From positions 1 through 64,000 of the forward strand of contig NZ_WNXY01000014.1 of assembly GCF_009733815.1 (NCBI RefSeq): a stretch of 64,000 nt of DNA, written 5' to 3'. The notes below the pieces were generated by a model. That model searched no databases and was not told the DNA's origin. It worked only from the letters and a program-made list of their open reading frames with translations. The DNA is from Pseudactinotalea suaedae (GTDB lineage: Bacteria > Actinomycetota > Actinomycetes > Actinomycetales > Beutenbergiaceae). The first letter of the stretch is position 1. Each line of letters opens with the position of its first letter. Of this stretch, positions 1 to 64,000 are shown piece by piece. The translations under genes and the position numbers were made by a program.

Positions 1-12
1 CGGGGCGTTAGC

Positions 13-97
13 GTGAGACATCGAGGGGTAGGTCCTTCAAGCAGAACGGTCGTAGAGGTACTTCCATCCTGCCGCCGGGACCTACCCCTCGCTCACA
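13..97. repeat. Long-looped inverted repeat
   Basis: The arm at 22-35 (CGAGGGGTAGGTCC) is matched exactly by its reverse complement at 79-92. A further 5 bp (GTGAG, 13-17, against CTCAC, 93-97) pair outside it, with a 4-nt bulge on the left. The loop is about 43 nt. No gene is recognised in 1-357, the region downstream of the LacI-type gene. The repeat could be a terminator-like structure, a REP-like palindrome or the end of a small mobile element; the sequence does not decide. Confidence 0.55.
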
Positions 98-243
98 CCC
101 CCGTCACCAACCTCATGAGACGCAACAGCTAAGTCACCGACACCTGTGGGAAGTGGCAGCTGTCTCACGGGAAGCAGGCGGTGGTGCCTCAGCGACCACC
201 CAGCTGGAGCGGCGGTGACCTACCGCCCACGTGGCGCTCGCGC

Positions 244-336
244 TTGGGCCCTATCTCACCGGCGTGCGCCGGAGGTGGGCGCTATCTCACCGCCACCTGC
301 GGGACGTGGGCGCTACCTCACCGGCAGGCGAGGCAG
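244..336. repeat. Three tandem 31-bp repeats downstream of lacI-type gene
   Basis: Three copies begin at 244, 275 and 306, a strict 31-bp period. Each starts with a conserved core close to GTGGGCGCTATCTCACC and ends with a more variable GC-rich half. A related inverted core (GGTGACCTACCGCCCAC) is at about 213-229 and a degenerate direct copy at about 153-170. There are no spacers of unrelated sequence, so this is not a CRISPR array. It is probably a REP-type intergenic repeat family. Nothing else is recognised in the first 357 bases. Confidence 0.55.
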
Positions 337-357
337 CGGCGCGGTGGTGAAGGGTGG

Positions 358-1392
358 TCAGTGCTGCCGGTCGGCGGGGATGCTGGAGGAGCGGACCACG
401 AGCTCGGTCGAGAGCGTCACCGCGGCCGGCACCTGGTCGCCGTCGAGCAGCCCGAGCAGCAGCCCCACCGCCTGCCGTGCCATCGGCACGATCGGGTTCA
501 CGATGGTCGTCAGCGCCGGTGTCGCCTCGACGGCCGCGTCGGTGTTGTCGAACCCGACGACGGAGACGTCGTCCGGGACCGATCGCCCGTGCCGGCGCAG
601 CGTCTCGAGCGCGGCGACCGCCATCACGTCCGAGGCGACGAACACGCCGTCGAGGTCCGGGTGGTTCGCCAGCAGCTCCGCCATCGCGGCAGCGCCGGCG
701 GCCGCGCTGAAGTCGCCGTGCACCACGGCGTCGTCGGGCAGCCCCGCCGCACGCAGCTCGCGGCGCCAGCCGGTCAACCGATCGGCACCGGCGACCATGT
801 CGGAGGGTCCGGCGATCGTGGCGATCCGGGTACGGCCCTGCTCCACCAGGTGCTTCACCGCGAGCGCGGCTCCGTGCACGTTGTCCACGTCGACGTAGGG
901 CATGCCCGCCATCGGTGCGAACGGGCGGCCCAGGAACACCATGGGCAGTCCGGCTGCCTGCGCGGTGCGCCAGAACTCGTCCCGCCGGTGGTGAGAGGTG
1001 ATGATCGCGCCATCGGTGTGGCCGCCGCGCAGGTACTTGCTCAGGCGGCCGTCGCCGTCGTCGGGTTGGCCCATCACGAGCACCATCTGGAGGTCGGTGC
1101 GGGACAGTGCTGTGGCGATGCCGTGCAGAGTGCCGGCGAAGAACGGGTCGGAGAAGACCCGTGCGTCGGACTCGGGGATGACGACCGCGATCGAGTCCGC
1201 CTGCCGCGTCACGAGCGAGCGGGCTGCCCGGTTCGGTGCGTACCCGAGCGCCTCGATCGCGGCCAGCACGCGCTCGCGGGCGCTCGCGGAGACCCGGGGG
1301 TCGGCGTTGACGACCCGCGACACCGTGGCCCGGGAGACGTCGGCCTCGGCTGCGACGTCCTCGAGGGTAGGTGCGCTTCGACGCTTGTTCAC
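358..1392 (-). CDS. LacI/GalR-family transcriptional regulator
   Basis: A DNA-binding regulator of about 344 residues, expected to repress sugar-uptake or catabolic genes until its effector binds. The N-terminal LacI helix-turn-helix is at residues 9-29 (TLEDVAAEADVSRATVSRVVN is its core), followed by the hinge helix and a periplasmic-binding-protein-like sensor (Peripla_BP_3 type) to the end. The GTG start at 1392 is preferred over ATG codons further upstream because GAGGG lies at the right distance before it and the HTH then begins near residue 9, the normal place. No sugar transporter or glycosidase is adjacent, so the effector cannot be inferred. It is divergent from the large surface-protein gene across about 270 bp that hold no other gene; control of that gene is possible but unsupported. 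Confidence 0.9.
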   Translation of the reverse strand: MNKRRSAPTLEDVAAEADVSRATVSRVVNADPRVSASARERVLAAIEALGYAPNRAARSLVTRQADSIAVVIPESDARVFSDPFFAGTLHGIATALSRTDLQMVLVMGQPDDGDGRLSKYLRGGHTDGAIITSHHRRDEFWRTAQAAGLPMVFLGRPFAPMAGMPYVDVDNVHGAALAVKHLVEQGRTRIATIAGPSDMVAGADRLTGWRRELRAAGLPDDAVVHGDFSAAAGAAAMAELLANHPDLDGVFVASDVMAVAALETLRRHGRSVPDDVSVVGFDNTDAAVEATPALTTIVNPIVPMARQAVGLLLGLLDGDQVPAAVTLSTELVVRSSSIPADRQH

Positions 1393-1662
1393 GCCACTGC
1401 CCTCTCGTCGGTCCAGCGCAACATTAGTGCTGTCGGGTGCGTCAGCGACGGCGCGAGTCGGACTGTCCGAAATGGCGCGATGCGCATTCATCACCCTGCG
1501 CTCACCCTGAAATCACCCTAAGAATACGGGGTATTTGCCAGCGATCAGCAATTTGTCAACAGAGCCCCTAGTGCAGGCGACTGGCCTGGTGGTACTACTT
1601 CTTGTGACGGGGGGGCCCGCTTCGGGGAGCACCACCGGTATGACTCATCAGTGGTGCCATGA

Positions 1663-4600
1663 ATGCGGGGAAGCATGAATATCGGTAATGGGTCGAGGTC
1701 GCCTTTCGGGCGGCTTCACAACGTGGGCGCGAGATCTGAACGGAGTGGCTCAGGTCAGCGCACATCTGTCGGGCTGGCCACCGCCACCACCAGCGCGTCG
1801 CTGGCACGGATCGCGATGGTCTTCGCGGTTCTGCTCGCCCTGCTGGCGAGCATGACGGTCATGACAGCACCGCTGGCCTTCGGAGCCGTCTCCGAAGACG
1901 CCACGACCGAGACCGGCGACGCTGCCGAGACCGGCGACGCTGCCGAGACCGGCGAGATTTCCGAGACCTCGGAGGCCGCCGAGACCGCCGAAGAGGGCGC
2001 GGACGAGACTGTCACCGAGGACGCCCAGGAGGATGGCGAGCAGTCGACGCCGCCGGCGGGCGACGAGGCGGGGTCGAGCGACGACACCACCACGGAGCAG
2101 GCGACAAGCCAGGACGAGTCGTCTGGCTCGGAGACGCCCGAGGTGGCGAGCTCCGCCGTCGCACCGCAGGCCGTTGGCGATGTCCAGATCTTGGCTGCAG
2201 CACCGGTGTACGAGATCGAGGGCGCGTGGGTCAGCCCACCCGCCACGATCGCCCGCGGCAACCCTGTGGTGGCTGAGTGGCGGATCAACGTCAACGACGC
2301 CAACACCCCGCCGAGCAACGAGCCGATCGACGACGTCACTGCGACGTTCACGCTCGGCACTGCCGTCTTCGACGAGATCCCGGACATCTGCCTGGTCACC
2401 GATGTCACCACGCCCTCGAGCATCTCCGAGGACGGCACGACGCTGACCTGCAACTTCGGCCCTGTGGTCACGGGTACCGCGCTGGTCCTCCAGGCGGCGG
2501 TGATCGCCAACGGGATCACCGGCGAGGAGATCTCGATGGAGGGCACGAGCCCCGGTGGTGAGACCGTGGCACTGCCGCGCATCCCGATCGTGAACACCTT
2601 CGCGATGGACATGCACTACGGCGGCAACACGAACGGCTACCGGTGGGACGACGCGACCGACCCCACCTACGTCGACCTCGACCTCGAGTGGTCGCTTCGC
2701 CTGGGTGTCGGTTCGGATCCGGGCCCGGACGAGGTCACCTACCAGATCCAGGTGGTCTCGAACACCGGGGCCAACGTCGACGCGGGACCGCACTACGACC
2801 AGCCGACCAACATCGGCTGCACACCTTTCGACTACGGGCGCGCTGACGGCCACCCCTGGTCGGAGCTGCCCGGCTACCCAGCGGAGCAGCAGACCTCGTT
2901 CGTCGACGAGTGCATCCTGACCGAGACCGGCACACCCGGCGTGTTCAATCTGACGCTGAGCGGCATCAACTACGACCTGGCGACCGTGCCGAGCCACGAC
3001 TCGAGCTCAGTGAACGGCACCGGCAACCCGCTGCCGCTGGACTGGGACTACGTGGCTAGCGGATCGCTGTACTTCCGCGTATACACCGCTCAGTCCGGGT
3101 CGGTCACCCTGACGACGAACGCCCCGACCTACACGTCGCCGACAGGTCTGCAGTCCATCGACCTCGGCGGTAACAACAGCACCAACAAGACCTACGTCTT
3201 GCCGGGCGGCTGGGCTGCGCCCTGGTTCCGCGCCCTCACCGGGTCAGGTGGTAGCAACTGGGATGACACCTACCGCGTCTCGCCCGGCACCGTGCTGATG
3301 CAGTACATCAACGTCGTCGGCGGCCCGCTTGCCGCCGCCCCGACCAGCATGTGGGGGGACTGTCAGGTCCTCGACACGAGGTATGTCACCTACGTCCCGG
3401 TGCCTGAGGGCCAGCTAGGGGAGATCGTCGGCTTCGACCAGAGCGGCGAGGGATCATCGGGCGAGGTGGAGAACCCGCCAGCGCTCGAGTACTACGTCGG
3501 CACCAACGCGTTGGTGGATCCGAGCAGTCCGCAGTACAACCCCGATCAGTTCGACTGCGGCATCGCGGACGGTTCCTGGACCACCACACGGCCGACCGAT
3601 CTGACGACGATCAAGGCGGTGCGGTTCACGCATACGCACTCCTTCTATGCCGAGTCAGGTTGGGACGGCCTGCAGCTGCGTACCTACGTCCAGCTCCACG
3701 ACGACGTTCCGGTCGGCCAGGACGTGTGGATGTTCGGTTCTGCCCTGTGGAACGGCGCATGGACCGGACCGGAGCGGGCCGACGCCAGGGTCGCGACGCC
3801 CGACGCGCGCTACCCGAACACCAACGGACGCCGGGACATCGTCCGCATCTCCACGGCGGTGCCGCACATCACCAAGGAGGCGGCAGCGTCGACTGTGACG
3901 CCTGGTGTGCCGGCGGACTTCACGCTGACGTACTCGGCCAACGGCTCCGGGATCATCCCGGAGACGGTGGACGACTACGAGATCGTGGACACGTTGCCGC
4001 TGGGGATGACGTACGAGCCCGGTTCGGCGTCTCCTGAGCCGGTGGTGACGGTTGACCTCCAGGGACGCCAGGTGCTGACCTGGACACTCGACGGGGTTCC
4101 CACCAACACCCCGAACGAGCTCACGTACCAAGCGGTCGCGGACTCGAGCGTGGCGGCGGGAACGCAGCTGACGAACACCGCGGTGTCCTCCTACGGCGGC
4201 AACTCGGCGTCACCGGTCACGGAGACGGTCACGACGGCCACCAACGGCTACACCACGATCCTCAAGACCGCGGATGTGGAGTTCATCCCGAACCAGAACG
4301 GTGACGGGGTGGGCACCGGTTCGTGGACGGTGGAGATCGAGTCGCGCGACCCGCAGCCGCAGGCGTTCACCGACACGATCGACATCCTCCCGTACGTCGG
4401 TGACCAGCGCGGGACGTCCTTCTCGGGCAGCTACACGCTCGACGAGGTCGTTCTGAACGACGGCGGAACGGTCTACTACACCGATGCCGCGCCGGCTGAT
4501 CTGAGCGATGACCCGGCGGATCCGTCCAACGGCACCGCGGGCGACATCACGGGCAACACGGTGAACTGGTCGACCGAGCGTCCTGAGAACCCGACGGCGA

Positions 4601-6450
4601 TCCGTGTGATCGGCGGCGAGCTCATCAGCGGCGGGTCGTTCTCCTTCCAGGTGGTCATCACCACGGACGGGGCCCAGCCGCAGGACGTCTACGTCAACCA
4701 GGCACAGGCTCGCGCCGAGCACACCGACCTGGTGATGCGCACGTCGGCCTCGCTGGTGGTCACCGACTACGTGGTCGCGAAGTCCTCGGACCCCGAGTCG
4801 GGCTCGACCGTGGAGCCGGGCGACACGATCACCTACACGGTGCTGGTGACCCAGCAGGGTCCGGTCCCGGCCGGCGCCTGGTTCACCGATGACCTGTCCG
4901 CAGTCCTGGATGACGCCGTCTACAACGACGACGTCACCGCCGACATCGGCACGGTGAGTGTCGAGGACGGCCTCCTTTCATGGGAGGGCGTGGTCCCGGT
5001 CGGAGAGGTGGCCACGATCACCTACTCGGTGGACGTCAAGGACGTGCCTGGTCTGCAGGCCGACGGCGACACGTACATCACGAACGTGGTGACGTCGCCC
5101 GGATGCCAGGGTGAGTGCACGACCGAGCACATGGTCGGGTACTTCGAGTTCTCGAAGACCTCGGAGGCTGCACCGGGTTCGACGGTGCAGGTCGGTGAGG
5201 TGATCACCTACACCGTTCTCGTCGAGCAGGTCGGCGAGGGTGCTGTGGCCGGTGCGTCCGTCACGGACGACCTGACCGCGGTGCTGGACGACGCGACCTG
5301 GAACGGCGATGTCGTCGCCAGTGCGGGTGAGGTGTCCTTCGCGGAGCCGACCCTGTCCTGGTCCGGCGACCTGGCCGTGGGCGAGGTGGTCACGCTGACG
5401 TACACGGTGACGGTCACCGCCGCCGGCGAGGGTGATGACCAGCTGATGAACGTGGTCACCACCGAGGACGACCGGGGAGCATGCATCCCGGCACCGGACG
5501 AGAACGCCGACTGCACCACGAGTCACCAGGTCGGTGACTACGAGGTCGTGAAGACCTCCGACCCGGTCTCGGGATCCGAGGTGCAGGTGGGCGATGTCAT
5601 CGAGTACACCGTGACTGTCAACCACATCGGTGTCGCGCCGGTCGCGGAGGCCACGCTCGAGGACGACCTGACCGACGTGCTGGACGACGCGACCTGGAAC
5701 GACGACCTCGCGGCTTCGGCCGGTGAGGCGGCGTACGGGGAGCCGACCCTGACATGGTCCGGTCCGCTGGAGCTGGGTGAGGAGGTCACGTTGACCTACT
5801 CGGTCACGGTCACCGCTGCTGGTGACCGGCACCTCGTCAACGTCGTGACGACTCCGGGGGAGTGCATCCCGGCCGAGGGTCAGGACGAGGCGTGCACCAC
5901 CGAGCACTTCAACGGCGCCTACGTCTTCTCCAAGACCTCCGACCCCGAGTCCGGGTCTCAGGTCGTGGCAGGCGATGTGGTCACCTACACGGTGGTGGTC
6001 GAGCACGTCGGCAGCGCCGCCGTGCAGGACGCGGTCGTGGTCGACGACCTGTCCGGGGTGCTGGGTGCGGCAGACTGGAACGATGACGCCGCCACCACCT
6101 CCGGCGACGTGGCCAGGGCCGGCAACGAGCTGACCTGGACCGGTGACCTCGAGGTGGATCAGGTCGTGACCATCACGTACTCGGTGACCGTGGGCGAACG
6201 GCCCGACGCCACCCTGTACAACCAGGTCACCAGCCCCGACGACCGGGCGCTGTGCGTCCCGGCCGCCGACGGCAACCCGGACTGCGCCACCGAGCACCGC
6301 ACGGCTTCCGCGGCGAGCACGGCCCTGCCGAACACCGGGACGGAGGGCATGATCACCCTCGCTCTGGGCGGCGGCATCCTCACCCTCCTGGGAGCGGCCT
6401 TGCTCCTGGGCCTGGCACGCCGCAAGCAGCAGCCAGTCATGACCGCCTGA
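1663..6450 (+). CDS. LPNTG-anchored surface protein with DUF11-type repeats
   Basis: A large secreted, wall-anchored protein of up to 1595 residues. A hydrophobic signal segment at about 48-75 ends in AFGA. It is followed by an acidic low-complexity stretch (repeated ETGDAA units, residues 80-125) and beta-rich domains to about 1035. Four DUF11-type repeats of 125-130 residues then begin near 1037, 1161, 1293 and 1420, each with a (K)TS/SDPxSGSxVxxGDxIxYTV opening and a Cys-rich junction (GECxP...CTTEH). The end is a textbook sortase signal: LPNTG at 1555-1559, a hydrophobic helix and RRK. ATG at 1663 or 1675 may be the start; the latter has GGGGA just upstream. Such proteins are usually adhesins or pilus-like tip or shaft proteins. 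No sortase or pilin partner lies nearby, so its ligand is unknown. Confidence 0.88.
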   Translation: MRGSMNIGNGSRSPFGRLHNVGARSERSGSGQRTSVGLATATTSASLARIAMVFAVLLALLASMTVMTAPLAFGAVSEDATTETGDAAETGDAAETGEISETSEAAETAEEGADETVTEDAQEDGEQSTPPAGDEAGSSDDTTTEQATSQDESSGSETPEVASSAVAPQAVGDVQILAAAPVYEIEGAWVSPPATIARGNPVVAEWRINVNDANTPPSNEPIDDVTATFTLGTAVFDEIPDICLVTDVTTPSSISEDGTTLTCNFGPVVTGTALVLQAAVIANGITGEEISMEGTSPGGETVALPRIPIVNTFAMDMHYGGNTNGYRWDDATDPTYVDLDLEWSLRLGVGSDPGPDEVTYQIQVVSNTGANVDAGPHYDQPTNIGCTPFDYGRADGHPWSELPGYPAEQQTSFVDECILTETGTPGVFNLTLSGINYDLATVPSHDSSSVNGTGNPLPLDWDYVASGSLYFRVYTAQSGSVTLTTNAPTYTSPTGLQSIDLGGNNSTNKTYVLPGGWAAPWFRALTGSGGSNWDDTYRVSPGTVLMQYINVVGGPLAAAPTSMWGDCQVLDTRYVTYVPVPEGQLGEIVGFDQSGEGSSGEVENPPALEYYVGTNALVDPSSPQYNPDQFDCGIADGSWTTTRPTDLTTIKAVRFTHTHSFYAESGWDGLQLRTYVQLHDDVPVGQDVWMFGSALWNGAWTGPERADARVATPDARYPNTNGRRDIVRISTAVPHITKEAAASTVTPGVPADFTLTYSANGSGIIPETVDDYEIVDTLPLGMTYEPGSASPEPVVTVDLQGRQVLTWTLDGVPTNTPNELTYQAVADSSVAAGTQLTNTAVSSYGGNSASPVTETVTTATNGYTTILKTADVEFIPNQNGDGVGTGSWTVEIESRDPQPQAFTDTIDILPYVGDQRGTSFSGSYTLDEVVLNDGGTVYYTDAAPADLSDDPADPSNGTAGDITGNTVNWSTERPENPTAIRVIGGELISGGSFSFQVVITTDGAQPQDVYVNQAQARAEHTDLVMRTSASLVVTDYVVAKSSDPESGSTVEPGDTITYTVLVTQQGPVPAGAWFTDDLSAVLDDAVYNDDVTADIGTVSVEDGLLSWEGVVPVGEVATITYSVDVKDVPGLQADGDTYITNVVTSPGCQGECTTEHMVGYFEFSKTSEAAPGSTVQVGEVITYTVLVEQVGEGAVAGASVTDDLTAVLDDATWNGDVVASAGEVSFAEPTLSWSGDLAVGEVVTLTYTVTVTAAGEGDDQLMNVVTTEDDRGACIPAPDENADCTTSHQVGDYEVVKTSDPVSGSEVQVGDVIEYTVTVNHIGVAPVAEATLEDDLTDVLDDATWNDDLAASAGEAAYGEPTLTWSGPLELGEEVTLTYSVTVTAAGDRHLVNVVTTPGECIPAEGQDEACTTEHFNGAYVFSKTSDPESGSQVVAGDVVTYTVVVEHVGSAAVQDAVVVDDLSGVLGAADWNDDAATTSGDVARAGNELTWTGDLEVDQVVTITYSVTVGERPDATLYNQVTSPDDRALCVPAADGNPDCATEHRTASAASTALPNTGTEGMITLALGGGILTLLGAALLLGLARRKQQPVMTA

Positions 6451-6464
6451 CGCCATCCCGGCTG

Positions 6465-6500
6465 GTCCCGGGTACCTCTGTCCGCAGAGGTACCCGGGAC
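6465..6500. terminator. Bidirectional hairpin terminator
   Basis: A perfect 16-bp stem (6465-6480 with 6485-6500) closes a TCCG tetraloop. It lies 14 bp after the stop of the surface-protein gene and 33 bp after the stop of the convergent DUF2505 gene, so it can serve both. There is no T-run, as is common in high-GC actinobacteria. Confidence 0.8.
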
Positions 6501-6533
6501 ACAGGCGTCTGGCGAGGTGTGAAGCAGGCTAGG

Positions 6534-7037
6534 TCAGTGCTCCGCGAGCCAGGCGGACCCGACCGCCTGCTCGACGTTCAGCACGCTCTGCACCTGCTGG
6601 ACGGCCTGCTGCTCGATCTTGCGGCCGACGAGGGGCACACGGGCCTCGACCGAGCCCTCGTAGGTCAGCACGGTCTCGCTCGGCCCGACGGCGGCGAGCC
6701 TCACGGTGCCGCTCGCGCTCGCGGGCTTGCCGAGTACCTCGAGCTGGATGGTCCCGTTGCGGGAGCCATCGGCGTCGGAGGCGTCCCACGCCTCGGTCAG
6801 GCGGATCTCGATGGTGCGGCCGATGAGGTTCTGCACCGCGCTCGGCAGGTCGTCGGTGGCCAGGGCGCGCTGGGTGGTCACCGTGAACGCACCATCGGCA
6901 GCCCCTTGGACGTCGACGGCGGAGCTCACCGGCTTGCTCGCGGCCACCTTGCGTTCGACGTAGGCGGGGTCGGCCAGCATCGCGGCGACCTCGCTGGCGG
7001 GGGCGGTGTAGGTGATACGGGCGCTGAACGGGGACAT
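6534..7037 (-). CDS. DUF2505 family protein
   Basis: A 167-residue protein of the actinobacterial DUF2505 family, which has a SRPBCC/START-like helix-grip fold thought to bind a hydrophobic ligand. Family features are visible: an N-terminal MSPFSARITYTAPASEVAAM stretch, a central beta-rich region, and the C-terminal VPLVGRKIEQQ...WLAEH motif. The start is placed at the ATG at 7037, because the family begins at MSPFSA; a longer reading adds only an Arg-rich tail. It has no signal peptide or TM segment, so it is probably cytosolic. It is divergent from pdtaS with only 41 bp between starts. No reaction is known for the family. Confidence 0.85.
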   Translation of the reverse strand: MSPFSARITYTAPASEVAAMLADPAYVERKVAASKPVSSAVDVQGAADGAFTVTTQRALATDDLPSAVQNLIGRTIEIRLTEAWDASDADGSRNGTIQLEVLGKPASASGTVRLAAVGPSETVLTYEGSVEARVPLVGRKIEQQAVQQVQSVLNVEQAVGSAWLAEH

Positions 7038-7065
7038 CGCGTTCTCCAAGGGTCGGCGGCGCACC

Positions 7066-7071
7066 TACGCT
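7066..7071 (+). promoter_or_regulatory. Possible -10 element of a leaderless pdtaS transcript
   Basis: TACGCT lies 7 nt before the GTG at 7079 in the 41-bp divergent gap. This is the spacing expected if transcription starts at the start codon, a common arrangement in actinobacteria. There is no convincing -35 and no Shine-Dalgarno before the GTG. This is inference from spacing only. Confidence 0.3.
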
Positions 7072-7078
7072 ATCCGTC

Positions 7079-8545
7079 GTGTCCACGATGAGCGATCTGA
7101 TCGACTCGCGGGGGAACCTCTCCAGCGCCGACAGCGAGTGGTTGCACCTGCTCGTCGGCGACTGGCAGGTCATCTCCGACCTCGCGTTTGCCGACATGGT
7201 GCTGTGGCTGCCGACCCAGGACGACGACTTCGTCGCGGTCGCGCAGTGCCGCCCCTCGACCGCAGCGACCGTGCACCACGAGGACATCGTCGGGAAGGCG
7301 GCCCCCCGCGGGTTCGTCTCCACGCTGCGCGAGGCGCTGACCGCGCGGCAGCTGGTGCGTGTCGGGGAGGCACGGTGGACCGGCGCCTACGCGATCCGCG
7401 AGGAGGCCATCCCGGTCGTCCGGGCGGGCCGCACCATCGCCGTCATCGCTCGCGAGACGCACCTGGGCGCCAGCCGCACCCCCAGCCGGCTGGAGATCAA
7501 CTACGTCGAGTCCGCCGACGAGCTGTGCGCGATGATCGCGCGCGGCGAGTTCCCGGCGCCGAACGCGGCGACCGGTCCGCGCCGCGGCGCCCCGCGCGTG
7601 GGCGATGGCCTGATCCGCCTCAACAGCGAGGGCGAGGTCCTGTACGCCAGCCCGAACGCTCTGTCGGCGTTCAACCGGCTCGGTGTCTCCGACGAGATCG
7701 TCGGTCGCTCGCTCGCCGAGGTGATCACGCCGCTGATCGAGGACTCCGCCCCGGTGGACGAGTCGATGCCGCTGGTGCTGATGGGGCGGGCGGCCTGGCG
7801 CACCGACCTGGAGTCGCGCGGGGTCTCGCTCTCGTTGCGCGCTCTGCCGGTGACCGAGCACGGCACCCGTATGGGCGCGGTGCTGCTGGTCCGTGACGTC
7901 TCCGAGCTGCGGCGGCGCGAGCGCGAGCTGATGACCAAGGACGCGACGATCCGCGAGATCCACCACCGCGTCAAGAACAACCTGCAGACGGTGGCGGCGC
8001 TGCTGAGGCTGCAGGCCCGGCGCAGCACCTCGCGCGAGGTCCGGGAGGCCCTGGACGGCGCGATGCGGCGGGTCGCGACCATCGCGACCGTGCACGAGGC
8101 GCTGTCCCAGACGATCGACGAGATCGTCGACTTCGACGACGTCTTCGGGCGCGCGCTGCGCCTGGCCGCCGACGTCGCCGCCGTCGACAGCCCCCCGGTC
8201 ACGTTCGTGCGCGAGGGGACCTTCGGCCGCGTCCCGGCCAGCGACGCCACCTCGCTGGCCGTGATCCTGACCGAGCTGGTGACCAACGCCGTCGAGCACG
8301 GTCTGAGCAAGACCGGAGGCACGGTCACGGTGCGCTCGCAGCGCGAGGGCCGCACGCTGGCGGTCCAGGTCATCGACGACGGCGTCGGCGTCGACCCCGC
8401 GTCGATGGACGGGCTCGGCACGCAGATCGTCACCACGCTGGTGGACACGGTCCTGGACGGCTCGATCGAGTGGGCCAGCCGCAGCGGCGGCGGCACCGAG
8501 GTCAAGCTGGAGACCCGCCTGGGTGAGGTCGCCGACCAGGCGTAA
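7079..8545 (+). CDS. pdtaS: PdtaS-type sensor histidine kinase
   Basis: A 488-residue soluble histidine kinase matching mycobacterial PdtaS (Rv3220c) in architecture. It has an N-terminal GAF-like H_kinase_N domain (about 15-160), a PAS domain (about 175-285), a HisKA_2 dimerisation box with IREIHHRVKNNLQTVAALLR (about 290-312, the first H of HHRVKNN being the phospho-acceptor region) and a HATPase domain with ELVTNAVEHG and DDGVGV motifs (about 375-480). There are no membrane segments, so it senses a cytosolic signal. In mycobacteria it phosphorylates the ANTAR RNA-binding regulator PdtaR; that partner is not in this window. GTG at 7079 or ATG at 7088 could be the start. It is divergent from the DUF2505 gene. 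Confidence 0.88.
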   Translation: MSTMSDLIDSRGNLSSADSEWLHLLVGDWQVISDLAFADMVLWLPTQDDDFVAVAQCRPSTAATVHHEDIVGKAAPRGFVSTLREALTARQLVRVGEARWTGAYAIREEAIPVVRAGRTIAVIARETHLGASRTPSRLEINYVESADELCAMIARGEFPAPNAATGPRRGAPRVGDGLIRLNSEGEVLYASPNALSAFNRLGVSDEIVGRSLAEVITPLIEDSAPVDESMPLVLMGRAAWRTDLESRGVSLSLRALPVTEHGTRMGAVLLVRDVSELRRRERELMTKDATIREIHHRVKNNLQTVAALLRLQARRSTSREVREALDGAMRRVATIATVHEALSQTIDEIVDFDDVFGRALRLAADVAAVDSPPVTFVREGTFGRVPASDATSLAVILTELVTNAVEHGLSKTGGTVTVRSQREGRTLAVQVIDDGVGVDPASMDGLGTQIVTTLVDTVLDGSIEWASRSGGGTEVKLETRLGEVADQA

Positions 8546-8635
8546 CCGCCCGACAAGGCGCTTCGCCGTTCCCAGGGCCGTGGAAATGGCGGCGAGGAAC
8601 GTTTGGCCGCAATTCCTCAAAGGGGAACAAAGAAT

Positions 8636-8675
8636 GCCGCCCTGCGCACCCAAGAAATGGGGTGCACAGGGCGGC
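8636..8675. terminator. Bidirectional hairpin terminator between pdtaS and whiB1
   Basis: A 16-bp stem (8636-8651 with 8660-8675, one G-T-type mismatch) around an 8-nt loop, followed by TTT. It sits between two convergent genes and can terminate both. Confidence 0.8.
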
Positions 8676-8692
8676 TTTCGGAATGCTGTGTG

Positions 8693-8941
8693 TCAGCCTG
8701 CGCGGCGGGCGCGAGCGGTGCGACGCTTGAGCGCACGACGCTCGTCCTCGGACATCCCGCCCCAGACGCCTGAGTCCTGACCGGACTCGATCGCCCAGCG
8801 CAGGCATGCGTCAGCGACGTCGCAGCGACGGCAGACAGCCTTGGCCTCTTCGATCTGCACGAGCGCCGGACCGGTGTTCCCGATGGGGAAGAACAGCTCC
8901 GGGTCCTCGGTCAGGCAGGCAGCCTTGTGACGCCAATCCAT
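8693..8941 (-). CDS. whiB1: WhiB1-type iron-sulfur transcription factor
   Basis: An 82-residue Wbl protein. Four cysteines (C9, C37, C40, C46; pattern C-x27-C-x2-C-x5-C) ligate a 4Fe-4S cluster that senses nitric oxide and contacts the sigma-70 factor. The beta-turn GVWGGMSEDERRALKRR and a basic C-terminal tail for DNA binding follow. The N-terminus MDWRHKAACLTEDPELFFP is close to mycobacterial WhiB1, the essential member of the family, which supports this name over WhiB2, WhiB3 or WhiB7. It is a single-gene unit, convergent with pdtaS across a strong hairpin. An untranslated region of about 280 bp lies upstream, shared with the next plus-strand gene. Confidence 0.93.
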   Translation of the reverse strand: MDWRHKAACLTEDPELFFPIGNTGPALVQIEEAKAVCRRCDVADACLRWAIESGQDSGVWGGMSEDERRALKRRTARARRAG

Positions 8942-9225
8942 GTATGAGTCCTCCTAGCGAGCGTGGGCGTACGTGGACGAACAATGAACTACGCTGATTC
9001 CGGCGATACCGGTTGGGCGTGGTCGTCCCGTTGCCCCGAAAATTGACCGATATCTAGTTTCACACGCGCCCAGGCCGGGCACAAGGGGTGTTACCAAACA
9101 GATGTCGGGTTTCGGTGAGACCTCTCTCACGTTGCACTTCGCGTCGGGTTCTGATCCTGCCGGCCTGGTCGACGGCGGCCGGGCACCGTCCGGAGGCGGG
9201 TGCGCCGCAGTCGTAGGCTGAGCGC

Positions 9226-9687
9226 GTGACCGAACGCAGTACCGCCGACGGGCCCGCGCGTGTGCCGGTGCCGGCACCCGTCGAGGACCCGTGGCGCAAC
9301 CTGCCGCTGCTGGTCGCGCTCGTCGTCGCCGGGCTCGAGGGCCTGCTGCTGATCGCCGCCGCGGTGTGGTCGATCGTGGACATGGTGCGCTCCGACTTCG
9401 AGGGCGCTGCGCTCTCGGTCGCGCTCGCGGTCTTCATGCTGCTGTTCGTCGGGCTGCTGGTCCTCGGGATCCACGCGCTCTGGCTCGGTCGCCGCTGGGG
9501 CCGCGGCCCGGTACTGACCTGGCAGCTGATCCAGGCCGCGATCGCCGTCAGCGTGATCGGGATCGCCCCACCGTGGGCGGTCTACCCGACGTTGCTGGCC
9601 TCGCTCGTCGTCGGGGTGGGCATGCTGCTGCCGGCGTCGGTGGCGGCGACCAGCCGTCCCTCGTCGACCTCCGGCCCCGTTCTCTGA
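9226..9687 (+). CDS. Small integral membrane protein, function unknown
   Basis: A 153-residue protein with a polar N-terminus and four predicted membrane segments (about 26-50, 62-84, 96-112, 116-138); the loops are short and the C-terminus is Ser/Thr-rich. It resembles actinobacterial conserved membrane proteins of unknown role. The start is the GTG at 9226, just before the MTERSTADGPAR tail. Its last 106 bp overlap, in the antisense direction, the 3' end of the FHA/FtsK ATPase gene, an unusually long convergent overlap. No functional partner is evident. Confidence 0.75.
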   Translation: MTERSTADGPARVPVPAPVEDPWRNLPLLVALVVAGLEGLLLIAAAVWSIVDMVRSDFEGAALSVALAVFMLLFVGLLVLGIHALWLGRRWGRGPVLTWQLIQAAIAVSVIGIAPPWAVYPTLLASLVVGVGMLLPASVAATSRPSSTSGPVL

Positions 9688-12600
9688 GCCGGAGCGCCGC
9701 GGTCCACCTGCACCGCGGTCGCCAACCCCTCGCTGACCAGCACGCCGCGGCCGAGGTGCTGCTCGGGGTCGACGAACGGCCGGATGTCCGCACCCGTCCA
9801 GGGTGTGGTGCCGGCGGGTTGCCCCAGCACCAGCACCGCGTCCGGGTCCCGCAGCCGTCGCGCCAGCTCGTGGTAGGCGGCGCCCAGCGGTTCGGGCCGC
9901 GCGGCGGCGAGGAGCGCGACCCCCGCAGCGGCCTCGGCCGCGGCGGCTGCAGCAGCCGGTGAGCGCCGGTCCACGTCGTCGACGACGAGCACACCGCGCG
10001 GATGCGTGCCCACCGCGGCCGGCTCGGTCCACACCGTTCGCCCCGCCGCGCGCAGCCGCGCGGCGAGCATCCGCAGCGTGGTGGTGCGCCCGGTGCGCGA
10101 GCCACCCAGCACCAGGAACGTCCCGCCCTCGCGCAGCGTCGCGGTGACCGGTCCGGCGTCCTCACCTCCCAGGCCGAGGAGCAGGCGGACGCCTCCGGAG
10201 TCGGTGCCGAGGTCGGGGTCCAGCGCCACGACCGTCGGCAGCGGTTCGATCCGCAGCGGCACCTGCGTGGGCGGCTGCCACGGCCCGTGCGGCACCGCCT
10301 CGGCGACCTGCCCGACCAGCGCCGAACCGCCGTCGAGCAGCACCCCGCGCCCCGGTGGCGCGCCCAGGTCGACGAGATCCCGCGGCACCCCGGCCACCAG
10401 CGCGTCACCGACGTCGCGCGGTGCCAGCACGAGATGGCGCCGTGTCGCGGCGGCCCAACGCGCGGCCGGCGGCGCGGAGGTCAGCACGATGCCGAGACCC
10501 CGGCGGTGCGCCGAGCGGAGCAGCTCGAGCATCGCCTCCCCGCCGGACCCGAACGGCAGCGCCGCGTCCAGCGCCCGGCACATCGCGTCGACGTCGTCGA
10601 CGACCAGCAGCTCCCGGACGCGGCGCGGCTGCTCCAGCGCTCGCAGCAGCAGGTGGACGCGGCGCGCGTCCTCCGGCGCGCACGCGGTGCCGCGGGCCGG
10701 CGCGTCATCGGGGAGCAGCCGGTCGGGCGCGACCACGTGCGTGACGATGCCCCGCCGCATCGCCTCGACCGCGATCGTGCGTGCGGCGGTGGTGCGGCCG
10801 CTGCGCGAGGGTCCGCTGACGAGCAGGGTGTCGCCGATCTCGACGTGCGCCGAGGAGGTCCGTTGCTCCTCGGGCCGGTCGACCAGCAGCAGCGGGAGCG
10901 CGTCCTCGCGCACCTCCGGCAGCTCGCTCGTCCGCACCGAGCTCGGCAGCGCGGGTGCCCACGGCGGCGTCACCCGCACCAGGTCGGGATCGATCGCACG
11001 AGCCGCCGCGCTCGCCGCCGCCAGGGTCGAGACCAACCGGGCCACGCCGTCGTCGAGCGTGCCCGGCCACGCCACCTGGAGAGTGGTCGTGACGTCCGTC
11101 CGGATGACCGCCCGGCCCGGGATCGCGGGCAGCCGCGCCGCCGAGTCGTCCCCGAGGACGTCGTGGCAATCGGTCGGCTCCAGCACCCGCAGGCACAGCC
11201 GCACGGAGATGTTCGCGCGCATGTCGGCGGTCACGGCGCCACCGGGTCGCTGGGTCGCGAGCACCAGGTGGACCCCCAGCGAGCGCCCCTGCGCGGCGAG
11301 CCGCACCAGCGCGTCGAGGTGCTCGGGATGGGAGTCGGCGAGGGTGCGGAACTCGTCCACGATCACCAGCAGCCGCGGCAGCCGACCCTCGGAGAGCTCG
11401 GCCAGCGAGCGCGCACCCGCCTCCGCGAGGACCCGCTCGCGCCGCACCAGCTCGGCGCGCAGGCTCGCCAGCGCACGGGCGGTGGTCCCGGTGTCGAGAT
11501 CGGTGAGCACGTCGACGACGTGGGGCAGCGCGGCGAGCGCGCCGAACGTCGCGCCGCCCTTGTAGTCGACGAGCAGCACGTGCAGCTCGCACGGGGCGTA
11601 CCCGAGCGCGAGCCCGAGCACCCATGTGGTCAGCAGCTCCGACTTGCCCGAGCCGGTGGTGCCGGCGACCAGGGCGTGCGGACCGGCCTCGGCGAGGTCG
11701 AGCCACAGCGGCCCCTCGGCGCCTCTGCCCAGCGGCACGGTCAGACCCGTGGCGGGACGTCGCCAGCGCGCCACGACCTCGGCTGCGGTGGGCTCGCCCA
11801 CGAGCTCGGCCAGCGGCACCGACGCCGGCAACCCGCCTGCTGCGGCGCTCGCACGCGACACCGCTGAGGCCACCTCGTGCGCCCACGCGACCGAGACCTG
11901 CCGATCGTGCTCCGGCTCGACCTCGATCACGGTGGTGCACCAGCTCGGTACCTCGGCCAGCGAGCTGGCCAGCACGATCCCGACGGCGTCGCTCGCCGGC
12001 GTCGTCGTGGCACCGCGACCCTCGGTCGCCTCGACCACGCGCAACGACGCGGTGGCCGGCACCGTGCCGGCATGCGGCAGGTCCTGCGCCCAGTCCCAGC
12101 CCGGCGGCACCACGAGCGCGAGATCCTCGGGCCGTGCGCGGTGCACGGCCTGGCACACCACCCAGCGCGCCATCGACCGGCACGCCTCGGGAGCACCGAC
12201 CAGAGCCAGCCCCTGACCGGGTGAGGGCGGCGGGAGGGTGCGGGGCCGCCGTCGGCGGCGGTGCGGCTCGGTGCCGACGTCCCAGTCAGGTCGCGGCCCG
12301 GTGCCCGGGTGATCGGCGACGGCGAGCAGACCGGCCGGGTCGGGTGGCTGGGGCGGGTCGTCGTCGGGCAGGTCGCGGCGACGCCGGCGGCTGGCGCGCT
12401 CGCGCAACCACGGCCACAGCACCGAGGCGACGAGCACGAGGGGCAGGATCAGCCAGGTGACGGTGCGCCACGGGCTGGTGGCGCTGCTGCTGAGCGCGAG
12501 CGGGAGCACCGTGGCGGACATGCCGAGCGGGACGAGCAGCCGCATCCCGAGGCCGTCGGAGAGGTCCACCTGGGGCGGGCGGGCCGCGAGGCCCGGGTGG

Positions 12601-12944
12601 TCACGGATCTCCACGACGCTGCGACCGAGCGCGATCTGGGAGCCCGGACGCAGGTCCCGGCTACGGGCACCGAGGCGAAGCCGCCGGCCCAGCCGGGTGC
12701 GGCCGGCGCGGGTGCGCCGCGCCAGCCGCGCGCTCGCGCTTCCGCCGGGGAGGGCGCGCGCGGTCAGCCGCCCGCGGCGGTCACGGACCGCGAGGTGGCG
12801 ACGGGACAGACGAGCATCGGCCAGGACGAGGTCGGCACCCTCGCCCCGGCCGATCACGACCTCCCGGTCATCGGGCAACGGCGCCACCCAGCCGACGTCG
12901 GGCCCGCCGACGACGGCCAGGTGGTACCGGGTTCCTGCGCGGCT
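9582..12944 (-). CDS. FHA-domain FtsK/SpoIIIE ATPase (EssC/EccC-like)
   Basis: About 1120 residues. An N-terminal FHA domain (about 20-90, with GRGEGAD..LADARLSRRH typical of phosphothreonine readers) precedes two membrane helices (about 135-175). Three P-loop domains follow. The first has GTTGSGKSELL (about 428) and Walker B LLVIVDEF. The second has GPSRSGRTT (about 710) and LLVVDDVD. The third has GGSRTGRTT (about 945) and VLVVDDVD. This is the plan of the type VII secretion motor EssC/EccC, in which the first ATPase drives export and the degenerate ones bind substrate or regulate. GTG at 12944 is chosen because it opens directly into the FHA domain. No WXG100, EccB/D/E or mycosin gene is adjacent, so it is an orphan here. 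Confidence 0.82.
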   Translation of the reverse strand, partial: SRAGTRYHLAVVGGPDVGWVAPLPDDREVVIGRGEGADLVLADARLSRRHLAVRDRRGRLTARALPGGSASARLARRTRAGRTRLGRRLRLGARSRDLRPGSQIALGRSVVEIRDHPGLAARPPQVDLSDGLGMRLLVPLGMSATVLPLALSSSATSPWRTVTWLILPLVLVASVLWPWLRERASRRRRRDLPDDDPPQPPDPAGLLAVADHPGTGPRPDWDVGTEPHRRRRRPRTLPPPSPGQGLALVGAPEACRSMARWVVCQAVHRARPEDLALVVPPGWDWAQDLPHAGTVPATASLRVVEATEGRGATTTPASDAVGIVLASSLAEVPSWCTTVIEVEPEHDRQVSVAWAHEVASAVSRASAAAGGLPASVPLAELVGEPTAAEVVARWRRPATGLTVPLGRGAEGPLWLDLAEAGPHALVAGTTGSGKSELLTTWVLGLALGYAPCELHVLLVDYKGGATFGALAALPHVVDVLTDLDTGTTARALASLRAELVRRERVLAEAGARSLAELSEGRLPRLLVIVDEFRTLADSHPEHLDALVRLAAQGRSLGVHLVLATQRPGGAVTADMRANISVRLCLRVLEPTDCHDVLGDDSAARLPAIPGRAVIRTDVTTTLQVAWPGTLDDGVARLVSTLAAASAAARAIDPDLVRVTPPWAPALPSSVRTSELPEVREDALPLLLVDRPEEQRTSSAHVEIGDTLLVSGPSRSGRTTAARTIAVEAMRRGIVTHVVAPDRLLPDDAPARGTACAPEDARRVHLLLRALEQPRRVRELLVVDDVDAMCRALDAALPFGSGGEAMLELLRSAHRRGLGIVLTSAPPAARWAAATRRHLVLAPRDVGDALVAGVPRDLVDLGAPPGRGVLLDGGSALVGQVAEAVPHGPWQPPTQVPLRIEPLPTVVALDPDLGTDSGGVRLLLGLGGEDAGPVTATLREGGTFLVLGGSRTGRTTTLRMLAARLRAAGRTVWTEPAAVGTHPRGVLVVDDVDRRSPAAAAAAAEAAAGVALLAAARPEPLGAAYHELARRLRDPDAVLVLGQPAGTTPWTGADIRPFVDPEQHLGRGVLVSEGLATAVQVDRGAPAQRTGPEVDEGRLVAATDAGSSMPTPTTSEASNVG

Positions 12945-12998
12945 CACGCCGTCATGCTGCCGGGGGAGGACCCCGCCGCGCTGAGCCCCTGTGGACAA

Positions 12999-13112
12999 CC
13001 GGTTTCAACACGATTCCGTTCACCTGATGGGTGGACAGAATCGTGTTGAAACCGGTGGGTGGACGGAATCGTGTTGAAACCGGTGGGTGGACGGAATCGC
13101 GTTGAAACCGGG
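12999..13112. repeat. Three 28-bp tandem repeats plus one inverted copy
   Basis: Direct copies start at 13029, 13057 and 13085 (period exactly 28; core GGACGGAATCGTGTTGAAAC, varying at one or two positions). An inverted copy at 12999-13024 can fold onto the first direct copy as a stem of about 25 bp with a 4-nt loop. The cluster fills the gap between the ABC permease stop and the FHA/FtsK ATPase start on the minus strand. It could terminate or attenuate transcription, or be a REP-like element. There are no spacers, so it is not a CRISPR. Confidence 0.8.
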
Positions 13113-13119
13113 GGTGGGG

Positions 13120-15696
13120 TCAGTCGGTGGCCAGTGCTGCCACCGGCGACTGCCGGACGGCGGATCGTGCCGGCAGCACCGAGGCGAGCAGTCCCGCCAC
13201 CAGGGCGATGACCGCCACCGCTCCCAGCTGCGGCCACGGGACCCCGAGCTCGACGGCTCCGAAGCCTCCGAGCACGACCGCCGCACCCGCCCAGCCGTAG
13301 AGCAGACCGGCCACCACGCCCACCAGGGCGCCCACCGCGGCGATCAGCACGCCCTCGACGGCGAGCATGCCGCGAAGCTGACCTCGCGTGAGGCCGATCG
13401 CGCGCAGGGTGGCGTTCTCGCGACGGCGCTCCAGCACCGACAGCGACAACGTGTTCGCGACCCCGACCAGCGCGATGACCACCGCGACGCCGAGCAGACC
13501 CAGCACCACGGCCAGCAGCGTGTCGATCACCTGGCTGAACGCGGCACGCTCGACGGCGGCGCCACCCACCTCGAGCACGGCTGCCTCCGGGTCGCTGGCC
13601 GAGATCTCGTTGAGCCCTTCCTGCACGGCGGCAATGACGCCGATCGGGTCGGACCCGTCCTCCAGCTGAGCCCAGACCGTGGTGATCGGGGCGTCCGGTG
13701 CGATCGCCTCGTGCGCGGCCGGCGTGACGATGGCCGTGTAGCTCCCGACATCGGCACGCACCACGCGCAGCTGGATCGAGCCGCCGTCGTTCCCGGTCAG
13801 GGTGAGCATCTCGCCGTCGGGGATGGTCAGCCCCTGGGCCGAGCCCAGCAGCAGGACGCCGTCCTCGAGGCCGTCGAGCACGTCCGAGCGCAGCACCGAT
13901 GCGGGGTCGCCCTCGGCGAACGACGTCACCCGGACCCCGATCGAGCCGTCGGAGGCGTCGAGCGTGCCGTCCGAGGTGCGCAGCGTCACGTGCGAGGCGA
14001 TGCCCTCGGTGTCCGCGACGGTCTCGACCTGGGCGGGCGTCACCGACTGCGAACGGTCGTTGACGCCGACTGCCACGTCGACCGGGAACTGCTCGTCGAG
14101 CTGGGTGAGCAGGGTCTGGCGGGCCGAGAACGCGCCGGTGGACATCATCACCACGAGGGCGACACCGATGACCAGGGCGTTCGTGGTCGCGGCGGTGCGG
14201 CGCGGGTTGCGCACGGCGTTCGCCGTGGCGATCCGCGCGGGGATGCCGCGGCCGGCGAGCCGGCCCAGCGCCGGGAGCAGCTTCGGCATCAGGAACACCG
14301 AGCCGATGAGCAGCCCGGACAGCGAGATCAGGCCACCCAGGACGCCGAGCGCGAGACCGCCGAGCATGCCGGCGTCCGCGGCGTCGGTCCCGCTGAGGCT
14401 GAGCGAGAGTGTCACGCCACCGGCCAGCATCAGGGCGCCGATCACGGTCGCGCTGATCGCGAGCACGAGTCGACCGCGGCCGGCGCGCTCGTCCGAGGGG
14501 CCCTCCACGGGCCGCAGCGCGGCGACCGGGGCGACCCGCGTGGCCATCCGCGCCGGTACCAGTGCCGAGAGCAACGTCACCACGATGCCGACGCCGACCG
14601 TCACCACGGGCACGGTCCAGCTGAACGGCACGGCGCTGCCGAGCGTCGAGCTGGGGAAGAAGCTGTCGACCACCCTGACCCCGATGAGCACCACCCCGGC
14701 GCCCAGCGCGAGTCCCGCCGTCGAGGCGACGAGTCCGAGCAGCGCGGCCTCGCCGAGCACCGAGTTGCGGATCTGGCCGCGGCTGGCACCCACGCAGCGC
14801 AGCAGCGCGAGCGTGCGGGTGCGCTGTGCCACCAGCACCTGGAAGGTGTTGGTGATCACCAGGCCGGCCACCGACAGCGCCACGGCGGCGAACGCCAGCA
14901 TCACCACGAGGAACGTCACGTCGGAGCCGGTCTGCTCAGCGGTGCGCTGCTCGGCGATCTCGGGAACCGTCTGGACGGCAGCACCGGCGACCGTCGAGAG
15001 GCCCTCGACGGCGGTGCGAACCGCGGCCGGGTCGGCATCGTCGGCGAGCGCGAGCAACACGGAGCCCCAGAACTCGTCGCTGCCGTTCTGCGCGACCCGC
15101 CACTCCTCGAGCTGGTCGGCCGGGATCTGCCCACCGGATCCGGACATGAAGAAGTTCTCGGTGCTCGCGATCAGACCGACCACCTGCAAGGACTCGACCT
15201 GCGGGTCGCCCGCGCTCTCCGCGTCCGGGTCCCACGGCGTCCAGGACGTCTGGACCGTGTCACCGACGGAGACCTGGAGTCGCTCCGCGACGTCGGAGGA
15301 CAGCACGATCTCGCCTGGAGCCGTGGCCTGTCGGCCCTCGGCGAGCTCGCCCACCTGCAGGCTGGGATCGCTCGGGGTGGGCGAGATCGAGACCCACTCG
15401 GTCGCTCCCGCCCCGGTGATGTCCAGGCCGAAGTAGGTCTGGAGGTCGGCGGCGTGGACGCCGTCGACGCCCCGGATGTCCTCGACGACGGCCGAGGTCA
15501 GCGGGTCGGCGTCGGCGCTGACGACGAGATCGGCGTCGGCGTAGGACGCGGTGAACGCATCGTGCGTGGCCTGGCGCATCGTGGCCGAGGCCAGCAGGCT
15601 GGCCGCGACGAACGCGGTGCCCAGCAGGATCGCGATGCCGGCGGCGGCGAGTCTGCCCGCCGAGGCTCGCATCTGGTCGAGGGTGGCGCGCAGCAT
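13120..15696 (-). CDS. FtsX/MacB-type ABC transporter permease
   Basis: An 858-residue membrane protein. An N-terminal helix (about 15-38) is followed by a large extracytoplasmic MacB-PCD domain (40-255), a first FtsX block of three helices (about 260-400), middle helices (about 430-530), a second extracytoplasmic domain (540-720) and a final FtsX block with PVAAL at the C-terminus. It thus has the duplicated FtsX arrangement common in actinobacterial exporters. With the ATPase encoded just before it (TGATG overlap), it forms a MacB/LolCD-like mechanotransmission complex for lipids, peptides or cell-wall signals. The neighbouring two-component genes suggest envelope-stress or antimicrobial-peptide control, but no substrate is visible. 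Confidence 0.88.
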   Translation of the reverse strand: MLRATLDQMRASAGRLAAAGIAILLGTAFVAASLLASATMRQATHDAFTASYADADLVVSADADPLTSAVVEDIRGVDGVHAADLQTYFGLDITGAGATEWVSISPTPSDPSLQVGELAEGRQATAPGEIVLSSDVAERLQVSVGDTVQTSWTPWDPDAESAGDPQVESLQVVGLIASTENFFMSGSGGQIPADQLEEWRVAQNGSDEFWGSVLLALADDADPAAVRTAVEGLSTVAGAAVQTVPEIAEQRTAEQTGSDVTFLVVMLAFAAVALSVAGLVITNTFQVLVAQRTRTLALLRCVGASRGQIRNSVLGEAALLGLVASTAGLALGAGVVLIGVRVVDSFFPSSTLGSAVPFSWTVPVVTVGVGIVVTLLSALVPARMATRVAPVAALRPVEGPSDERAGRGRLVLAISATVIGALMLAGGVTLSLSLSGTDAADAGMLGGLALGVLGGLISLSGLLIGSVFLMPKLLPALGRLAGRGIPARIATANAVRNPRRTAATTNALVIGVALVVMMSTGAFSARQTLLTQLDEQFPVDVAVGVNDRSQSVTPAQVETVADTEGIASHVTLRTSDGTLDASDGSIGVRVTSFAEGDPASVLRSDVLDGLEDGVLLLGSAQGLTIPDGEMLTLTGNDGGSIQLRVVRADVGSYTAIVTPAAHEAIAPDAPITTVWAQLEDGSDPIGVIAAVQEGLNEISASDPEAAVLEVGGAAVERAAFSQVIDTLLAVVLGLLGVAVVIALVGVANTLSLSVLERRRENATLRAIGLTRGQLRGMLAVEGVLIAAVGALVGVVAGLLYGWAGAAVVLGGFGAVELGVPWPQLGAVAVIALVAGLLASVLPARSAVRQSPVAALATD

Positions 15697-16481
15697 CAGC
15701 CGACCACCGTCGCAGCAGGCTGACGCAGGGCGTCGAGACCGGCGAGCACGCTCTCCGGGGTGGGGTCGGAGATCGACCCGGCGATGCGGCCGTCGGCGAG
15801 CAGCACGACCCGGTCCGCGTACGCCGCGGCAGCCGGGTCGTGGGTCACCATGACGACGGTCTGCCCGAGCTCACGCACCGAGCGGCGCAGGAACGAGAGC
15901 ACCTCGGTGCCGGAGCGGGAGTCGAGGTTGCCGGTCGGCTCGTCGGCGAACACGACGTCGGGCTTGGTCGAGAGCGCGCGCGCGATCGCGACACGCTGCT
16001 GCTGCCCGCCTGAGAGCTCGTGCGGCTTGTGCGAGAGCCGGTCGGCCAGCCCGAGGGTGGTGATCAGGGTGTCATTCCACTCCTGGTCCAGCTTCGCGCC
16101 GGACAGCTGGGAGGGGAGCCCGATGTTCTGCTCCGCCGTGAACATTGGCAGCAGGTTGAAGGACTGGAACACGAACCCGACGCGCTCGCGGCGCAGCACC
16201 GTCAGCTGGTCGTCGTTGAGCGAGGTCAGCTCGGTGCCGCCCAGCCACGCCTGCCCGGCGGTCGCGGTGTCGAGGCCCGCGAGGAGGTGCATCAGCGTCG
16301 ACTTGCCGGAACCGGAAGGCCCCATGATCGCGGTGAACTCACCCGCTGCGAAGGTCACGTCGACGCCGTCGAGGGCGTGCACGGCCACGTCTCCGCGGCC
16401 GTAGATCTTGGTGAGTCCGACGGCGCGGACGGCGCTGCGGGCGCTGTGGTCAGGGGCTGGTGTGGGCAAGGTCTGCGTCAT
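15696..16481 (-). CDS. ABC transporter ATP-binding protein (MacB/LolD family)
   Basis: A 261-residue ATPase with every canonical motif: Walker [10 protein letters not shown] (54-62), Q-loop [10 protein letters not shown] (103-112), signature LSGGQQQR (156-163), Walker [13 protein letters not shown] (176-187) and the H-loop in MVTHDP. The Q-loop and NLD variant are those of the MacB/LolD/FtsE class, which pairs with FtsX-type permeases. Its stop overlaps the start of the permease gene by one base (TGATG), so the two are translationally coupled. About 270 bp upstream, before the response-regulator stop, presumably carry the operon promoter. Confidence 0.93.
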
Positions 16482-16752
16482 GGTGACGACGCTACGGACG
16501 TGACCGGTGCCGCCGCGTCGCGCTCCGGTCGGGTCCTGCCGTCATCCCGTAGGTGGACCTCCCACCCCCGACGTCCTCCTCACCGCTGGCACCGCCCGCC
16601 TCCGGCGTCACCTACACCCGGCGCACCACCCCACCCTCGGGCACCCCACACCCGGAAAGCGCTTTGGGGTCGCAGCGGTCCACCGGGTAGACCGAGAATC
16701 CACCAGATGCGGCGATGCGCGACGCCGCGATACGGCGCTCACCGGTGCGGCG

Positions 16753-17460
16753 TCAGGATCCGGGGCTGACCAGCCCGGTCTCGTAGGCGACGACGACCGC
16801 CTGCACCCGGTCGCGGGCCCCCAGCTTGGACAGCACGCGCCCGACGTGGGTCTTCACGGTCGCCTCGGCCACGAACAGGTCGGAGGCGATCTCGGTGTTC
16901 GAGCGACCGCGCGCCATCAGCACCAGCACCTCGCGCTCGCGCTCGGTGAGGGCATCGAGGACTGCGGGGGGAGTGCGCTCGGCGTCCGGCAGCACGCTCG
17001 CCAGGTGTCCGATCAGGCGCTTGGTCGAGGACGGCGCGATCACCGCCTCGCCGTGGTGCACCGTGCGGATCGCGGCCAGCATGTCCTCGGGCGGGGTGTC
17101 CTTCAGCAGGAACCCGGAGGCGCCGGCCTTGATGGCGCGCAGCACGTACTCGTCGAGGTCGAACGTGGTCAGGATGATCACCTTCGGGCCGTCGCCGCCG
17201 GCGGGGTCGGTGAGTGCGGCGGTGGCAGCGAGCCCGTCCATCGTGGGCATGCGCACGTCCATGAGCACGACGTCGACCGGGTGGCTTCCCAGCAGCCGCA
17301 GCGCCTGGGCGCCGTCGCCCGCCTCGATGATCACCTGCATGTCGGGCTGGGAGTTGATCACCAGCGCGAACCCGGCCCGGACGAGCTGTTGGTCGTCGAC
17401 CAGCGCGACGCGGATCGGGGTGTCGGTGGTGGCCTCGGGCAGCTCGGGCAGCTCGGTCAT
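16753..17460 (-). CDS. NarL/LuxR-family response regulator
   Basis: A 235-residue response regulator. The receiver domain (about 16-135) shows the acidic pair D22/D23, the phospho-accepting D68 in VVLMDVRMP, a conserved T/S (IILTTF) and the K of IKAGASGFLLKD. A C-terminal LuxR-type HTH follows (about 168-225, LTEREREVLVLMARGRSNTE). It overlaps the upstream kinase gene by four bases (ATGA) and is therefore its cognate partner. Such pairs in high-GC Gram-positives often regulate the adjacent ABC exporter, here transcribed in the same direction downstream. Confidence 0.93.
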   Translation of the reverse strand: MTELPELPEATTDTPIRVALVDDQQLVRAGFALVINSQPDMQVIIEAGDGAQALRLLGSHPVDVVLMDVRMPTMDGLAATAALTDPAGGDGPKVIILTTFDLDEYVLRAIKAGASGFLLKDTPPEDMLAAIRTVHHGEAVIAPSSTKRLIGHLASVLPDAERTPPAVLDALTEREREVLVLMARGRSNTEIASDLFVAEATVKTHVGRVLSKLGARDRVQAVVVAYETGLVSPGS

Positions 17461-18770
17461 GGGGTTCTGTCCTCGATCGGTGGGGCTGGCGTGGTGGGCG
17501 GGGCGGGCGGAGGCCCTGACGGCGGCCAGCCACCGGGGTCCGGCGGCCTCGCCTGCCCGCCGGGTACCGGGATCTCGGCGCGGACCCGGTAGCCGCCGCC
17601 GGCGCGAGGGCCGGCCGAGAGCGTGCCGCCGAGCATGGCGGCGCGCTCACGCATGCCGAGGACCCCGTGGCCGGCGCCGTCGGAGGTGGCGGCGGCGCCG
17701 CGACCGTCGTCGTCGACCTGGAGCACCACGTGCTGGGGCGCCCAGTGCATGAGCACGGTCGCCTTCACGTCGGGGCCACCGTGCTTGAGGATGTTGGTGA
17801 GGGACTCCTGGGCGATCCGGTAGATGGTCGCCCCGGTTCCCGGTGGCAGCGGCCGGGGCGTGCCCATCTCGATCAGCGACACCGGCAGCGTGCTCTTCAT
17901 CGACGCCACCAGCGCGGCCACGTCGGTGTCGGCGGGCTGCGGAACGAGCTCGGCGCTGTCGGCGGCGTCCGTCCTGAGCACGCCGAGGATGCGTCGCATG
18001 TCCGCCAGTGCCGCGCGGCCGGTCTCGGAGATCGTGAGGAGGGCCCGCTCGGCGGCCTCGGGAGAGGACTTCGCGGCGTACCGACCGCCGTCGGCCTGCG
18101 CGATCACGACCGAGAGGGAGTGGGCGACGATGTCGTGCATCTCGCGGGCGATGCGGGTGCGTTCGGCCTGGGTCGCGATCTGGGCGAGCTGGTCGCGTTC
18201 ACGCTCCAGACGAGCGGCCCGCTCGGCGAGGGACTCCTGCTGCAGGTAGCGGGCACGACGCATCAGGCCCAGCGCCCAGGCGGTGAGCGCGAGCGCCGCG
18301 CAGCCGGTGAAGAAGAACAGCCCGGTCGCGATCGCCGGGCCCACACCGACCCAGTCCGTCAGCGCGAACGCCGCGCCGACCATCACGGCGCCGGCCGTGG
18401 CGACGAGCACCCAGGTGCGGCTCTTGCCGGAACGCCGGAACGCCGTCACCGAGTACAGCGCGACGAGCACGGCGACGTCGGAGGGCTGCAGGAACTGCCC
18501 GAGCGCGAAGTGAGCCACCGCCCCTGCGGCCACCACGATCGCGGTGCGCTGCGGATGGGAGCGCCGCCAGATCAGCGCCACCAGCTGCACCATGCCGAAC
18601 AACGTCGCGAGCGCGAGGACGAGCCCGCCGGCCATGGCGATGCCGCCGTAGGCGATGGGGAGCAGCCCGAACGAGGCAGCGAGCGCGATCGCGAGCCAGA
18701 TGTCGCCGGCCGAAGGCTGCGGAGCGCCGCCGTCCGGCGGTGGCGCGTGCTCGGTCGGCGGGGCGGTCAC
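17457..18770 (-). CDS. HisKA_3-type sensor histidine kinase (LiaS/DesK-like)
   Basis: A 437-residue kinase with five or six membrane segments between residues 22 and 172 and almost no extracytoplasmic domain, as in intramembrane-sensing kinases. A coiled-coil linker precedes the HisKA_3 box (TRIAREMHDIVAHSLSVVIA, phospho-accepting H212). HATPase motifs include RIAQESLTNILKHG, DDDGRG and GHGVLGMRERAAMLGG. A proline-rich tail of about 35 residues is unusual. It is encoded just ahead of its response regulator with an ATGA overlap. The signal is probably membrane or cell-wall perturbation, inferred from class and from the ABC exporter neighbours. Confidence 0.9.
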   Translation of the reverse strand: MTAPPTEHAPPPDGGAPQPSAGDIWLAIALAASFGLLPIAYGGIAMAGGLVLALATLFGMVQLVALIWRRSHPQRTAIVVAAGAVAHFALGQFLQPSDVAVLVALYSVTAFRRSGKSRTWVLVATAGAVMVGAAFALTDWVGVGPAIATGLFFFTGCAALALTAWALGLMRRARYLQQESLAERAARLERERDQLAQIATQAERTRIAREMHDIVAHSLSVVIAQADGGRYAAKSSPEAAERALLTISETGRAALADMRRILGVLRTDAADSAELVPQPADTDVAALVASMKSTLPVSLIEMGTPRPLPPGTGATIYRIAQESLTNILKHGGPDVKATVLMHWAPQHVVLQVDDDGRGAAATSDGAGHGVLGMRERAAMLGGTLSAGPRAGGGYRVRAEIPVPGGQARPPDPGGWPPSGPPPAPPTTPAPPIEDRTP

Positions 18771-18803
18771 GCCGATCAGCCTAGGGACCGCAGCAGGCGA
18801 AGG

Positions 18804-18820
18804 CGTCCCGCTGCGGGACG
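18804..18820. terminator. Small hairpin between SRAP gene and kinase gene
   Basis: CGTCCCG and CGGGACG form a 7-bp stem with a CTG loop, placed between the stop of the SRAP gene and the start of the kinase gene, both on the minus strand. It could be a weak terminator. Confidence 0.35.
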
Positions 18821-18851
18821 AGTGGGGTGTCAGACCTGCGGTGGACCGGGC

Positions 18852-19598
18852 TCAGACCGGCTGCATCAGCTCCGGACCGTTGTTGCGGACGTTTCCGACG
18901 GCGCGGCCCACCTCGTACCAGGACAGCTCGGGCGCGGGTTCGGCCAGCATCGCGAGCACAGCCTCGAGATCGGTGACCGTGGGGTCGAGCCAGGACTCGG
19001 CGACATCGCGGGTGAGCATGGCGGGCTCGCGGTCGTGGATGGTCTCGAGCCCGTCGCGCGCGGGCGCCGTGACGATCGTGGTGGAGAGCAGCCAGCGGTC
19101 GGGGTCGTCGTCGGCCTTGCTCGGGTCGCGCCACCACGAGTACAGGCCGGCGAACGAGATCGGCGCGCCATCGGTGGGGTGGATGTAGTGCGGCACCTTG
19201 GCCGGCTTGGTCTCACCGGGGGCGGTGACCTTCTGCCACTCGTAGTAGCCATCGGCGAGGACCAGGCACCGCTTGGTGGCGGCTGCCTTCTTGAACGCCG
19301 GCTTCTCGGCGAGGGTCTCGCTGCGGGCGTTGAACATCCGCGCCCCGACCGAGATGTCCTTCGCCCAGGGCGGCACCAGGCCCCAGCGCGCCAGGTGCAT
19401 CTCGCGGCGCACCGCTGACTCCTCCTCGGCGGCGTCGCCATCGAGCTTCGGTGCCCGGTCGACGACGATCCGCGCGCCATCGGTCGGCGCCACGTTCCAG
19501 CTGGCCAGCACGTTGCGCGCTGCCTCGGTCATGTCCTCGACGTCGAACGCGTCCGCGAGGTCCTGTGACTCCTTGAACGAGGCGTAGCGGCCGCACAT
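18852..19598 (-). CDS. yedK: SOS response-associated peptidase (SRAP) / YedK-HMCES
   Basis: A 248-residue SRAP protein. These enzymes form a thiazolidine crosslink between the N-terminal cysteine and abasic sites in single-stranded DNA, shielding them from breakage. The invariant MCGRY start gives Cys2 after Met removal. The N-APT region (WNVAPTD), the RWGLVPPWAKD and NARSET blocks, the GYYEW motif with its catalytic Glu, and the IHDREP motif with the active-site His are all present. Length is slightly above the E. coli protein owing to an acidic insertion near residue 55. It stands alone, divergent from the SRPBCC gene. No SOS box was identified upstream. Confidence 0.93.
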   Translation of the reverse strand: MCGRYASFKESQDLADAFDVEDMTEAARNVLASWNVAPTDGARIVVDRAPKLDGDAAEEESAVRREMHLARWGLVPPWAKDISVGARMFNARSETLAEKPAFKKAAATKRCLVLADGYYEWQKVTAPGETKPAKVPHYIHPTDGAPISFAGLYSWWRDPSKADDDPDRWLLSTTIVTAPARDGLETIHDREPAMLTRDVAESWLDPTVTDLEAVLAMLAEPAPELSWYEVGRAVGNVRNNGPELMQPV

Positions 19599-19725
19599 GT
19601 GCCCATCCTCGCACCAGGGACCGACAACAGTCGGGGCTGCGACGGGCCGCCCTAAGAGGTCAGCCCCTCTCGAGCTGAGTGAGGATGGCGCTGTCTATGC
19701 CTGCCGAGCCCGGGAGACTGACGCC

Positions 19726-20187
19726 ATGTATCGGCTCACCTCCACCTGGCACCTCCCGGCCGCCCCGGGAACGGTGTGGGACGCCGTCGAGCGGGTCGGG
19801 GACTGGCCGCGGTGGTGGCCGGGGATGGCCTCGACCACGGTGGTGCGGCCGCCGGGACCGGGTGGGGAGGGCGAGCGCATCCACGTGGTGGTGCGCAGCC
19901 CGCTCGGCTACCGGCTCGCGTTCGGGGTCGAGATCCTTGAGACGGACCCGCCGCATCGCGCCCGCGCGCGCGTCGTGGGCGACCTCGTGGGCGTGGGGAG
20001 CTGGACGGTCGAGGCTGACGACGCCGGCTGCGTGGCCACGATCCGTTGGCACGTGGCGCCCGCGCGAGGTCTGCTGCGCGTGCTGGGACCGGTCGTCGCG
20101 GGGCCGGCGGCCTGGGCACACGCCCGCGTGATGCGGGCGGGGGAGCGCGGGCTCGTGACCCACGTCACGGGATCTGACACTCGATAA
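19726..20187 (+). CDS. SRPBCC/polyketide cyclase-like protein
   Basis: A 153-residue protein with the helix-grip opening of the SRPBCC superfamily (MYRLTSTWHLPAAPGTVWDAV...DWPRWWPGM), beta strands with a polar core, and a C-terminal helix (GPAAWAHARVMRAGERGLV). It likely binds a small hydrophobic ligand in the cytosol. The ATG at 19726 is chosen since the domain begins there; an upstream extension in the same frame has no family resemblance. It is divergent from the SRAP gene and ends just where a palindrome precedes the next gene. Confidence 0.8.
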   Translation: MYRLTSTWHLPAAPGTVWDAVERVGDWPRWWPGMASTTVVRPPGPGGEGERIHVVVRSPLGYRLAFGVEILETDPPHRARARVVGDLVGVGSWTVEADDAGCVATIRWHVAPARGLLRVLGPVVAGPAAWAHARVMRAGERGLVTHVTGSDTR

Positions 20188-20200
20188 CGATTTCGTTACG
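20183..20200. promoter_or_regulatory. TAACGA/TCGTTA palindrome, possible MtrA-type box
   Basis: TAACGATTTCGTTA (20185-20198) is a dyad about 40 bp before the start of the secreted peptidase gene. Read on the minus strand it contains GTAAC-N6-GTTAT, which resembles the repeated GTAAC boxes bound by MtrA before cell-wall hydrolase genes in actinobacteria. The match is suggestive only. Confidence 0.35.
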
Positions 20201-20240
20201 ATGGCTCGACTTCCCGCCCGATCCACCGTGAAGGAGCCCC

Positions 20241-21134
20241 GTGCCAGCAGGCCGTCGCCGTGCCGCCGCGACCCGGCGGTCGCCGTGGTCCCGGACGCTC
20301 GGTGCCGCAGCCGTCGGCGCTCTCGCGCTCGTCGGCCTCGCCGGTGCGGTGCCGGGTGGCCAGGCCACCCCGAGCGACCCGACGGCGGAGCTCCCGATGA
20401 CGTTCGACGGCACCGACGGTGTGGTTCTCGAGGGACGCAGCGAGGTCGCCGCGCAACGGTCCGAGATGCGCGAGCCGAGCGGCGCACCCGTGCCGCTCTC
20501 CGCCGTCGGGACGAATCTGGCCGAGCCGCTGCCTGCGGTGACGGGGCAGCTGTGGGTGACCGCCGCCGTCAACGTGCGGTCGGGGCCATCGGTGGAGCAC
20601 GAGCAGCTCACCACGCTCGCGTGGGCCGACCAGGTCGACGTCACCGGCGAGAGCGCCGACGGCTGGACCCAGGTGATCTGGGACGGCGCGGCGGCCTGGG
20701 TGGCCTCGGACTACCTCGCGGAGGAGGAGCCGGTCGCCGAGGAGCCCGAGGAGCCCGCTGATCAGGGCGTCTCCAGCGCGGCCTGCGGGACCAGCGCAGG
20801 CATCGAGTCGTCGCTGGCGGCGAACGCCGCGGCGACCTACCGCGCGGTGTGCGCGGCGTTCCCCGGCGTGGCCTCGTCCTACGGCGGCTACCGCCCCGGT
20901 GACGGCGGTGACCACGGCTCCGGCCACGCCCTCGACATCATGGTGAGCGGCGCCGCGGGCTGGCAGATCGCCCGCTACCTGCAGGCGCACGCCGGTGAGC
21001 TCGGCATCACCTACCTGATCTACGAGCAGCAGATGTGGACGGCCGGGAGCGCCGCCGGCGCCTGGGAGTACATGGCCGACCGTGGCAGCCCCACGGCGAA
21101 CCACGACGACCATGTGCACGTGAGCACCGGCTGA
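20241..21134 (+). CDS. Secreted SH3b plus LAS-type metallopeptidase-like protein
   Basis: A 297-residue exported protein. A basic N-terminus and hydrophobic segment (about 20-43) form the signal peptide. A bacterial SH3 domain (about 102-158, VNVRSGPSVEHEQL...WVASDYL) is followed by a Glu-rich linker. The C-terminal domain (about 180-297) resembles ARB_07466/peptidase M15-like folds: H225-GSGHAL-D232 is an H-x6-D zinc site and HDDHVHVS (288-295) supplies the distal HxH. This pattern suggests peptidoglycan stem-peptide cleavage in the wall. The GTG at 20241 has a near-perfect AAGGAG at 5-nt spacing. The palindrome upstream could link it to cell-wall control. Confidence 0.8.
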   Translation: MPAGRRRAAATRRSPWSRTLGAAAVGALALVGLAGAVPGGQATPSDPTAELPMTFDGTDGVVLEGRSEVAAQRSEMREPSGAPVPLSAVGTNLAEPLPAVTGQLWVTAAVNVRSGPSVEHEQLTTLAWADQVDVTGESADGWTQVIWDGAAAWVASDYLAEEEPVAEEPEEPADQGVSSAACGTSAGIESSLAANAAATYRAVCAAFPGVASSYGGYRPGDGGDHGSGHALDIMVSGAAGWQIARYLQAHAGELGITYLIYEQQMWTAGSAAGAWEYMADRGSPTANHDDHVHVSTG

Positions 21135-21161
21135 CGTCAGGAGCGGTGCCGTCCCGACGGC

Positions 21162-21557
21162 TCAGCAGTCGCTGGTGACCTCGCGCGCTCGTTCTGTCCG
21201 CGCGTACGCCGAGCAGGCGGCGCACCGCGTGACGAGGTCGTGCCGGCAGGTGCGCACGTGCGTCAGGAACGTCTCAGCCCTCTCGAGCTCGGCACGCTGG
21301 CGCCGAATCGCGTCGAGGCGACGGTCGATCACAGTCTCGCGACCCTGCTGGTCATGGTGAAGAACGAGGCGGATCTCCGCCAGCCGCAGGCCCACGGCCT
21401 GGCAGGACTGAACGATCCGCAGACGGCGCAGGTGCTCCTCCGCGTAGTCGCGGTGCCCCGAGGAGGTCCGGTCAGGAACGACGACGCCCTCGTCCTCCCA
21501 GTGCCGCAGCACGTGGGTCGCGACGCCGAGCCGAGCGGCGACCTCTCCGATCTTCAT
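21162..21557 (-). CDS. MerR-family transcriptional regulator
   Basis: A 131-residue regulator with the MerR winged helix-turn-helix at the N-terminus (MKIGEVAARLGVATHVLRHWEDEGVV, then SGHRDYAEEHLRRL), a long dimerisation helix (about 75-105) and a C-terminal effector tail with four cysteines (TC..RCAAC...DC), which could bind a metal or electrophile. The ATG at 21557 is the family start. It is divergent from the alpha/beta hydrolase gene, and a perfect 20-bp palindrome lies between the two starts. MerR proteins twist such long-spacer promoters to activate them, so the hydrolase is the likely target. Confidence 0.9.
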   Translation of the reverse strand: MKIGEVAARLGVATHVLRHWEDEGVVVPDRTSSGHRDYAEEHLRRLRIVQSCQAVGLRLAEIRLVLHHDQQGRETVIDRRLDAIRRQRAELERAETFLTHVRTCRHDLVTRCAACSAYARTERAREVTSDC

Positions 21558-21574
21558 GGCCCCATGATGGTCGC

Positions 21575-21605
21575 TTGACTTCAGGTCGACCTGAAGTTTT
21601 AGCGT
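21575..21605 (+). promoter_or_regulatory. MerR-type promoter/operator of the hydrolase gene
   Basis: ACTTCAGGTCGACCTGAAGT (21578-21597) is a perfect 20-bp palindrome. It overlaps a -35 TTGACT (21575-21580); a -10-like TAGCGT follows at 21600-21605, a 19-bp spacer as in MerR-activated promoters. The hydrolase start codon is within a few bases, so its transcript may be leaderless or nearly so. Confidence 0.7.
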
Positions 21606-22569
21606 GACCGGCATGAAGGAGCCGGACATCCTGCCGCAGCCCGAGACGGTCCGCGTCGATGGCGCCGACATCGCGGCCTACGTCATCAAGCCCGAGCACG
21701 GGGCCGCCGCTGCGGACGTGGTGCTCTGCCACGGGACGCCGTGGTCCGCAGCGGCGTGGCTGCCCCTCGTCCGCGCGCTCGCCACCCGGTACCGGGTGTT
21801 CCTGTGGGACATGCCGGGCTACGGCGCATCGATCGGCGACGGGGACCAGCAGCACGTCGACCTCCTCCACCAGCAGCGGCGGCTCGCCGCGCTGCTGGAT
21901 CACTGGGGGCTCGACCGGCCCCATGTGCTGGCCCACGACATCGGTGGCGCCGTCGCCCTCGGAGCCCACCTGCTGACCTCGCGTGATCTCGCCTCGCTCT
22001 ACCTTCTCGACGTCGTGGTGCTCGACCCGTGGGGTTCGCCGTTCTTCCGGCTCGTCGGCGACCACGAAGCGGTCTTCGCAGCCCTGCCCGCGAACCTGCA
22101 CGCGGCCCTCGTCCACGAGTACATCGCCGGCGCCGGTGGCGCGGGCCTCGACACCGCGTGGGTCGACGAGCTGGCTCGACCGTGGTGCTCCCCGCGCGGG
22201 CAGCGCGCGTTCTACCGGCAGATCGCCCAGCTGCGGCCCGAGCACACCAGACTGCTTGTCGCCCGGCTCGACCAGGTCCGTTGCCCGGTGCGCATCGGGT
22301 GGGGTGAGCGTGACCCCTGGATCCCTCGCGCCCAGGCGACCGAGCTCGCGAGCCGACTCCCAGGAACGGTCGAGGTGTTCAGCTTTCCCGACGCCGGGCA
22401 CCTGGTGCCGCTGGAGGCCGCCGACGCCCTCGCGCGCGATGTGCTGACCTGGCTGACGGCGGTCACGCCGGCCGACGAGACCTTTCCGGACCGTTCCGGG
22501 ATGCCCACGCCGGCCAGGAGCAGCCTGGCCTCGGTCACGCAGGCTTCAGCATCCCGGCGAGCTCACTGA
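21604..22569 (+). CDS. Alpha/beta hydrolase with aspartate nucleophile
   Basis: A cytosolic hydrolase of up to 321 residues. The oxyanion motif CHGTPWSAAAW (42-52), nucleophile elbow AHDIGGAVA (110-118; Asp112 instead of Ser), a late acidic GERDPW and catalytic His in PDAGHLVPLE are visible. An Asp nucleophile is typical of epoxide hydrolases and haloalkane or fluoroacetate dehalogenases. GTG at 21604 or ATG at 21613 may be the start. It is controlled by the divergent MerR gene through a strong palindrome. Its end overlaps by 35 bp the convergent haloacid-dehalogenase-type gene. Substrate unknown; a halogenated or epoxidised compound is a reasonable guess. Confidence 0.85.
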   Translation: MTGMKEPDILPQPETVRVDGADIAAYVIKPEHGAAAADVVLCHGTPWSAAAWLPLVRALATRYRVFLWDMPGYGASIGDGDQQHVDLLHQQRRLAALLDHWGLDRPHVLAHDIGGAVALGAHLLTSRDLASLYLLDVVVLDPWGSPFFRLVGDHEAVFAALPANLHAALVHEYIAGAGGAGLDTAWVDELARPWCSPRGQRAFYRQIAQLRPEHTRLLVARLDQVRCPVRIGWGERDPWIPRAQATELASRLPGTVEVFSFPDAGHLVPLEAADALARDVLTWLTAVTPADETFPDRSGMPTPARSSLASVTQASASRRAH

Positions 22570-23230
22570 GGCTCGAGGCCCGGAGGTCGAAGGCGTCCGC
22601 CGGGCTCGGGGGATCACCGACGGGACGGCTCACGTACGCGGTGCGCATCCCGATCGCCTGGGCGCCGCGCAGGTCCCAGGCATGCGCCGCGACCATGAGC
22701 AGGCGATCCGGCGGGCAGCTCATGGCGGTGGCGGCGAGCCGGTAGACCTCGGGTGCGGGTTTGTAGGTTCGGGCGTCCTCGGCCGAGAGCACCTGGTGCC
22801 AGCGGAGTCCGGCATGGGCGTTGATGCGGGCGAGTGCCTGACGACTCGCGTTCGACAGGCCGATGACGGGAAAGGACGCGGCGATCTGTGCGAGCGCCGG
22901 GACCGAGTCCGGCCACGGCGTCAGTCGCTCGCTCGCAGCCGCGAGGGTCCGGATCTGCTCCTCTCCTCCCAGGCCGGCCTCGGCTGCGACCGCCGTCGCG
23001 GCCTCGAGGGTGAGGGTGCTGCTGGTCGCGAACCGACGCCTACCGGCGAGCATGGCGTTCTGCTCGTCCTCCACGTACCTGTCCCAGAGGTCGGCGAGGC
23101 GACGGACCTCGGCACCCTCCAGGTCCGGGAGCACGGTGCGGATGCCCGACTCGATCCCGCTGGGTTGATCGACCATCGTGCCCAGGATGTCGAACACGAC
23201 GGCGTCGTAGGCACGGGTGGGAGCGTCCAT
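22535..23230 (-). CDS. Haloacid dehalogenase type II (HAD superfamily)
   Basis: A 231-residue HAD hydrolase. Motif I VVFDILGTMVD gives nucleophile Asp14, motif II GLSNAS gives Ser126/Asn127, motif III is TYKPAPEVY with Lys157, and motif IV VAAHAWDLRGAQAIGM carries Asp186. The AHAWDLRGA form of motif IV is that of L-2-haloacid dehalogenases rather than of phosphatases. It would hydrolyse 2-haloalkanoates to 2-hydroxy acids in the cytosol, although many family members have other substrates. It is convergent with the Asp-nucleophile hydrolase, which may act on related compounds. About 60 bp separate it from the HxlR gene, on the same strand and upstream of it. Confidence 0.85.
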   Translation of the reverse strand: MDAPTRAYDAVVFDILGTMVDQPSGIESGIRTVLPDLEGAEVRRLADLWDRYVEDEQNAMLAGRRRFATSSTLTLEAATAVAAEAGLGGEEQIRTLAAASERLTPWPDSVPALAQIAASFPVIGLSNASRQALARINAHAGLRWHQVLSAEDARTYKPAPEVYRLAATAMSCPPDRLLMVAAHAWDLRGAQAIGMRTAYVSRPVGDPPSPADAFDLRASSLSELAGMLKPA

Positions 23231-23291
23231 GTGTCCTTCGGATCCTCAGGTGTGTGCGAGGGCGAGCATCTGGTCGTCGTCGACCACGGTG

Positions 23292-23753
23292 TCACGATCC
23301 CGCGACAGCGCGGTCCCTCTGTGCGGCGTCGAACGCTTCCCTCGCTCGGGCGATCTGCTCCTGGTGCTCCTCGGTCCAGCTGACCAGGGACTGGATCGTG
23401 GTGAGCAGGGTGCAACCCAACGGTGAGAGTCGGTACTCGACGCGAGGCGGGACCTCGGCGTAGACGGTGCGGTGGACCAGGCCGTCGCGCTCGAGGTTGC
23501 GCAGGGTCACGGTCAGCATCCGCTTGCTGATGCCGTCGATCGCCTTGCTCAGCTCCCCGAAGCGCATCGTCTTCACCTCCAGGAGGGCGATGACCAACAA
23601 GGACCACTTGTCGGCGATGCGATCGAGGATCTGGCGGACGTCGCAGTCCTCACGCACGTCCCACTGGCAGGCGTCGGGTGACGTCTCGCAGGCCGAGGCC
23701 GGCTCGGTTACCTGGGAGGAACCCGGTATCTCCACAGTGCCTTCTTGTGCCAT
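23292..23753 (-). CDS. HxlR-family transcriptional regulator
   Basis: A 153-residue regulator. The HxlR winged helix domain occupies about 38-135 (CDVRQILDRIADKWSLLVI, then MRFGELSKAIDGISKRMLTVTLRNLERDGLV and PPRVEYRLSPLG). The N-terminal extension carries cysteines (C22, C29, C36), which in this family can sense reactive electrophiles. The ATG at 23753 is preferred; ATGs further upstream would run into the operator region. It is divergent from an MFS exporter with a large dyad between them, the standard layout of a repressor controlling its own gene and an efflux pump. Confidence 0.88.
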   Translation of the reverse strand: MAQEGTVEIPGSSQVTEPASACETSPDACQWDVREDCDVRQILDRIADKWSLLVIALLEVKTMRFGELSKAIDGISKRMLTVTLRNLERDGLVHRTVYAEVPPRVEYRLSPLGCTLLTTIQSLVSWTEEHQEQIARAREAFDAAQRDRAVAGS

Positions 23754-23765
23754 GTCTCGATGGTG

Positions 23766-23811
23766 ACTCATGATCTTTCTAGGCACAAGTAGTGCCTAGG
23801 GCATGATGAGT
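23766..23811. promoter_or_regulatory. Dyad operator between HxlR and MFS genes
   Basis: CTAGGCAC (23779-23786) and GTGCCTAG (23792-23799) are perfect inverted half-sites 5 bp apart. Outer arms ACTCAT (23766-23771) and ATGAGT (23806-23811) are centred on nearly the same axis, so the whole dyad spans 46 bp of the divergent region. It is the likely HxlR binding site. Confidence 0.7.
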
Positions 23812-23829
23812 AACCAAGGAGAACGCACT

Positions 23830-25245
23830 GTGACGTCGTCGACCGTGGCGGAAGCAGCCGCCCCAGATCCCACCCGTCGCAGGGCCTGGGCCGTGCTGGT
23901 CGTCGTGTGCGGTGCGCTGTTCCTCGAGGGGATCGACATCGCGATGCTCAACGTCGCGGTCCCGGCGATCGCTGCGGACATCGGTCTGACCACCGGCACC
24001 GCCCACTGGGTCATCAGCGCCTACGTGCTGGCCTACGGAGGTTTCATGATCTTCGGCGGACGCACCGCCGATCTGCTCGGTCGCCGTCGGGTGTTCCTGA
24101 TCGCGCTGGCCGTCTTCATCCTGTTCTCCGGGCTGGGCGGGCTCGCCCAGGACCCCTGGGTGCTGGTGGTGTCTCGGTTCGTCACGGGGGCCACTGCCGG
24201 ATTCATGACGCCGGCAGGCTTCAGCCTGCTGACCACCAGCTTCCCCGAGGGCTCCCTGCGGAACCGCGCGCTGGCGATCTACGGAGCGATCGGTGCTGGT
24301 GGCTTCACGCTCGGCGTGGTGGTCGGCGGGATGCTCACCAACGTCAGCTGGCGCCTGGTGTTCTTCGCGCCGGTGGTTCTCGGAACGCTGCTGTGGTTAG
24401 CGGGCCGAGCGGTCATCCGGCCCGATGCCCCGGCACGTCGGCGCGGGGGCTTCGACGTCGGTGGTGCCATCACCCTCACGCTGGCGATGGTCTCCCTGAT
24501 CTACGGCATCGTGGCGCTCGGCGAGGACCTGGGTGACGCGTTCGGGATCGCGGCCGTCGCGGCTGCGGCTGTGCTGCTGGTGGGGTTCGTGGCCATCGAG
24601 CGCCGTGTGCGCGACCCCTTGTTGCGGCTGGGCGTCCTCGGTGAAGGACTGCTGCTCCGGGTCAGCCTGGCCGGGCTGCTGTTCATGGGCGCGTTCTTCG
24701 CCTTCCAGTACGTGGTGACGCTCTACCTGCAGGACTTCCGCGGCTGGACCCCGCTCGCGACCGGTCTGACCTTCGTGGTCATGGGTGCCGACATGCTGCT
24801 CGCGCCCCTGCTCACGCACCGACTCGTCGAACGGTTCGGCAACACCCGGGTCATGGTCGCGGGCCTGGTGGCGGGTGCGCTGGCGTTCGCCCTGACGCTG
24901 CGGTTCGACGGCATGTGGGGCTACTGGGAGCTGCTCCCCTCGCTGGTGCTGATCGCGGTCATGTTCGCGCTGGTCTACGGACCGCTCACCGCGGCGGCGG
25001 CCGAAGGCGTGGACGAGGCCGAGCACGGAGTTGCAGGTGGGGTGGTGTACACGGGCTTCCAGTTCGGTGCCGCGCTCGGGATCTCCCTGGCGACCATCGT
25101 GCTGGCCGGCTCTCACGGGGCCGCCGGCCTCGACGACTACGGGCGGGCGTTGATCGTCCCGGTGGTGGCAGCAGTCCTCGCGGTCCTTCTCGGCGTCGCG
25201 GCCGTGCGCAAGCACCGGTCCCTCGCAGCAGCGGACGTGCTCTGA
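23830..25245 (+). CDS. MFS multidrug exporter, EmrB/QacA (DHA2) type
   Basis: A 471-residue transporter with about 14 hydrophobic segments. The MFS loop 2-3 motif appears as GGRTADLLGRRRVFL, and the DHA2 signature region (GAIGAGGFTLGVVVGGML) follows in TM5. It would use proton antiport to export drugs or metabolites. The start is the GTG at 23830: AAGGAG lies 8 nt before it, whereas the ATGs at 23803 and 23806 overlap the operator. It is divergent from the HxlR regulator and presumably derepressed by the compound it exports. Confidence 0.92.
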   Translation: MTSSTVAEAAAPDPTRRRAWAVLVVVCGALFLEGIDIAMLNVAVPAIAADIGLTTGTAHWVISAYVLAYGGFMIFGGRTADLLGRRRVFLIALAVFILFSGLGGLAQDPWVLVVSRFVTGATAGFMTPAGFSLLTTSFPEGSLRNRALAIYGAIGAGGFTLGVVVGGMLTNVSWRLVFFAPVVLGTLLWLAGRAVIRPDAPARRRGGFDVGGAITLTLAMVSLIYGIVALGEDLGDAFGIAAVAAAAVLLVGFVAIERRVRDPLLRLGVLGEGLLLRVSLAGLLFMGAFFAFQYVVTLYLQDFRGWTPLATGLTFVVMGADMLLAPLLTHRLVERFGNTRVMVAGLVAGALAFALTLRFDGMWGYWELLPSLVLIAVMFALVYGPLTAAAAEGVDEAEHGVAGGVVYTGFQFGAALGISLATIVLAGSHGAAGLDDYGRALIVPVVAAVLAVLLGVAAVRKHRSLAAADVL

Positions 25246-25342
25246 TCGCGCGCTGCGTCAGCTTCGCAGAGATCCGCTCCGCCACCGCGGCGAACGGCCG
25301 CGGCGGCACGGGCCGTCGCGACACGTGAGGGCTTGCGAGGTC

Positions 25343-25369
25343 GACCCCGCCGGACGCACCGGCGGGGTC
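25343..25369. terminator. Bidirectional hairpin terminator
   Basis: GACCCCGCCGG (25343-25353) pairs with CCGGCGGGGTC (25359-25369) around ACGCA, an 11-bp perfect stem between the convergent MFS and esterase genes. Confidence 0.8.
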
Positions 25370-25375
25370 GTGCTC

Positions 25376-26365
25376 TCATCGAGCCTGGAGCTCGCGCAGC
25401 GGGCGGTCAGCGGAGCTGAACGCCGCACGCAGGGTCGATGTGGCCTGGTCGATCGCGGCCTGCGCGGCGTGGGTGCTGCGGAGTGCGTTGAGCATCACGA
25501 AGTCGTGAATGATGCCCTGGTAGCGGGTGGCGACCACCGGCACGCCGGCTGCGCGCAGCTTGTTCGCATACGCCTCTCCCTCGTCCCGCAGCACATCGGC
25601 CTCAGCGGTGATCACGAGGGCCGGGGGCAGGCCGGCGAGCTGGTCGAGCGTGGCCCGCAGCGGTGACGCGGTGATCTCGGCGCGTGCGGCGTCGTCGGTC
25701 GTGTACTGGTCCCAGAACCACTGCATCGCGTCACGACGCAGGAAGTAGCCGGTGGCGAACTGCCGGTAGGACTCGGTGTCGAACGACGCGTCGGTGACGG
25801 GGTAGAACAGCACCTGCTGCACGATCGGGACGTCGCCGCGCTCCTTGGCCATCAGCGCCAGCGCGGTCGCCATGTTGCCGCCGACCGAGTCACCGGCGAC
25901 GGCGATCCGAGTCGGGTCGAAACCCCGGTGGGCCGCGTGCTCGACGACCCAGCGCGCCACCGCGTAGCCCTGCTCGATCGCCGTCGGGTAGCGGGCCTCG
26001 GGCGACGGGTCGTACTCGGGGAACACGACGGCGGCACCGGTGCCGGTGGCGAGCTCGCGCACCAGCCGGTCGTGGGTGTGGGCGTTGCCGAAGACCCAAC
26101 CGGCGCCGTGGAGGTAGAGGATCACCGGCACCACCTCGGGCGCGTCGACAGGTCTGACGACCCGAACCTCGACCGATCCGGTGGGACCGCCTTCGACGGT
26201 GAGCCACTCCTCGTGCACCTCCGGCTTGGCGATGTCGCCGGCTTGCACCGCGTCCACGGTCTTGCGGCCCTCGACCGGTCCGAGGTCGAACAGGTACGGC
26301 GGGTCGGCGGTGGCTGCCGCGAACTCCGCGGCCTGGGGTTCGAGAATCACCTGGGAGGTGTGCAT
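25376..26365 (-). CDS. Hormone-sensitive-lipase-type alpha/beta hydrolase
   Basis: A 329-residue esterase of the HSL (family IV) type. The oxyanion-hole motif is HGAGW (86-90, a variant of HGGGW) and the nucleophile motif is GDSVGG (158-163, Ser160; usual form GDSAGG). The catalytic Asp lies in the AEADVLRDEG block and the His in GIIHDF. There is no signal peptide, so it acts in the cytosol on short acyl esters. It lies downstream of, and on the same strand as, the 921-residue LuxR-type regulator, separated by about 200 bp. Confidence 0.88.
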   Translation of the reverse strand: MHTSQVILEPQAAEFAAATADPPYLFDLGPVEGRKTVDAVQAGDIAKPEVHEEWLTVEGGPTGSVEVRVVRPVDAPEVVPVILYLHGAGWVFGNAHTHDRLVRELATGTGAAVVFPEYDPSPEARYPTAIEQGYAVARWVVEHAAHRGFDPTRIAVAGDSVGGNMATALALMAKERGDVPIVQQVLFYPVTDASFDTESYRQFATGYFLRRDAMQWFWDQYTTDDAARAEITASPLRATLDQLAGLPPALVITAEADVLRDEGEAYANKLRAAGVPVVATRYQGIIHDFVMLNALRSTHAAQAAIDQATSTLRAAFSSADRPLRELQAR

Positions 26366-26562
26366 GTCCGTGTCCTTTGCTCAGGGTGCGGTAGACCGTT
26401 GCGTGCGTCGATGGCTCGCGCGGTCGCTGTCATACGAGCGTGCGCGACCACCGGGCTGGTCGCCCCCGTGCCCTCCCTGGTCCGCACCCTGGGGTGGGCA
26501 TGGTGTCGAACGGCCCGGCCCCAGAGGGCACCCGCACGGTGCGTGGTGTGGCGCGCTGCGGG

Positions 26563-29328
26563 TCAGGGGGTCGAGCGCGCTCCGAGCGCCTCCGCCAGCC
26601 GCCTGCGCGAGTCGACACCCAGCTTTCGGTACACCTTGCGGAGGTGGTAGTCGACCGTGCTGGCACTCAGGAAGAGGCTGGCGGCGATCTCGCGGTTGGT
26701 GGCCGGACCGGCAGCGAGCTGCGCGATCGCCTCCTCCTGTGGCGTCAGGGGATCCACGCCCGTGGGCGTCCGCTGCCGCCGCACCGTCGCCCCTGTCGCG
26801 GCGAGCTCTCTGGCGGCGCGGCCGGCGAAGCGAGGAGCGCCCATCTCGACGAACATCGCGTGCGCCGTCGTGAGCTCGGTTCTGGCGTCCTTGCGTCGGT
26901 TCTGGCGGCGCAGCCACTCGCCGTAGAGCAGGTGCGTCCGAGCGAGATCGGTTCGGACGGGCGTGTTCCGCAGCTCCGATATGGAGCGGTGGAAGTGCGG
27001 CTCGGCGTCGTCCCCGGCCAGGATCGCTCGTCCCCGGGCGTGAAGGCCGGCGGCCCAGGCCGTGCCGCAGGCCTCGGACCTCGCGGCCAGCCTGTCGAGA
27101 GCCGTCGCGGCAGTGTCGTCGTGGCCACATCGGTGCGCCGCCTCGATGACCTCGGCGAGGATTCGCCCGCCCTGGATGAAGGGATCCCGCTCCAGCACGG
27201 GCCACGCCGCCTCCAGCGCGGCGGCGTAGTTGCCCAGGCTGTTCTCCAGGACCGCCAACGACAGGCTCCCGGCGTTGACCATGAGGCCGTTGCCCGTCTC
27301 CGAGATCGCTGCCGAGCGCGTGGCGCCGATGATCGCTCGGCACTCGGTCTCGTCCTCGCACCAGGCGCTCAGCTCCGAGCTGAGGAGCTTCCACGCCAGG
27401 GTGTCGTCACCGATGGAGCGTGCGATCTCCGCCACCGTCTCGCACATGGTGGCTGCCGCACCGAAGTTGCCGCACCACACCTCGCCCTGAGCCTGGTTCG
27501 CCAGCGTGCTGCGGAGCAGGTCGAGCGCTCCTCGCGACCGTTGCTCCGCGGCGTGGTGTGCCGTGATCTGCCGATAGGCGTCGATGTCGAGCAGCTCGAT
27601 CGCGATCGTGGCGCCGACGGTGCTCCATCGCGGGAAGGTGCTCGGAAGGCTGCGCTGCGTCATCGACTGCATCGCGGTGCGCAGGGCGCCGACGGCGCTG
27701 GTGTGGCCCCCGGTCAGCCGCGCGGCGAACGCCCGGATCAGGTCGTCGACGACCGACGTGTCGTCGGGTCCCAGGGACGTGAGGGCGGAGACTGCGACCT
27801 GCTCCGCGACATCGGGCTGTGCGAGATGTGAGCTGAGCACGACCATGAAGAGGCAGTCGGCGTACATGATCCGCGACAGTGCAGGCTCGAGCGCCTCGGT
27901 TGCCCGAGCCGCATCGAGCATCAGCGGCAGCGACTCCGCCAGCCGGACGATGGACGTGAGCGTGGCCCGCAACCGCTTCACCTGCGCCTGGACGAGTGGT
28001 TCGGCGTGCTCGACGCGGATGGTCTCGAGGAGCGTGGCCGCCTCACCCGGCGCTCCGGCCAGCAGGAGGGCGTTCGCCGCGATCATGCTGCGCTGGGCAC
28101 GGACCCGGGGCTCGGGCGTGAGCTCGGCGGCCCGTGTCAGCAGGGCGGCGTGGGCCGCGTAGCGTCCACGTCGTTCGGCCTCGTTGCCCCGGGCTTCGAG
28201 CGCGGCTGCGACGTCCTCGTCGGTGCCGCTCACCGAGTGCGCTCGGTGCCACACCCACGCGTCGGGCTCGGCCGCGGGATCGATCACCCGCGCAAGGGAG
28301 GAGTGGGCGCTCCGGCGGCTCGCGGGCGTCGCACTCCGGTAGACCGCCGAGCGTACGAGCGGATGCCGAAAGGTGATGGCACCGGCGACGTCGATCAGAC
28401 CCTCGTGCCGTGCCGCGTCCAGGGCGTCGGCGCTGAGGCCGCCGAGCGCCGCTGCCGACAGCACGGTGGCCAGCTCCGCACGCGAGTCGGCAGCAGCGAT
28501 GAGGAGCATCTGCTGGGTGCTCGTGGGGAGCACACGGACTCGTTCGACGTAGACGCCCTCGAGCTGATCGCCGATCGGCAGCGGGTCGGGCAGGTCGATG
28601 GTGCCGACCAGGTGCCCGGGGGAGAGCGCTCGGACGAGCTCGACGAGAGCCAGCGGGCACCCCTGCGTGCCGACCGCGAGGCGCCGACCCACGTCAGGAT
28701 CCACGACCGACCCGGATGCGGTCGACAAGAGCTCGGTGGTCGCCGCCGCCGAGAGCCCGGAGAGCTCCACCGTGGCGAGACCGTCGAAAGAACGGGCCAC
28801 GCGGTCGTCGGGTCGAGCAGCGAACACCAGCGCGAGCGACTCCGCCTGGATCCGACGGGCCACGAACACCAGGACGTCCAGGGACTCCCGGTCGAGCCAG
28901 TGCGCGTCGTCGATCACGATCAGCTTGGCACGGTCTGCCTCGGTCTCGGCCAGGAGCGTGAGGGTGGCCAGGCCGACCAGGAACCGGTCAGGTGCGGTGG
29001 AGCTCGCCAGGCCGATCGCCGCACCGAGCGCCTCGCGCTGGGGCGCGGGCAACCCGCTGTAGCCGTCCATGAACGGGATCAGCAGTCGCTGCAGCGCCGC
29101 GAACCCGAAGTCGGCCTCGCCCGCTGCCCCCCGGAGCTCGCTCGTGCGGATCCCCATGCTTCGGGCGTGTGTCGCCACCTCGGCGAGCAAGGTCGACTTG
29201 CCCATGCCGGCGGCGCTGCGGACCAGCAGCGCGCCGCTCGCGCCAGAGCGGGCGGCCTCGAGAAGGTCGACCAGCCGATCGAGCTCGGGCTGGCGGCCCA
29301 GGAGCGCCACGTCAGGACAGCGCGACAC
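26563..29328 (-). CDS. Large ATP-binding LuxR-family (LAL) regulator A
   Basis: A 921-residue LAL-type regulator. The N-terminal AAA/NTPase domain has Walker A RSAAGMGKSTLL (about 38-49) and Walker B LIVIDDAHWLD (about 136-146). A long helical TPR-like middle follows (about 330-850), then a C-terminal LuxR HTH (LTPQEEAIAQLAAGPATNRE..., about 860-915). Such MalT-like proteins activate catabolic or secondary-metabolite genes in response to a ligand. The start is a GTG at 29328; a second GTG six codons later is also possible. It stands back to back with a second LAL gene across about 270 bp. Confidence 0.88.
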   Translation of the reverse strand: MSRCPDVALLGRQPELDRLVDLLEAARSGASGALLVRSAAGMGKSTLLAEVATHARSMGIRTSELRGAAGEADFGFAALQRLLIPFMDGYSGLPAPQREALGAAIGLASSTAPDRFLVGLATLTLLAETEADRAKLIVIDDAHWLDRESLDVLVFVARRIQAESLALVFAARPDDRVARSFDGLATVELSGLSAAATTELLSTASGSVVDPDVGRRLAVGTQGCPLALVELVRALSPGHLVGTIDLPDPLPIGDQLEGVYVERVRVLPTSTQQMLLIAAADSRAELATVLSAAALGGLSADALDAARHEGLIDVAGAITFRHPLVRSAVYRSATPASRRSAHSSLARVIDPAAEPDAWVWHRAHSVSGTDEDVAAALEARGNEAERRGRYAAHAALLTRAAELTPEPRVRAQRSMIAANALLLAGAPGEAATLLETIRVEHAEPLVQAQVKRLRATLTSIVRLAESLPLMLDAARATEALEPALSRIMYADCLFMVVLSSHLAQPDVAEQVAVSALTSLGPDDTSVVDDLIRAFAARLTGGHTSAVGALRTAMQSMTQRSLPSTFPRWSTVGATIAIELLDIDAYRQITAHHAAEQRSRGALDLLRSTLANQAQGEVWCGNFGAAATMCETVAEIARSIGDDTLAWKLLSSELSAWCEDETECRAIIGATRSAAISETGNGLMVNAGSLSLAVLENSLGNYAAALEAAWPVLERDPFIQGGRILAEVIEAAHRCGHDDTAATALDRLAARSEACGTAWAAGLHARGRAILAGDDAEPHFHRSISELRNTPVRTDLARTHLLYGEWLRRQNRRKDARTELTTAHAMFVEMGAPRFAGRAARELAATGATVRRQRTPTGVDPLTPQEEAIAQLAAGPATNREIAASLFLSASTVDYHLRKVYRKLGVDSRRRLAEALGARSTP

Positions 29329-29599
29329 GTCGGGCGACGCAGCGCTCTATCACAGATCCTGAGTGTACGCATCTGTGTGTTGCCTGGTCTGGCGAATCAC
29401 CAGGCTTCTGAGACCGTTGCCGGCCATTCGCGGACCGGTGGTCCGCAGGCGCGTCGTCGGTCGCGAGCACGTGGGCCTCGCGCAGAGATCACGTAGTCAC
29501 GCACCGGATGGCCCAGCTTCACGACTACGCAGATGCAGGACGCGACGCACGCACGCGCGCGGGCAGCATCGAGTCACATCCGATGCGTGGAGGACGACC

Positions 29600-32419
29600 A
29601 TGACCATGACGGTGAACCCCGCGACGACGCGACCGCCCACCCGAGTCGACCACGCGGCGGGACCGACACAGGGTCCTGGCCGAGTGCTTCGGATCCGCTC
29701 GGGCCCCACGCGCACGACGATCGGCCTGCAGGACCAGCGGGCCGCGCTGATCGCGGTGATCGATCGCGCACGTGAGGGCAGCGGCCGCGCCGTCATGGTC
29801 CGCGGTCCGCGCGGCAGCGGCAAGACCCATCTGCTGGAGGCCGTAGCGGCGCAGACCGCGGAGTGCATGATGCTTCGCGCCAGCGGCGTGGAGGTGGAGT
29901 CCGGGATCGCCTACGGCACGGTGCAGCAGCTGTGCGGCCCGGTGGAGCACCGCATCGCCGAGCTGCCGAGGCCCCAGGCGGAGGCGCTCGCGACCGCGCT
30001 CGCGCTGACTCCAGGCTTAGCACCCGAGCCCTCGCTCGTCGGGCTCGCGCTGGTCTCGCTGCTCACGAACCTGGCCGAGGAACGACCGGTCGTCTGCGTC
30101 CTCGACGCCGCCGAGTGGATCGACGACAGCTCGGCGCGGGCCCTGGGGGTCGCCGCGCGTCGGCTGGCTGGTCTGCGGGTGGCGCTGCTGCTCGCGTCGA
30201 GCAGTCCCGCCACGCTCGCGGCGTTCGCCGGCGTCGACGAGATGTGGATCCACCCGCTCTCAGACGCCGAGGCAGGCGCGATGCTCGACCTCGAGCTGTT
30301 CGGGCGGCTGGATCCCGATGTGCGCGACCGCGTGATCGCAGAGACCCGCGGCAACCCGCTGGTCGTCCGCCAGCTCGCCCGCTCCACCTCCTCGCTCGCG
30401 CTCGCGGGCGGGTTCCGCGTCGACACCACGACCTGGGTGGACGCCGCACTCGACGCCCGCGTGACCGCACGCGTCGGCCGCGCGGACGACGACGCAGCGT
30501 TCGCGCTGCTGCTGGCCGCAGCCGAACCGCTGGGAGATGTGGCGACGTTCCACCGCGCGGTAGCGGCAGCCGGTCTGCCGACCGCCGCACCGGAGGCGGC
30601 AGTCGCGACGGAGCTGCTCACGCTCGAGGAACGGGTGCTCTTCCGGCACCCGCTGATGCGGCACCTGGTGTACCGATCCGCGTCCGAGACCCAGCGTCGT
30701 CGTGCTCACGCCGTCCTCGCCACCGCTGTCGAGAACCGGGCGGACCACGCGGCGTGGCACCGAGCGCGAGCGTGGACCGGTCAGGACGAGCGGCTCGCCG
30801 CATCGACCGAGCGCTCTCGGTCCCAGGCGGAACGGGCCGGTGGCGTCGCCGCCGCGGCGGCGTTCCTCAACATGGCCGCGACGCTCAGCGAACACCCTGG
30901 CGAAAGGTCGCGACGCGCGCTCGAGGCTGCGCGCCTGCACGCGCGCGGCGGCGCCTTCGACGACGCGCTCCGGCTCGTCGCGGATCTGGACCACCGGCTG
31001 GTGGGCTCGACGACACCCGCGACGGCGTACCTCGTCACCGCCGAGGTCGCCGCCTCGATCGGGCACGTGGACGCAGCGGGTGACCTGCTGGCCGCGGCCC
31101 ACGAGCTCGAGGTGACGGACCCGGTGCTGTCGGCGTCGGTGGCTCTGGCGGCGCTGGAGGCCGCGGCCGCGGCGGGCCGCCTCGGCGCAGGCGGGGGTGT
31201 GCTCGACGTCGCCAGACACGCACGCAGTCTGGCGGGCAGCGCTGCCGGGACCGCGGCCGGCGGGCTGCTCCGGGCGGTCGTCGCACGATGGAGCGGTGGG
31301 GGCACGCCGGACCACGCCGGGCTGGCGCGCGCGCTCGCGGCATGCCGTGACGATGAGTCCGCGGTGCTGCCGATGGCGGTCCGGGTGGCTATGGAGCTGC
31401 GGGACGAAGGCGCGTGGGTGGCGCTCACGCAGCGACAGGTCGACCTGGCCCGCAGGTCCGGCGAGCTGGCCCGGCTGCCGAGGGCGCTCGATCTCCAGGG
31501 GTGCCTGCACCTGTTGCGGGGAGAGGTCGCCCTTGCCGCGAGCAGCGCGGAGGAGGCGGCGGCGATCGCTCGTCGCATCGGTGCCGCCGAGCCGGTGCTC
31601 GCACCGGTCCTGATGGCGGCGTGGCGATCCTCCGGCACAGGTCAGGACGACGCGCTCGAGGGCTGTCCCAGCGCGGGTGGCCCAGGTCGGGGCGGCGGTC
31701 CCGGTGGTGCCGAGGCTCTTCTCGACCTCGGTCGCGCCATGGCACACACGGCATCGGGGCGGTACGAGCAGGCGCTGTGCGAGGCGCTGCGCGTGCTCAA
31801 GCTCGATGAGCCGTTCGTCTCGTCCTGGGCCGTGCCCGAGGTCGTCGAGGCGGCGGTACGCGCAGGCCGGCCGGACCTGGCGGCGCACGCGATCGAGGTG
31901 GCCCGGTCCGTCAGCGACGCCACCGGCTCGTCCTGGGCGCTCGGGGTCGAGCACAGGTGCCTGGCACTCCTTGCCGACGACGGCGCGGCGGAGGCGCACT
32001 TCGATGCTTCGGTGCGGCACCTGGTGCGGGCAGGCATGAGGTTGGACCTCGCGCGGACCCAGCTGCTGTACGGCGAGTGGCTGCGCCGACAGACCCGCCG
32101 GGTGGACGCACGGACGCCACTGCGCCAGGCGCTGGAGGTGTTCGAGGCCGCCGGCGCCGCCGCGTTCGCGACCCGTGCCTCGCTCGAGCTCCGCGCCACC
32201 GGAGAGCAGGCGCGCCGCCGGACCCCGGACACGCTCGTCGATCTCACCGAGCGCGAGGCCCAGGTGGCTGCACTCGCCGTCGAGGGCCTCTCCAACCCCG
32301 AGATCGGCATGCAGCTGTTCATCAGCGCGCGCACTGTCGAGTACCACCTGCACAAGGTGTTCGCGAAGCTGGGCATCACCTCCCGCGCCCAGCTGCGGGC
32401 GGCGCTGCCGCCGCGCTGA
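29600..32419 (+). CDS. Large ATP-binding LuxR-family (LAL) regulator B
   Basis: About 939 residues. The ATG at 29600 is chosen because GGAGG precedes it at good distance; upstream in-frame sequence is Arg/Cys-rich and not family-like. Walker A is VRGPRGSGKTHLL (about 57-69) and Walker B VVCVLDAAEWID, with Glu-Trp replacing the usual His-Trp after a DAA core. A helical repeat region fills the middle and a LuxR HTH ends the protein (LTEREAQVAALAVEGLSNPEIGM...). It is only distantly similar to the neighbouring regulator A. A Gly-rich insertion near residue 690 is unusual. Its last 44 bp overlap the convergent antiporter gene. Confidence 0.88.
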   Translation: MTMTVNPATTRPPTRVDHAAGPTQGPGRVLRIRSGPTRTTIGLQDQRAALIAVIDRAREGSGRAVMVRGPRGSGKTHLLEAVAAQTAECMMLRASGVEVESGIAYGTVQQLCGPVEHRIAELPRPQAEALATALALTPGLAPEPSLVGLALVSLLTNLAEERPVVCVLDAAEWIDDSSARALGVAARRLAGLRVALLLASSSPATLAAFAGVDEMWIHPLSDAEAGAMLDLELFGRLDPDVRDRVIAETRGNPLVVRQLARSTSSLALAGGFRVDTTTWVDAALDARVTARVGRADDDAAFALLLAAAEPLGDVATFHRAVAAAGLPTAAPEAAVATELLTLEERVLFRHPLMRHLVYRSASETQRRRAHAVLATAVENRADHAAWHRARAWTGQDERLAASTERSRSQAERAGGVAAAAAFLNMAATLSEHPGERSRRALEAARLHARGGAFDDALRLVADLDHRLVGSTTPATAYLVTAEVAASIGHVDAAGDLLAAAHELEVTDPVLSASVALAALEAAAAAGRLGAGGGVLDVARHARSLAGSAAGTAAGGLLRAVVARWSGGGTPDHAGLARALAACRDDESAVLPMAVRVAMELRDEGAWVALTQRQVDLARRSGELARLPRALDLQGCLHLLRGEVALAASSAEEAAAIARRIGAAEPVLAPVLMAAWRSSGTGQDDALEGCPSAGGPGRGGGPGGAEALLDLGRAMAHTASGRYEQALCEALRVLKLDEPFVSSWAVPEVVEAAVRAGRPDLAAHAIEVARSVSDATGSSWALGVEHRCLALLADDGAAEAHFDASVRHLVRAGMRLDLARTQLLYGEWLRRQTRRVDARTPLRQALEVFEAAGAAAFATRASLELRATGEQARRRTPDTLVDLTEREAQVAALAVEGLSNPEIGMQLFISARTVEYHLHKVFAKLGITSRAQLRAALPPR

Positions 32420-33605
32420 GCGGTCCACGGGGCTGGGACGCCGCGGCACGGGCCAGCACCGCCGTCGCCGCGGCCGGGAAGAGCAGCACGGAGAGCAGTC
32501 CCGCACCCACGAGTGCGGCCTGCTCCTGCGTACCCATGAGGCCGAGCTCGACCCCGATCGCGGTCGCGACGACCACGAACGGCAACGACGTCGCTTGCAG
32601 CAGCGCGGCGGCGGCAGCGGGCGCGCCCGTGACGGTGGGCCGGTAGAGCAGCACCGGCAACCCGCGGACAGCGAGCATCGCCAGCAGGAAGATCGGCACC
32701 AGCGTCGCGCTGCCGGGCTCGCTCACGAGCGCTCCGACGTCGAAGGTCACGCCGCTGGCGACGAAGAAGACAGGGATGAAGAACCCGTAGCCCATCGCCT
32801 CGAGCTTCGAGCGCGACTGCTCGCTGTGGGCGTGGGAGCGGTTGATCTGGCCCAGCGCGACGCCGGCCAGGAACGCGCCGAGGATGACCTCGAGGCCGAG
32901 CGCCTCGGCCAACGCAGCGAACCCGATGAGCAACGCCATCGCGATCCGGACCCGGATCTGGGCGCTCGAGCCCTCGAGGCGCTGCAGCGCCCGGTGAAGC
33001 AGGCGGAGTCTCGCCGCACCTCGCGCGGTGAGGCACACCAGCACGGCGGCCGCGACGAGCGCGCACACCAGCACCGCGCTCGAGGCCGGGCTGCCCCCGG
33101 TGGAGAACAGCACGCTCAGGGCCACGATCGCCCCGATGTCGGCGATCGAGCCGGCGGCGATGACGACCGAGCCGAACGGCGAGCCGAGCATGCCCGAGTC
33201 CTTGAGGACCGGGACCAGCACGCCCAGAGCGGTGGTGCACAGCACGACGGCCACCAGGGTCGGCGTCTCGACCAGGCCGGTCGCGGCCAGGACGAGTGCC
33301 GCCAGCGCCGCGAGCACGCAGGAGACCACGAAACCGAGCCCGACGACGGTGAGCACCCGGCCACGGAGCGGGCCGAGGTCGAGCTCGAGGCCGGCGAGGA
33401 ACAGCACGAAGGCCAGCCCGATCAGGGCGACGACCTCGATGGTCGGGTCGATGGTCACCCATCCAAGAACGGCGGGTCCGACGGCGATGCCCGCAGCGAT
33501 CTCGACGACCACGGCCGGGACCGGGGCGCTCGAGCGCAGGCTCAGCAGCAGCGGGACCGCCAGCGCGATCGTGACGACGACGAGCAGCTGCGAGAAGTCA
33601 GGCAT
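32376..33605 (-). CDS. CPA2/Kef-type cation/proton antiporter
   Basis: A 409-residue membrane protein with about 12-13 hydrophobic segments. It belongs to the Na+/H+ exchanger (CPA2, KefB-like) family: the FVLFLAGLELDLGPLRGR stretch in TM4 and the ILGAFLAGVALGQINR region are characteristic. No TrkA-N regulatory domain follows, so it is a bare membrane unit. The ATG at 33605 has AGGAG 7 nt before it; longer readings add a Cys-rich, non-membrane tail. It would exchange K+ or Na+ for H+. It is divergent from the first of two paralogous hydrolases and convergent with LAL regulator B. Confidence 0.88.
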   Translation of the reverse strand: MPDFSQLLVVVTIALAVPLLLSLRSSAPVPAVVVEIAAGIAVGPAVLGWVTIDPTIEVVALIGLAFVLFLAGLELDLGPLRGRVLTVVGLGFVVSCVLAALAALVLAATGLVETPTLVAVVLCTTALGVLVPVLKDSGMLGSPFGSVVIAAGSIADIGAIVALSVLFSTGGSPASSAVLVCALVAAAVLVCLTARGAARLRLLHRALQRLEGSSAQIRVRIAMALLIGFAALAEALGLEVILGAFLAGVALGQINRSHAHSEQSRSKLEAMGYGFFIPVFFVASGVTFDVGALVSEPGSATLVPIFLLAMLAVRGLPVLLYRPTVTGAPAAAAALLQATSLPFVVVATAIGVELGLMGTQEQAALVGAGLLSVLLFPAAATAVLARAAASQPRGPLSAAAAPPAAGRGR

Positions 33606-33737
33606 CGGGATCTCCTGTCGGACGGGGGGAGGTGCTGCTGAGCACCCCCACGGTCGGCCTGCGGGTGATCGTTCGCATCCGGACACCTACCGGGGTGCCC
33701 CTGGTCCGCTCCTGCCGTGCGCGGGGCAGGAGGCGGA

Positions 33738-33753
33738 CTAGGGCCTCGCCTAG
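33738..33753. promoter_or_regulatory. CTAGG/CCTAG inverted repeat in a divergent promoter region
   Basis: CTAGG (33738-33742) and CCTAG (33749-33753) are inverted with 6 bp between them, about 100 bp before the hydrolase start. The right arm continues as CCTAGGCAC, the same half-site as in the HxlR operator at 23.8 kb. This may be coincidence. Confidence 0.3.
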
Positions 33754-33847
33754 GCACGACCCGGATGCCGCCCCAACGGCACCGCGACACGCTCGTGCTC
33801 ATCACCCATCCGCCACCGTCGGTGGTGGCACACCCCCAGGAGATGTC

Positions 33848-34585
33848 ATGAGCCACAGCACCCCCACCGTCGTCCTCGTCCACGGCGCCTTCGCCGAGTC
33901 GGCGAGCTGGAACGAGGTGATCAGCCGTCTCGGCGAGCGCGGCATCAGGGCCGTCGCGGCGCCGAACGAGCTGCGCAGCCTGGCTGCCGACGCGGCGGCC
34001 GTGAGGAGCGTCGTGACCGCCATCGACGGTCCGGTCCTCCTGGCCGGCCACTCCTACGGCGGCGCCGTCATCAGCGAGGCCGCTCAGGGAGCGGACAACG
34101 TGGTCGGCCTGGTCTATGTGGCCGGGTTCGCGCCCGAGGTGGGGGAGAGCTGCGGCGACCTCACCAACCGGTTGCCCGGCAGCACCCTGCCGTTGACGCT
34201 CCGGACCGTCGAGCTGGCGGACGGGACCACCGACTTCTACATCAGGGCCGACCTGTACCACCAGCAGTTCTGCGCCGACGTCCCCCTCGGGATCGCCGTG
34301 CAGATGGCGGCGACCCAACGGCCGTTGCGGGACGTCGCGCTGACGGAGGCGGCGGTCGACCCGGCGTGGAAGCGGCTGCCCTCGTGGTTCGTCTTCCCCG
34401 ACCAGGACCGCAACATCCCCGTGGCGCTGCACCGGCTCATGGCCGAGCGCGCCGGTGCGATCGAGACCGTCGAGGTCCCCGGCGCCTCCCACGCGATCAC
34501 CGTGTCGCAGGCAGGCGCCGTCACCGACTCCATCCGTACGGCCGCCAAGTACGTGAGCCGGGCCGCCGTCAACCACATGGTCTAG
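33848..34585 (+). CDS. Alpha/beta hydrolase, HNL/methylesterase-like, paralog A
   Basis: A 245-residue hydrolase. HGAFAESASW (12-21) supplies the oxyanion loop, AGHSYGG (66-72) the nucleophile Ser69, PDQDRNIP the acidic residue and GASHAITVSQ the catalytic His. This compact form (HGA at the first strand, GHSYGG elbow, SHA[IV]T end) is shared with hydroxynitrile-lyase and methylesterase relatives and many uncharacterised bacterial enzymes. AGGAG precedes the ATG. It opens a same-strand run with a RidA gene and a second copy of itself; the two copies align along their whole length. Substrate unknown. Confidence 0.88.
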   Translation: MSHSTPTVVLVHGAFAESASWNEVISRLGERGIRAVAAPNELRSLAADAAAVRSVVTAIDGPVLLAGHSYGGAVISEAAQGADNVVGLVYVAGFAPEVGESCGDLTNRLPGSTLPLTLRTVELADGTTDFYIRADLYHQQFCADVPLGIAVQMAATQRPLRDVALTEAAVDPAWKRLPSWFVFPDQDRNIPVALHRLMAERAGAIETVEVPGASHAITVSQAGAVTDSIRTAAKYVSRAAVNHMV

Positions 34586-34637
34586 CACCGCGACCGCCGG
34601 CGCACGACATGCGTCGCCGTCCGAGCAAGGAGAACCC

Positions 34638-35168
34638 ATGGACACCCACACCTCGGGCTCGGCCACGGCTGCCGAGCCGGCGACCGGACCGCTCGTCCGA
34701 CTCGCCGAGCTCGGCCTTCGACTGCCGCTGGCGCCGGCCGCGGTGGCTGCCTACGTGCCGGCGCTGCACGTCGGCACGCGCGTGCTCACCTCCGGTCAGC
34801 TCCCGTTCGTCGACGGCAACCTGCCTACCACGGGTCGGCTGGGTGAGGCGATCACCGTGCCCGAGGGGTCCGACCTGGCGCGTGTGGCAGTCATGAACGC
34901 CCTCGCCGCCGTGCACGGCCTGGTGCCGCTCGAGCACGTCGTCCGGGTCGTCAAGCTGGTCGGCTACGTCGCCTCGGCCGACGGCTTCATCGAGCAACCG
35001 GTCGTCGTCGACGGTGCCTCGCACCTGATCGGCCAGATCTTCGGTGAGCGCGGGCGCCATGCCCGCTCCGCCGTCGGTGTCGCGTGGCTGCCGCTCGGCT
35101 CGCCCGTCGAGATCGAGCTCGAGGTCGAGGTCGAGGTCGCCGAGCGGCCCCACGCCCACTCGGCGTGA
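34638..35168 (+). CDS. RidA/YjgF family protein
   Basis: A 176-residue protein of the YjgF/YER057c/UK114 family. These trimeric proteins hydrolyse reactive enamine/imine intermediates or act as related deaminases. LTSGQLPFVDG, the AAVHGLVPLEHVVRVVKLVGYVAS helix-strand and the C-terminal SAVGVAWLPLGSPVEIELEVEV block match the YjgF-like_2 subgroup; the usual C-terminal R-x-x-V catalytic Arg of classical RidA is replaced by HARSAVGV. The N-terminal extension of about 30 residues is longer than in E. coli RidA. It lies between two paralogous hydrolases, with an AAGGAGA Shine-Dalgarno. Confidence 0.88.
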   Translation: MDTHTSGSATAAEPATGPLVRLAELGLRLPLAPAAVAAYVPALHVGTRVLTSGQLPFVDGNLPTTGRLGEAITVPEGSDLARVAVMNALAAVHGLVPLEHVVRVVKLVGYVASADGFIEQPVVVDGASHLIGQIFGERGRHARSAVGVAWLPLGSPVEIELEVEVEVAERPHAHSA

Positions 35169-35263
35169 GCCGAGCGGCACTCGCACCGTCACCCCCATCA
35201 GAACCCGTTTTCGTCACCACCCATGTGGCGCGCACCAGCGCGTCCTCACCGAAAGGAACACTC

Positions 35264-35992
35264 ATGAGCACCACCCCTGTGAAGCAGACCATCGTGCTGG
35301 TCCACGGCGCCTACGCGGACTCCTCGAGCTGGAACGGCTCGATCAACGCGCTCCGGGACGCGGGCTACCCCGTGATCGCGGCCGCGAACCCGCTGCGCGG
35401 GATCGAGAGCGACGCCGCGTACCTGCGCAGCGTGCTCGACAGCATCGAGGGACCGATCGTCGTCGCAGGGCACTCCTACGGCGGTGTGGTGATGAGCCAT
35501 GCCGCCGAGGGGCACCCGGACGTCACCGCGCTCGTCTACGTCGCGAGCTTCCTCGCCGAGCCGGGCGAGAGCCTCGTCGACCTCGTGACCAAGTTCCCCG
35601 GCGCGCGGCTCGGCGACGCCGCGCAACCGGTCCCGTACCCGACGCCGTACGGCGAGACGGCCTCGGAGCTCTACATCGACCAGGCACGGTTCCACGAGCT
35701 GTTCGCCGGTGACGTCGACGCCGGCATCGCTCAGCAGATGGCGGTGGCCCAGCGCCCGCTGGCCTTGGCCGCGTTCGAGGCGGCATCGACGCGTGCCGCC
35801 TGGAAGACGATCGAGTCCTGGGTGCTGGCGGCGGGGCAGGACCTCGCAGTCCCGGCAGCGCTCTCGCGCTTCATGGCGGACCGGGCGAACGCCCACCTGA
35901 TCGAGGTGGACGCCTCCCACGCGGTGACGGTCTCCCAGCCCGGAGTCGTCACCGATGTCATCCTGCAGGCCGCCGAGAAGACCGCTCGCTGA
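35264..35992 (+). CDS. Alpha/beta hydrolase, HNL/methylesterase-like, paralog B
   Basis: A 242-residue hydrolase, a paralog of the enzyme encoded 1.4 kb upstream. The oxyanion loop is HGAYADSSSW (14-23), the nucleophile elbow is AGHSYGG (68-74, Ser71), and the His lies in DASHAVTVSQPG. Most differences from paralog A are in the cap region (about 110-160), suggesting different substrates. AAAGGAAC precedes the ATG at 35264. It is followed by a SnoaL-like gene on the same strand. Confidence 0.88.
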   Translation: MSTTPVKQTIVLVHGAYADSSSWNGSINALRDAGYPVIAAANPLRGIESDAAYLRSVLDSIEGPIVVAGHSYGGVVMSHAAEGHPDVTALVYVASFLAEPGESLVDLVTKFPGARLGDAAQPVPYPTPYGETASELYIDQARFHELFAGDVDAGIAQQMAVAQRPLALAAFEAASTRAAWKTIESWVLAAGQDLAVPAALSRFMADRANAHLIEVDASHAVTVSQPGVVTDVILQAAEKTAR

Positions 35993-36128
35993 GGCTGATC
36001 CACACCTCGGCAGCCACGGCTACATCCTCGTCGCGGTGATCGCGGCGGGGATGTATCCGTGCGTCAGGAGCGAGACACTTCCGATCGACCCACGCCGCCC
36101 GACACCCCAACAAGACTCGGAGACCCCC

Positions 36129-36485
36129 ATGACCCAGACCTACACCGACTACGACCCCACCCACGTGCCCGCCGCGGTGCCCATCTACCTCGACGCCCAT
36201 GACGAGAAGCGCCACCTCGACGCGGCAGCGGTGTTCACGCCGGACGCGACCGTGCTCGACGAGGGCAGGACCTACGAGGGCATCCAGGCGATCAGGGACT
36301 GGATGAAGCGGTCCTCGAGCGAGTACACCTACACCAGCACCCGCATCGGCCAGCAGGTCGTCGACGAGGACCACGTGGTCGTGCAGATCCGGATCGACGG
36401 GAACTTCCCTGGCGGCACGGCCACGCTGCGGTACCAGTTCGAGCTCCAGGACGGACTGATCCGCCGGTTGGCCATCGAGGTCTGA
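36129..36485 (+). CDS. SnoaL-like / NTF2-fold protein
   Basis: A 118-residue single-domain protein with the NTF2-like pattern: helices with YLDAHDEKRHLDAAAVFTPDATVLDEGRTYEG, a GIQAIRDWMKRSS turn, and three beta strands (DEDHVVVQIRIDGNF, TLRYQFELQDGLIRRLAIEV). Such proteins are isomerases, dehydratases or ligand binders. The ATG at 36129 starts the domain directly. It is the last gene of the hydrolase-RidA-hydrolase-SnoaL run. Confidence 0.85.
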   Translation: MTQTYTDYDPTHVPAAVPIYLDAHDEKRHLDAAAVFTPDATVLDEGRTYEGIQAIRDWMKRSSSEYTYTSTRIGQQVVDEDHVVVQIRIDGNFPGGTATLRYQFELQDGLIRRLAIEV

Positions 36486-36620
36486 GCGCGCCCTCGGACA
36501 GCACCCGCGGCCGCCCGACTGATCTGCGCCGACCCAGCGTTGTCCACAGCCGAGGTCGGGGGGCTAGCGGTGCTGGTGACGACGGCGGTAGTTTGTGCCG
36601 CCTAGCCAGGGGAGGGGCCG

Positions 36621-37850
36621 ATGGCGGACGGGGTGGCGATCCTCGAGGGTGAGGTCCGTGAGCTGATCCGTCGGCGCGGGCTGGACCCGAGCGCCGATGC
36701 GGAGGCGACCCGGGTCCTGATCGCCGATGCCGTCGCGGACTACGACGAGCGCTCGCTCCTGGGCCGGGTGCCGCGCCTGGTGGATCCGAACGAGGCGACG
36801 AAGGCGCTCCATGACGCCGTCGTCGGCCTCGGTCCGCTCCAGAAGTACCTCGACGACCCGGCGATCGAGGAGATCTGGATCAACGAGCCGGGCAAGATCT
36901 TCGTCGCCCGCTCCGGTCGTGCCGAGCTGACGACGACGATCCTCACCGCCGCCCAGGTCCGTGACCTGGTGGAGCGGATGCTCCGCAGCAGCGGCAGGCG
37001 GCTCGACCTGAGCACGCCGTTCGTGGATGCCTCGTTGCCCACGGGTGAGCGGCTGCACGCGGTCATACCCGATGTCACCCGCACGCACTGGGCCGTCAAC
37101 ATCCGCAAGTACGTGGCGCGCGCCAGCCGGCTGCAGGACCTCGTGGCGCTGGGATCGGTGACCCCGCAGGCGGCCACGTTCCTCGACGCGGCCGTGGTCT
37201 CCGGCCTGAACGTGCTGGTCAGCGGCGCCACCCAGGCCGGGAAGACCACCATGGTCAACGCGTTGGCCGGCAGCATCCCGAGCCACGAGCACGTCATCAC
37301 GTGCGAGGAGGTCTTCGAGCTCAGGCTCGCGGGCAGGGACGTCGTCGCCCTGCAGTGCCGGCAGCCGAATCTTGAAGGTGCCGGCGAGATCCCGTTGCGG
37401 CGGCTCGTCAAGGAGGCCCTCCGGATGCGGCCGGACCGCATCATCATCGGGGAGGTCCGCGAGGCCGAGGCGCTCGACCTCCTGATCGCCCTCAACGCCG
37501 GCAACCCCGGGCTGGCGACCATCCACGCGAACTCCGCCCGCGAGGCCGTCACGAAGATGTGCACGTTACCGCTGCTGGCAGGTGAGAACGTCTCCGACCG
37601 GTTCGTGGTGCCCACCGTGGCGGCTGCGATCGACCTGGTGGTCCATCTCGACCTCGACCGCGACGGCGTCCGCCGCACCCGGGAGATCATCGCCCTCGCG
37701 GGCCGCGTCGAGGAGGGCATGATCGAGACGTCCTCGCTGTTCGAGCGTCGCGAGGAGAACCTCGTCCGCACCGATGGCTACCCACCGCACGAGGACCGGT
37801 TCCGCCGCGCCGGCTACGACCTGCACGCGCTGCTGGCGCACGCGGGCTGA
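36621..37850 (+). CDS. tadA: TadA/CpaF-type secretion ATPase
   Basis: A 409-residue ATPase of the Tad (type IVc pilus) system, which powers assembly of Flp-type pili. Walker A is GATQAGKTT (about 202-210); the Asp box is followed by the Walker B region RPDRIIIGEVREAEALDLL and the His box region NPGLATIHANSAREA. An N-terminal domain of about 90 residues matches CpaF. GGGGAGGGG precedes the ATG. It begins the tad operon and is 4 bp from tadB. There is no TadZ or RcpC gene upstream, the reduced layout usual in actinobacteria. Confidence 0.92.
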   Translation: MADGVAILEGEVRELIRRRGLDPSADAEATRVLIADAVADYDERSLLGRVPRLVDPNEATKALHDAVVGLGPLQKYLDDPAIEEIWINEPGKIFVARSGRAELTTTILTAAQVRDLVERMLRSSGRRLDLSTPFVDASLPTGERLHAVIPDVTRTHWAVNIRKYVARASRLQDLVALGSVTPQAATFLDAAVVSGLNVLVSGATQAGKTTMVNALAGSIPSHEHVITCEEVFELRLAGRDVVALQCRQPNLEGAGEIPLRRLVKEALRMRPDRIIIGEVREAEALDLLIALNAGNPGLATIHANSAREAVTKMCTLPLLAGENVSDRFVVPTVAAAIDLVVHLDLDRDGVRRTREIIALAGRVEEGMIETSSLFERREENLVRTDGYPPHEDRFRRAGYDLHALLAHAG

Positions 37851-37854
37851 GCTG

Positions 37855-38706
37855 ATGGGGACCGCGGCAGGGCTGCTGCTGGGCGCCGGACTGCTCTGCG
37901 TGTGGTGGTCGTTCTGGCCGCGACGCGAGCGCGTCCCCTCACCCTGGACCACCCGCGCCCGCGACATGCTCACCCAGGCGGGCATGCCAGGCGTCTCGGT
38001 CGGGGCGTTCGTCGGGACCTCGATCGGTCTCGGCGCCGCGGTCCTGCTCGTCGGCCTCGCGATCACCGCCACGCCGCCGATCGCGGTCTGCTTCGCGGTC
38101 ATGGCCGGTGCCGCACCGACCGCGTACGTGCGAGCGAAGTCGCGTCGCCGCCGCAATGAGCTGCGTGGTTTGTGGCCCGACGTCGTCGACGACCTCGCCT
38201 CCGGCATCCGCGCCGGGCTGTCGCTGCCGGAGTCGTTGATCGCGCTCGCCGAGCGTGGCCCTGAGCAGCTCCGTGCCGAGTTCACCCAGTTCGCGCGTGA
38301 TTACCGCGCCTCGGGGCGGTTCACCGACTCCCTCGATCTCCTCAAGGCACGGCTCGCGGACCCGGTCGCGGACCGTCTCGTCGAGGCGCTGCGGCTGACC
38401 CGTGACGTCGGCGGCACCGATCTCGGCCGGTTGCTCCGCACGCTCTCGCAGTTCCTGCGCGACGACCTGCGCGCGCGGGGCGAGCTCGAGGCGCGCCAGT
38501 CCTGGACCGTCAACGGTGCACGGCTCGCCGCGGCGGCACCCTGGCTCGTCCTGGCCATGCTCAGCACCCAGTCGAGCACGATCCAGGCGTACAACTCGGC
38601 CACCGGGGTGCTCGTGCTGCTCGTCGGAGCGGTCGCCTCGGCGGTCGCCTATCAGGCGATGGTCCGGCTCGGGCGGCTGCCCGAGGACGTCCGGGTGCTC
38701 CGGTGA
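37855..38706 (+). CDS. tadB: TadB-type pilus assembly membrane protein
   Basis: A 283-residue inner-membrane platform protein. Membrane segments near 3-20, 50-70 and 78-92 precede the T2SSF/GspF domain (about 115-240, LWPDVVDDLASGIRAGLSLPESLIALAERGP), and two helices close it (about 225-275). The ATG at 37855 lies 4 bp after the tadA stop. The stop overlaps the GTG of tadC. With TadC it forms the rotor on which TadA acts. Confidence 0.9.
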   Translation: MGTAAGLLLGAGLLCVWWSFWPRRERVPSPWTTRARDMLTQAGMPGVSVGAFVGTSIGLGAAVLLVGLAITATPPIAVCFAVMAGAAPTAYVRAKSRRRRNELRGLWPDVVDDLASGIRAGLSLPESLIALAERGPEQLRAEFTQFARDYRASGRFTDSLDLLKARLADPVADRLVEALRLTRDVGGTDLGRLLRTLSQFLRDDLRARGELEARQSWTVNGARLAAAAPWLVLAMLSTQSSTIQAYNSATGVLVLLVGAVASAVAYQAMVRLGRLPEDVRVLR

Positions 38707-39650
38707 CCGCGTTGCTCACGCCCGCCGGGCTCACCGGCGCCGGCATCGGTCTGGTCTTCGGCGTCGGCCTCGTCCTGGCGCTCTGGCGTCTCTCAGCCCG
38801 CCGTGTCCGCCTCGTCGACCGGGTTGCCCCGTACCTGCAAGAACGCCCGACGACGTCCCGACTTCTCGTGGACAGCCACGTCATCACACCGTTCCCCACC
38901 GTGGAACGGATCGTGCGCCCCGTGGTTCGCGACGTCGGTCGGCTCCTCGAGCGCCTGGGCAGCGGCGCCCACTCGATCCGACGTCGGCTGGTCCGCGCGG
39001 GCAGCCCCACCACGCTCGAGGCCTTCCGTACCGAGCAGGTGATCTGGGCGACCCTCGGCCTGGCGATCGGGCTGGTGCTGGCGCTGGTGATCGGCGTCGC
39101 ACGCGGTGTCTCGCTGGTCCCGCTGGTCGCACTCGTCGTGCTCTGCGCGGTGGGCGGTGCGCTGCTGCGCGACCAGCTGCTCACCCAGCAGGTGGCACGG
39201 CGCGAGCGGCGCATGATCGCCGAGTTCCCCACCATCGCCGAGCTCCTGGCGCTCGCGGTGGGTGCCGGGGAGTCACCGCTCGCGGCCCTGGAGCGCGTCA
39301 GCCGCACCACCCGCGGCGAGATCTCCACGGAGATCCGCACCACCCTCGCCGATGTCCGCTCCGGGGTGGGTCTCGCCGTCGCGCTCGACGCCATGGCCCG
39401 CCGAACCGAGCTCGCGAGCATCGCGCGCTTCACCGATGGCGTCTCCACCGCCGTCGAGCGAGGCACGCCGCTCGCGGACGTCCTGCGCGCGCAGGCACAG
39501 GACGCCCGCGAGGTCGGTCACCGAGCCCTCATGGAGGAGGGCGGCCGCCGCGAGGTGTTGATGATGATCCCGGTCGTCTTCCTGATGCTGCCGGTCACGA
39601 TCCTGTTCGCCGTGTTCCCGGGCCTGTCCGTGCTCGCGATCACCCTCTGA
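38703..39650 (+). CDS. tadC: TadC-type pilus assembly membrane protein
   Basis: A 315-residue partner of TadB. An N-terminal helix (about 9-28) is followed by a pair of helices (about 118-158), the T2SSF domain (about 170-290, FPTIAELLALAVGAGESPLAALERVS) and a final helix (about 283-310). Its GTG start overlaps the tadB stop by 4 bp. The next gene downstream would be a pilin-type gene, and here it is cut short by the prophage. Confidence 0.9.
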   Translation: MTALLTPAGLTGAGIGLVFGVGLVLALWRLSARRVRLVDRVAPYLQERPTTSRLLVDSHVITPFPTVERIVRPVVRDVGRLLERLGSGAHSIRRRLVRAGSPTTLEAFRTEQVIWATLGLAIGLVLALVIGVARGVSLVPLVALVVLCAVGGALLRDQLLTQQVARRERRMIAEFPTIAELLALAVGAGESPLAALERVSRTTRGEISTEIRTTLADVRSGVGLAVALDAMARRTELASIARFTDGVSTAVERGTPLADVLRAQAQDAREVGHRALMEEGGRREVLMMIPVVFLMLPVTILFAVFPGLSVLAITL

Positions 39651-39672
39651 CCTCCGATGGAAGGACACCGAC

Positions 39673-39771
39673 ATGAAAGCTCTCCGGCGGCGCTGGGCCG
39701 CTCTGTGGGCCGAGCCGGACCGCGGCGACGTACCCGGCTGGGTCATGATCACGCTGATCACTAAGACCTGA
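39673..39771 (+). pseudogene. Truncated small pilin-like gene of the tad locus
   Basis: An ATG at 39673, with AAGGA 8 nt upstream, opens 32 codons: a basic start, then WAEPDRGDVPGWVMITL and a short tail ITKT before TGA. Small Tad-locus proteins of actinobacteria have a charged start and a GDVPGWV-type junction followed by a hydrophobic helix of about 20 residues. Here the helix is lost after five residues. Immediately after this point the DNA changes to prophage. The reading is that phage integration has displaced the 3' half, which should lie beyond the right attachment site, outside the window. Confidence 0.65.
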
Positions 39772-39775
39772 CTTC
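39745..39775. other. Probable attL junction
   Basis: The pilin-like reading frame loses family resemblance after GTCATGATCACGCTGATC (39742-39759). A TGATCA-CGC-TGATCA motif (39746-39760) lies at the break and could contain or flank the crossover core. The matching attR is outside the window, so the exact core cannot be given. Confidence 0.4.
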
Positions 39776-39858
39776 ACCCACACGACCCGAGTAGGTCGGT
39801 CAGATTGTGGCAGCGCGAGCGGGCGCGGGTGTCTGAGCATGGCGGTTCGGCCAATGCA

Positions 39859-39896
39859 GCAGGGCCCCTCACCCTGGAACGGATGAGGGGCCCTGC
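39859..39896. terminator. Hairpin terminator at the left end of the prophage
   Basis: GCAGGGCCCCTCA (39859-39871) pairs perfectly with TGAGGGGCCCTGC (39884-39896), a 13-bp stem with a 12-nt loop. It lies 20 bp after the stop of the minus-strand HTH gene and would end that transcript before it enters the tad operon antisense. Confidence 0.75.
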
Positions 39897-39915
39897 CTGC
39901 TATGCCCGGCGCGTA

Positions 39916-40398
39916 CTATCCGCGCGTGGGCGTCTTGCGATGAGCGATCCACCGCTCAACTGCCGTCCGCAACCGCAACGGTCCGGAGGATGTCTCCACC
40001 ACTGCGACGGGAAAGTCTGCCTTCTCGGCGAACTCCCTCGCACGCTGGCGAGACACACCGGCCAGTGTGGCGATCTCGGCGTAGCCGACGAGATCGGGGA
40101 TGGACGGAGCTTCGGCATCTGCCTGAGCTACTTCCTCAGTGCGGATGTCAAGCCTCACAATGCTGTCCTGGCCGAGGCCAGGAACAGTGCGAGTGATGGT
40201 TGATGCAGCGACCGCAGATGCCTCGGTGGCCGTCTCGGCATCTACTGTGAACGATGCGCCTCCCTTACTGCCGTCGCGGGAGACGCTAACAACGCCTCCA
40301 CGGTCGAGCAGTTTGGTGAGCGCGTCATCGATGTCGTCCTCGGTCAAGGGCCGGGGGGAGACAAAGTCGATGTCGGCGTACCACGTGGCCGTGGTCAT
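39916..40398 (-). CDS. HTH protein following a HicA-like gene; candidate antitoxin
   Basis: A 160-residue protein in two parts. Residues 1-90 form a mixed alpha/beta domain (WYADIDFVSPRPLTEDDIDDAL, a GGVVSVSRDG turn and FTVDAETATEASAVAAS) that recalls the compact strand-helix folds of HicB-like partners. Residues 103-155 form an excisionase/AlpA-like winged HTH (VGYAEIATLAGVSRQRAREFAE..., ending TAVERWIAHR). GAGGAAG precedes the ATG at 40398; an earlier in-frame ATG lacks such a site. It is the second gene after a HicA-like gene from one promoter with a dyad operator, so it is the likely autorepressor and antitoxin. The family is not one I can name with certainty; excisionase is an alternative. 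Confidence 0.65.
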   Translation of the reverse strand: MTTATWYADIDFVSPRPLTEDDIDDALTKLLDRGGVVSVSRDGSKGGASFTVDAETATEASAVAASTITRTVPGLGQDSIVRLDIRTEEVAQADAEAPSIPDLVGYAEIATLAGVSRQRAREFAEKADFPVAVVETSSGPLRLRTAVERWIAHRKTPTRG

Positions 40399-40478
40399 TG
40401 GATTCACTTCCTCTCTCGGTGTTCGGTAGGGAGTCGGTCGGTACCGGTTGCTCATGAGCGGCGTTGGTCCTATGGTTT

Positions 40479-40512
40479 GGTGGTAGCCGCCGTTGGCGCG
40501 ACGGCTACCACC
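40479..40512. terminator. Intercistronic hairpin
   Basis: GGTGGTAGCCG (40479-40489) and CGGCTACCACC (40502-40512) form an 11-bp stem with a 12-nt loop in the gap between the HicA-like and HTH genes. It could partly terminate or process the transcript so that the two proteins are made in unequal amounts. Confidence 0.55.
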
Positions 40513-40537
40513 TCACCACCCGTAGGTCTGATCACAA

Positions 40538-40741
40538 CTAGCCGGTGATCAGGCCCGACCTCTTCAGTCGCTGCAGTGCGTTCTGGAACCAACGATGATC
40601 GCTTGGTGTCCTGTGGAGCGCCACGATCGGCTTCGTCGGATCGGGTGGTATGAGATGCCAACCGTTCTTGGTCGACTTGCTCTCCCAGCCCTGTGACTCT
40701 GCCAGTGCGACAAGGTCCTCGGGTCGCTGACCCTTGGCCAT
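40538..40741 (-). CDS. HicA-like putative RNA-binding toxin
   Basis: A 67-residue protein with the dsRBD-like HicA pattern: an N-terminal helix (RPEDLVALAESQGWE), a beta hairpin carrying the catalytic-type His29 (KNGWHLIPPD), a strand (PIVALHRTPSDHRW) and a C-terminal helix (QNALQRLKRSGL). HicA toxins are ribosome-independent mRNA interferases using this His. The ATG at 40741 has AAAGGAGGT 8 nt upstream, one of the strongest Shine-Dalgarno sites in the window. It is the first gene of a two-gene unit with its own sigma-70-like promoter. Toxin activity is inferred from the fold; a phage regulatory role is possible. Confidence 0.7.
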   Translation of the reverse strand: MAKGQRPEDLVALAESQGWESKSTKNGWHLIPPDPTKPIVALHRTPSDHRWFQNALQRLKRSGLITG

Positions 40742-40803
40742 GAGGGGGTACCTCCTTTCGTCCCTATTGAGTTTCGCCAAACCGGTTGCCTGGCTTATGC
40801 ACT

Positions 40804-40834
40804 AGTATACACCAGCCCCTTGTCACCGACAAGG
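40804..40834 (-). promoter_or_regulatory. Promoter and dyad operator of the HicA-like module
   Basis: On the minus strand a -35 TTGTCG (40832-40827) and a -10 TATACT (40809-40804) are exactly 17 bp apart. The -35 lies inside a perfect inverted repeat, CCTTGTC-ACC-GACAAGG (40818-40834 on the plus strand). This is a good sigma-A promoter with an operator placed to block it, typical of autoregulated toxin-antitoxin or moron genes. Confidence 0.7.
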
Positions 40835-40855
40835 CCGGGATGGCATTTCTACGTC

Positions 40856-41122
40856 CTATTGCTGACTCGGACCCCGGCGGCGACGTACAACGTCCTCGGC
40901 GGGGATCCAGACTCCCCGGAAGGGTGAACGTGGGTCGAGCTGCTCGACCAGCACCGCCGCACGGGTCCACGCTTCAGCGACGGTGTCGACGTACTTCTCC
41001 CCGGACTCCCACACCAGGCGGGCGACGATCGGGATCGGTGGCCAGCCAGCTTCGGTGAAGCGCGTCGGTACGGGCAACCCGTTGAGCAGCTGCTCCTGAT
41101 CGTCGTACCAGGCTCCCACCAC
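40856..41122 (-). CDS. Small conserved-looking phage protein
   Basis: About 88 residues, soluble, with LRAVVGAWYDDQEQLLN..., a Pro-rich turn (EAGWPPIPIVARLVW), ESGEKYVDTVAEAWTRAAVLVEQLD and FRGVWIPAEDVVRRRR. The start is uncertain: GTG at 41122 or 41119 lies just downstream of a terminator hairpin; a longer in-frame reading up to 41269 would run across that hairpin and into the previous gene. I do not recognise the family. Its place, after the lysis genes and before the HicA-like module, is that of a late accessory (moron) gene. Confidence 0.5.
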   Translation of the reverse strand: MVGAWYDDQEQLLNGLPVPTRFTEAGWPPIPIVARLVWESGEKYVDTVAEAWTRAAVLVEQLDPRSPFRGVWIPAEDVVRRRRGPSQQ

Positions 41123-41156
41123 GGCACGGAGCGTCGCACCCGGGTACGACGAATGT

Positions 41157-41190
41157 GCCCCGCCCGACCCTGTGATGGGTCGAGCGGGGC
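41157..41190. terminator. Hairpin terminator after the lysis cluster
   Basis: GCCCCGCCCGACCC (41157-41170) pairs with GGGTCGAGCGGGGC (41177-41190), 13 of 14 positions, around TGTGAT. It lies 22 bp after the stop of the coiled-coil membrane protein and probably ends the late operon. Confidence 0.75.
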
Positions 41191-41211
41191 TCAGAATCGT
41201 GGCGGTGCGGT

Positions 41212-41517
41212 TCAGGCCTTCTCGAGGGTCTCGATGCGCGCCTGGAGTTCGCCGCGTTCGGTCTTCCACTCCTCACGAGCGGTCTTGAACTCGGCGGCGA
41301 GCGCCTGCCGGGCTTTCCGCTCGACGTCGAGCTCCTCCTCCAGTCGAGAGATGGCGTTCTTGTAGATCCCCTCCGCCCGCAAGAACGCACCCTCCTCGAC
41401 CGAGACCTGAGCCACCTTCACCGACGCCCGGTTCGCGTACCGGGCAGCGACCCACGAGCCGGCCACGGTGACGACGGCGCCGATCAGCAGCTGCCACCAG
41501 GCCAGTGCGCCGCTCAC
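41212..41517 (-). CDS. TM plus coiled-coil phage protein (spanin/holin-partner-like)
   Basis: A 101-residue protein with one N-terminal membrane segment (about 5-25, ALAWWQLLIGAVVTVAGSWV) and a long charged coiled coil (about 45-101, ISRLEEELDVERKARQALAAEFKT and more). GTG at 41517 overlaps the preceding stop as GTGA. It lies within the lysis cluster. The shape (inner-membrane anchor plus coiled coil) is that of phage lysis accessory proteins, but no specific family is recognised. Confidence 0.7.
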   Translation of the reverse strand: MSGALAWWQLLIGAVVTVAGSWVAARYANRASVKVAQVSVEEGAFLRAEGIYKNAISRLEEELDVERKARQALAAEFKTAREEWKTERGELQARIETLEKA

Positions 41518-41957
41518 CCGCCGCCGTCCGGACGTTGACGCAGCACCTCGCCCGCCGACACCATCCCCGAGACGATGATGGTGGCGCCGGCGATCGCAGC
41601 GAACGGCAAGGCCAGGAAGTACCCGCGGGGCGATCCGCCGGTGGCCCAGCTGATCAGGTAGATCAGGGTCCACCCCGACGCCACGGCAGCGAGCATGCCG
41701 AACGCCCACCCGTCCTTGCGGAAAAACGCCCCGACGATGCCGACCAGGCCTGCAAGGAACCAGCCCACGCCGATCGCCCAGAACGGGATTCGGAACTCCA
41801 GCAGGAACGACAAGGAGCGTTCGGTTCCGGGTGAGGGCGTGGGGACGAGGTAGGCCAGTCCGATGAAGATGAACAGCAGACCTTTGAACAGCAGGTACGT
41901 CCCGCGCCGGCCGTTGATGCGGGGCCACAGCCGCCGGTTGGTGTGGTCGCCTCGCAC
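41514..41957 (-). CDS. Four-TM phage membrane protein
   Basis: A 147-residue protein with a basic N-terminus (about 20 residues) and four hydrophobic segments (about 22-40, 55-82, 84-104, 112-132). It lies between the holin candidate and the coiled-coil protein, 3 bp after the holin stop, and overlaps the next start by 4 bp. Proteins of this size and topology are common beside endolysins in actinobacteriophages and may act as a second holin or anti-holin. Confidence 0.7.
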   Translation of the reverse strand: MRGDHTNRRLWPRINGRRGTYLLFKGLLFIFIGLAYLVPTPSPGTERSLSFLLEFRIPFWAIGVGWFLAGLVGIVGAFFRKDGWAFGMLAAVASGWTLIYLISWATGGSPRGYFLALPFAAIAGATIIVSGMVSAGEVLRQRPDGGG

Positions 41958-41960
41958 GAC

Positions 41961-42467
41961 TCAGACCGGCTCTGCGCCGTTAGCGGCGTGCCGGCCGGCC
42001 CCGTCGGTGAAGGTGCCCTCGACGACGCGGCCGCGCCCCACGGTCTCGGAGGTGATGCCGGCCTTCTTCCACGCCTTGTCGTAGGCGAGCCAGGACACCA
42101 CGAGGCCGGCGACGAACGTCAGGAGCGCGGTGCCGGCGTCGTAGGTAGCGCCCTCGCTGGCGGTGCGGAGCAGCTCGCCCAGCGCGGCCGTGAGGGCGTT
42201 CAGGCCGGCCAGCAGCACGACCTTGGTGCGGGACTGCGTCAGCCGCGTGGTGACGAACGCGACGAACGCGGGCAGCACCAGCGAGACCAGCAGGTTGAGC
42301 CCTGCGATCCAGTCCAGCCCGAAGGTGATCGCCGGCGTCGGTGCGAGCTCGGCACCGGTCGAGGCGTGCGCGGGGTCGGCCAGCAGGGCTAGCGTGAACG
42401 CCAGGCCGATCAGGATCGCGAGCAGCAGCGTCGCGACCTTCCAGAGGATGCGGGTTGCGGTTTGCAT
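41961..42467 (-). CDS. Putative holin
   Basis: A 168-residue membrane protein with a signal-like first helix (about 8-32, VATLLLAILIGLAFTLALLA), further helices near 50-78 and 83-100, and one at about 112-128. It has a polar C-terminal tail of about 35 residues. ATG at 42467 starts just after the endolysin stop. Position next to the endolysin and helix content support a pore-forming holin; with three or four helices, class assignment is open. Confidence 0.7.
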   Translation of the reverse strand: MQTATRILWKVATLLLAILIGLAFTLALLADPAHASTGAELAPTPAITFGLDWIAGLNLLVSLVLPAFVAFVTTRLTQSRTKVVLLAGLNALTAALGELLRTASEGATYDAGTALLTFVAGLVVSWLAYDKAWKKAGITSETVGRGRVVEGTFTDGAGRHAANGAEPV

Positions 42468-42475
42468 GGGAGTAC

Positions 42476-43306
42476 TCACTTTCCGGTGCGGATGATCCGC
42501 ACCACGTTGGGTGCCTGGGAGTTGAGCCACTTCGCCTCGCCGGCGAGCATCAGCGGACCGCGGATGCCGTCGATTGCGCCGAGGTAGTAGCGCCGCGAGC
42601 GCAGGACCCGCTGCAGCGCCTTCATCTGGGCCTTGTCGTGGGCCTTGGCGGTGCCGGCTGGGCCGTCGTACTCGGCGACGTTGGACGCCTGCAGCCACTT
42701 CCGCATCCGGTCCTTGAGGTAGCGGGTGCGGTAACCCGCCGCGAACAGCAGCGTCGCCCACGCCTTGTCCAGGTTCGAGGCCGTCGAGCTGGTCGACATC
42801 GCCGCGTAGGGGTAGTCGCGGGAGGAGGTGACTCCGGGGATGGTGAGCCCGCCGCTGGGCGCCTGCTTGGGCGGCGTGCTGGCCTTCGGCTTCGTGTAGA
42901 CGCGCTGGCCGTGGTAGATCTCGGCCCAGCCCTGGTAGTCGCAGCCGACGCCTGCCCAGGCCCGCTCGAGGTCCTTGATGCGGACCTTCGCCACGGTGCC
43001 GCCAGGGCCGGCGCTGGTGCTGATGCAGTACCCGCCGCCCACGCTGATGGCGACGTGGTCGTAGGAGGCGTTCTTGCCGTAGTGCAGGTCGAAGAACACC
43101 GGCACCCCGGCGGGGGCGTTGTAGTCGCCGGCGTGCCAGCCGCCGGCGCCCTGGGATGCGATCCGGGCCAGGCGCGCGGAGGCGTACCGCGCCGGGAACC
43201 CGAAGTGCCCGCGGGTGAACTTCTCGCACATGCCGGCGAAGTTGGCGCCCTTGCCGATGGCGGCGGTAGCGCGGCGAACCCGCTCGGCGACGGTGGGCAG
43301 CGCCAT
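42476..43306 (-). CDS. Endolysin with Cys/His hydrolase domain
   Basis: A 276-residue lysin. The N-terminal catalytic domain (about 1-135) has Cys27 (GMCEKF) and His84 (YDHVAISVGGGYC), the arrangement of CHAP or NlpC/P60-type peptidoglycan amidase/endopeptidases. A Pro/Ser linker (KPKASTPPKQAPSGG) joins a C-terminal domain (about 155-276) with the peptidoglycan-binding-like pattern LQRVLRSRRYYLGAIDGIRG. There is no signal peptide, so release depends on the holin genes that follow. Its ATG overlaps the stop of a 55-residue gene (TGATG). Confidence 0.85.
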   Translation of the reverse strand: MALPTVAERVRRATAAIGKGANFAGMCEKFTRGHFGFPARYASARLARIASQGAGGWHAGDYNAPAGVPVFFDLHYGKNASYDHVAISVGGGYCISTSAGPGGTVAKVRIKDLERAWAGVGCDYQGWAEIYHGQRVYTKPKASTPPKQAPSGGLTIPGVTSSRDYPYAAMSTSSTASNLDKAWATLLFAAGYRTRYLKDRMRKWLQASNVAEYDGPAGTAKAHDKAQMKALQRVLRSRRYYLGAIDGIRGPLMLAGEAKWLNSQAPNVVRIIRTGK

Positions 43307-43473
43307 CAGCGTGTCTCGGCGTCGGCGCGGTCCAGCTCGTCCAGGTCAGGGGCGTCGGGGTCGTCAGCGACTCCCTCGATCAGCTCCTCCGGGAACGGCG
43401 GGATCTGCTCAGCGGGGACGGCAGCGACTTCCGGGGCCTGGTCGTCCTCGATGAGCTCGAGTGGGGTGGACAT
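43306..43473 (-). CDS. Small acidic phage protein
   Basis: A 55-residue, strongly acidic protein (MSTPLELIEDDQAPEVAAVP..., ending DELDRADAETR). GGAGG lies 7 nt before the ATG at 43473 and the stop overlaps the endolysin start, so it is translationally coupled. No family recognised; probably unstructured. Confidence 0.65.
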   Translation of the reverse strand: MSTPLELIEDDQAPEVAAVPAEQIPPFPEELIEGVADDPDAPDLDELDRADAETR

Positions 43474-43524
43474 GGCAGAGCCTCCGATCTGGCCGAGGGC
43501 CATCGGTTCGTGTGGAGCTGAGGG

Positions 43525-45354
43525 CTAGGCGGGTGTCGGGTTCGACTGGCCCGCGGTGTACTGGGTGCTGCCGACGGCGTAGGCGGCGAAGTACTGCCAG
43601 TCGTCGTTGCCGCTGCTCGAGCGCACCGCCCATGGAGCGGTGAGCTCGACGCCGCGGTCGGTGGTGACCTTGATGGCGCCGGCGGCGATCGGGAACCGGA
43701 CGTAGTACTCGCCGGCCGGTGCGGTGTAGGTGTGGACGTTGGAACCGATCTGCACCCGGACGACGTCGGACATCGTCAGGTAGGTGCCCACCTCCACCTC
43801 GTGCGTGACCGCAGAGCGGCCCGTGCCGGAGCGCTGCGCCATGAACTGTGTCTGCCCGCCGGTGATCGTCGGGGACGCGGTACGGGCGCGGGAGGACACC
43901 ACGACGGCGTCCCGCACGATCTGCGGTGCCGAGCCACGCAACCACTTGGCCGCCTCCCATGCCGAGACGGCGGCGTAGGCGCCGCCTGTCGCAGCGCTGA
44001 CGCCGATGTGGTGCGTCTCGGAGTAGTCGTTCCAGGAGGAGACCTGCGCCACGTCGTTCGGGCCCGCGAGCGCCCGCATTCGAGCCCACGCCGCACGGAG
44101 CGCCTGGGTGCCCTTGGACTCGTCGAACTCGCGATGCTTGGGCCGCTGCCACCCACGGAAGATGGTGAGCATGGCCCGCTCGCCGGCGGTGTGAGCCTGG
44201 GTGATGTAGCTGGCCGCTGACGTGCTCGAGATGATGCCGGGGTCAGCGCCGCCCAGACCCCAGCGGCCGGTCACCTCCTGCGGGTTCGCGGAGTTGCGGA
44301 ACGCGGTGGCGTTGGCCGGGTTGCCGAAGCAGTGCCAGGTCCGCACGTTCTTGCCGTAGGTGTTGCGCAGCCGGTTGATCACGTCGTCCCACCACCCTGC
44401 GGCGGCAGCGGCCGAGCCGAGGGCGCCGAAGTTCTCCGGGCGGTAGGTCGAGACGACGTAGTCGCCCTCGACCCGCAGCGCGCATGCCTTGGACAGCAGC
44501 GTGTTGAGCGCGGTCGCGGCGTTGGCGGAGGTGCCCTGCCCGGTGCCGCCGTTGCCGTCCAGCATCGGGATCGCGTAGAAGCCCGGGAACGACCGGACAC
44601 CGCCGATGGTCTCTGACGCGGCGTCGAACATCCACTCGGCAACGTTCCAGTTGTTCCCTGAGCTGCCGAGGATGTCGCACATGAACCCGTGGATGCCGAA
44701 CCGGCGGGCCAGGACGATGTCCTCGCGGATCGCGTTGTACTGCCAGGTCGGCGAGGTCGGCCACGGCGCGTTCTGCCGGATCGGCATATCCCGCAGCAGC
44801 CCACCGTAGGCGGCGTGCGCACCGGACTCGCCGTTCAGGGCCAGGTAGCCGGTGTTGTAGTAGTTGGTGCCGGCGGTGTTGCCACCGGAGCCGTTGACCA
44901 CCAGCGAGGGCGGGTAGGGCGGGAAGTAGTGCGCCCAGTACCGGGGGGAGGTGTACTCGGGCATCCGGAACCACAGCGTCGCCGTGGGCTCGGGCAGCAC
45001 CACGGTCGGCGGTTCCGCCAGGACACTTCCCGAGGTCGCCGAGCCTGCCGAGTAGCCGGAGCGGGTGGCCGTCACCGTGACGCTGATCAGCCGACCCTCG
45101 TCGGCCACGGCAACCTCATAGGAGGGGGCCGTGGCGCCGGCGATGAGTGAACCTGACCGGCGCCACTGATAGGCGAACGAGAGCCCCGTCACCGACCACT
45201 CGCCGGTGCTGGCGACCAGGGTCCGCCCGGTCTCCGGGATGCCGGAGATCGAGGGTGCCGAGGTGTTGAGGATCGCCTCGCCTGCTCCGCCGGTCGAGGG
45301 CGTCAACGTGAGCGCCTGCCCGTCGACCACGACCACGGACTTGATGGTGGGCAT
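43525..45354 (-). CDS. Tail protein with Ig-like and GH71-like glucanase domains
   Basis: A 609-residue tail-tip or fibre protein. An N-terminal Ig-like module (about 33-112: PETGRTLVAS...YQWRRSGSLIAGATAPSYEV...ISVTVTATRSGYS) joins a TIM-barrel-like domain (about 125-470). The latter has the marks of glycoside hydrolase family 71, alpha-1,3-glucanases: YWAHYFPPYPPS, an IREDIVLARRFGIHGFMCDI block, YVVSTYRPENFG, and VSSWNDYSETHHIG near the end. A beta-rich C-terminus (about 480-609) follows. It probably binds and cuts a host surface glucan. Start and upstream stop overlap (TGATG). Identification is by motif; activity is inferred. Confidence 0.75.
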   Translation of the reverse strand: MPTIKSVVVVDGQALTLTPSTGGAGEAILNTSAPSISGIPETGRTLVASTGEWSVTGLSFAYQWRRSGSLIAGATAPSYEVAVADEGRLISVTVTATRSGYSAGSATSGSVLAEPPTVVLPEPTATLWFRMPEYTSPRYWAHYFPPYPPSLVVNGSGGNTAGTNYYNTGYLALNGESGAHAAYGGLLRDMPIRQNAPWPTSPTWQYNAIREDIVLARRFGIHGFMCDILGSSGNNWNVAEWMFDAASETIGGVRSFPGFYAIPMLDGNGGTGQGTSANAATALNTLLSKACALRVEGDYVVSTYRPENFGALGSAAAAAGWWDDVINRLRNTYGKNVRTWHCFGNPANATAFRNSANPQEVTGRWGLGGADPGIISSTSAASYITQAHTAGERAMLTIFRGWQRPKHREFDESKGTQALRAAWARMRALAGPNDVAQVSSWNDYSETHHIGVSAATGGAYAAVSAWEAAKWLRGSAPQIVRDAVVVSSRARTASPTITGGQTQFMAQRSGTGRSAVTHEVEVGTYLTMSDVVRVQIGSNVHTYTAPAGEYYVRFPIAAGAIKVTTDRGVELTAPWAVRSSSGNDDWQYFAAYAVGSTQYTAGQSNPTPA

Positions 45355-47252
45355 CAGACCCCCTGCAGGACGATCGCCTGCGCGCGCGGGTTCGTGGCCG
45401 CCGACCAGACGATGTCGCGGGTACCGGTCGCGCCGGCGTCGACGTCCTGGACGTAGGACTCGATGACGGTGATCGAGGAGACCCCGAGCTCACCGCCGAT
45501 GGTCTGGTCGACGTGCGTCATCCCAGCGGGCGGCGCGTTGACCGTGACGTTGGAGGAGCTCGAGCCTTCCTTCCAACCGACGAACAGCATGATCGCGCCG
45601 GCCTTCGTCACCGCCAGGTCGGCGGTGCGCCGGCCGTTGCTGATCGAGGTCCCGAGGTAGTCCGTCACGGCGACGTTGACCGGCGCCGCGGGGTTGACGT
45701 AGCGGAACACGAGGAGCTGACCGGCCTTGGCGGTCGCGGTCCCTGGGGTGTGAGCGAACACGTACTCGTCCGGCTCGATCCCGAGCGACCCGACCACGTG
45801 GCCGAAGATGCCGCAGACGCGGTTGGCTGCCGAACCGGTACCCGGCCATGCCGGGCCGAGCCGGGCCCAGGTACCGGACCCGGACTGCGCTGAGAAGTCG
45901 GCGGTGGCCGCGTTGTGACCAGACCCGAGGATCGCGACGAGGTAGTCGCCCTCCTGCACGCTGCCGCCGCGGACGAGGGTGACGTCCGAGGAGGTGTTGG
46001 CCGACTCGAAGACGTCGGCCAGGCCCACGTACATCAGGTCCGCGGTGACCGAGATCGGCGTGGAGAACGCGACACCGCTGGTGTGGCCGGCCTTGATCGC
46101 GGTGACCTTGACCCGGACCTTGTTGGTGCCCAGGTCCGCCGAGGTGAGCACGTAGTCATCGCTCGTGGCGCCGCTGATCGCCGAGCCGTCACGCTGCCAC
46201 TCGTAGGTGTAGGAGTCGGCGGTCGGGTCCCACGAGCCGGTGGTCGTGCTGACCGTCTCACCGACCTCGAACGTGCCCGAGATGACCGGGATGGCCGTGT
46301 TGGTGACCGACGGACCGGTGGTCTTGAGCGCGGCCACGTCGGTGAGCAGCTCGGCGATACGGTCGGCGACCGTCGTCGAGCCGTCATAGTCGATGTCCCC
46401 GGCGTCGGCCGCCTCGACGGTGACCGGCACGACGGCCTTGCCGGGTCCGACGCCGAGCAGGTCACCCTCCGCTGCCGTGGCCTGTGTCGATCGCACGTAG
46501 GTCGTGAGATCGGTGGGGATGCGATCCGCGCCGAGCACGCCGGTGTTGATCTTGCTCGCACTCAAGTTCGGGATCTGCGCGGCGTCGAAGGTGCCGGCCG
46601 TGACCTTCCCAGCGGGGATGTCGGGGATCGCAGCCACTGGCAGCTGGGCGCCGTTCTCGGCCGTGATCTGGTTGGCGGGGTGGCTGTGTGTGGTCGCCGC
46701 AGCGCCGATGTTGTCCGGGGTGAGCGGCACGTTGCCGGTGGTGTCAGGTGCGACGCCACCAACCGCGGTGACCGTGCCCTCTCCACCAGGGCCGGAACTG
46801 ACGTCACCCCACACGACGTCCCGGTCGACGTCGGACGCCTTCACCAGAGCCTGCTGAGTGGTGCCACCAGGTGGCAGCGGTCCCGCTGCCAGCGCCGCGT
46901 TCTCAGCTGCCTGCTGTGCCAGCAGCGCGGCCGCGAGCGCCTGCTGGGCCGCGGCGCGCGCCTGCTGGGCGGCCAAGATCCCACCCTCGAAAGACTGCAG
47001 GGTGGCGCGGGCGCCGTTCGCTGCGACGACGTCCACCGTGAAGATGTCGTCCGGGGTGTTGAAGGAGGGCACGGCGAACTGCTCGGTGACCTTGAGGACC
47101 GCGCCGGGCACCGGCACCCCAGAGGGCGCCTCGGTGATCTCCAGCGGGGTGTTGGTGCCTTGAAGGCAGACGGTGACCGTCTGGCCGCGCAGAGCTTCCA
47201 GGAGCTCACCGGTTGCGGCGTCGCGGACCTGGGTGTGCAGGAACAGAACCAT
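45354..47252 (-). CDS. Tail fibre / minor tail protein with Ig-like domain
   Basis: A 632-residue fibre. An N-terminal attachment domain (about 1-85) is followed by an Ala/Gln coiled coil (about 90-125, AAQQARAAAQQALAAALLAQ) and a repetitive shaft with fibre-type motifs (TPDNIGAAATTHSHPANQIT, KVTAGTFDAAQIPNLSASKINTG; about 130-260). An Ig-like module (about 325-405: SGTFEVGETVSTTTGSW...YEWQRDGSAISGATSDDY) and a C-terminal jelly-roll-like domain (about 415-632) complete it. The HSHPA and D/K repeats resemble trimeric tail fibres. Its stop overlaps the next tail gene. Confidence 0.78.
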   Translation of the reverse strand: MVLFLHTQVRDAATGELLEALRGQTVTVCLQGTNTPLEITEAPSGVPVPGAVLKVTEQFAVPSFNTPDDIFTVDVVAANGARATLQSFEGGILAAQQARAAAQQALAAALLAQQAAENAALAAGPLPPGGTTQQALVKASDVDRDVVWGDVSSGPGGEGTVTAVGGVAPDTTGNVPLTPDNIGAAATTHSHPANQITAENGAQLPVAAIPDIPAGKVTAGTFDAAQIPNLSASKINTGVLGADRIPTDLTTYVRSTQATAAEGDLLGVGPGKAVVPVTVEAADAGDIDYDGSTTVADRIAELLTDVAALKTTGPSVTNTAIPVISGTFEVGETVSTTTGSWDPTADSYTYEWQRDGSAISGATSDDYVLTSADLGTNKVRVKVTAIKAGHTSGVAFSTPISVTADLMYVGLADVFESANTSSDVTLVRGGSVQEGDYLVAILGSGHNAATADFSAQSGSGTWARLGPAWPGTGSAANRVCGIFGHVVGSLGIEPDEYVFAHTPGTATAKAGQLLVFRYVNPAAPVNVAVTDYLGTSISNGRRTADLAVTKAGAIMLFVGWKEGSSSSNVTVNAPPAGMTHVDQTIGGELGVSSITVIESYVQDVDAGATGTRDIVWSAATNPRAQAIVLQGV

Positions 47253-47264
47253 GGGGATGCCCTC

Positions 47265-48320
47265 TCAGTTTCCGAGCCAGGTCGCCCACAGGCGCCAGTT
47301 TTGAATGCTGACGTTCGCGGTCGCGATGATCCGCACGCCCAGCTGGGTTCCACCGCGCACCCACCGGGTGTCGGTCATCGACAGATACGCCGTTCGGCTT
47401 CCGCCCCCGTACTCGACCGTGCAGATCGGGACCTGGGAGGACGGCGCCATGCCGGATCCGGCCCAGACTCCGAGGTGACCATGGGCCAGCAGCGCCGCCG
47501 TGGAAGCGAACGCGACCCGGAACCCGATCGCATACAAGCCCGCCTGCGGCAGGTTCAGCCGCGTCGGAGCGGTCTGGGTGTTGCCGACGACGTGGGACAT
47601 ACCCACGCCCACCACATCGCCCTCGGTCTCGGTGCTCGCGGCGGCCGCACCCACCAGCCACGACCCAGGTGTCGTGACCTGGTTGTAGGCGCCGTCACGT
47701 GCGATGAGGATGCTCGGACGAGTGCCGCGCTGGTCGCTCAGGTCGTAGGACACCCAGGCGGCGCTGGTGTTGCCGGCCATCTGGCGGACGTGCAGGACAT
47801 TCCCGATCGTGACGGTCGAGCCGACCTGGGTCAGGTACTGGCGCACGATGTCGTCACGAGCGACGGCGCCGCCGTTGGTCGACCACACACGGGCGTCGAT
47901 CAGGTTCTGCACCTGCGCCTGGTTCGCGCTCACGAGCGCGAGAGCGAGCGGCTGGTCGTCCTCGGTGCCTGGGGTGGTGGCCCGAGCCGGCAGAGTGATG
48001 CCGGTCTGGGGGATGTTGACGAACGTGATCGTCGACGCCTTGGTCGCACCCCAGACCCGCTTGAGCACGATCAGGAACCAGCGACTTCCCGAGGAGACCA
48101 CGGGCAGCTGCACATCGGTCGTGCTGACGGTGTCGATCACACCGCACCCGATGGCTACGCCAGGGGCGATCCGGACGGTCCGGGCCTGAGCTGTGTTGAC
48201 CGAGGCCGCGAGGTCGCCGGGGCCTGCCACGGTGTACCGGGCGCCCATCGCGCCGGCGTACCGCGCCCAGTCGGTCTCGTCGACGGTGCCGGCGTAGCCG
48301 ATGGATGAGGTGACGGGCAT
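47265..48320 (-). CDS. Minor tail protein
   Basis: A 351-residue soluble protein beginning MPVTSSIGYAGTVDETDWARYAG, with an N-terminal domain typical of actinophage minor tail proteins (residues 1-110: WARYAGAMGARYTVAGPGDL, RIAPGVAIGCGVID) and a beta-sandwich C-terminus (about 230-351). The ATG at 48320 lies one base after the previous stop. It sits between the Gp37-like tail protein and the fibre, so it likely belongs to the baseplate or tail tip. Confidence 0.75.
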   Translation of the reverse strand: MPVTSSIGYAGTVDETDWARYAGAMGARYTVAGPGDLAASVNTAQARTVRIAPGVAIGCGVIDTVSTTDVQLPVVSSGSRWFLIVLKRVWGATKASTITFVNIPQTGITLPARATTPGTEDDQPLALALVSANQAQVQNLIDARVWSTNGGAVARDDIVRQYLTQVGSTVTIGNVLHVRQMAGNTSAAWVSYDLSDQRGTRPSILIARDGAYNQVTTPGSWLVGAAAASTETEGDVVGVGMSHVVGNTQTAPTRLNLPQAGLYAIGFRVAFASTAALLAHGHLGVWAGSGMAPSSQVPICTVEYGGGSRTAYLSMTDTRWVRGGTQLGVRIIATANVSIQNWRLWATWLGN

Positions 48321-48321
48321 G

Positions 48322-49455
48322 TCAGGTTCCCTTCTGCAGCCTGCGGAGCGAGGCGATAGCGCGGCCGAGGACCGTGGCCAACTTCTTGTCGTTGTCGTCG
48401 CTGCGATCGCCCACGACGGGTGTCCACCGCGGGACGGCGTTGTCCTTGCTCCAGGAGAGAGTCGCTTCGCGGAGCACGTCGGTGATCGGTGCTGCACCTG
48501 GCTGGGGTTCGATCTGAACCAGATCGCCCACGTGCACACCGGTGCCGCCGTATCGGAAGATCGACGTCTCGAGCAGCTGCACTGAGAGCCCGTACTTCAG
48601 TCCGGCCTCCGCGAGCGCGGCGTCGCCGCGGGCGTCCATGAGCGCGTTCCGGTTCGGGTCGTCGGCCTTGATGTCACGGGCGTCGATGTACCCCTCGATG
48701 ACGTCACCCCACGCTGTCTCCAGCGTCGAGCTCACCCGGGAGCGGAACACTCGGGCCGTGCCCTCACCCGGGCCGCCGACCACGACACGGGTCATCTCCG
48801 GCGGCCGCCGCGACCAGGACATCCCTGCGACCGTTCCCGCCGCCTCGGACAGGTTCAGCGGGAACACGGCCGGGGTGTAGCAGTCGACCCGCAGCCCGGC
48901 CCCGCTCTGCCGCACCGTGACACCGATGCCCGCCTGGTCCACGAGCGGGAACAGCACGTCGTTGAGCCGGTCCATCCGGGACTGCACCGTGATCGTTGCG
49001 CCGCGACCCTGGGTCGGGACCACCGTCACCGGCAGCCCGAGCCGGGATGAGTTCGCCGCCACCAGCTGCTTCACCACGGTCTCCGCGGGCCCGGTGCGCA
49101 CGTCGTACTCCGAGGTCTGCGACCCGAGCCCCGAGCCGGGCACCTGCCAGCCCAGCATCCGCTGCAGCAGCCGCCAGTCGTCCTGCACCTGGATCGTGTA
49201 CTTCCGTGCGCCGATGCGGCCCTCGCAGGAGACCAGCCGGCACGGGCCACTCAGCACGACCTCATCCCGGTGGCGGATCACCACGCGGGCGCCAGGCTCG
49301 AGCAGCAGCGGCGTCGAGACGGCCGCCTCTGACACGACCAGCTGGCCTGAGGGCTGCTGGTTGTGCCGGGGCGTGGCCGTGACCGACAGCGGGTCACCGA
49401 CCCACCCGAGTCGCTCGAACGTCTTGGAGTAGACGCGGATGTCGATCTCGTCCAC
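48322..49455 (-). CDS. Siphovirus ReqiPepy6 Gp37-like tail protein
   Basis: A 377-residue protein matching the Gp37/Gp68 (ReqiPepy6-type) family, which forms the hub or tail-tip of many actinophages. Recognisable features are an N-terminal VYSKTFERLGWVGDPLSVTAT strand pattern, YTIQVQDDWRLLQRMLGWQVPG, GRGATITVQSRMDRLNDVLFPL and VVVGGPGEGTARVF. The C-terminal RWTPVVGDRS then helical tail is typical. It follows the distal tail gene directly. Confidence 0.82.
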   Translation of the reverse strand: MDEIDIRVYSKTFERLGWVGDPLSVTATPRHNQQPSGQLVVSEAAVSTPLLLEPGARVVIRHRDEVVLSGPCRLVSCEGRIGARKYTIQVQDDWRLLQRMLGWQVPGSGLGSQTSEYDVRTGPAETVVKQLVAANSSRLGLPVTVVPTQGRGATITVQSRMDRLNDVLFPLVDQAGIGVTVRQSGAGLRVDCYTPAVFPLNLSEAAGTVAGMSWSRRPPEMTRVVVGGPGEGTARVFRSRVSSTLETAWGDVIEGYIDARDIKADDPNRNALMDARGDAALAEAGLKYGLSVQLLETSIFRYGGTGVHVGDLVQIEPQPGAAPITDVLREATLSWSKDNAVPRWTPVVGDRSDDNDKKLATVLGRAIASLRRLQKGT

Positions 49456-49456
49456 G

Positions 49457-50443
49457 TCAGCCCCAAGCCCGCTCGTGCCGCGGCGTCAGCAGCACCCGCA
49501 CGGTCCCGGTGCCGACCATGCCGACGTCGAGGGTCACGTTGGCTCCCTTCGGGATCTCGGCGAACGCCGTCTCCCCGCCCAGGTCCTTGGTCCGGTCGAC
49601 GCCGCCGGCGAGCGCCGCAGCGTGGATCGCCTGCACCTGCTGCACCGCGTCCAGCCCGGTCAGGTCCGGGGTGTCGACCAGCAGGGCCCGCCGGTCCTCA
49701 CGGCTGGAGTCCACGACGAGCGACTTGCCCTCAGCGACGGCGAACGGGATGACGATGTGCTTGCCCTCGAAGCCGCCGTAGGCGGAGTCGAACGGCCCGT
49801 CGTAGGCCCACACCGGTGCACCCGCCACGTCACCGGGATTCGGGATCGTCGCCGTGCTCAGCGTCGAGGCCGAGGAGATGCGCCACAGCTCCGGGGTGGC
49901 CGGGTCAGCGAACCGGGCACCGTCGGCAGCGCCGAACACCCGCACGATCGGGTCCGAGGTCCAGAACGGCTGATCCGCCACCAGGTAGGCCGCCTGCTGT
50001 GTCCACTCCATCAACCCCGGGGCGAGATCCCAGACCGTGTCATCGCGCTCCAGCCGGCACCGCAACGACCGGGCGCCACGGTCTGGGGTGATCGCCCGCC
50101 ACGTGCCCTGCTCCTCGTAGCTGAGCGACTGCCAGAACTCAGCTTCGACGTCCAGGTGCTCCTGCGTGTCGGCTCCGGCCAGGACCAGGAACGGCCAGAA
50201 CACCTCGCGCTCATTCACCCGGTGCCCGCGATAGCGGGAGCCTGGCAGCCCGGGAGCCTCGTCGGCGTACCTGGTCGACGGCGGCTTACCCAAGCCGCGG
50301 GTCCCGGCCAGCCGCACCGGTGACAGCTCGTTCGTCAGCGACCACGTCCGTGAACCGTCAGGTGAGGTCCAGGTGAGCTCGATCCCAGGCCACGGGTTCT
50401 CCGGGACGACCACCGGCTGCGTGGATGCCAGTACGAGGTTCAC
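49457..50443 (-). CDS. Distal tail protein (Dit-like)
   Basis: A 328-residue tail protein encoded right after the tape measure, where siphoviruses place the distal tail component. Blocks such as ELTWTSPDGSRTWSLTNE, YRGHRVNEREVFWPFLVLAG, EFWQSLSYEEQGTWRAITPD and GGFEGKHIVIPFAV fit the phage tail family of actinophages. The GTG at 50443 overlaps the tape-measure stop (GTGA) and has GGAGG 6 nt upstream; an in-frame reading further upstream lies inside the tape-measure gene. Confidence 0.78.
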   Translation of the reverse strand: MNLVLASTQPVVVPENPWPGIELTWTSPDGSRTWSLTNELSPVRLAGTRGLGKPPSTRYADEAPGLPGSRYRGHRVNEREVFWPFLVLAGADTQEHLDVEAEFWQSLSYEEQGTWRAITPDRGARSLRCRLERDDTVWDLAPGLMEWTQQAAYLVADQPFWTSDPIVRVFGAADGARFADPATPELWRISSASTLSTATIPNPGDVAGAPVWAYDGPFDSAYGGFEGKHIVIPFAVAEGKSLVVDSSREDRRALLVDTPDLTGLDAVQQVQAIHAAALAGGVDRTKDLGGETAFAEIPKGANVTLDVGMVGTGTVRVLLTPRHERAWG

Positions 50444-53400
50444 AGCACCTCCGCGCCACTCACGCCAGCAGCAGCCATCGCATCGCCAAGGCTCGTCTTG
50501 ATCTCCGTCGCGAAGAGCCGAGCCACTTCCATCGCGTACCCCGGTGCGGCGTCGACCTGAAGATCGAACTGGTAGGACGCTCCGGACCCGTGGCCTGGTG
50601 CCCCGCCGGCGCTGGTGCTCGGCGCACTCACCGTGCCGGCGCCCGTGGGCATCGAGCGCAAGGTGCCCGCGAGCGCCGAGGCTCGCAGCGCCGCGACGGC
50701 CGCGTGGCCGCCAGCGGCCGCGGTCTCGGCAGCGGACCACATGTGCTCGTTGTTCGACGCCATCAGCGGGATCGAGTCCGACGTCGATGTACCGGGGCCG
50801 GTGATCGGGCCGCCTCCAGCCCGGTAGATCATGTTCTGCGAGGTCGCCGGGCTGTAGTTCGGGTCTGCATTCACGCGCGCCTGGATGGTCAGGTGACGGC
50901 GCCGGTTGATGAAGTCCTGAAGGGCGGCGTCGGCGGGCCCGGTGTCCGCGTCGACATCGAACGTCACGCCCTGCAGCGAGTACTCGTTGATGACGTCCTG
51001 GATCGTCTTCTCACCGGACGCGACTGCGGACGCCGCCTCTGCGGCCGCCTCGGCGCCGAGCTGGGCGCCGATCTGGCCGAGGATCGGCCCGGCTGCGGCT
51101 AGGTTCTCAGCGAACGCCGCGGTGGCGTTGTCGGCCTGCTGCCCGTAGACCGCCTCGAGCCGGGCTAGCTCGTCGTCGGAGGCGTCGACGAGGGCAGCGA
51201 CGAGGGGAGCGCCTTCGGGGCCGAGCGTCGCCAGGTGGTCGAGCACGCCCTGCGAGACCCGGCCCGACAGCAGCAGCATGTTGGCTTCCCATGCCTGCTG
51301 CGCGGCAACCATGGCATCGAGCTCTGCGAGATAGTCGGCCAGCGAGACCGAGAACCCGTCGTAGTAGTCCTGCCACGAGTCCTCGGAGGATTCGGTGGAA
51401 TCAGCGGTCGCCTGCGCTACCTCGGTGTTCTTGTCGATCACCGACTGGTACCCGCCGAGCAGGTCGATGAATGCGCCGTCGGCCTCGGCGTAGGACGCCA
51501 GCAGCTCCTCGTTCGCCGCGGTGAGCGCCTCCGTCTCGGCGGTGGCGGCAGCCGTCGCGGCCGCGGCCTCCTCCTGGCTCTGCGCGGTGCCGCCCGTCGC
51601 CTCCGCGAGATACTCCTGCTGGTCGGTGGCCTCGACCAGTGCGTCGCTGTGCTCGTCCAGGAAGTCGTTCAGCGCGTTCGCCTGCGCCAGGTGCATCGTG
51701 AAGGTGCCGCCCTGCTCGCGGTAGGCGTCCATCTGGGCGTTGACGCGGGCGACGGCGTCGGCGTTGCCCTCGATGTAGCCGCGGGCGTCCTCGGCGCTGA
51801 CGCCGACCTCGTCCATGATTTCCCGGATCGAGGTGCCCATGAGCCGGATGTCGTCGGTCAGCCAGTCGACCTTCGTCGTTGCGAATGCCTCGTTGAGCGT
51901 GCGGGCGGTGTCATCGGTGATCTTGCCCATCTCGTCCAGGCTCGCCCGCAGAGCGTCGGTGCGTTGCTTCGCCTCACCCTGCCGCTGGGTGTAGATCGCG
52001 AGCGCGACACCCGCGGCCGCGAGTGCCGCACCCCAAGGGCCCATCAGCAGGTTCGCGACATTGCCGACGCTGCGGCCGAGCAGTGACGAGCCAGCCCGCA
52101 GCGCGGATACCGTGGCGGTGAGTTCCTTCAGCTTCGGCACCGCCATGAGAGCTCCGCCGGTGAGCAACCCGAGACCGGTCACGCCGGCACCAAGGATGGT
52201 CACGAAACGCTGCCCTGGAGCGTCGAGCGCCGAGAACCCCGCTGCGAACTGGCCGACCACCTTCGTCGCGTCCGCCACAGCGGGGAGGAAAGTGCCGCCG
52301 ATGTCGATCGCGGCGTCCGTGATCTGGTTCCGGGCGACCTGCAGACGGGCCTCAGTGGTCGCGTAGCGCTGGTTCGCCTCATCGATCAGCGCGGTGTTTT
52401 CGTTCCACGCCTGCGCCTGCAGGTCGAGCGAGTCGGTCAGCAGGTCCGTGTTGGCCATCAGCTGCAGCAGGATCCGCTGCTCCTCGCTCGACTTGATGCC
52501 GAGGTCGGTCAGGGTGGTGATGACGTTCCCACCGGACGCCTCGACGCCGTTCAGGCCGTCGGCGAACGACGCCAGCGCGCGGATCGGGTCCTCGCGCCAA
52601 GCGTCGGAGAACTCCTGCGCCGACATGCCCGCGATCCGTGCGAAGCCTTCGACCTCCTCGCCACCGGACTGGACGGCGGAGTAGATGTCCTGCAGCACCC
52701 GCGAGACCACGCCACCGCCGAGCTCGGCCGAGACACCCATCGACGCCAGAGCCGACGCGGTCGCCAGGACCTCACCCTCGGTTGCACCCACGAGCTTGCC
52801 GGCACCGGCGATCCGCTGAGCCATCAGCAGGATCTGCGACTCGGTCGAGGCGCCGGCGTTGCCGAGAGCGACGATCGTCGCGCCGAGCTCGTCGACGTCG
52901 TCGCCGGCGGTGCCCATGATGTTCATCAGCTGGGCGATCGAGGTCGCGGCCTGATCCGCTGACAGGTCGGTGGTCTCACCCAGGTCGATCATGACCCTGG
53001 TGAACTCGGCGACATCCTCCCGCTTCACACCGAGCTGGCCGGCGGCCTCCGCGACTGCAGCGATCTCTGTGTGCGTTGACGGCAGCGTGCGCGCGAGCTG
53101 GCGGAGCTCGCCCTCCAGGGCCGACATCTGCTCCGAGCTACCGTCGGTGGTCTTGCGGACGCCCGCCCAGGCCGACTCCCAGTCGATCGCGGCCGCCGTG
53201 GCGAGGACCAGGCCGGCGGCCGTGGCGCCCGCCAGGCCGAGGATCACCCGACCGGCGCCCTCCATCGCCAACATCTGCCGCTTGTTCGCCGCCTCGATCT
53301 CCGCAGCGCGCTTCTTCGCGGCCTCGGCCATCTCCGCCTCGGCACGCATCTGCATCTGCGCCATGCGCCGGTAGTCGGTCTCGTACTTCGTGACCGCGCG

Positions 53401-53481
53401 GGTGGCGAGGTCGAACCCGGCTCCCTCCCAGGAGGACTCGAGCCGAATGCGAACGTCACGCTGGGCGCCGGTGGTTGCCAA
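50440..53481 (-). CDS. Tail tape measure protein
   Basis: A 1013-residue tape measure, the longest gene of the phage. A charged helical start (about 30-75) is followed by a TP901-type tape-measure core (about 90-420: AWAGVRKTTDG, LSADQAATSIAQLMNIMGT, GGGVVSRVLQDIYS). Hydrophobic stretches occur at about 78-98, 430-455 and 480-500, with Ala-rich coils toward residue 900. At roughly 1.5 angstrom per residue it predicts a tail near 150 nm. It follows the G/GT chaperone region by 24 bp and overlaps the distal tail gene. Confidence 0.92.
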   Translation of the reverse strand: MATTGAQRDVRIRLESSWEGAGFDLATRAVTKYETDYRRMAQMQMRAEAEMAEAAKKRAAEIEAANKRQMLAMEGAGRVILGLAGATAAGLVLATAAAIDWESAWAGVRKTTDGSSEQMSALEGELRQLARTLPSTHTEIAAVAEAAGQLGVKREDVAEFTRVMIDLGETTDLSADQAATSIAQLMNIMGTAGDDVDELGATIVALGNAGASTESQILLMAQRIAGAGKLVGATEGEVLATASALASMGVSAELGGGVVSRVLQDIYSAVQSGGEEVEGFARIAGMSAQEFSDAWREDPIRALASFADGLNGVEASGGNVITTLTDLGIKSSEEQRILLQLMANTDLLTDSLDLQAQAWNENTALIDEANQRYATTEARLQVARNQITDAAIDIGGTFLPAVADATKVVGQFAAGFSALDAPGQRFVTILGAGVTGLGLLTGGALMAVPKLKELTATVSALRAGSSLLGRSVGNVANLLMGPWGAALAAAGVALAIYTQRQGEAKQRTDALRASLDEMGKITDDTARTLNEAFATTKVDWLTDDIRLMGTSIREIMDEVGVSAEDARGYIEGNADAVARVNAQMDAYREQGGTFTMHLAQANALNDFLDEHSDALVEATDQQEYLAEATGGTAQSQEEAAAATAAATAETEALTAANEELLASYAEADGAFIDLLGGYQSVIDKNTEVAQATADSTESSEDSWQDYYDGFSVSLADYLAELDAMVAAQQAWEANMLLLSGRVSQGVLDHLATLGPEGAPLVAALVDASDDELARLEAVYGQQADNATAAFAENLAAAGPILGQIGAQLGAEAAAEAASAVASGEKTIQDVINEYSLQGVTFDVDADTGPADAALQDFINRRRHLTIQARVNADPNYSPATSQNMIYRAGGGPITGPGTSTSDSIPLMASNNEHMWSAAETAAAGGHAAVAALRASALAGTLRSMPTGAGTVSAPSTSAGGAPGHGSGASYQFDLQVDAAPGYAMEVARLFATEIKTSLGDAMAAAGVSGAEVL

Positions 53482-53505
53482 GACTCACCCCCGGGGCTTC
53501 TGACG

Positions 53506-54368
53506 TCAGTGGCCCGGGCTATGCCGGGATCGGGGCGGTGGGTGATTCACGTTCGCCTGGTGCTCTGTGATGCACCGCTGGCAGGTGCCCAGCGACCCGG
53601 TGGCCAGTCGGACCGCTGCGCCGTCGTCGGCCGCTGTGGCGGCCTTCTCGCCCTTCGCGCGGGCTGCGCAGCCGGGACAGACATCGACGTGCGCGTGCAC
53701 CCCGGTCGGGTGCTCCTCGGGGTGGTAACCGCACTGACCGCAGCGGCGCTGCTCGTGCGCCTGCCACTCCAGCGCCGCGTCCTGGCTGGTCTGCGGCCAG
53801 GACAGGAACTCATCGAGCGGGATACCCTTCGGCCCGCAGTAGCGCATGCGAGCCGCGAACAGGTGGTCCCGGGTCAGTCTTTTCCCAGGCGGCCCCGCGG
53901 CGGGGAGAAGTTGAGGCGCCAGCACGCCACGTACATGGCCTCACGCTCACCGAGCGCCCACTTCTTCGACTCGAATTGCTCCGCCCACCAGGCCGGGTCC
54001 TTCAGCTCGGGATCGATGACGCACGCCGCGACCAGAGCGGGTCGGAACGTCTCGACGTCGAGCTCGCCGTCCTCGCCGGCGTACTCGGCCAGCAGCTCCT
54101 CGAACTCCGCCGGCTCCAGCGCTACGAGCTCCACCGGCTCGAAGCACTCCTCGACGCGCGCGAGCGCCCCGTCGTAGACCTCCTGAGCTTCCAGGGTGGC
54201 CTGCGACGGGGCGCCAGCGCCGGCCTGCGCGTCTCTGGCCGTCTCAGCCGTGAGGAACGTCCGCGCGTCCTCCAGGGCCTCCTCAGCCTGCGTGGGGTCA
54301 GCGAGCGGGACACGGAAGATCGTCGTCGAGCGACGCTCCTTGCCCTCGATCCGGTCCCGCGCGCCCAT
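53506..54368 (-). CDS. Tail assembly chaperone gpGT, -1 frameshift fusion
   Basis: Full frameshifted product of about 287 residues: the first 163 residues of the G protein, then 124 from the -1 frame starting RLTRDHLFAARMRY. The T part holds CxxC pairs (RRCGQCGYH, VCPGCAA, TCQRC) that may bind zinc. The second frame has no ATG of its own before the overlap (it opens with CTG), so it can be made only by the shift. Lambda-type gpGT recruits tail-tube subunits to the tape measure, and the gene order (tail tube, G/GT, tape measure) is conserved. Confidence 0.85.
53874..54368 (-). CDS. Tail assembly chaperone gpG
   Basis: A 164-residue acidic, helical protein (MGARDRIEGKERRSTTIFRV..., LVALEPAEFEELLAEYAGEDGELD, PAWWAEQFESKKWALGEREAMYVACWRLNF) ending LGKD at a slippery sequence. 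It is the unshifted tail-chaperone product between the tail-tube and tape-measure genes and binds the tape measure during assembly. Its ATG overlaps the tail-tube stop (TGATG). Confidence 0.85.
   Translation of the reverse strand: MGARDRIEGKERRSTTIFRVPLADPTQAEEALEDARTFLTAETARDAQAGAGAPSQATLEAQEVYDGALARVEECFEPVELVALEPAEFEELLAEYAGEDGELDVETFRPALVAACVIDPELKDPAWWAEQFESKKWALGEREAMYVACWRLNFSPPRGRLGKD
53880..53886 (-). promoter_or_regulatory. Programmed -1 ribosomal frameshift site GGGAAAA
   Basis: Read on the minus strand, the 0-frame codons are CTG GGA AAA GAC TGA. G-GGA-AAA is the canonical X-XXY-YYZ heptamer. A slip of -1 continues as AGA CTG ACC into the second open frame. It sits two codons before the 0-frame stop, the usual place in siphophage G/GT genes. 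Confidence 0.9.
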
Positions 54369-54853
54369 CAGGCAGCGGCGGCAGGGAGGGTGACCTGGCG
54401 CGGCTTGTTTGGGATCGAGTAGGACACCGTCAGACGGTGCTCCTGCTCGGCCACCGTCCGCAGCGGCGTGATCGCCGAGACCGTCGCCGGGAACAGCTGG
54501 GCCGGGTAGCCGGGCTCGTCACCGCCATCGGCGATCAGGAGGAACCCCTTGTCGCCCACGTCGTGCACGGTGCGGACGTCCTGCCCGTCGAGCGAGGCGG
54601 CGTAAGTGATCGTCGCGGCCTGCATCGAGGTGCGGCCCGTCATCGACGGGGAGAACCTGGACCCGAGCGTGTTCACGCTGAATGCGTTCGGGGTCGGGTC
54701 CCACCCGGCGAGGTCGACGATCTCGTTGGCGAGCTCGGTGCCCGCGGTGATCTCCGGACGCGTGGGCTCGGTGCCTGCCACAGCGGGCAGCCAGAAGACC
54801 TTGGAGATCTCGACCGCGAAGAAGCGGTCCGACTCCGGGATGGTGGTGCTCAT
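54368..54853 (-). CDS. Major tail tube protein
   Basis: A 161-residue beta-rich protein (FFAVEISKVFWLPAVAG, LANEIVDLAGWDPTPNAFSVNTLGSRFSPSMTGRTSMQAATI, DKGFLLIADGGDEPGYPAQLFPATVSAITP). Size, position before the G/GT chaperones and the closing strand pattern match the phage tail tube family (phage_tail_2-like). The ATG overlaps the preceding stop (ATGA) and the stop overlaps gpG. Confidence 0.85.
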   Translation of the reverse strand: MSTTIPESDRFFAVEISKVFWLPAVAGTEPTRPEITAGTELANEIVDLAGWDPTPNAFSVNTLGSRFSPSMTGRTSMQAATITYAASLDGQDVRTVHDVGDKGFLLIADGGDEPGYPAQLFPATVSAITPLRTVAEQEHRLTVSYSIPNKPRQVTLPAAAA

Positions 54854-55065
54854 GCCTGTTCTCCGTTCTCGGGGTTGGAGCCGCCCTCACCGGGCGATCC
54901 GTTGTCGCCAGCCGGCGGCTGGTCGGTCGTGGCGTCGGCGAGCGCCCAGCCCGCCTGACGGTGATGGGGGATCGTGGGCTTGCTCATCCACGCCGTGTTA
55001 CCGGAGGCCGCGTGCTTCATCAGCACCCGGCCATCGCGCGAGATCGCGCGCTTCTTGCGAGCCAT
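54850..55065 (-). CDS. Small basic phage protein
   Basis: A 71-residue protein beginning MARKKRAISRDGRVLMKHAASGN and ending in a Gly/Pro/Asn-rich tail. GAGGAG precedes the ATG at 55065, and the stop overlaps the tail-tube start. A short conserved phage protein between connector and tail tube; function unknown. Confidence 0.7.
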   Translation of the reverse strand: MARKKRAISRDGRVLMKHAASGNTAWMSKPTIPHHRQAGWALADATTDQPPAGDNGSPGEGGSNPENGEQA

Positions 55066-55076
55066 CGGTGGTCTCC

Positions 55077-55520
55077 TCAGAGGTTGTTCTCGGACAGCGC
55101 TTGGCTGGCGGCCGTCGCGACCGCGCGCTGCAGGCGCGGAGCGGCCGCGGTGGCAGCCGGGACCAGATAGGGGCGGGCGTCTTCGGCGACCCACACGGTG
55201 GGCCGGTTGGGCTGCTCGAACACCGGGTGCCGGAACGTGGCGCCGACCATGCCTTCGTAGACGCGGCCGTGCGGGGCCGCGTTGCGATCGACTCGGATGA
55301 CCACCCCGGGGTTGGATCCGCTGAGGGTGACCTGGAGGCGCATCGCTCGCGGGATCCGGCTCGACCATGAAGCGTTCGCGCGTGCATCGGCGAGCACCTG
55401 CGATCCCTCGCTTCGCATCACAGCGCGGGTGCCGCGCTGGATGGTCTTCGGTGCGCTGGAGAGGTCGCGAAGCAGCCGCCGCAGCTGCCCGACTGTCACG
55501 TCTCCGGTGCTCGCGGTCAC
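55077..55520 (-). CDS. HK97 gp10-like head-tail connector
   Basis: A 147-residue protein of the HK97_gp10 type: an N-terminal helix (VGQLRRLLRDLSSAPKTIQRGTRAVM), a SRIPRAM turn, a GVVIRVDRNAAPHGRVYEG strand region and a basic, Ala-rich C-terminal helix. GTG at 55520 overlaps the previous stop (GTGA). These proteins help close the head-tail joint or complete the tail. Confidence 0.78.
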   Translation of the reverse strand: MTASTGDVTVGQLRRLLRDLSSAPKTIQRGTRAVMRSEGSQVLADARANASWSSRIPRAMRLQVTLSGSNPGVVIRVDRNAAPHGRVYEGMVGATFRHPVFEQPNRPTVWVAEDARPYLVPAATAAAPRLQRAVATAASQALSENNL

Positions 55521-56002
55521 AGCAAGCACGTCGCTTCGACGGCGAACAGGACGTTCACGGTGGCGCCGGCTTGGTGCAGCACCGGGATCCACTCGTGCTG
55601 GCCCGAGAGTCCAGCCCGCGACCAAATCGGGCGCTTCACGGACTGGTCTCGCAGTGCGTCGTCGATACCGGCGAGCACCGTGGTGGCGGCGGTGCGTAGC
55701 CGCGCGAGCACGCCGTCATCGGAGTCGCCGGTGGACATCGTCAGCAAGCAGCTGATGGTGACTCGCTCGATGGTGCGTGTGCGGCCGAGCCCGGCAGCTG
55801 GTTCGATTGCTGCCGCGTAACCGGGTCGCTCGGGTCCGTCCGTGAGGCCGACACAGATCGCGTTCTCCATGACGTATCCGACCTTCGGGCCGTCGAGGAC
55901 CTGGAACTTGCTGCCGTCCCCGAGCGGGTCCGCAGTAGCCACGTCGCCGACGAGCGTTAGGACGGCGTCGAGGACCTCGCCGATTCGAGTGACCTGGCCC
56001 AT
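55517..56002 (-). CDS. Head-tail joining / tail terminator-like protein
   Basis: A 161-residue protein starting MGQVTRIGEVLDAVLTLVGD, with a central ERVTISCLLTMSTGDSDDGVLARLR region and a C-terminal VLHQAGATVNVLFAVEATCLL strand. Position (between the gp6-like and gp10-like connectors) and size suggest a head-closure or tail-terminator protein. Its start overlaps the previous stop (TGATG) and its stop overlaps the gp10-like GTG. Confidence 0.7.
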   Translation of the reverse strand: MGQVTRIGEVLDAVLTLVGDVATADPLGDGSKFQVLDGPKVGYVMENAICVGLTDGPERPGYAAAIEPAAGLGRTRTIERVTISCLLTMSTGDSDDGVLARLRTAATTVLAGIDDALRDQSVKRPIWSRAGLSGQHEWIPVLHQAGATVNVLFAVEATCLL

Positions 56003-56544
56003 CAGCCGATCCCCGGGACCACGTAGGGCTCGATCAGCTGCTTGGCGCGGTGCGGGATGGCGAACCCGATGGCGGGCCGGTCGCCCTCCTGGCGCCCGTA
56101 GGCGGCCTGTCGGGGGCCGACGCCGCCGGTGCCGCGCTGGATGCCGAACAGGTGCTCGGCGATGATCTTGACCGCCAGCTCGAGCGACTCGGACGCCTTC
56201 GGCAGGTTCAGCGAGACGGTCCACGAGCCGCCCTTGACGCGAGGCACGGTGATGATGCCCGATCGGCCGTTTACGTCGCAGTCGGCGAGCTCCACGGTGT
56301 TGCCGTGCGGGTCGGTGACGGTCAGGATCGCGTCCTGGTCGAGGCGGATGTACGGCAGCACCAGCGCTCGGCCGGAGGCGTACACGCGAACGTTGGTGGG
56401 CGGTGCGTCCGGTGCGGCGGTCATGACGATGCCGGTCTTCTCGCGGACGTAGTCGTTCGCGGCGGCGAGCGCCTCCTCGAGGATCTCGTCCTGATCGGCG
56501 GTGGTGATCCGCATGAATGTCTTCAGATCGTCGAGGTCGACCAC
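56002..56544 (-). CDS. HK97 gp6-like head-tail connector
   Basis: A 180-residue connector. The start MVDLDDLKTFMRITTADQDEILEEALAAANDYVREKTGIV is the helical signature of the gp6-like/DNA-packaging family that docks on the portal. A beta part (DAILTVTDPHGNTVEL) and a helical ending (AVKIIAEHLFGIQRG) follow. The start is a GTG at 56544 with GGAGG overlapping the stop of a short upstream gene. Confidence 0.85.
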   Translation of the reverse strand: MVDLDDLKTFMRITTADQDEILEEALAAANDYVREKTGIVMTAAPDAPPTNVRVYASGRALVLPYIRLDQDAILTVTDPHGNTVELADCDVNGRSGIITVPRVKGGSWTVSLNLPKASESLELAVKIIAEHLFGIQRGTGGVGPRQAAYGRQEGDRPAIGFAIPHRAKQLIEPYVVPGIG

Positions 56545-56548
56545 AGCG

Positions 56549-56710
56549 TCACCTCCGCTCGCTCTCGGACGGCTCCTGCGGGCGCATCACCTCAGCCGCG
56601 GCCTCGCGCTCGGGCCGCTCGGGTCGTTCGGTCTCGCGCGGCGAGGTGACCTCGCCGCGGCCCTGGCGGCGGTCCTTACCGTGACGCCGCCAGGGCCGGG
56701 GCTCGGACAT
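56549..56710 (-). CDS. Short charged phage protein (53 residues)
   Basis: A 53-codon frame starting MSEPRPWRRHGKDRRQGRGE and rich in Arg/Glu/Pro, ending SESERR. Its ATG (56710) overlaps the stop of the preceding small gene (TGATG), and its own stop is fused to the Shine-Dalgarno of the gp6-like gene. This chain of overlaps is the main evidence that it is real. No function is recognised. Confidence 0.55.
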   Translation of the reverse strand: MSEPRPWRRHGKDRRQGRGEVTSPRETERPERPEREAAAEVMRPQEPSESERR

Positions 56711-56901
56711 CAGACCTGGTCGACCTGGTCCTGGAGCTCGGCGGAGACCTTGTCGGCCGACGCCTTCTCCTCCTTCTGCGCCTTCGCACCGTCCTCGTCG
56801 AGGGTGACGAAGCCGGCGGTCTGGTCCGGGGTGCCGTCCGCGCGGAGCGAGGGCACCGCGACGATGTCCACCGGGGTGTCGGTCTTGCTCTTGCTGGCCA
56901 T
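56710..56901 (-). CDS. Small phage protein after the capsid gene
   Basis: A 63-residue protein beginning MASKSKTDTPVDIVAVPSLRADG with a C-terminal charged coiled stretch (DGAKAQKEEKASADKVSAELQDQVDQV). GAGGAGG-like sequence precedes the ATG. It follows the capsid gene after a strong hairpin. Function unknown; perhaps a capsid accessory. Confidence 0.7.
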   Translation of the reverse strand: MASKSKTDTPVDIVAVPSLRADGTPDQTAGFVTLDEDGAKAQKEEKASADKVSAELQDQVDQV

Positions 56902-56940
56902 GCTGACCTCCTCAGGTCATCGGGTCGTGCTGGTGGTGCG

Positions 56941-56978
56941 GCGACCGGGCGCGGGCTATCTCTCCCGCGCCCGGTCGC
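56941..56978. terminator. 15-bp hairpin after the capsid gene
   Basis: GCGACCGGGCGCGGG (56941-56955) pairs perfectly with CCCGCGCCCGGTCGC (56964-56978) around an 8-nt loop, 7 bp past the capsid stop. As late genes continue beyond it, it is probably a partial terminator or RNA-stabilising end that sets capsid against downstream expression. Confidence 0.75.
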
Positions 56979-56984
56979 TGCCGG

Positions 56985-58241
56985 CTACTCGGCGGTGCCC
57001 GCGACCAGGGCCGCCGCGGCGTTGGTGTCCTGCACCATGCCGTTGAGGCGCTGGAAGCCGAGGAACCCGACCTGCAGGTAGTCGGCGTAGCGCTCGGTGA
57101 GCCGCAGCACCTGGCCACCGCGGACGCGGCGGATCAGGTAGGCGGCGCGGATGTCGCCGAACACGACCGACCTGGAGTCGGCCGCGAGCGCCGCGAACGA
57201 GTTGTCCACGGTGTAGGGGTGGCCGTTGATCGTCGACGGCACGCCGCCGGCGAGCGCCGGGACCCACAGCGGGCGCTGCTGCCCGTCCTTGAGCTTGCGG
57301 ATGCCGCGCAGTGCGCTGTCGGCGATGATGTACCGCTGGTTGCCGTTGCGGTACGCCGGGTCGATCGAGTGCTCGAGGTCGACGAGGTTGTCGAACGTGA
57401 TCGCTCCATCGGTGCCGGAGTAGACGACCTTGGTGAGACCCGTGACCAGGCCCTGCGGCTGACCGGAGCCGGTGCCGACCGCGAAGTGGATCGCGGCGGC
57501 GCGGGCGATGCGCTCACCGAGCTTGCGGGCCAGCCACGAGTCGAGGTCGATGCCGGAGTCCTGCAGCAGCTGGAACGAGGCACGGACGATCTTCGAGGTG
57601 TACATGTACGTCGCGAAGCTCGCCTGGCCGAACGCCACGTCCTGCTCGGTGACCTGGGTGTTCTCGGCGACGATGGCACCGACGTTGCCGGTGTCGTCGT
57701 TGGTCGGCCACAGCATCTCCTGACCGGAGTCGGTGTCGATGACCTCGGCGTGCTGCATGAGGCCGCCGTAGGCCTTCTGCACCTCGGTCATCTTGTCGAG
57801 GAACTCCTTGGGCACGGTGTACCCGCCCGCGGAGCCGGTCGTGGTCGCGAGGGCCCGGTCCTCGACGAAGCCCTGCTCGAGCATGCGCTGCTCGTCGGGG
57901 TTGAGGCGGCCGATACCGCGGCGCAGGAACGAGCTGAACGCCGACCGGTAGGCGGCGGGCAGGTCGTCCTCCGGGTCGCCCTCGCCGGCGCCGGGGCGCG
58001 GGCTGGTGCCGCGCTGGTCGCTCGCCGGGGTGTTCATCGCGGCGGCGAGGCGCTCGGAGCGCTCCTCCTCCTCGATGTCGCGGGAGAGCTTCTCGACGTC
58101 GTCGAGCGAGCGGGTGTAGCTCTCGCCGTCCTCCTTGGTCGGCTCGTAGCCGTCCGCGGCGCGGCGGGCCTGGATGTCCTGCACCTGCTGCCAGGCGGTC
58201 GCCCGCTTGTCGAGCAAGGTGCGCATGCGTGCGCTGGTCAT
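56985..58241 (-). CDS. Major capsid protein, HK97 family
   Basis: A 418-residue capsid protein. The N-terminal delta domain (about 1-110) is helical and charged (LLDKRATAWQQVQDIQARRAAD, KLSRDIEEEERSERLAAAMN) and would be removed by the prohead protease. The mature HK97 fold follows: GGYTVPKEFLDKMTEVQKAYGG, LWPTNDDTGNVGAIV, FATYMYTSKIVRASFQLLQDSGIDLDSWL, LVDLEHSIDPAYRNGNQRYIIADSALRGI and a SVVFGDIRAAYLIR closing strand. It follows the protease gene by 53 bp. Confidence 0.95.
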   Translation of the reverse strand: MTSARMRTLLDKRATAWQQVQDIQARRAADGYEPTKEDGESYTRSLDDVEKLSRDIEEEERSERLAAAMNTPASDQRGTSPRPGAGEGDPEDDLPAAYRSAFSSFLRRGIGRLNPDEQRMLEQGFVEDRALATTTGSAGGYTVPKEFLDKMTEVQKAYGGLMQHAEVIDTDSGQEMLWPTNDDTGNVGAIVAENTQVTEQDVAFGQASFATYMYTSKIVRASFQLLQDSGIDLDSWLARKLGERIARAAAIHFAVGTGSGQPQGLVTGLTKVVYSGTDGAITFDNLVDLEHSIDPAYRNGNQRYIIADSALRGIRKLKDGQQRPLWVPALAGGVPSTINGHPYTVDNSFAALAADSRSVVFGDIRAAYLIRRVRGGQVLRLTERYADYLQVGFLGFQRLNGMVQDTNAAAALVAGTAE

Positions 58242-58294
58242 GATGCTGTCCTTCCGGGACGTGTGGTGTTGGGGGTTCCGCGAGAACGCGGGTG

Positions 58295-59086
58295 CTACCG
58301 GCCGAGGCTGGGGTAGCGGGCGTTGAGCGCCTTGGCGCGCTCGTCCTGCATCGCGAGAACCCGGGTGGCATCAGCCGGCGCGGGCTCGGTGCTGGTGTCC
58401 CGGGTGGCGTCAGCCGGCGCGGGACGGTCCCCGCCAGTGGCGGGGGAGTCGGTGGTGCGGCCGCGTGCGACGCGAACCTCGTCGACCATCGCTCGGAGGC
58501 CGGCGTCGGTGTCCTCGTAGGCGGGGAACGTGACGCCGGAGACCTCGAGCAGCTTGACCTCGATGATGCGGCGCAGCTCGGCGGCGTGGGTCTCGGTCTT
58601 GCCGTCGGGGCCGGTGACCTCGACGTCGATGCTCGACCACTCGTCTCGGACGACGATGAAGCCGAACGACATCCCGGTGATGCGCCGCTTCTCCAGGTTG
58701 CGCGCGAAATCGCGGACGTAGGAGACCTCCTGGTCGAGGTCGGCGTCGACGGCGAGGCCGATGTCGTCTGTGGACAGCCGCAGGTCGCCGGCGGTGACCC
58801 GGCCGACGAGCATCCGTGTGTCGTGGTCGACGAGGAACCGCGCGTCGCCCTCGGCGAGGGTCTTGTCGAACGCACCGCGGGCGATCTCCTCGTACCAACC
58901 CCACCGGAGCGGGTTCCCGATCGCGGTGCGTGAGTCGAAGACGGCCGCGTGCCCGACGAACCGCGGGGCAGCCTCCTCGTCGGCCGCGCGCACGATCCGG
59001 GCGTCGGTCTCGTCGAGCGGCCGGGTGCGCACTTCCGTGACCTGGGAGCCGCCCGCAGCGCGGACGGGCTCACTGAGCGTCGTCAT
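58295..59086 (-). CDS. HK97-type prohead protease (S78)
   Basis: A 263-residue maturation protease. RFVGHAAVFDSRTAIGN starts the domain. Catalytic candidates are His88 (FLVDHDTRMLVGR), Ser140 (ITGMSFGF) and Glu181 (LLEVSGVTFPAY), the S78 triad in its normal order and spacing. The tail after about 205 is Pro/Asp/Thr-rich and degenerate (repeated PADATR). It cuts the capsid delta domain inside the prohead. Its start overlaps the portal gene by 17 bp. Confidence 0.93.
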   Translation of the reverse strand: MTTLSEPVRAAGGSQVTEVRTRPLDETDARIVRAADEEAAPRFVGHAAVFDSRTAIGNPLRWGWYEEIARGAFDKTLAEGDARFLVDHDTRMLVGRVTAGDLRLSTDDIGLAVDADLDQEVSYVRDFARNLEKRRITGMSFGFIVVRDEWSSIDVEVTGPDGKTETHAAELRRIIEVKLLEVSGVTFPAYEDTDAGLRAMVDEVRVARGRTTDSPATGGDRPAPADATRDTSTEPAPADATRVLAMQDERAKALNARYPSLGR

Positions 59087-60362
59087 CTTCGTCCTCGTCT
59101 CCTGCTGCTGTGTCGTCGTCCATGGGCTGCTCGGAGCCCGTGTAGGGGCGGTACGGCTCGTCGCCCCACTCGACGCGGGGCTTGTCTTCGAGGTCGCGGA
59201 CGTCGTTCGGGGTCAGCCAGCCGTTGACGATCCCGGAGGCGTAGAACGCGGCCCGCGACTTCGTGTCGCCGCGCAGCAGACCCTCGAGGGCGAACTTCGC
59301 GCGCTCGGTCTTGGGATCGACGATCTCGCGTGTGACGCGCTGCTCGATGCGGTGGAAGTAGTGCTTCAGCGTCACCACAACGAAGGCGATGAACTGCTGC
59401 TCCATGCCCGAACCCCAAGAGGTCGACTTCTCCTGGTCGTTGACCATCCACCCGGGCACACCGAACAGGCGGGCGATCTCGGTGGTCTGGAACTTGCGGC
59501 TCTCCAGGAACTGCGCGTCCTCCGGGCTCATCGTGAGCTGGGTGAACTTCAGGCCCTTGTCGAAGACCGGGACGTCGAACGCGTTGTCGATGCCGGCGAC
59601 CTTCGCGCGCCAGCGATCCTTCAGGATCTCGACCTTCTCCTGACCGAGCTCGTTCTCGGTCGAGAGGTAGCCCTGCATCAGCAGGCCCTGGCCGAACATC
59701 TTCTCGGCGAGCTTCTCGGCCTTGGTCGCGAGACCGAAGGTGCGGCGCATGTTGCCGATCACCGAGTAGCCCTTGACTCCGTCGAGTGACAGGTTGGGGA
59801 TGTGCATGACCTCGTAGGCGGTGAGCTCGTCGCCGCCGGACTGGAAGCCGCCGTCGATCTTGAACCGCCGCACGTAGGGCAGACCGACCGCGATCCGCAG
59901 CGCGGTCTCGTCGTCGTCGATCTCCACCTTCACCCGCGCCGGGTGGATCGGCTGCAGCGCGATGATTCGGCCGTCACGTGCCCGGATCTTGCGCACGTAG
60001 GCGTTGCCCCACAGCGCCAGGTGCGCGACGACCGTCTCCCACGTCTCGAACGGCGTGGTCTGGCCGCCGTCGTACTCGTGGGCCAACGCCGGGATGTGGA
60101 GGTGCTCGTAGGAGCCCTTGGCGGTGACGTGCAGCGGGCAGCCGGCCACACTGGAGGAGATGATCTGCACGCACCGCAGCGCGGTGCCGACCTTCATCGG
60201 GTTCGAGTCGCGAGTCGTGTCGCCGTCGGACCACAGCTCGCCCGGGTCGTCGAGCTGCGACAGCAGCCGGCCGCCGGTCAGCGGAGTAGCAGGGTTCTCC
60301 AGCGAACTCGCGAGGATCATGTTGCCTCGTAGCAGCGTCGAGAGCCCGTCCAGCGCCTTCAC
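59070..60362 (-). CDS. Portal protein, HK97 type
   Basis: A 430-residue portal. Family blocks are VGTALRCVQIISSSVAGCPLHV, WETVVAHLALWGNAYVRKIRARDGRIIALQPIHPARV, EVMHIPNLSLDGVKGYSVIGNM and, near the C-terminus, the helical FQTTEIARLFGVPGWMVNDQEKSTSWGSGMEQQFIAFV. An acidic tail ends the protein. It forms the dodecameric DNA channel. The ATG at 60362 overlaps the stop of a small membrane gene (ATGA). Confidence 0.95.
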   Translation of the reverse strand: MKALDGLSTLLRGNMILASSLENPATPLTGGRLLSQLDDPGELWSDGDTTRDSNPMKVGTALRCVQIISSSVAGCPLHVTAKGSYEHLHIPALAHEYDGGQTTPFETWETVVAHLALWGNAYVRKIRARDGRIIALQPIHPARVKVEIDDDETALRIAVGLPYVRRFKIDGGFQSGGDELTAYEVMHIPNLSLDGVKGYSVIGNMRRTFGLATKAEKLAEKMFGQGLLMQGYLSTENELGQEKVEILKDRWRAKVAGIDNAFDVPVFDKGLKFTQLTMSPEDAQFLESRKFQTTEIARLFGVPGWMVNDQEKSTSWGSGMEQQFIAFVVVTLKHYFHRIEQRVTREIVDPKTERAKFALEGLLRGDTKSRAAFYASGIVNGWLTPNDVRDLEDKPRVEWGDEPYRPYTGSEQPMDDDTAAGDEDEDDDAQ

Positions 60363-60538
60363 GGGGTCTCCTGCTCAGGGGGAGCGGGCGCGGGGGTGGT
60401 GCCCAGGTGCGTCAGGACGCCGCCAGCGGTCAGCACGATGCCGCCGTACACGAGCGCCCACCCGGGGCCGGCGAGCATGAGCACGCCGGCGCCGAGCACC
60501 AGCAGTCCTAGGACGGTGAGGAACGCAGCCACGGTCAC
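60359..60538 (-). CDS. Two-TM small phage protein
   Basis: About 59 residues from GTG at 60538 (68 from ATG at 60565, which would overlap the large-terminase stop). Two hydrophobic segments (VAAFLTVLGLLVLGAGVLML and GWALVYGGIVLTAGGVLTHL) are followed by a Pro-rich tail. It lies between large terminase and portal, overlapping the portal start. Function unknown; small membrane proteins at this place occur in several actinophages. Confidence 0.65.
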   Translation of the reverse strand: MTVAAFLTVLGLLVLGAGVLMLAGPGWALVYGGIVLTAGGVLTHLGTTPAPAPPEQETP

Positions 60539-60542
60539 CGCC

Positions 60543-62075
60543 TCACCAGATGTTCGGGCCGTCATCGACCGGGATGGACGCGTAGTACTTCGCGCGCTCG
60601 AGGGTGAACACCGCGGTCACTGCACCGTCAATGCGCTTGGGGGAGTCGGGTGACTCCTTGGCGATGCGTGCCATGCCTCGCGAGGTCGGCTTAGGGGTGG
60701 CGTCGCGAACGTGCCGCGCGAGTCGGGGGTCGCCGTCGTGGGTGAGCGCCTTGTCGACTACGGACTCGTAGAAGCCCTGCGTCGCGCGGCCCATGCGCTC
60801 CGGGCTCTGCGGGTAGGCCTCGACGGGCACGCCCTCCTCGGCGAGCTCGTCGAACGCGTCCTGCCAGAGGTGCTCATCCCAGGGGCTCTCCGGCACGTCC
60901 CACCGGTCGCACGCCTCACGCAGTGCTGCCTTTACCTCCGGGCGGGGCACCCGCCAGTTCGGGTCGTAGGGGTCCCGCTCCCAGATGCCGACCACGAAGA
61001 TGTGCGGCCGCTCCTCGACCGTCACGCCGATCAGCGCCGTCGAGTCGCCGGAGTAGGAGCCGTCGAACCCGACCACGACCCGTGTGCCGGCAGGAGGGCC
61101 ACCGGGGTACCGCTCGGGGTCCGCGAGCGCGTCCCAGGCGCCGTGCGGCAGCCACACGCGGCCGGAGGTGACCCACTGGTTCGTGCGCTTGATCCGGAAC
61201 TCGTTCTCCGGGGTGCGTCGCACCACGGATCGGAAGTCAGCCTCGGAGACCAGGTCACCGAAGCCGGGCGATCCCTCGCGCCAGGTTCGGATGTCGTCGT
61301 GCGGTGCCTCGATCCCACGCAGCGGCTCCCACCACGCCATGAAGAACGTGGGGTCGTCGATTTCGCCGCGTGCGACCTGGACGCCGTACTTGTACAGCGT
61401 GTAGCAGATCGAGTCCTGGCCTGTGCGGTCCGTCTGCACACCCGCGGTGGTGATCGCGAGCATCAGCGGCTCAACCCGCGCTCCCTGGGCCTGGGCCATG
61501 ACGTCCCACAGCTCGCGCGTCGGCTGCACGTGGAGCTCGTCGAACAGCACCAGGGTCGGGTTCAGACCCTCCTTGGTGTACGCCTCGGCCGACAGCGCCC
61601 GGTACGTGGTCCCGGTGGAGGGAACCTCGATCACGTTGCGGTAGGTCTTGATCACCTGCGAGAGGTGCGGGTCCATCTCGATCATCCGCTTCGCGGTCTT
61701 GAAGATGATCGAGGCCTGCTCCTTGTCGCCGGCGCAGGAGTACACCTCGCCGCCCATCGGCCCGAGCAGCATCCCGGAGATGCCGACGCCGGCGGTGATC
61801 TCCGACTTGCCGTTCTTCCGCGCCATGCCCCACAGCGCGATGCGGTGCCGGAACAGGCCATCGGCGCGACGGGCGAGCGTGCGGCGCATCAGCTGGCGCT
61901 GGAACGGCCGCGGTTCGAGCAACTTGCCAACGGCACCAGCGACCGAGTCCTTCGTGATGCGGCAGGTCGCACCGATCAGGTCGGTGTAGAGGTCGCCGTC
62001 GCCGCGGCGCTGGTCAGCGACCGGGACGGGTGTCAGCCACCGGGGCGGGAGCGAGGGCGCCCACGGGCTACGACC
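60543..62075 (-). CDS. Terminase large subunit
   Basis: A 510-residue packaging motor. The ATPase part has a Walker A of the GMARKNGKSE form (about 84-93), LNPTLVLFDELHVQ as Walker B, and a C-motif region LMLAITTAG. The RNase H-like nuclease part begins VVGFDGSYSGDSTALIG (about 330) with later acidic residues (WDEHLWQDAFDELAEEG). GTG at 62075 is chosen: it has AGGAA 8 nt upstream and overlaps the small-terminase stop by 8 bp. The family is the Terminase_1/YmfN type found with P27 small subunits. Confidence 0.93.
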   Translation of the reverse strand, partial: GRSPWAPSLPPRWLTPVPVADQRRGDGDLYTDLIGATCRITKDSVAGAVGKLLEPRPFQRQLMRRTLARRADGLFRHRIALWGMARKNGKSEITAGVGISGMLLGPMGGEVYSCAGDKEQASIIFKTAKRMIEMDPHLSQVIKTYRNVIEVPSTGTTYRALSAEAYTKEGLNPTLVLFDELHVQPTRELWDVMAQAQGARVEPLMLAITTAGVQTDRTGQDSICYTLYKYGVQVARGEIDDPTFFMAWWEPLRGIEAPHDDIRTWREGSPGFGDLVSEADFRSVVRRTPENEFRIKRTNQWVTSGRVWLPHGAWDALADPERYPGGPPAGTRVVVGFDGSYSGDSTALIGVTVEERPHIFVVGIWERDPYDPNWRVPRPEVKAALREACDRWDVPESPWDEHLWQDAFDELAEEGVPVEAYPQSPERMGRATQGFYESVVDKALTHDGDPRLARHVRDATPKPTSRGMARIAKESPDSPKRIDGAVTAVFTLERAKYYASIPVDDGPNIW

Positions 62076-62583
62076 CACGTGCGGCGTTCCTGGCTGCCGC
62101 TTGCTGCAGGATCTGCTCGAGCGGGTTCGTCTTGTCGGTGACCTCGGCAACACCCAGGTCGCCGCGCGCCGACGGCGTCAGACCGCACTCTCGCTCCATC
62201 TGCAGCATCTGCCCGAGCTGTGCACGGACCTGAGCGAGCAGCGGGTTCGGGCGCACCTGGCCCTGCGAGCCGGTGACGTAGAAGCCCTCCTCGGCGAGCG
62301 CGTTGCGCATCCCGGCGACCAGGTCCTCGCCGATGCAGATCCGCTCGACGATGTCGATGTCGGTCGCGGGGGAGAGCCACTTCGCCTCACGCCAGATCCG
62401 CGTCCACCGCTCGGCGCCAGGCCCCTCCTCGCCCACGGTCGGCGGCAGATCGGGGATCCCGCCCTTCACGCCTTCGAGGTGGACGACGTTCGACTGATCG
62501 GGCAGCTCACGGCCGCCGGAGTCCCGGTTCGCGGACCGTCCGCGGCGGCGGCGCTCCTCCAGCGGGGCCTTGGTGCGGGGCAT
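62068..62583 (-). CDS. Terminase small subunit (P27 family)
   Basis: A 171-residue DNA-recognition subunit. A basic N-terminus (PRTKAPLEERRRRGRSANRDSGG) is followed by the P27-type helical core: GAERWTRIWREAKWLSPATDIDIVERICIGED and GFYVTGSQGQVRPNPLLAQVRAQL. It binds the packaging site and recruits the large subunit encoded directly downstream with an 8-bp overlap. Confidence 0.93.
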   Translation of the reverse strand: MPRTKAPLEERRRRGRSANRDSGGRELPDQSNVVHLEGVKGGIPDLPPTVGEEGPGAERWTRIWREAKWLSPATDIDIVERICIGEDLVAGMRNALAEEGFYVTGSQGQVRPNPLLAQVRAQLGQMLQMERECGLTPSARGDLGVAEVTDKTNPLEQILQQAAARNAARGS

Positions 62584-62753
62584 CGCTCACCTCACCGGCC
62601 GAAAAGCGGAATCGGACAAAAAATCGTTCGGTAGTGAGCGCGTGTGCGGTCGCGGGGGAACGGGTCGCGGAGGGCGCATTCTTCCGAACTTTCGACCGCC
62701 CCCTGGGTGCGGAAGGCTGAACGTTTCCGCAGGTCAGCGCCCCGCCAACTCGC
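62584..62753. other. 170-bp gap between HNH and small terminase; candidate packaging region
   Basis: This stretch holds no gene but contains an A-run (AAAAAATCG at about 62618-62626), several GC-rich blocks and repeated TTCCG/CGGAA words. In HK97-type phages with an HNH gene by the terminase, the cos site usually lies close to these genes. No cohesive-end sequence can be proved by eye. Confidence 0.3.
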
Positions 62754-63062
62754 TCAACGGTTCAGGTGTGCCTTGCGTCCCGCTTCGGCCCGGTTGCACA
62801 CTCGGGAATGTTCAGGACCGTTGTATTCCATTCGGTTATCCGAATGGCCGAGGTCCCATTCTTCATCAGGGAGAATGTATTCATCGCAGCGTGCGCATCT
62901 CACTTCGCCCGCCTCGACGAGCGGTCGCCACTCCTCACGCAGACGGCGATGCGTCGAGCCGTAGCCACGCTGGGTGGTGGTGCCCCTGGCCCGGGACCGG
63001 CCGCGGGCGCAGGCATCGCAGCGGCTGCGCACACCCGGGCGACCGCAGTCCATGCACGGCAT
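62754..63062 (-). CDS. HNH endonuclease
   Basis: A 102-residue HNH nuclease. Zinc-type Cys pairs occur at the start (MDCGRPGVRSRCDAC) and around the core (VRCARCDEYI). The HNH core is EEWDLGHSDNRMEYNGPEHSRVCNRAEAG, with DLGH as the first His and N and H residues following. In cos phages such proteins work with the large terminase in end cutting. Its ATG overlaps the stop of the previous gene (TGATG). Confidence 0.92.
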   Translation of the reverse strand: MPCMDCGRPGVRSRCDACARGRSRARGTTTQRGYGSTHRRLREEWRPLVEAGEVRCARCDEYILPDEEWDLGHSDNRMEYNGPEHSRVCNRAEAGRKAHLNR

Positions 63063-63310
63063 CAGAGTCCGAACGCCGCACCAGGCTGCGGGCCTGGGTC
63101 ATGCCACTGCGTGGGAGAGGCAGGGCACCGAGCCGACCCTGGCCCCCGGTCCAGCCGACGCCACGTCGGTCGCCCCGGGCTCGGGTACTCCGGCTGGCCT
63201 GGTCGATCCCGAACCATCAGACCCTTCAGGAGCAGGGCCTCCTCGAGGGCGTGCCCGCAGTGCACGCAGGTGCCCGTCCGGCCGGTGGTCTCGTCGTTGG
63301 TGACGGCCAT
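63062..63310 (-). CDS. Small CxxC phage protein
   Basis: An 82-residue protein with one CVHCGHAL motif near residue 15 and a Pro/Arg-rich C-terminus. GGAGG is 8 nt before the ATG at 63310, and the stop overlaps the HNH start. Likely a small zinc-binding or unstructured phage protein; family not recognised. Confidence 0.65.
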   Translation of the reverse strand: MAVTNDETTGRTGTCVHCGHALEEALLLKGLMVRDRPGQPEYPSPGRPTWRRLDRGPGSARCPASPTQWHDPGPQPGAAFGL

Positions 63311-63420
63311 CAGGTTTGCCTCCAGCTGCGAACGGTGCTCGTCCCTGCATCCAGTAGCTGCGTTGTCGGACCGATCCGGCTCTGCAGCGGGAGGCTCATC
63401 GGTGAGGATCTCAACACGAA

Positions 63421-63446
63421 GGCCGGCGCATCATCTGCGACCGGCC
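63421..63446. terminator. Hairpin downstream of the coiled-coil gene
   Basis: GGCCGG-CGCA-TCATC-TGCG-A-CCGGCC folds as a 10-bp stem with one bulged A. It lies about 100 bp after the stop of the minus-strand gene at the window edge, in a 236-bp gap before the CxxC gene. It is a candidate terminator between early/middle and late genes. Confidence 0.5.
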
Positions 63447-63546
63447 TGTGGAGACACCTCTCCCGGCACACATTGTGCACCATCAGACGCCAGTGCGCAC
63501 CTCGTCCTGCAGTCGGCGTGGCGTGAAGTGGCTAACGAATCTTCCT

Positions 63547-64000
63547 CTACGCGGCCAGGCGTTCGAGAATCCAGGGAATCACCGCGAGGAGAGCTGCGAT
63601 AGCGCTGAGGGCGGCGAACACGACCATGATGACATCACCGCGGCTAAGAGTGCGGCTTTCAAGCGTCTTGAGGTCGCGCTCGAGGTGCTCGATCAAGACC
63701 CCTATGCGAGCCTCCGAGGCGCTCATCGATGTCGGCAAGGTGGCTCGGCTGGGAAGTCTGGACTCAAGATCGGCAATCCGCGCCTCCAACTTCTTGAGGT
63801 CGTCCGCCTCGTTCGAGCTCGGTCGCTGGGTCTTGCCGGTCGATGGCGGCGTCGTTTCAGAAGGCTTGGGCTTGTACAGAGCGGTTGCAAGTCGCTCCTC
63901 GAGCAACTCGATACGGCGATCGACATCGTGCTCTGACGCGAGCGCGAGCGCGATCTGCGCGCGGTCCTCGAAGTCGAGTCCACGAAGGATCTGTTCTTCG
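63547..64000 (-). CDS. Coiled-coil protein with C-terminal TM anchor, 5' end cut by window
   Basis: The reading frame stays open to the window edge, so only the last 150 or so codons are present. The visible part starts ...ILRGLDFEDRAQIALALASEH, continues with DVDRRIELLEERLATALYKP, a Ser/Thr/Pro linker, a heptad coiled coil (DDLKKLEARIADLESRL and ARIGVLIEHLERDLKTLESR) and one membrane helix (VIMVVFAALSAIAALLAVIPWIL) at the C-terminus. The start codon is outside. Codon use is less GC-rich than in the late genes. It could be a lysogenic-conversion or superinfection-exclusion membrane protein; the family is not recognised. Confidence 0.7.
   Translation of the reverse strand, partial: EEQILRGLDFEDRAQIALALASEHDVDRRIELLEERLATALYKPKPSETTPPSTGKTQRPSSNEADDLKKLEARIADLESRLPSRATLPTSMSASEARIGVLIEHLERDLKTLESRTLSRGDVIMVVFAALSAIAALLAVIPWILERLAA

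Follow-up and report, generated by a model that had tools for sequence, protein, structure and literature searches.

A prophage inside the Tad operon of Pseudactinotalea suaedae and an integrase lineage recurring in Tad and comM genes

The Tad pilus operon of Pseudactinotalea suaedae is interrupted by a 40.7-kb prophage, which sits inside a small gene following tadC and carries a large serine integrase whose relatives are repeatedly found beside Tad genes and, less often, comM. The insertion itself is a known kind of event; what is new is that members of a single integrase lineage keep turning up in Tad genes and comM. The best explanation, to which we assign a probability of about 55%, is that this phage lineage repeatedly disables Tad-dependent DNA uptake.

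Prophages located in competence genes provide important genomic evidence of mobile elements fighting transformation, a process that, to our knowledge, has been little studied in Actinomycetota. In Micrococcus luteus, deletions in either tad cluster abolished both surface Flp complexes and transformation, with a more than 100-fold drop for one tadB, and the authors state that polar effects of the deletions cannot be excluded (PMC4322843). Croucher et al. (2016) proposed that elements gain by blocking transformation, and described the disruption of comK, comYC, comFA, and comM (PMC4774983).

The interrupted Tad operon

The window, i.e., the whole 64,000-nucleotide stretch under analysis, covers the opening 64 kb of contig C4, which is 104,459 bases long, and the features located on this contig are compiled in Table 1. 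The tadA, tadB, and tadC genes are all open and overlapping, in agreement with the original prediction that they are intact and coupled; the listed ATG of tadB overlaps tadA, and the real start may be further in. The next frame is preceded by a purine-rich site, GGAAGGA, consistent with the good Shine-Dalgarno sequence noted previously. This frame was also said to stop after 32 codons exactly where phage DNA begins; the length is correct, but the final residues TKT and the stop codon are already encoded by phage DNA. In the congener G001, the unsplit gene is 60 codons long, and three tadE/tadG-like genes come after it; the gene is likewise unsplit in the congener G002. The missing 3' half and further tad genes, which had been anticipated beyond the right end of the prophage, are present after C4:80472, and the downstream genes are the same as in G001: the first is probably tadE-like, judging by likeness, while the second and third match Pfam TadE and Tad (TadE/G-like) at scores slightly under the curated cut-offs. 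Neither of these two prophage-free relatives has a 32-codon gene, and the right prophage end joins the 3' half of the gene rather than unrelated DNA. A naturally short 32-codon gene was ruled out, since both congeners carry a longer one and the 3' half lies at the distant prophage end, and a frameshift or assembly error was ruled out by the presence of like split genes in eight other genomes. As a separate observation, tadA of G002 (L027:2318-6316) is reduced to approximately its first third, and tadB and tadC are not recognizable upstream of the unsplit gene.

The identity of the target as a pilin-like gene is supported only in part: the prophage does split a small Tad-operon gene, but the designation as pilin is doubtful. 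Scans of the 60-residue protein returned nothing from Pfam at E ≤ 1 or from NCBIfam at E ≤ 0.1. The G/XXXXEY processing site, by which the M. luteus report defines Flp pilins (PMC4322843), is absent as well: counted from the glycine of its RGDVPGW stretch, position +5 is not E. It is small, is encoded between tadC and tadE (in the G001 order), and contains one hydrophobic stretch, judged by eye. The interrupted gene therefore sits in the place of flp but does not encode a canonical or recognized Flp pilin, nor is it a proven pilin, and it is referred to here as the flp-position gene. Of the order's 396 genomes, 308 have a match to its product (E ≤ 0.001). Elsewhere in the host genome, a DUF4244 gene is open on contig C15, its product carrying such a processing site (GMATAEYA), and a ComEC-family gene is present.

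Table 1. Features of the Tad operon and the prophage on contig C4; plain coordinates are positions in the window
Feature	Coordinates	Strand	Evidence or remark
tadA, Tad pilus motor ATPase, intact	36621..37850	+	Pfam T2SSE 3e-40; NCBIfam TadA family TIGR03819 2e-77, under the model's own cut-off
tadB, inner-membrane platform protein	37774..38706	+	ORF list; tblastn matches in tad loci of relatives
tadC, platform protein	38703..39650	+	Pfam T2SSF 2.7e-15; 4-base overlap with tadB
5' half of the 60-codon flp-position gene, running into phage DNA	39673..39771	+	Stop after 32 codons
attL core TCACGCTGAT	39749..39758	+	attR copy at C4:80463-80472
Prophage, part inside the window	39759..64000	.	Whole prophage about C4:39759-80462
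Phage gene adjoining attL, candidate excisionase/DNA-binding	39916..40455	-	Weak; PHROG 597 1.5e-5, PHROG 66 2.1e-5
Tape measure protein	50440..53481	-	PHROG 13339 2.5e-138
Major capsid protein	56985..58241	-	PHROG 10 2.8e-71
Head maturation protease	58295..59086	-	PHROG 80 2.3e-45
Portal protein	59070..60362	-	PHROG 12 2.2e-99
Terminase large subunit, listed start maybe too early	60543..62153	-	PHROG 9 7.5e-104
Terminase small subunit	62068..62583	-	PHROG 83 2.6e-16
Large serine integrase, near the right end	C4:77971-79431		PF00239 1.6e-26, PF07508 4e-11, PF13408 9.4e-6
3' half of the flp-position gene	C4:80473 to about C4:80569		Beyond the window; match to the G001 continuation

The prophage and its attachment core

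The G001 sequence matches the window at 83% up to position 39761 and diverges thereafter, and its continuation matches the same contig 40.7 kb away, at C4:80463-81883 (82%). The right attachment site, which had been predicted to lie beyond the window and to repeat a core, was located in this way through the unsplit gene of G001. The core TCACGCTGAT, 10 bp in length, occurs exactly twice in the 104-kb contig, at the two junctions, and is absent from the other strand, with 40,714 bases between the core starts. A repeat search of the junction against the rest of the contig revealed nothing longer than 12 bases, and the 12-base matches were not the ends, which were missed because the core has only 10 bases. 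Joining the flanks in silico yields a 60-codon frame in which 48 of 60 residues are identical to G001, and excision is thus predicted to restore the flp-position gene exactly.

The element looks like a complete siphovirus-like prophage, given the presence of terminase, portal, protease, capsid, tape measure, repressor-like, and integrase genes between its ends, as identified in a scan of ten proteins. The integrase combines resolvase catalytic (PF00239), Recombinase (PF07508), and zinc-ribbon (PF13408) domains, the set of a large serine integrase. A 39,759-base IMG/VR contig encoding a 100% identical integrase is probably this same prophage, and a megablast search of window positions 39650-64000 against phage records gave no match. 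Among the tail genes, positions 43525-45354 of the window encode a 609-residue protein that may resemble a glycoside hydrolase, and two convergent phage genes at C4:75225-77510 (L006:15225-17510) may resemble those for a three-Cys-motif partner protein and a DUF5131 protein.

The same insertion in other genomes of the order

With the integrase as query, 12 of the 396 genomes of the order, including that of P. suaedae, matched at E ≤ 1e-60. In nine of them (G000, G016, G218, G008, G318, G246, G173, G250, and G337), the flp-position gene is split and the integrase is near one half, with 4 kb between integrase and gene half in G250 and with both halves and the integrase at three contig ends in G337. 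Three of the 3' halves gave weak matches when whole genomes were searched (G246, E 0.02; G318, E 0.10; G250, E 0.19) and were accepted because a TadE match comes directly after them. Where both halves lie on one contig, the insert ranges from about 7.6 kb (G008, in which the integrase match falls in two frames) to about 49 kb (G173). The integrase of G318 and G246 is located beside the 5' half, implying that the element or its integrase end is inverted. Two other genomes (G302 and G140) have a whole flp-position gene and a split tadA, with 33 and 54 kb between the pieces; in the remaining one (G166), neither gene is split and the integrase lies at another place. More than 20 genomes among the matches listed show a separate match ending at or near window position 39761, and the DNA around the attachment site is well conserved.

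Several additional inserts in the flp-position gene were observed and left out of the counts. In G237 (L062:7284-19978), 12.6 kb of DNA carrying a distant serine recombinase (29% identity) interrupts the gene at a position shifted by a few codons, and in G345 an insert of roughly 27 kb occupies another position, the 5' stub being recognized by eye. In G227 (L064:6800-7000), a 5' stub precedes a pair of attachment-site-like sequences with a spacing of some 40 bases, an arrangement that suggests tandem or repeated integration; no lineage integrase was detected in this genome at E ≤ 1e-60, and no 3' half within the 76 kb examined. With regard to tadA, its 5' part is missing from G016 (L042:45-1330), where a distant serine recombinase (27% identity) lies just upstream in addition to the flp-position prophage, and in G231:C77 (L065:3711-4148) the tadA match ends at about residue 89 and a flp-like frame begins within about 60 bases.

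Targets of the integrase lineage across genera

A scan of genome contigs with a single integrase protein confirmed nothing, and an alignment of 12 integrases, picked by likeness and not by target, was used instead against GTDB species genomes, resulting in 27 loci. The gene adjoining the integrase, as a rule examined only in the half beside it, is the flp-position gene in 11 loci, tadA in 6 (one of them, L116, being of the other tadA type), a DUF4244-type pilin gene in 1, comM/YifB in 2, and another or unassigned gene in 7. Two assignments were made indirectly (L095 through G337 and L109 through G250), 5 of the 27 loci belong to genomes already among the 12, and three are on one Luteimicrobium album contig. 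When both searches are pooled, the 32 genomes comprise 16 with the flp-position gene as target, 6 with tadA (at two sites), 1 with the DUF4244-type pilin gene, 2 with comM, and 7 with others. Tad genes are thus the target in 23 of the 32 genomes; 12 of these 23 cases come from named contigs alone, where as a rule only the integrase-side half was examined. The hosts include Ruania, Kocuria, Glutamicibacter, Microbacterium, Brevibacterium, Cryobacterium, Brachybacterium, and Cellulosimicrobium.

Of the seven other cases, three involve genes for an MFS efflux protein, an Exo_endo_phos-family protein (exonuclease III-like, by eye), and a DUF6459 protein, respectively; a MinD-like gene accounts for two, both in Aeromicrobium, and the last two (L115 and G166) have no assigned target. 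The MinD-like target in Aeromicrobium (L107 and L112) was considered as tadZ, but profile scans gave no support and it was counted as non-Tad. The DUF4244-type fragment was likened to intact DUF4244 proteins, the fragment itself having no profile match. At tadA, one integrase group has its junction at CGGACGT (residues PDV) and the other, as printed, near CTGCAC (residues LH), a few codons apart. The Luteimicrobium album contig carries three copies of the lineage integrase (L102, L103, and L114), two of which adjoin a tadA half, and these copies may represent prophages in tandem that span the start of the contig.

In a quick tree built from 98 integrases with midpoint rooting, those targeting the flp-position gene are scattered over the deeper branches of the lineage, the two tadA groups and the DUF4244 group are nested within it, and both comM rows fall within one weakly supported group. 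A single clade of all tadA-targeting integrases was rejected (AU p 2.9e-72, on the quick tree and with the group named after seeing it). The nine target classes require at least 8 changes on the tree, and Tad versus non-Tad requires at least 4; the rows used for both the AU test and these counts had been pruned further, with a removal list of 22 distant rows (21 present). Left out of the 98-row tree were L028, L119, L125, L146, L152, and L102 (duplicates or a tandem copy), L187, L188, and rows shorter than 300 residues, L146 having been called a copy of the G302 integrase by end sequence only. A set of 71 viral loci, most of which end at the integrase or have no Tad match, was used for the tree and for examples only.

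Interpretation of the target pattern

In the proposed mechanism, a temperate siphovirus used the large serine integrase that it encodes to enter a conserved part of the small gene that lies between tadC and tadE. The Tad operon is thereby cut into a left part, retaining tadABC and a dead 5' stub, and a right part, in which the 3' half and the tadE/tadG-like genes are separated from any upstream element that drives the operon. In this host, pili and DNA uptake or transformation would be expected to be lost, because the tad clusters of M. luteus are needed for these functions and the host possesses ComEC-family and DUF4244 genes. Through Tad-dependent uptake, a cell can acquire prophage-free DNA and, by recombining with it, remove an integrated element, and the bias in targets would most likely reflect what the phage gains by stopping that uptake. 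The sequences show the insertion, its ends, the restored frame, and the target pattern; the selective reason is our inference, and the Tad and comM genes hit by the lineage are presumed to serve transformation in their hosts. Evidence against this explanation comes from the 7 of 32 genomes that carry the integrase outside Tad and com genes, and conserved coding sequence alone could attract integrases.

This last consideration underlies the principal alternative, according to which the lineage merely uses strongly conserved coding sequence in dispensable genes and pilus loss is a side effect that brings the phage no benefit. The conservation of the attachment-site DNA, manifest in the matches ending at or near position 39761 in more than 20 genomes among those listed, fits such a neutral landing site, as does the splitting of the gene in 9 of 396 genomes, which implies that it is dispensable at least for a time. 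However, conservation alone does not predict that sister integrases would have moved to other genes of the same system, namely tadA at two sites, the DUF4244-type pilin gene, and comM. Once the flp-position gene is set aside, eight target classes are resolved, of which three are Tad genes and one is comM. The binomial probability of at least 3 Tad genes among 8 is 3.5e-6 with approximately 14 Tad genes in 3500, or 4.2e-4 at 2% per target, values that are post hoc, use estimated gene numbers, exclude the two unassigned targets, and serve as a guide only. On balance, a neutral site is considered unlikely.

Active lysogeny, in which excision under some condition would restore the gene and switch the pilus on before reintegration or loss, is more doubtful still. 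It would be compatible with the 60-codon frame restored in silico, with the intact appearance of the integrase and structural genes and the open host tad genes on both sides, and with the contig breaks at the ends of the G337 prophage, which could arise from a mixed population. On the other hand, 7 of 15 loci with a prophage in the flp-position gene show gross breakage of tadABC, compared with 7 of 42 prophage-free loci (Fisher p 0.034), a difference that becomes 6 of 14 (p 0.067) without the doubtful L098, whose gene pieces are on opposite strands. Gross breakage was defined as tadABC coverage below 70%, a stop, or a frame change; the 42 controls comprise G001, G002, and 40 loci hand-picked from the listed better-scoring flp-position matches, all on the + strand, and the count left out G227 and loci whose tadABC side is outside the fetched stretch (e.g., L099 and L100). 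Breakage beside the prophages thus weakly favors lasting loss rather than a switch. The two-frame integrase match of G008 also argues against regulated excision, which was not reported for this lineage in the literature searched. Superinfection exclusion, whereby removal of the Tad pilus would deny a receptor to competing phages, fits the disruption of any pilus gene, tadA and the pilin included, but leaves the comM insertions unexplained and is highly improbable.

The disabling of Tad-dependent DNA uptake may be extended into a broader proposal, put forward tentatively and at somewhat less than even odds: that a serine integrase lineage has specialized in disarming the Tad-pilus competence of Actinomycetota, retargeting among the flp-position gene, tadA (twice), the DUF4244-type pilin gene, and comM, with target choice selected for function and not for sequence. 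If true, Tad-based transformation would be a main enemy of prophages in these bacteria. A Tad-targeting lineage would extend the conflict between mobile elements and transformation to another pilus class and to Actinomycetota, and such prophages would flag species that are transformable now or were so recently. In addition, related integrases with different, readable sites would be useful for studying how serine integrases change targets.

Relation to known prophage insertions

Among the comYC prophages, an integrase lineage likewise places the prophage inside a gene coding for the competence pilus (PMC4774983). The cases described in that study resemble the present ones in that orthologous, non-identical sites are used across species and comM is a target in both; they differ in that comG-type systems, regulators, or comM are affected there, whereas here the pilus is Tad and one lineage strikes several genes. 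The whole words "Tad", "Flp", "Micrococcus", and "Actinobacteria" are absent from its main text. Prophage SpST71A, which is inserted in comGA of Staphylococcus pseudintermedius, splits the gene for a pilus motor ATPase, like the relatives that target tadA, but in another pilus system and species, and mainly in one clone (PMC7029219). The Listeria phage in comK (PMC7029219) and SP-beta in spsM (PMC4191935) interrupt a host gene that precise excision restores; such gene-restoring excision has been demonstrated in those systems and is predicted from sequence here. The comM gene is also described as often inactivated in Acinetobacter baumannii (PMC11472951). No report of prophages or integrases in Tad genes was found among the papers listed in searches of the open-licence literature, and a word search of the main text of an actinobacterial prophage survey returned neither "tad" nor "pilus" (PMC10023795).

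Attachment-site arms and the phage Maja

The nearest integrase from an isolated phage is gp29 of Arthrobacter phage Maja (MK279899), which is 54.9% identical over 92%, the next among the matches listed reaching about 33%. Unlike the prophage described here, Maja is a free phage, and with no bacterial site annotated in the stretch of the record considered, its site is a predicted one only. In the comparison of six chosen ends, Maja displays the same paired attP arms, GGTGA...TCACC, as found here, the left one at the integrase stop codon. Among the nine flp-site prophages, both outer arms (left GGTGA, right TCACC) are exact in four (G000, G016, G008, and G318), neither is present in G218, G173, and G250, and the right arm TCACC is exact in six.
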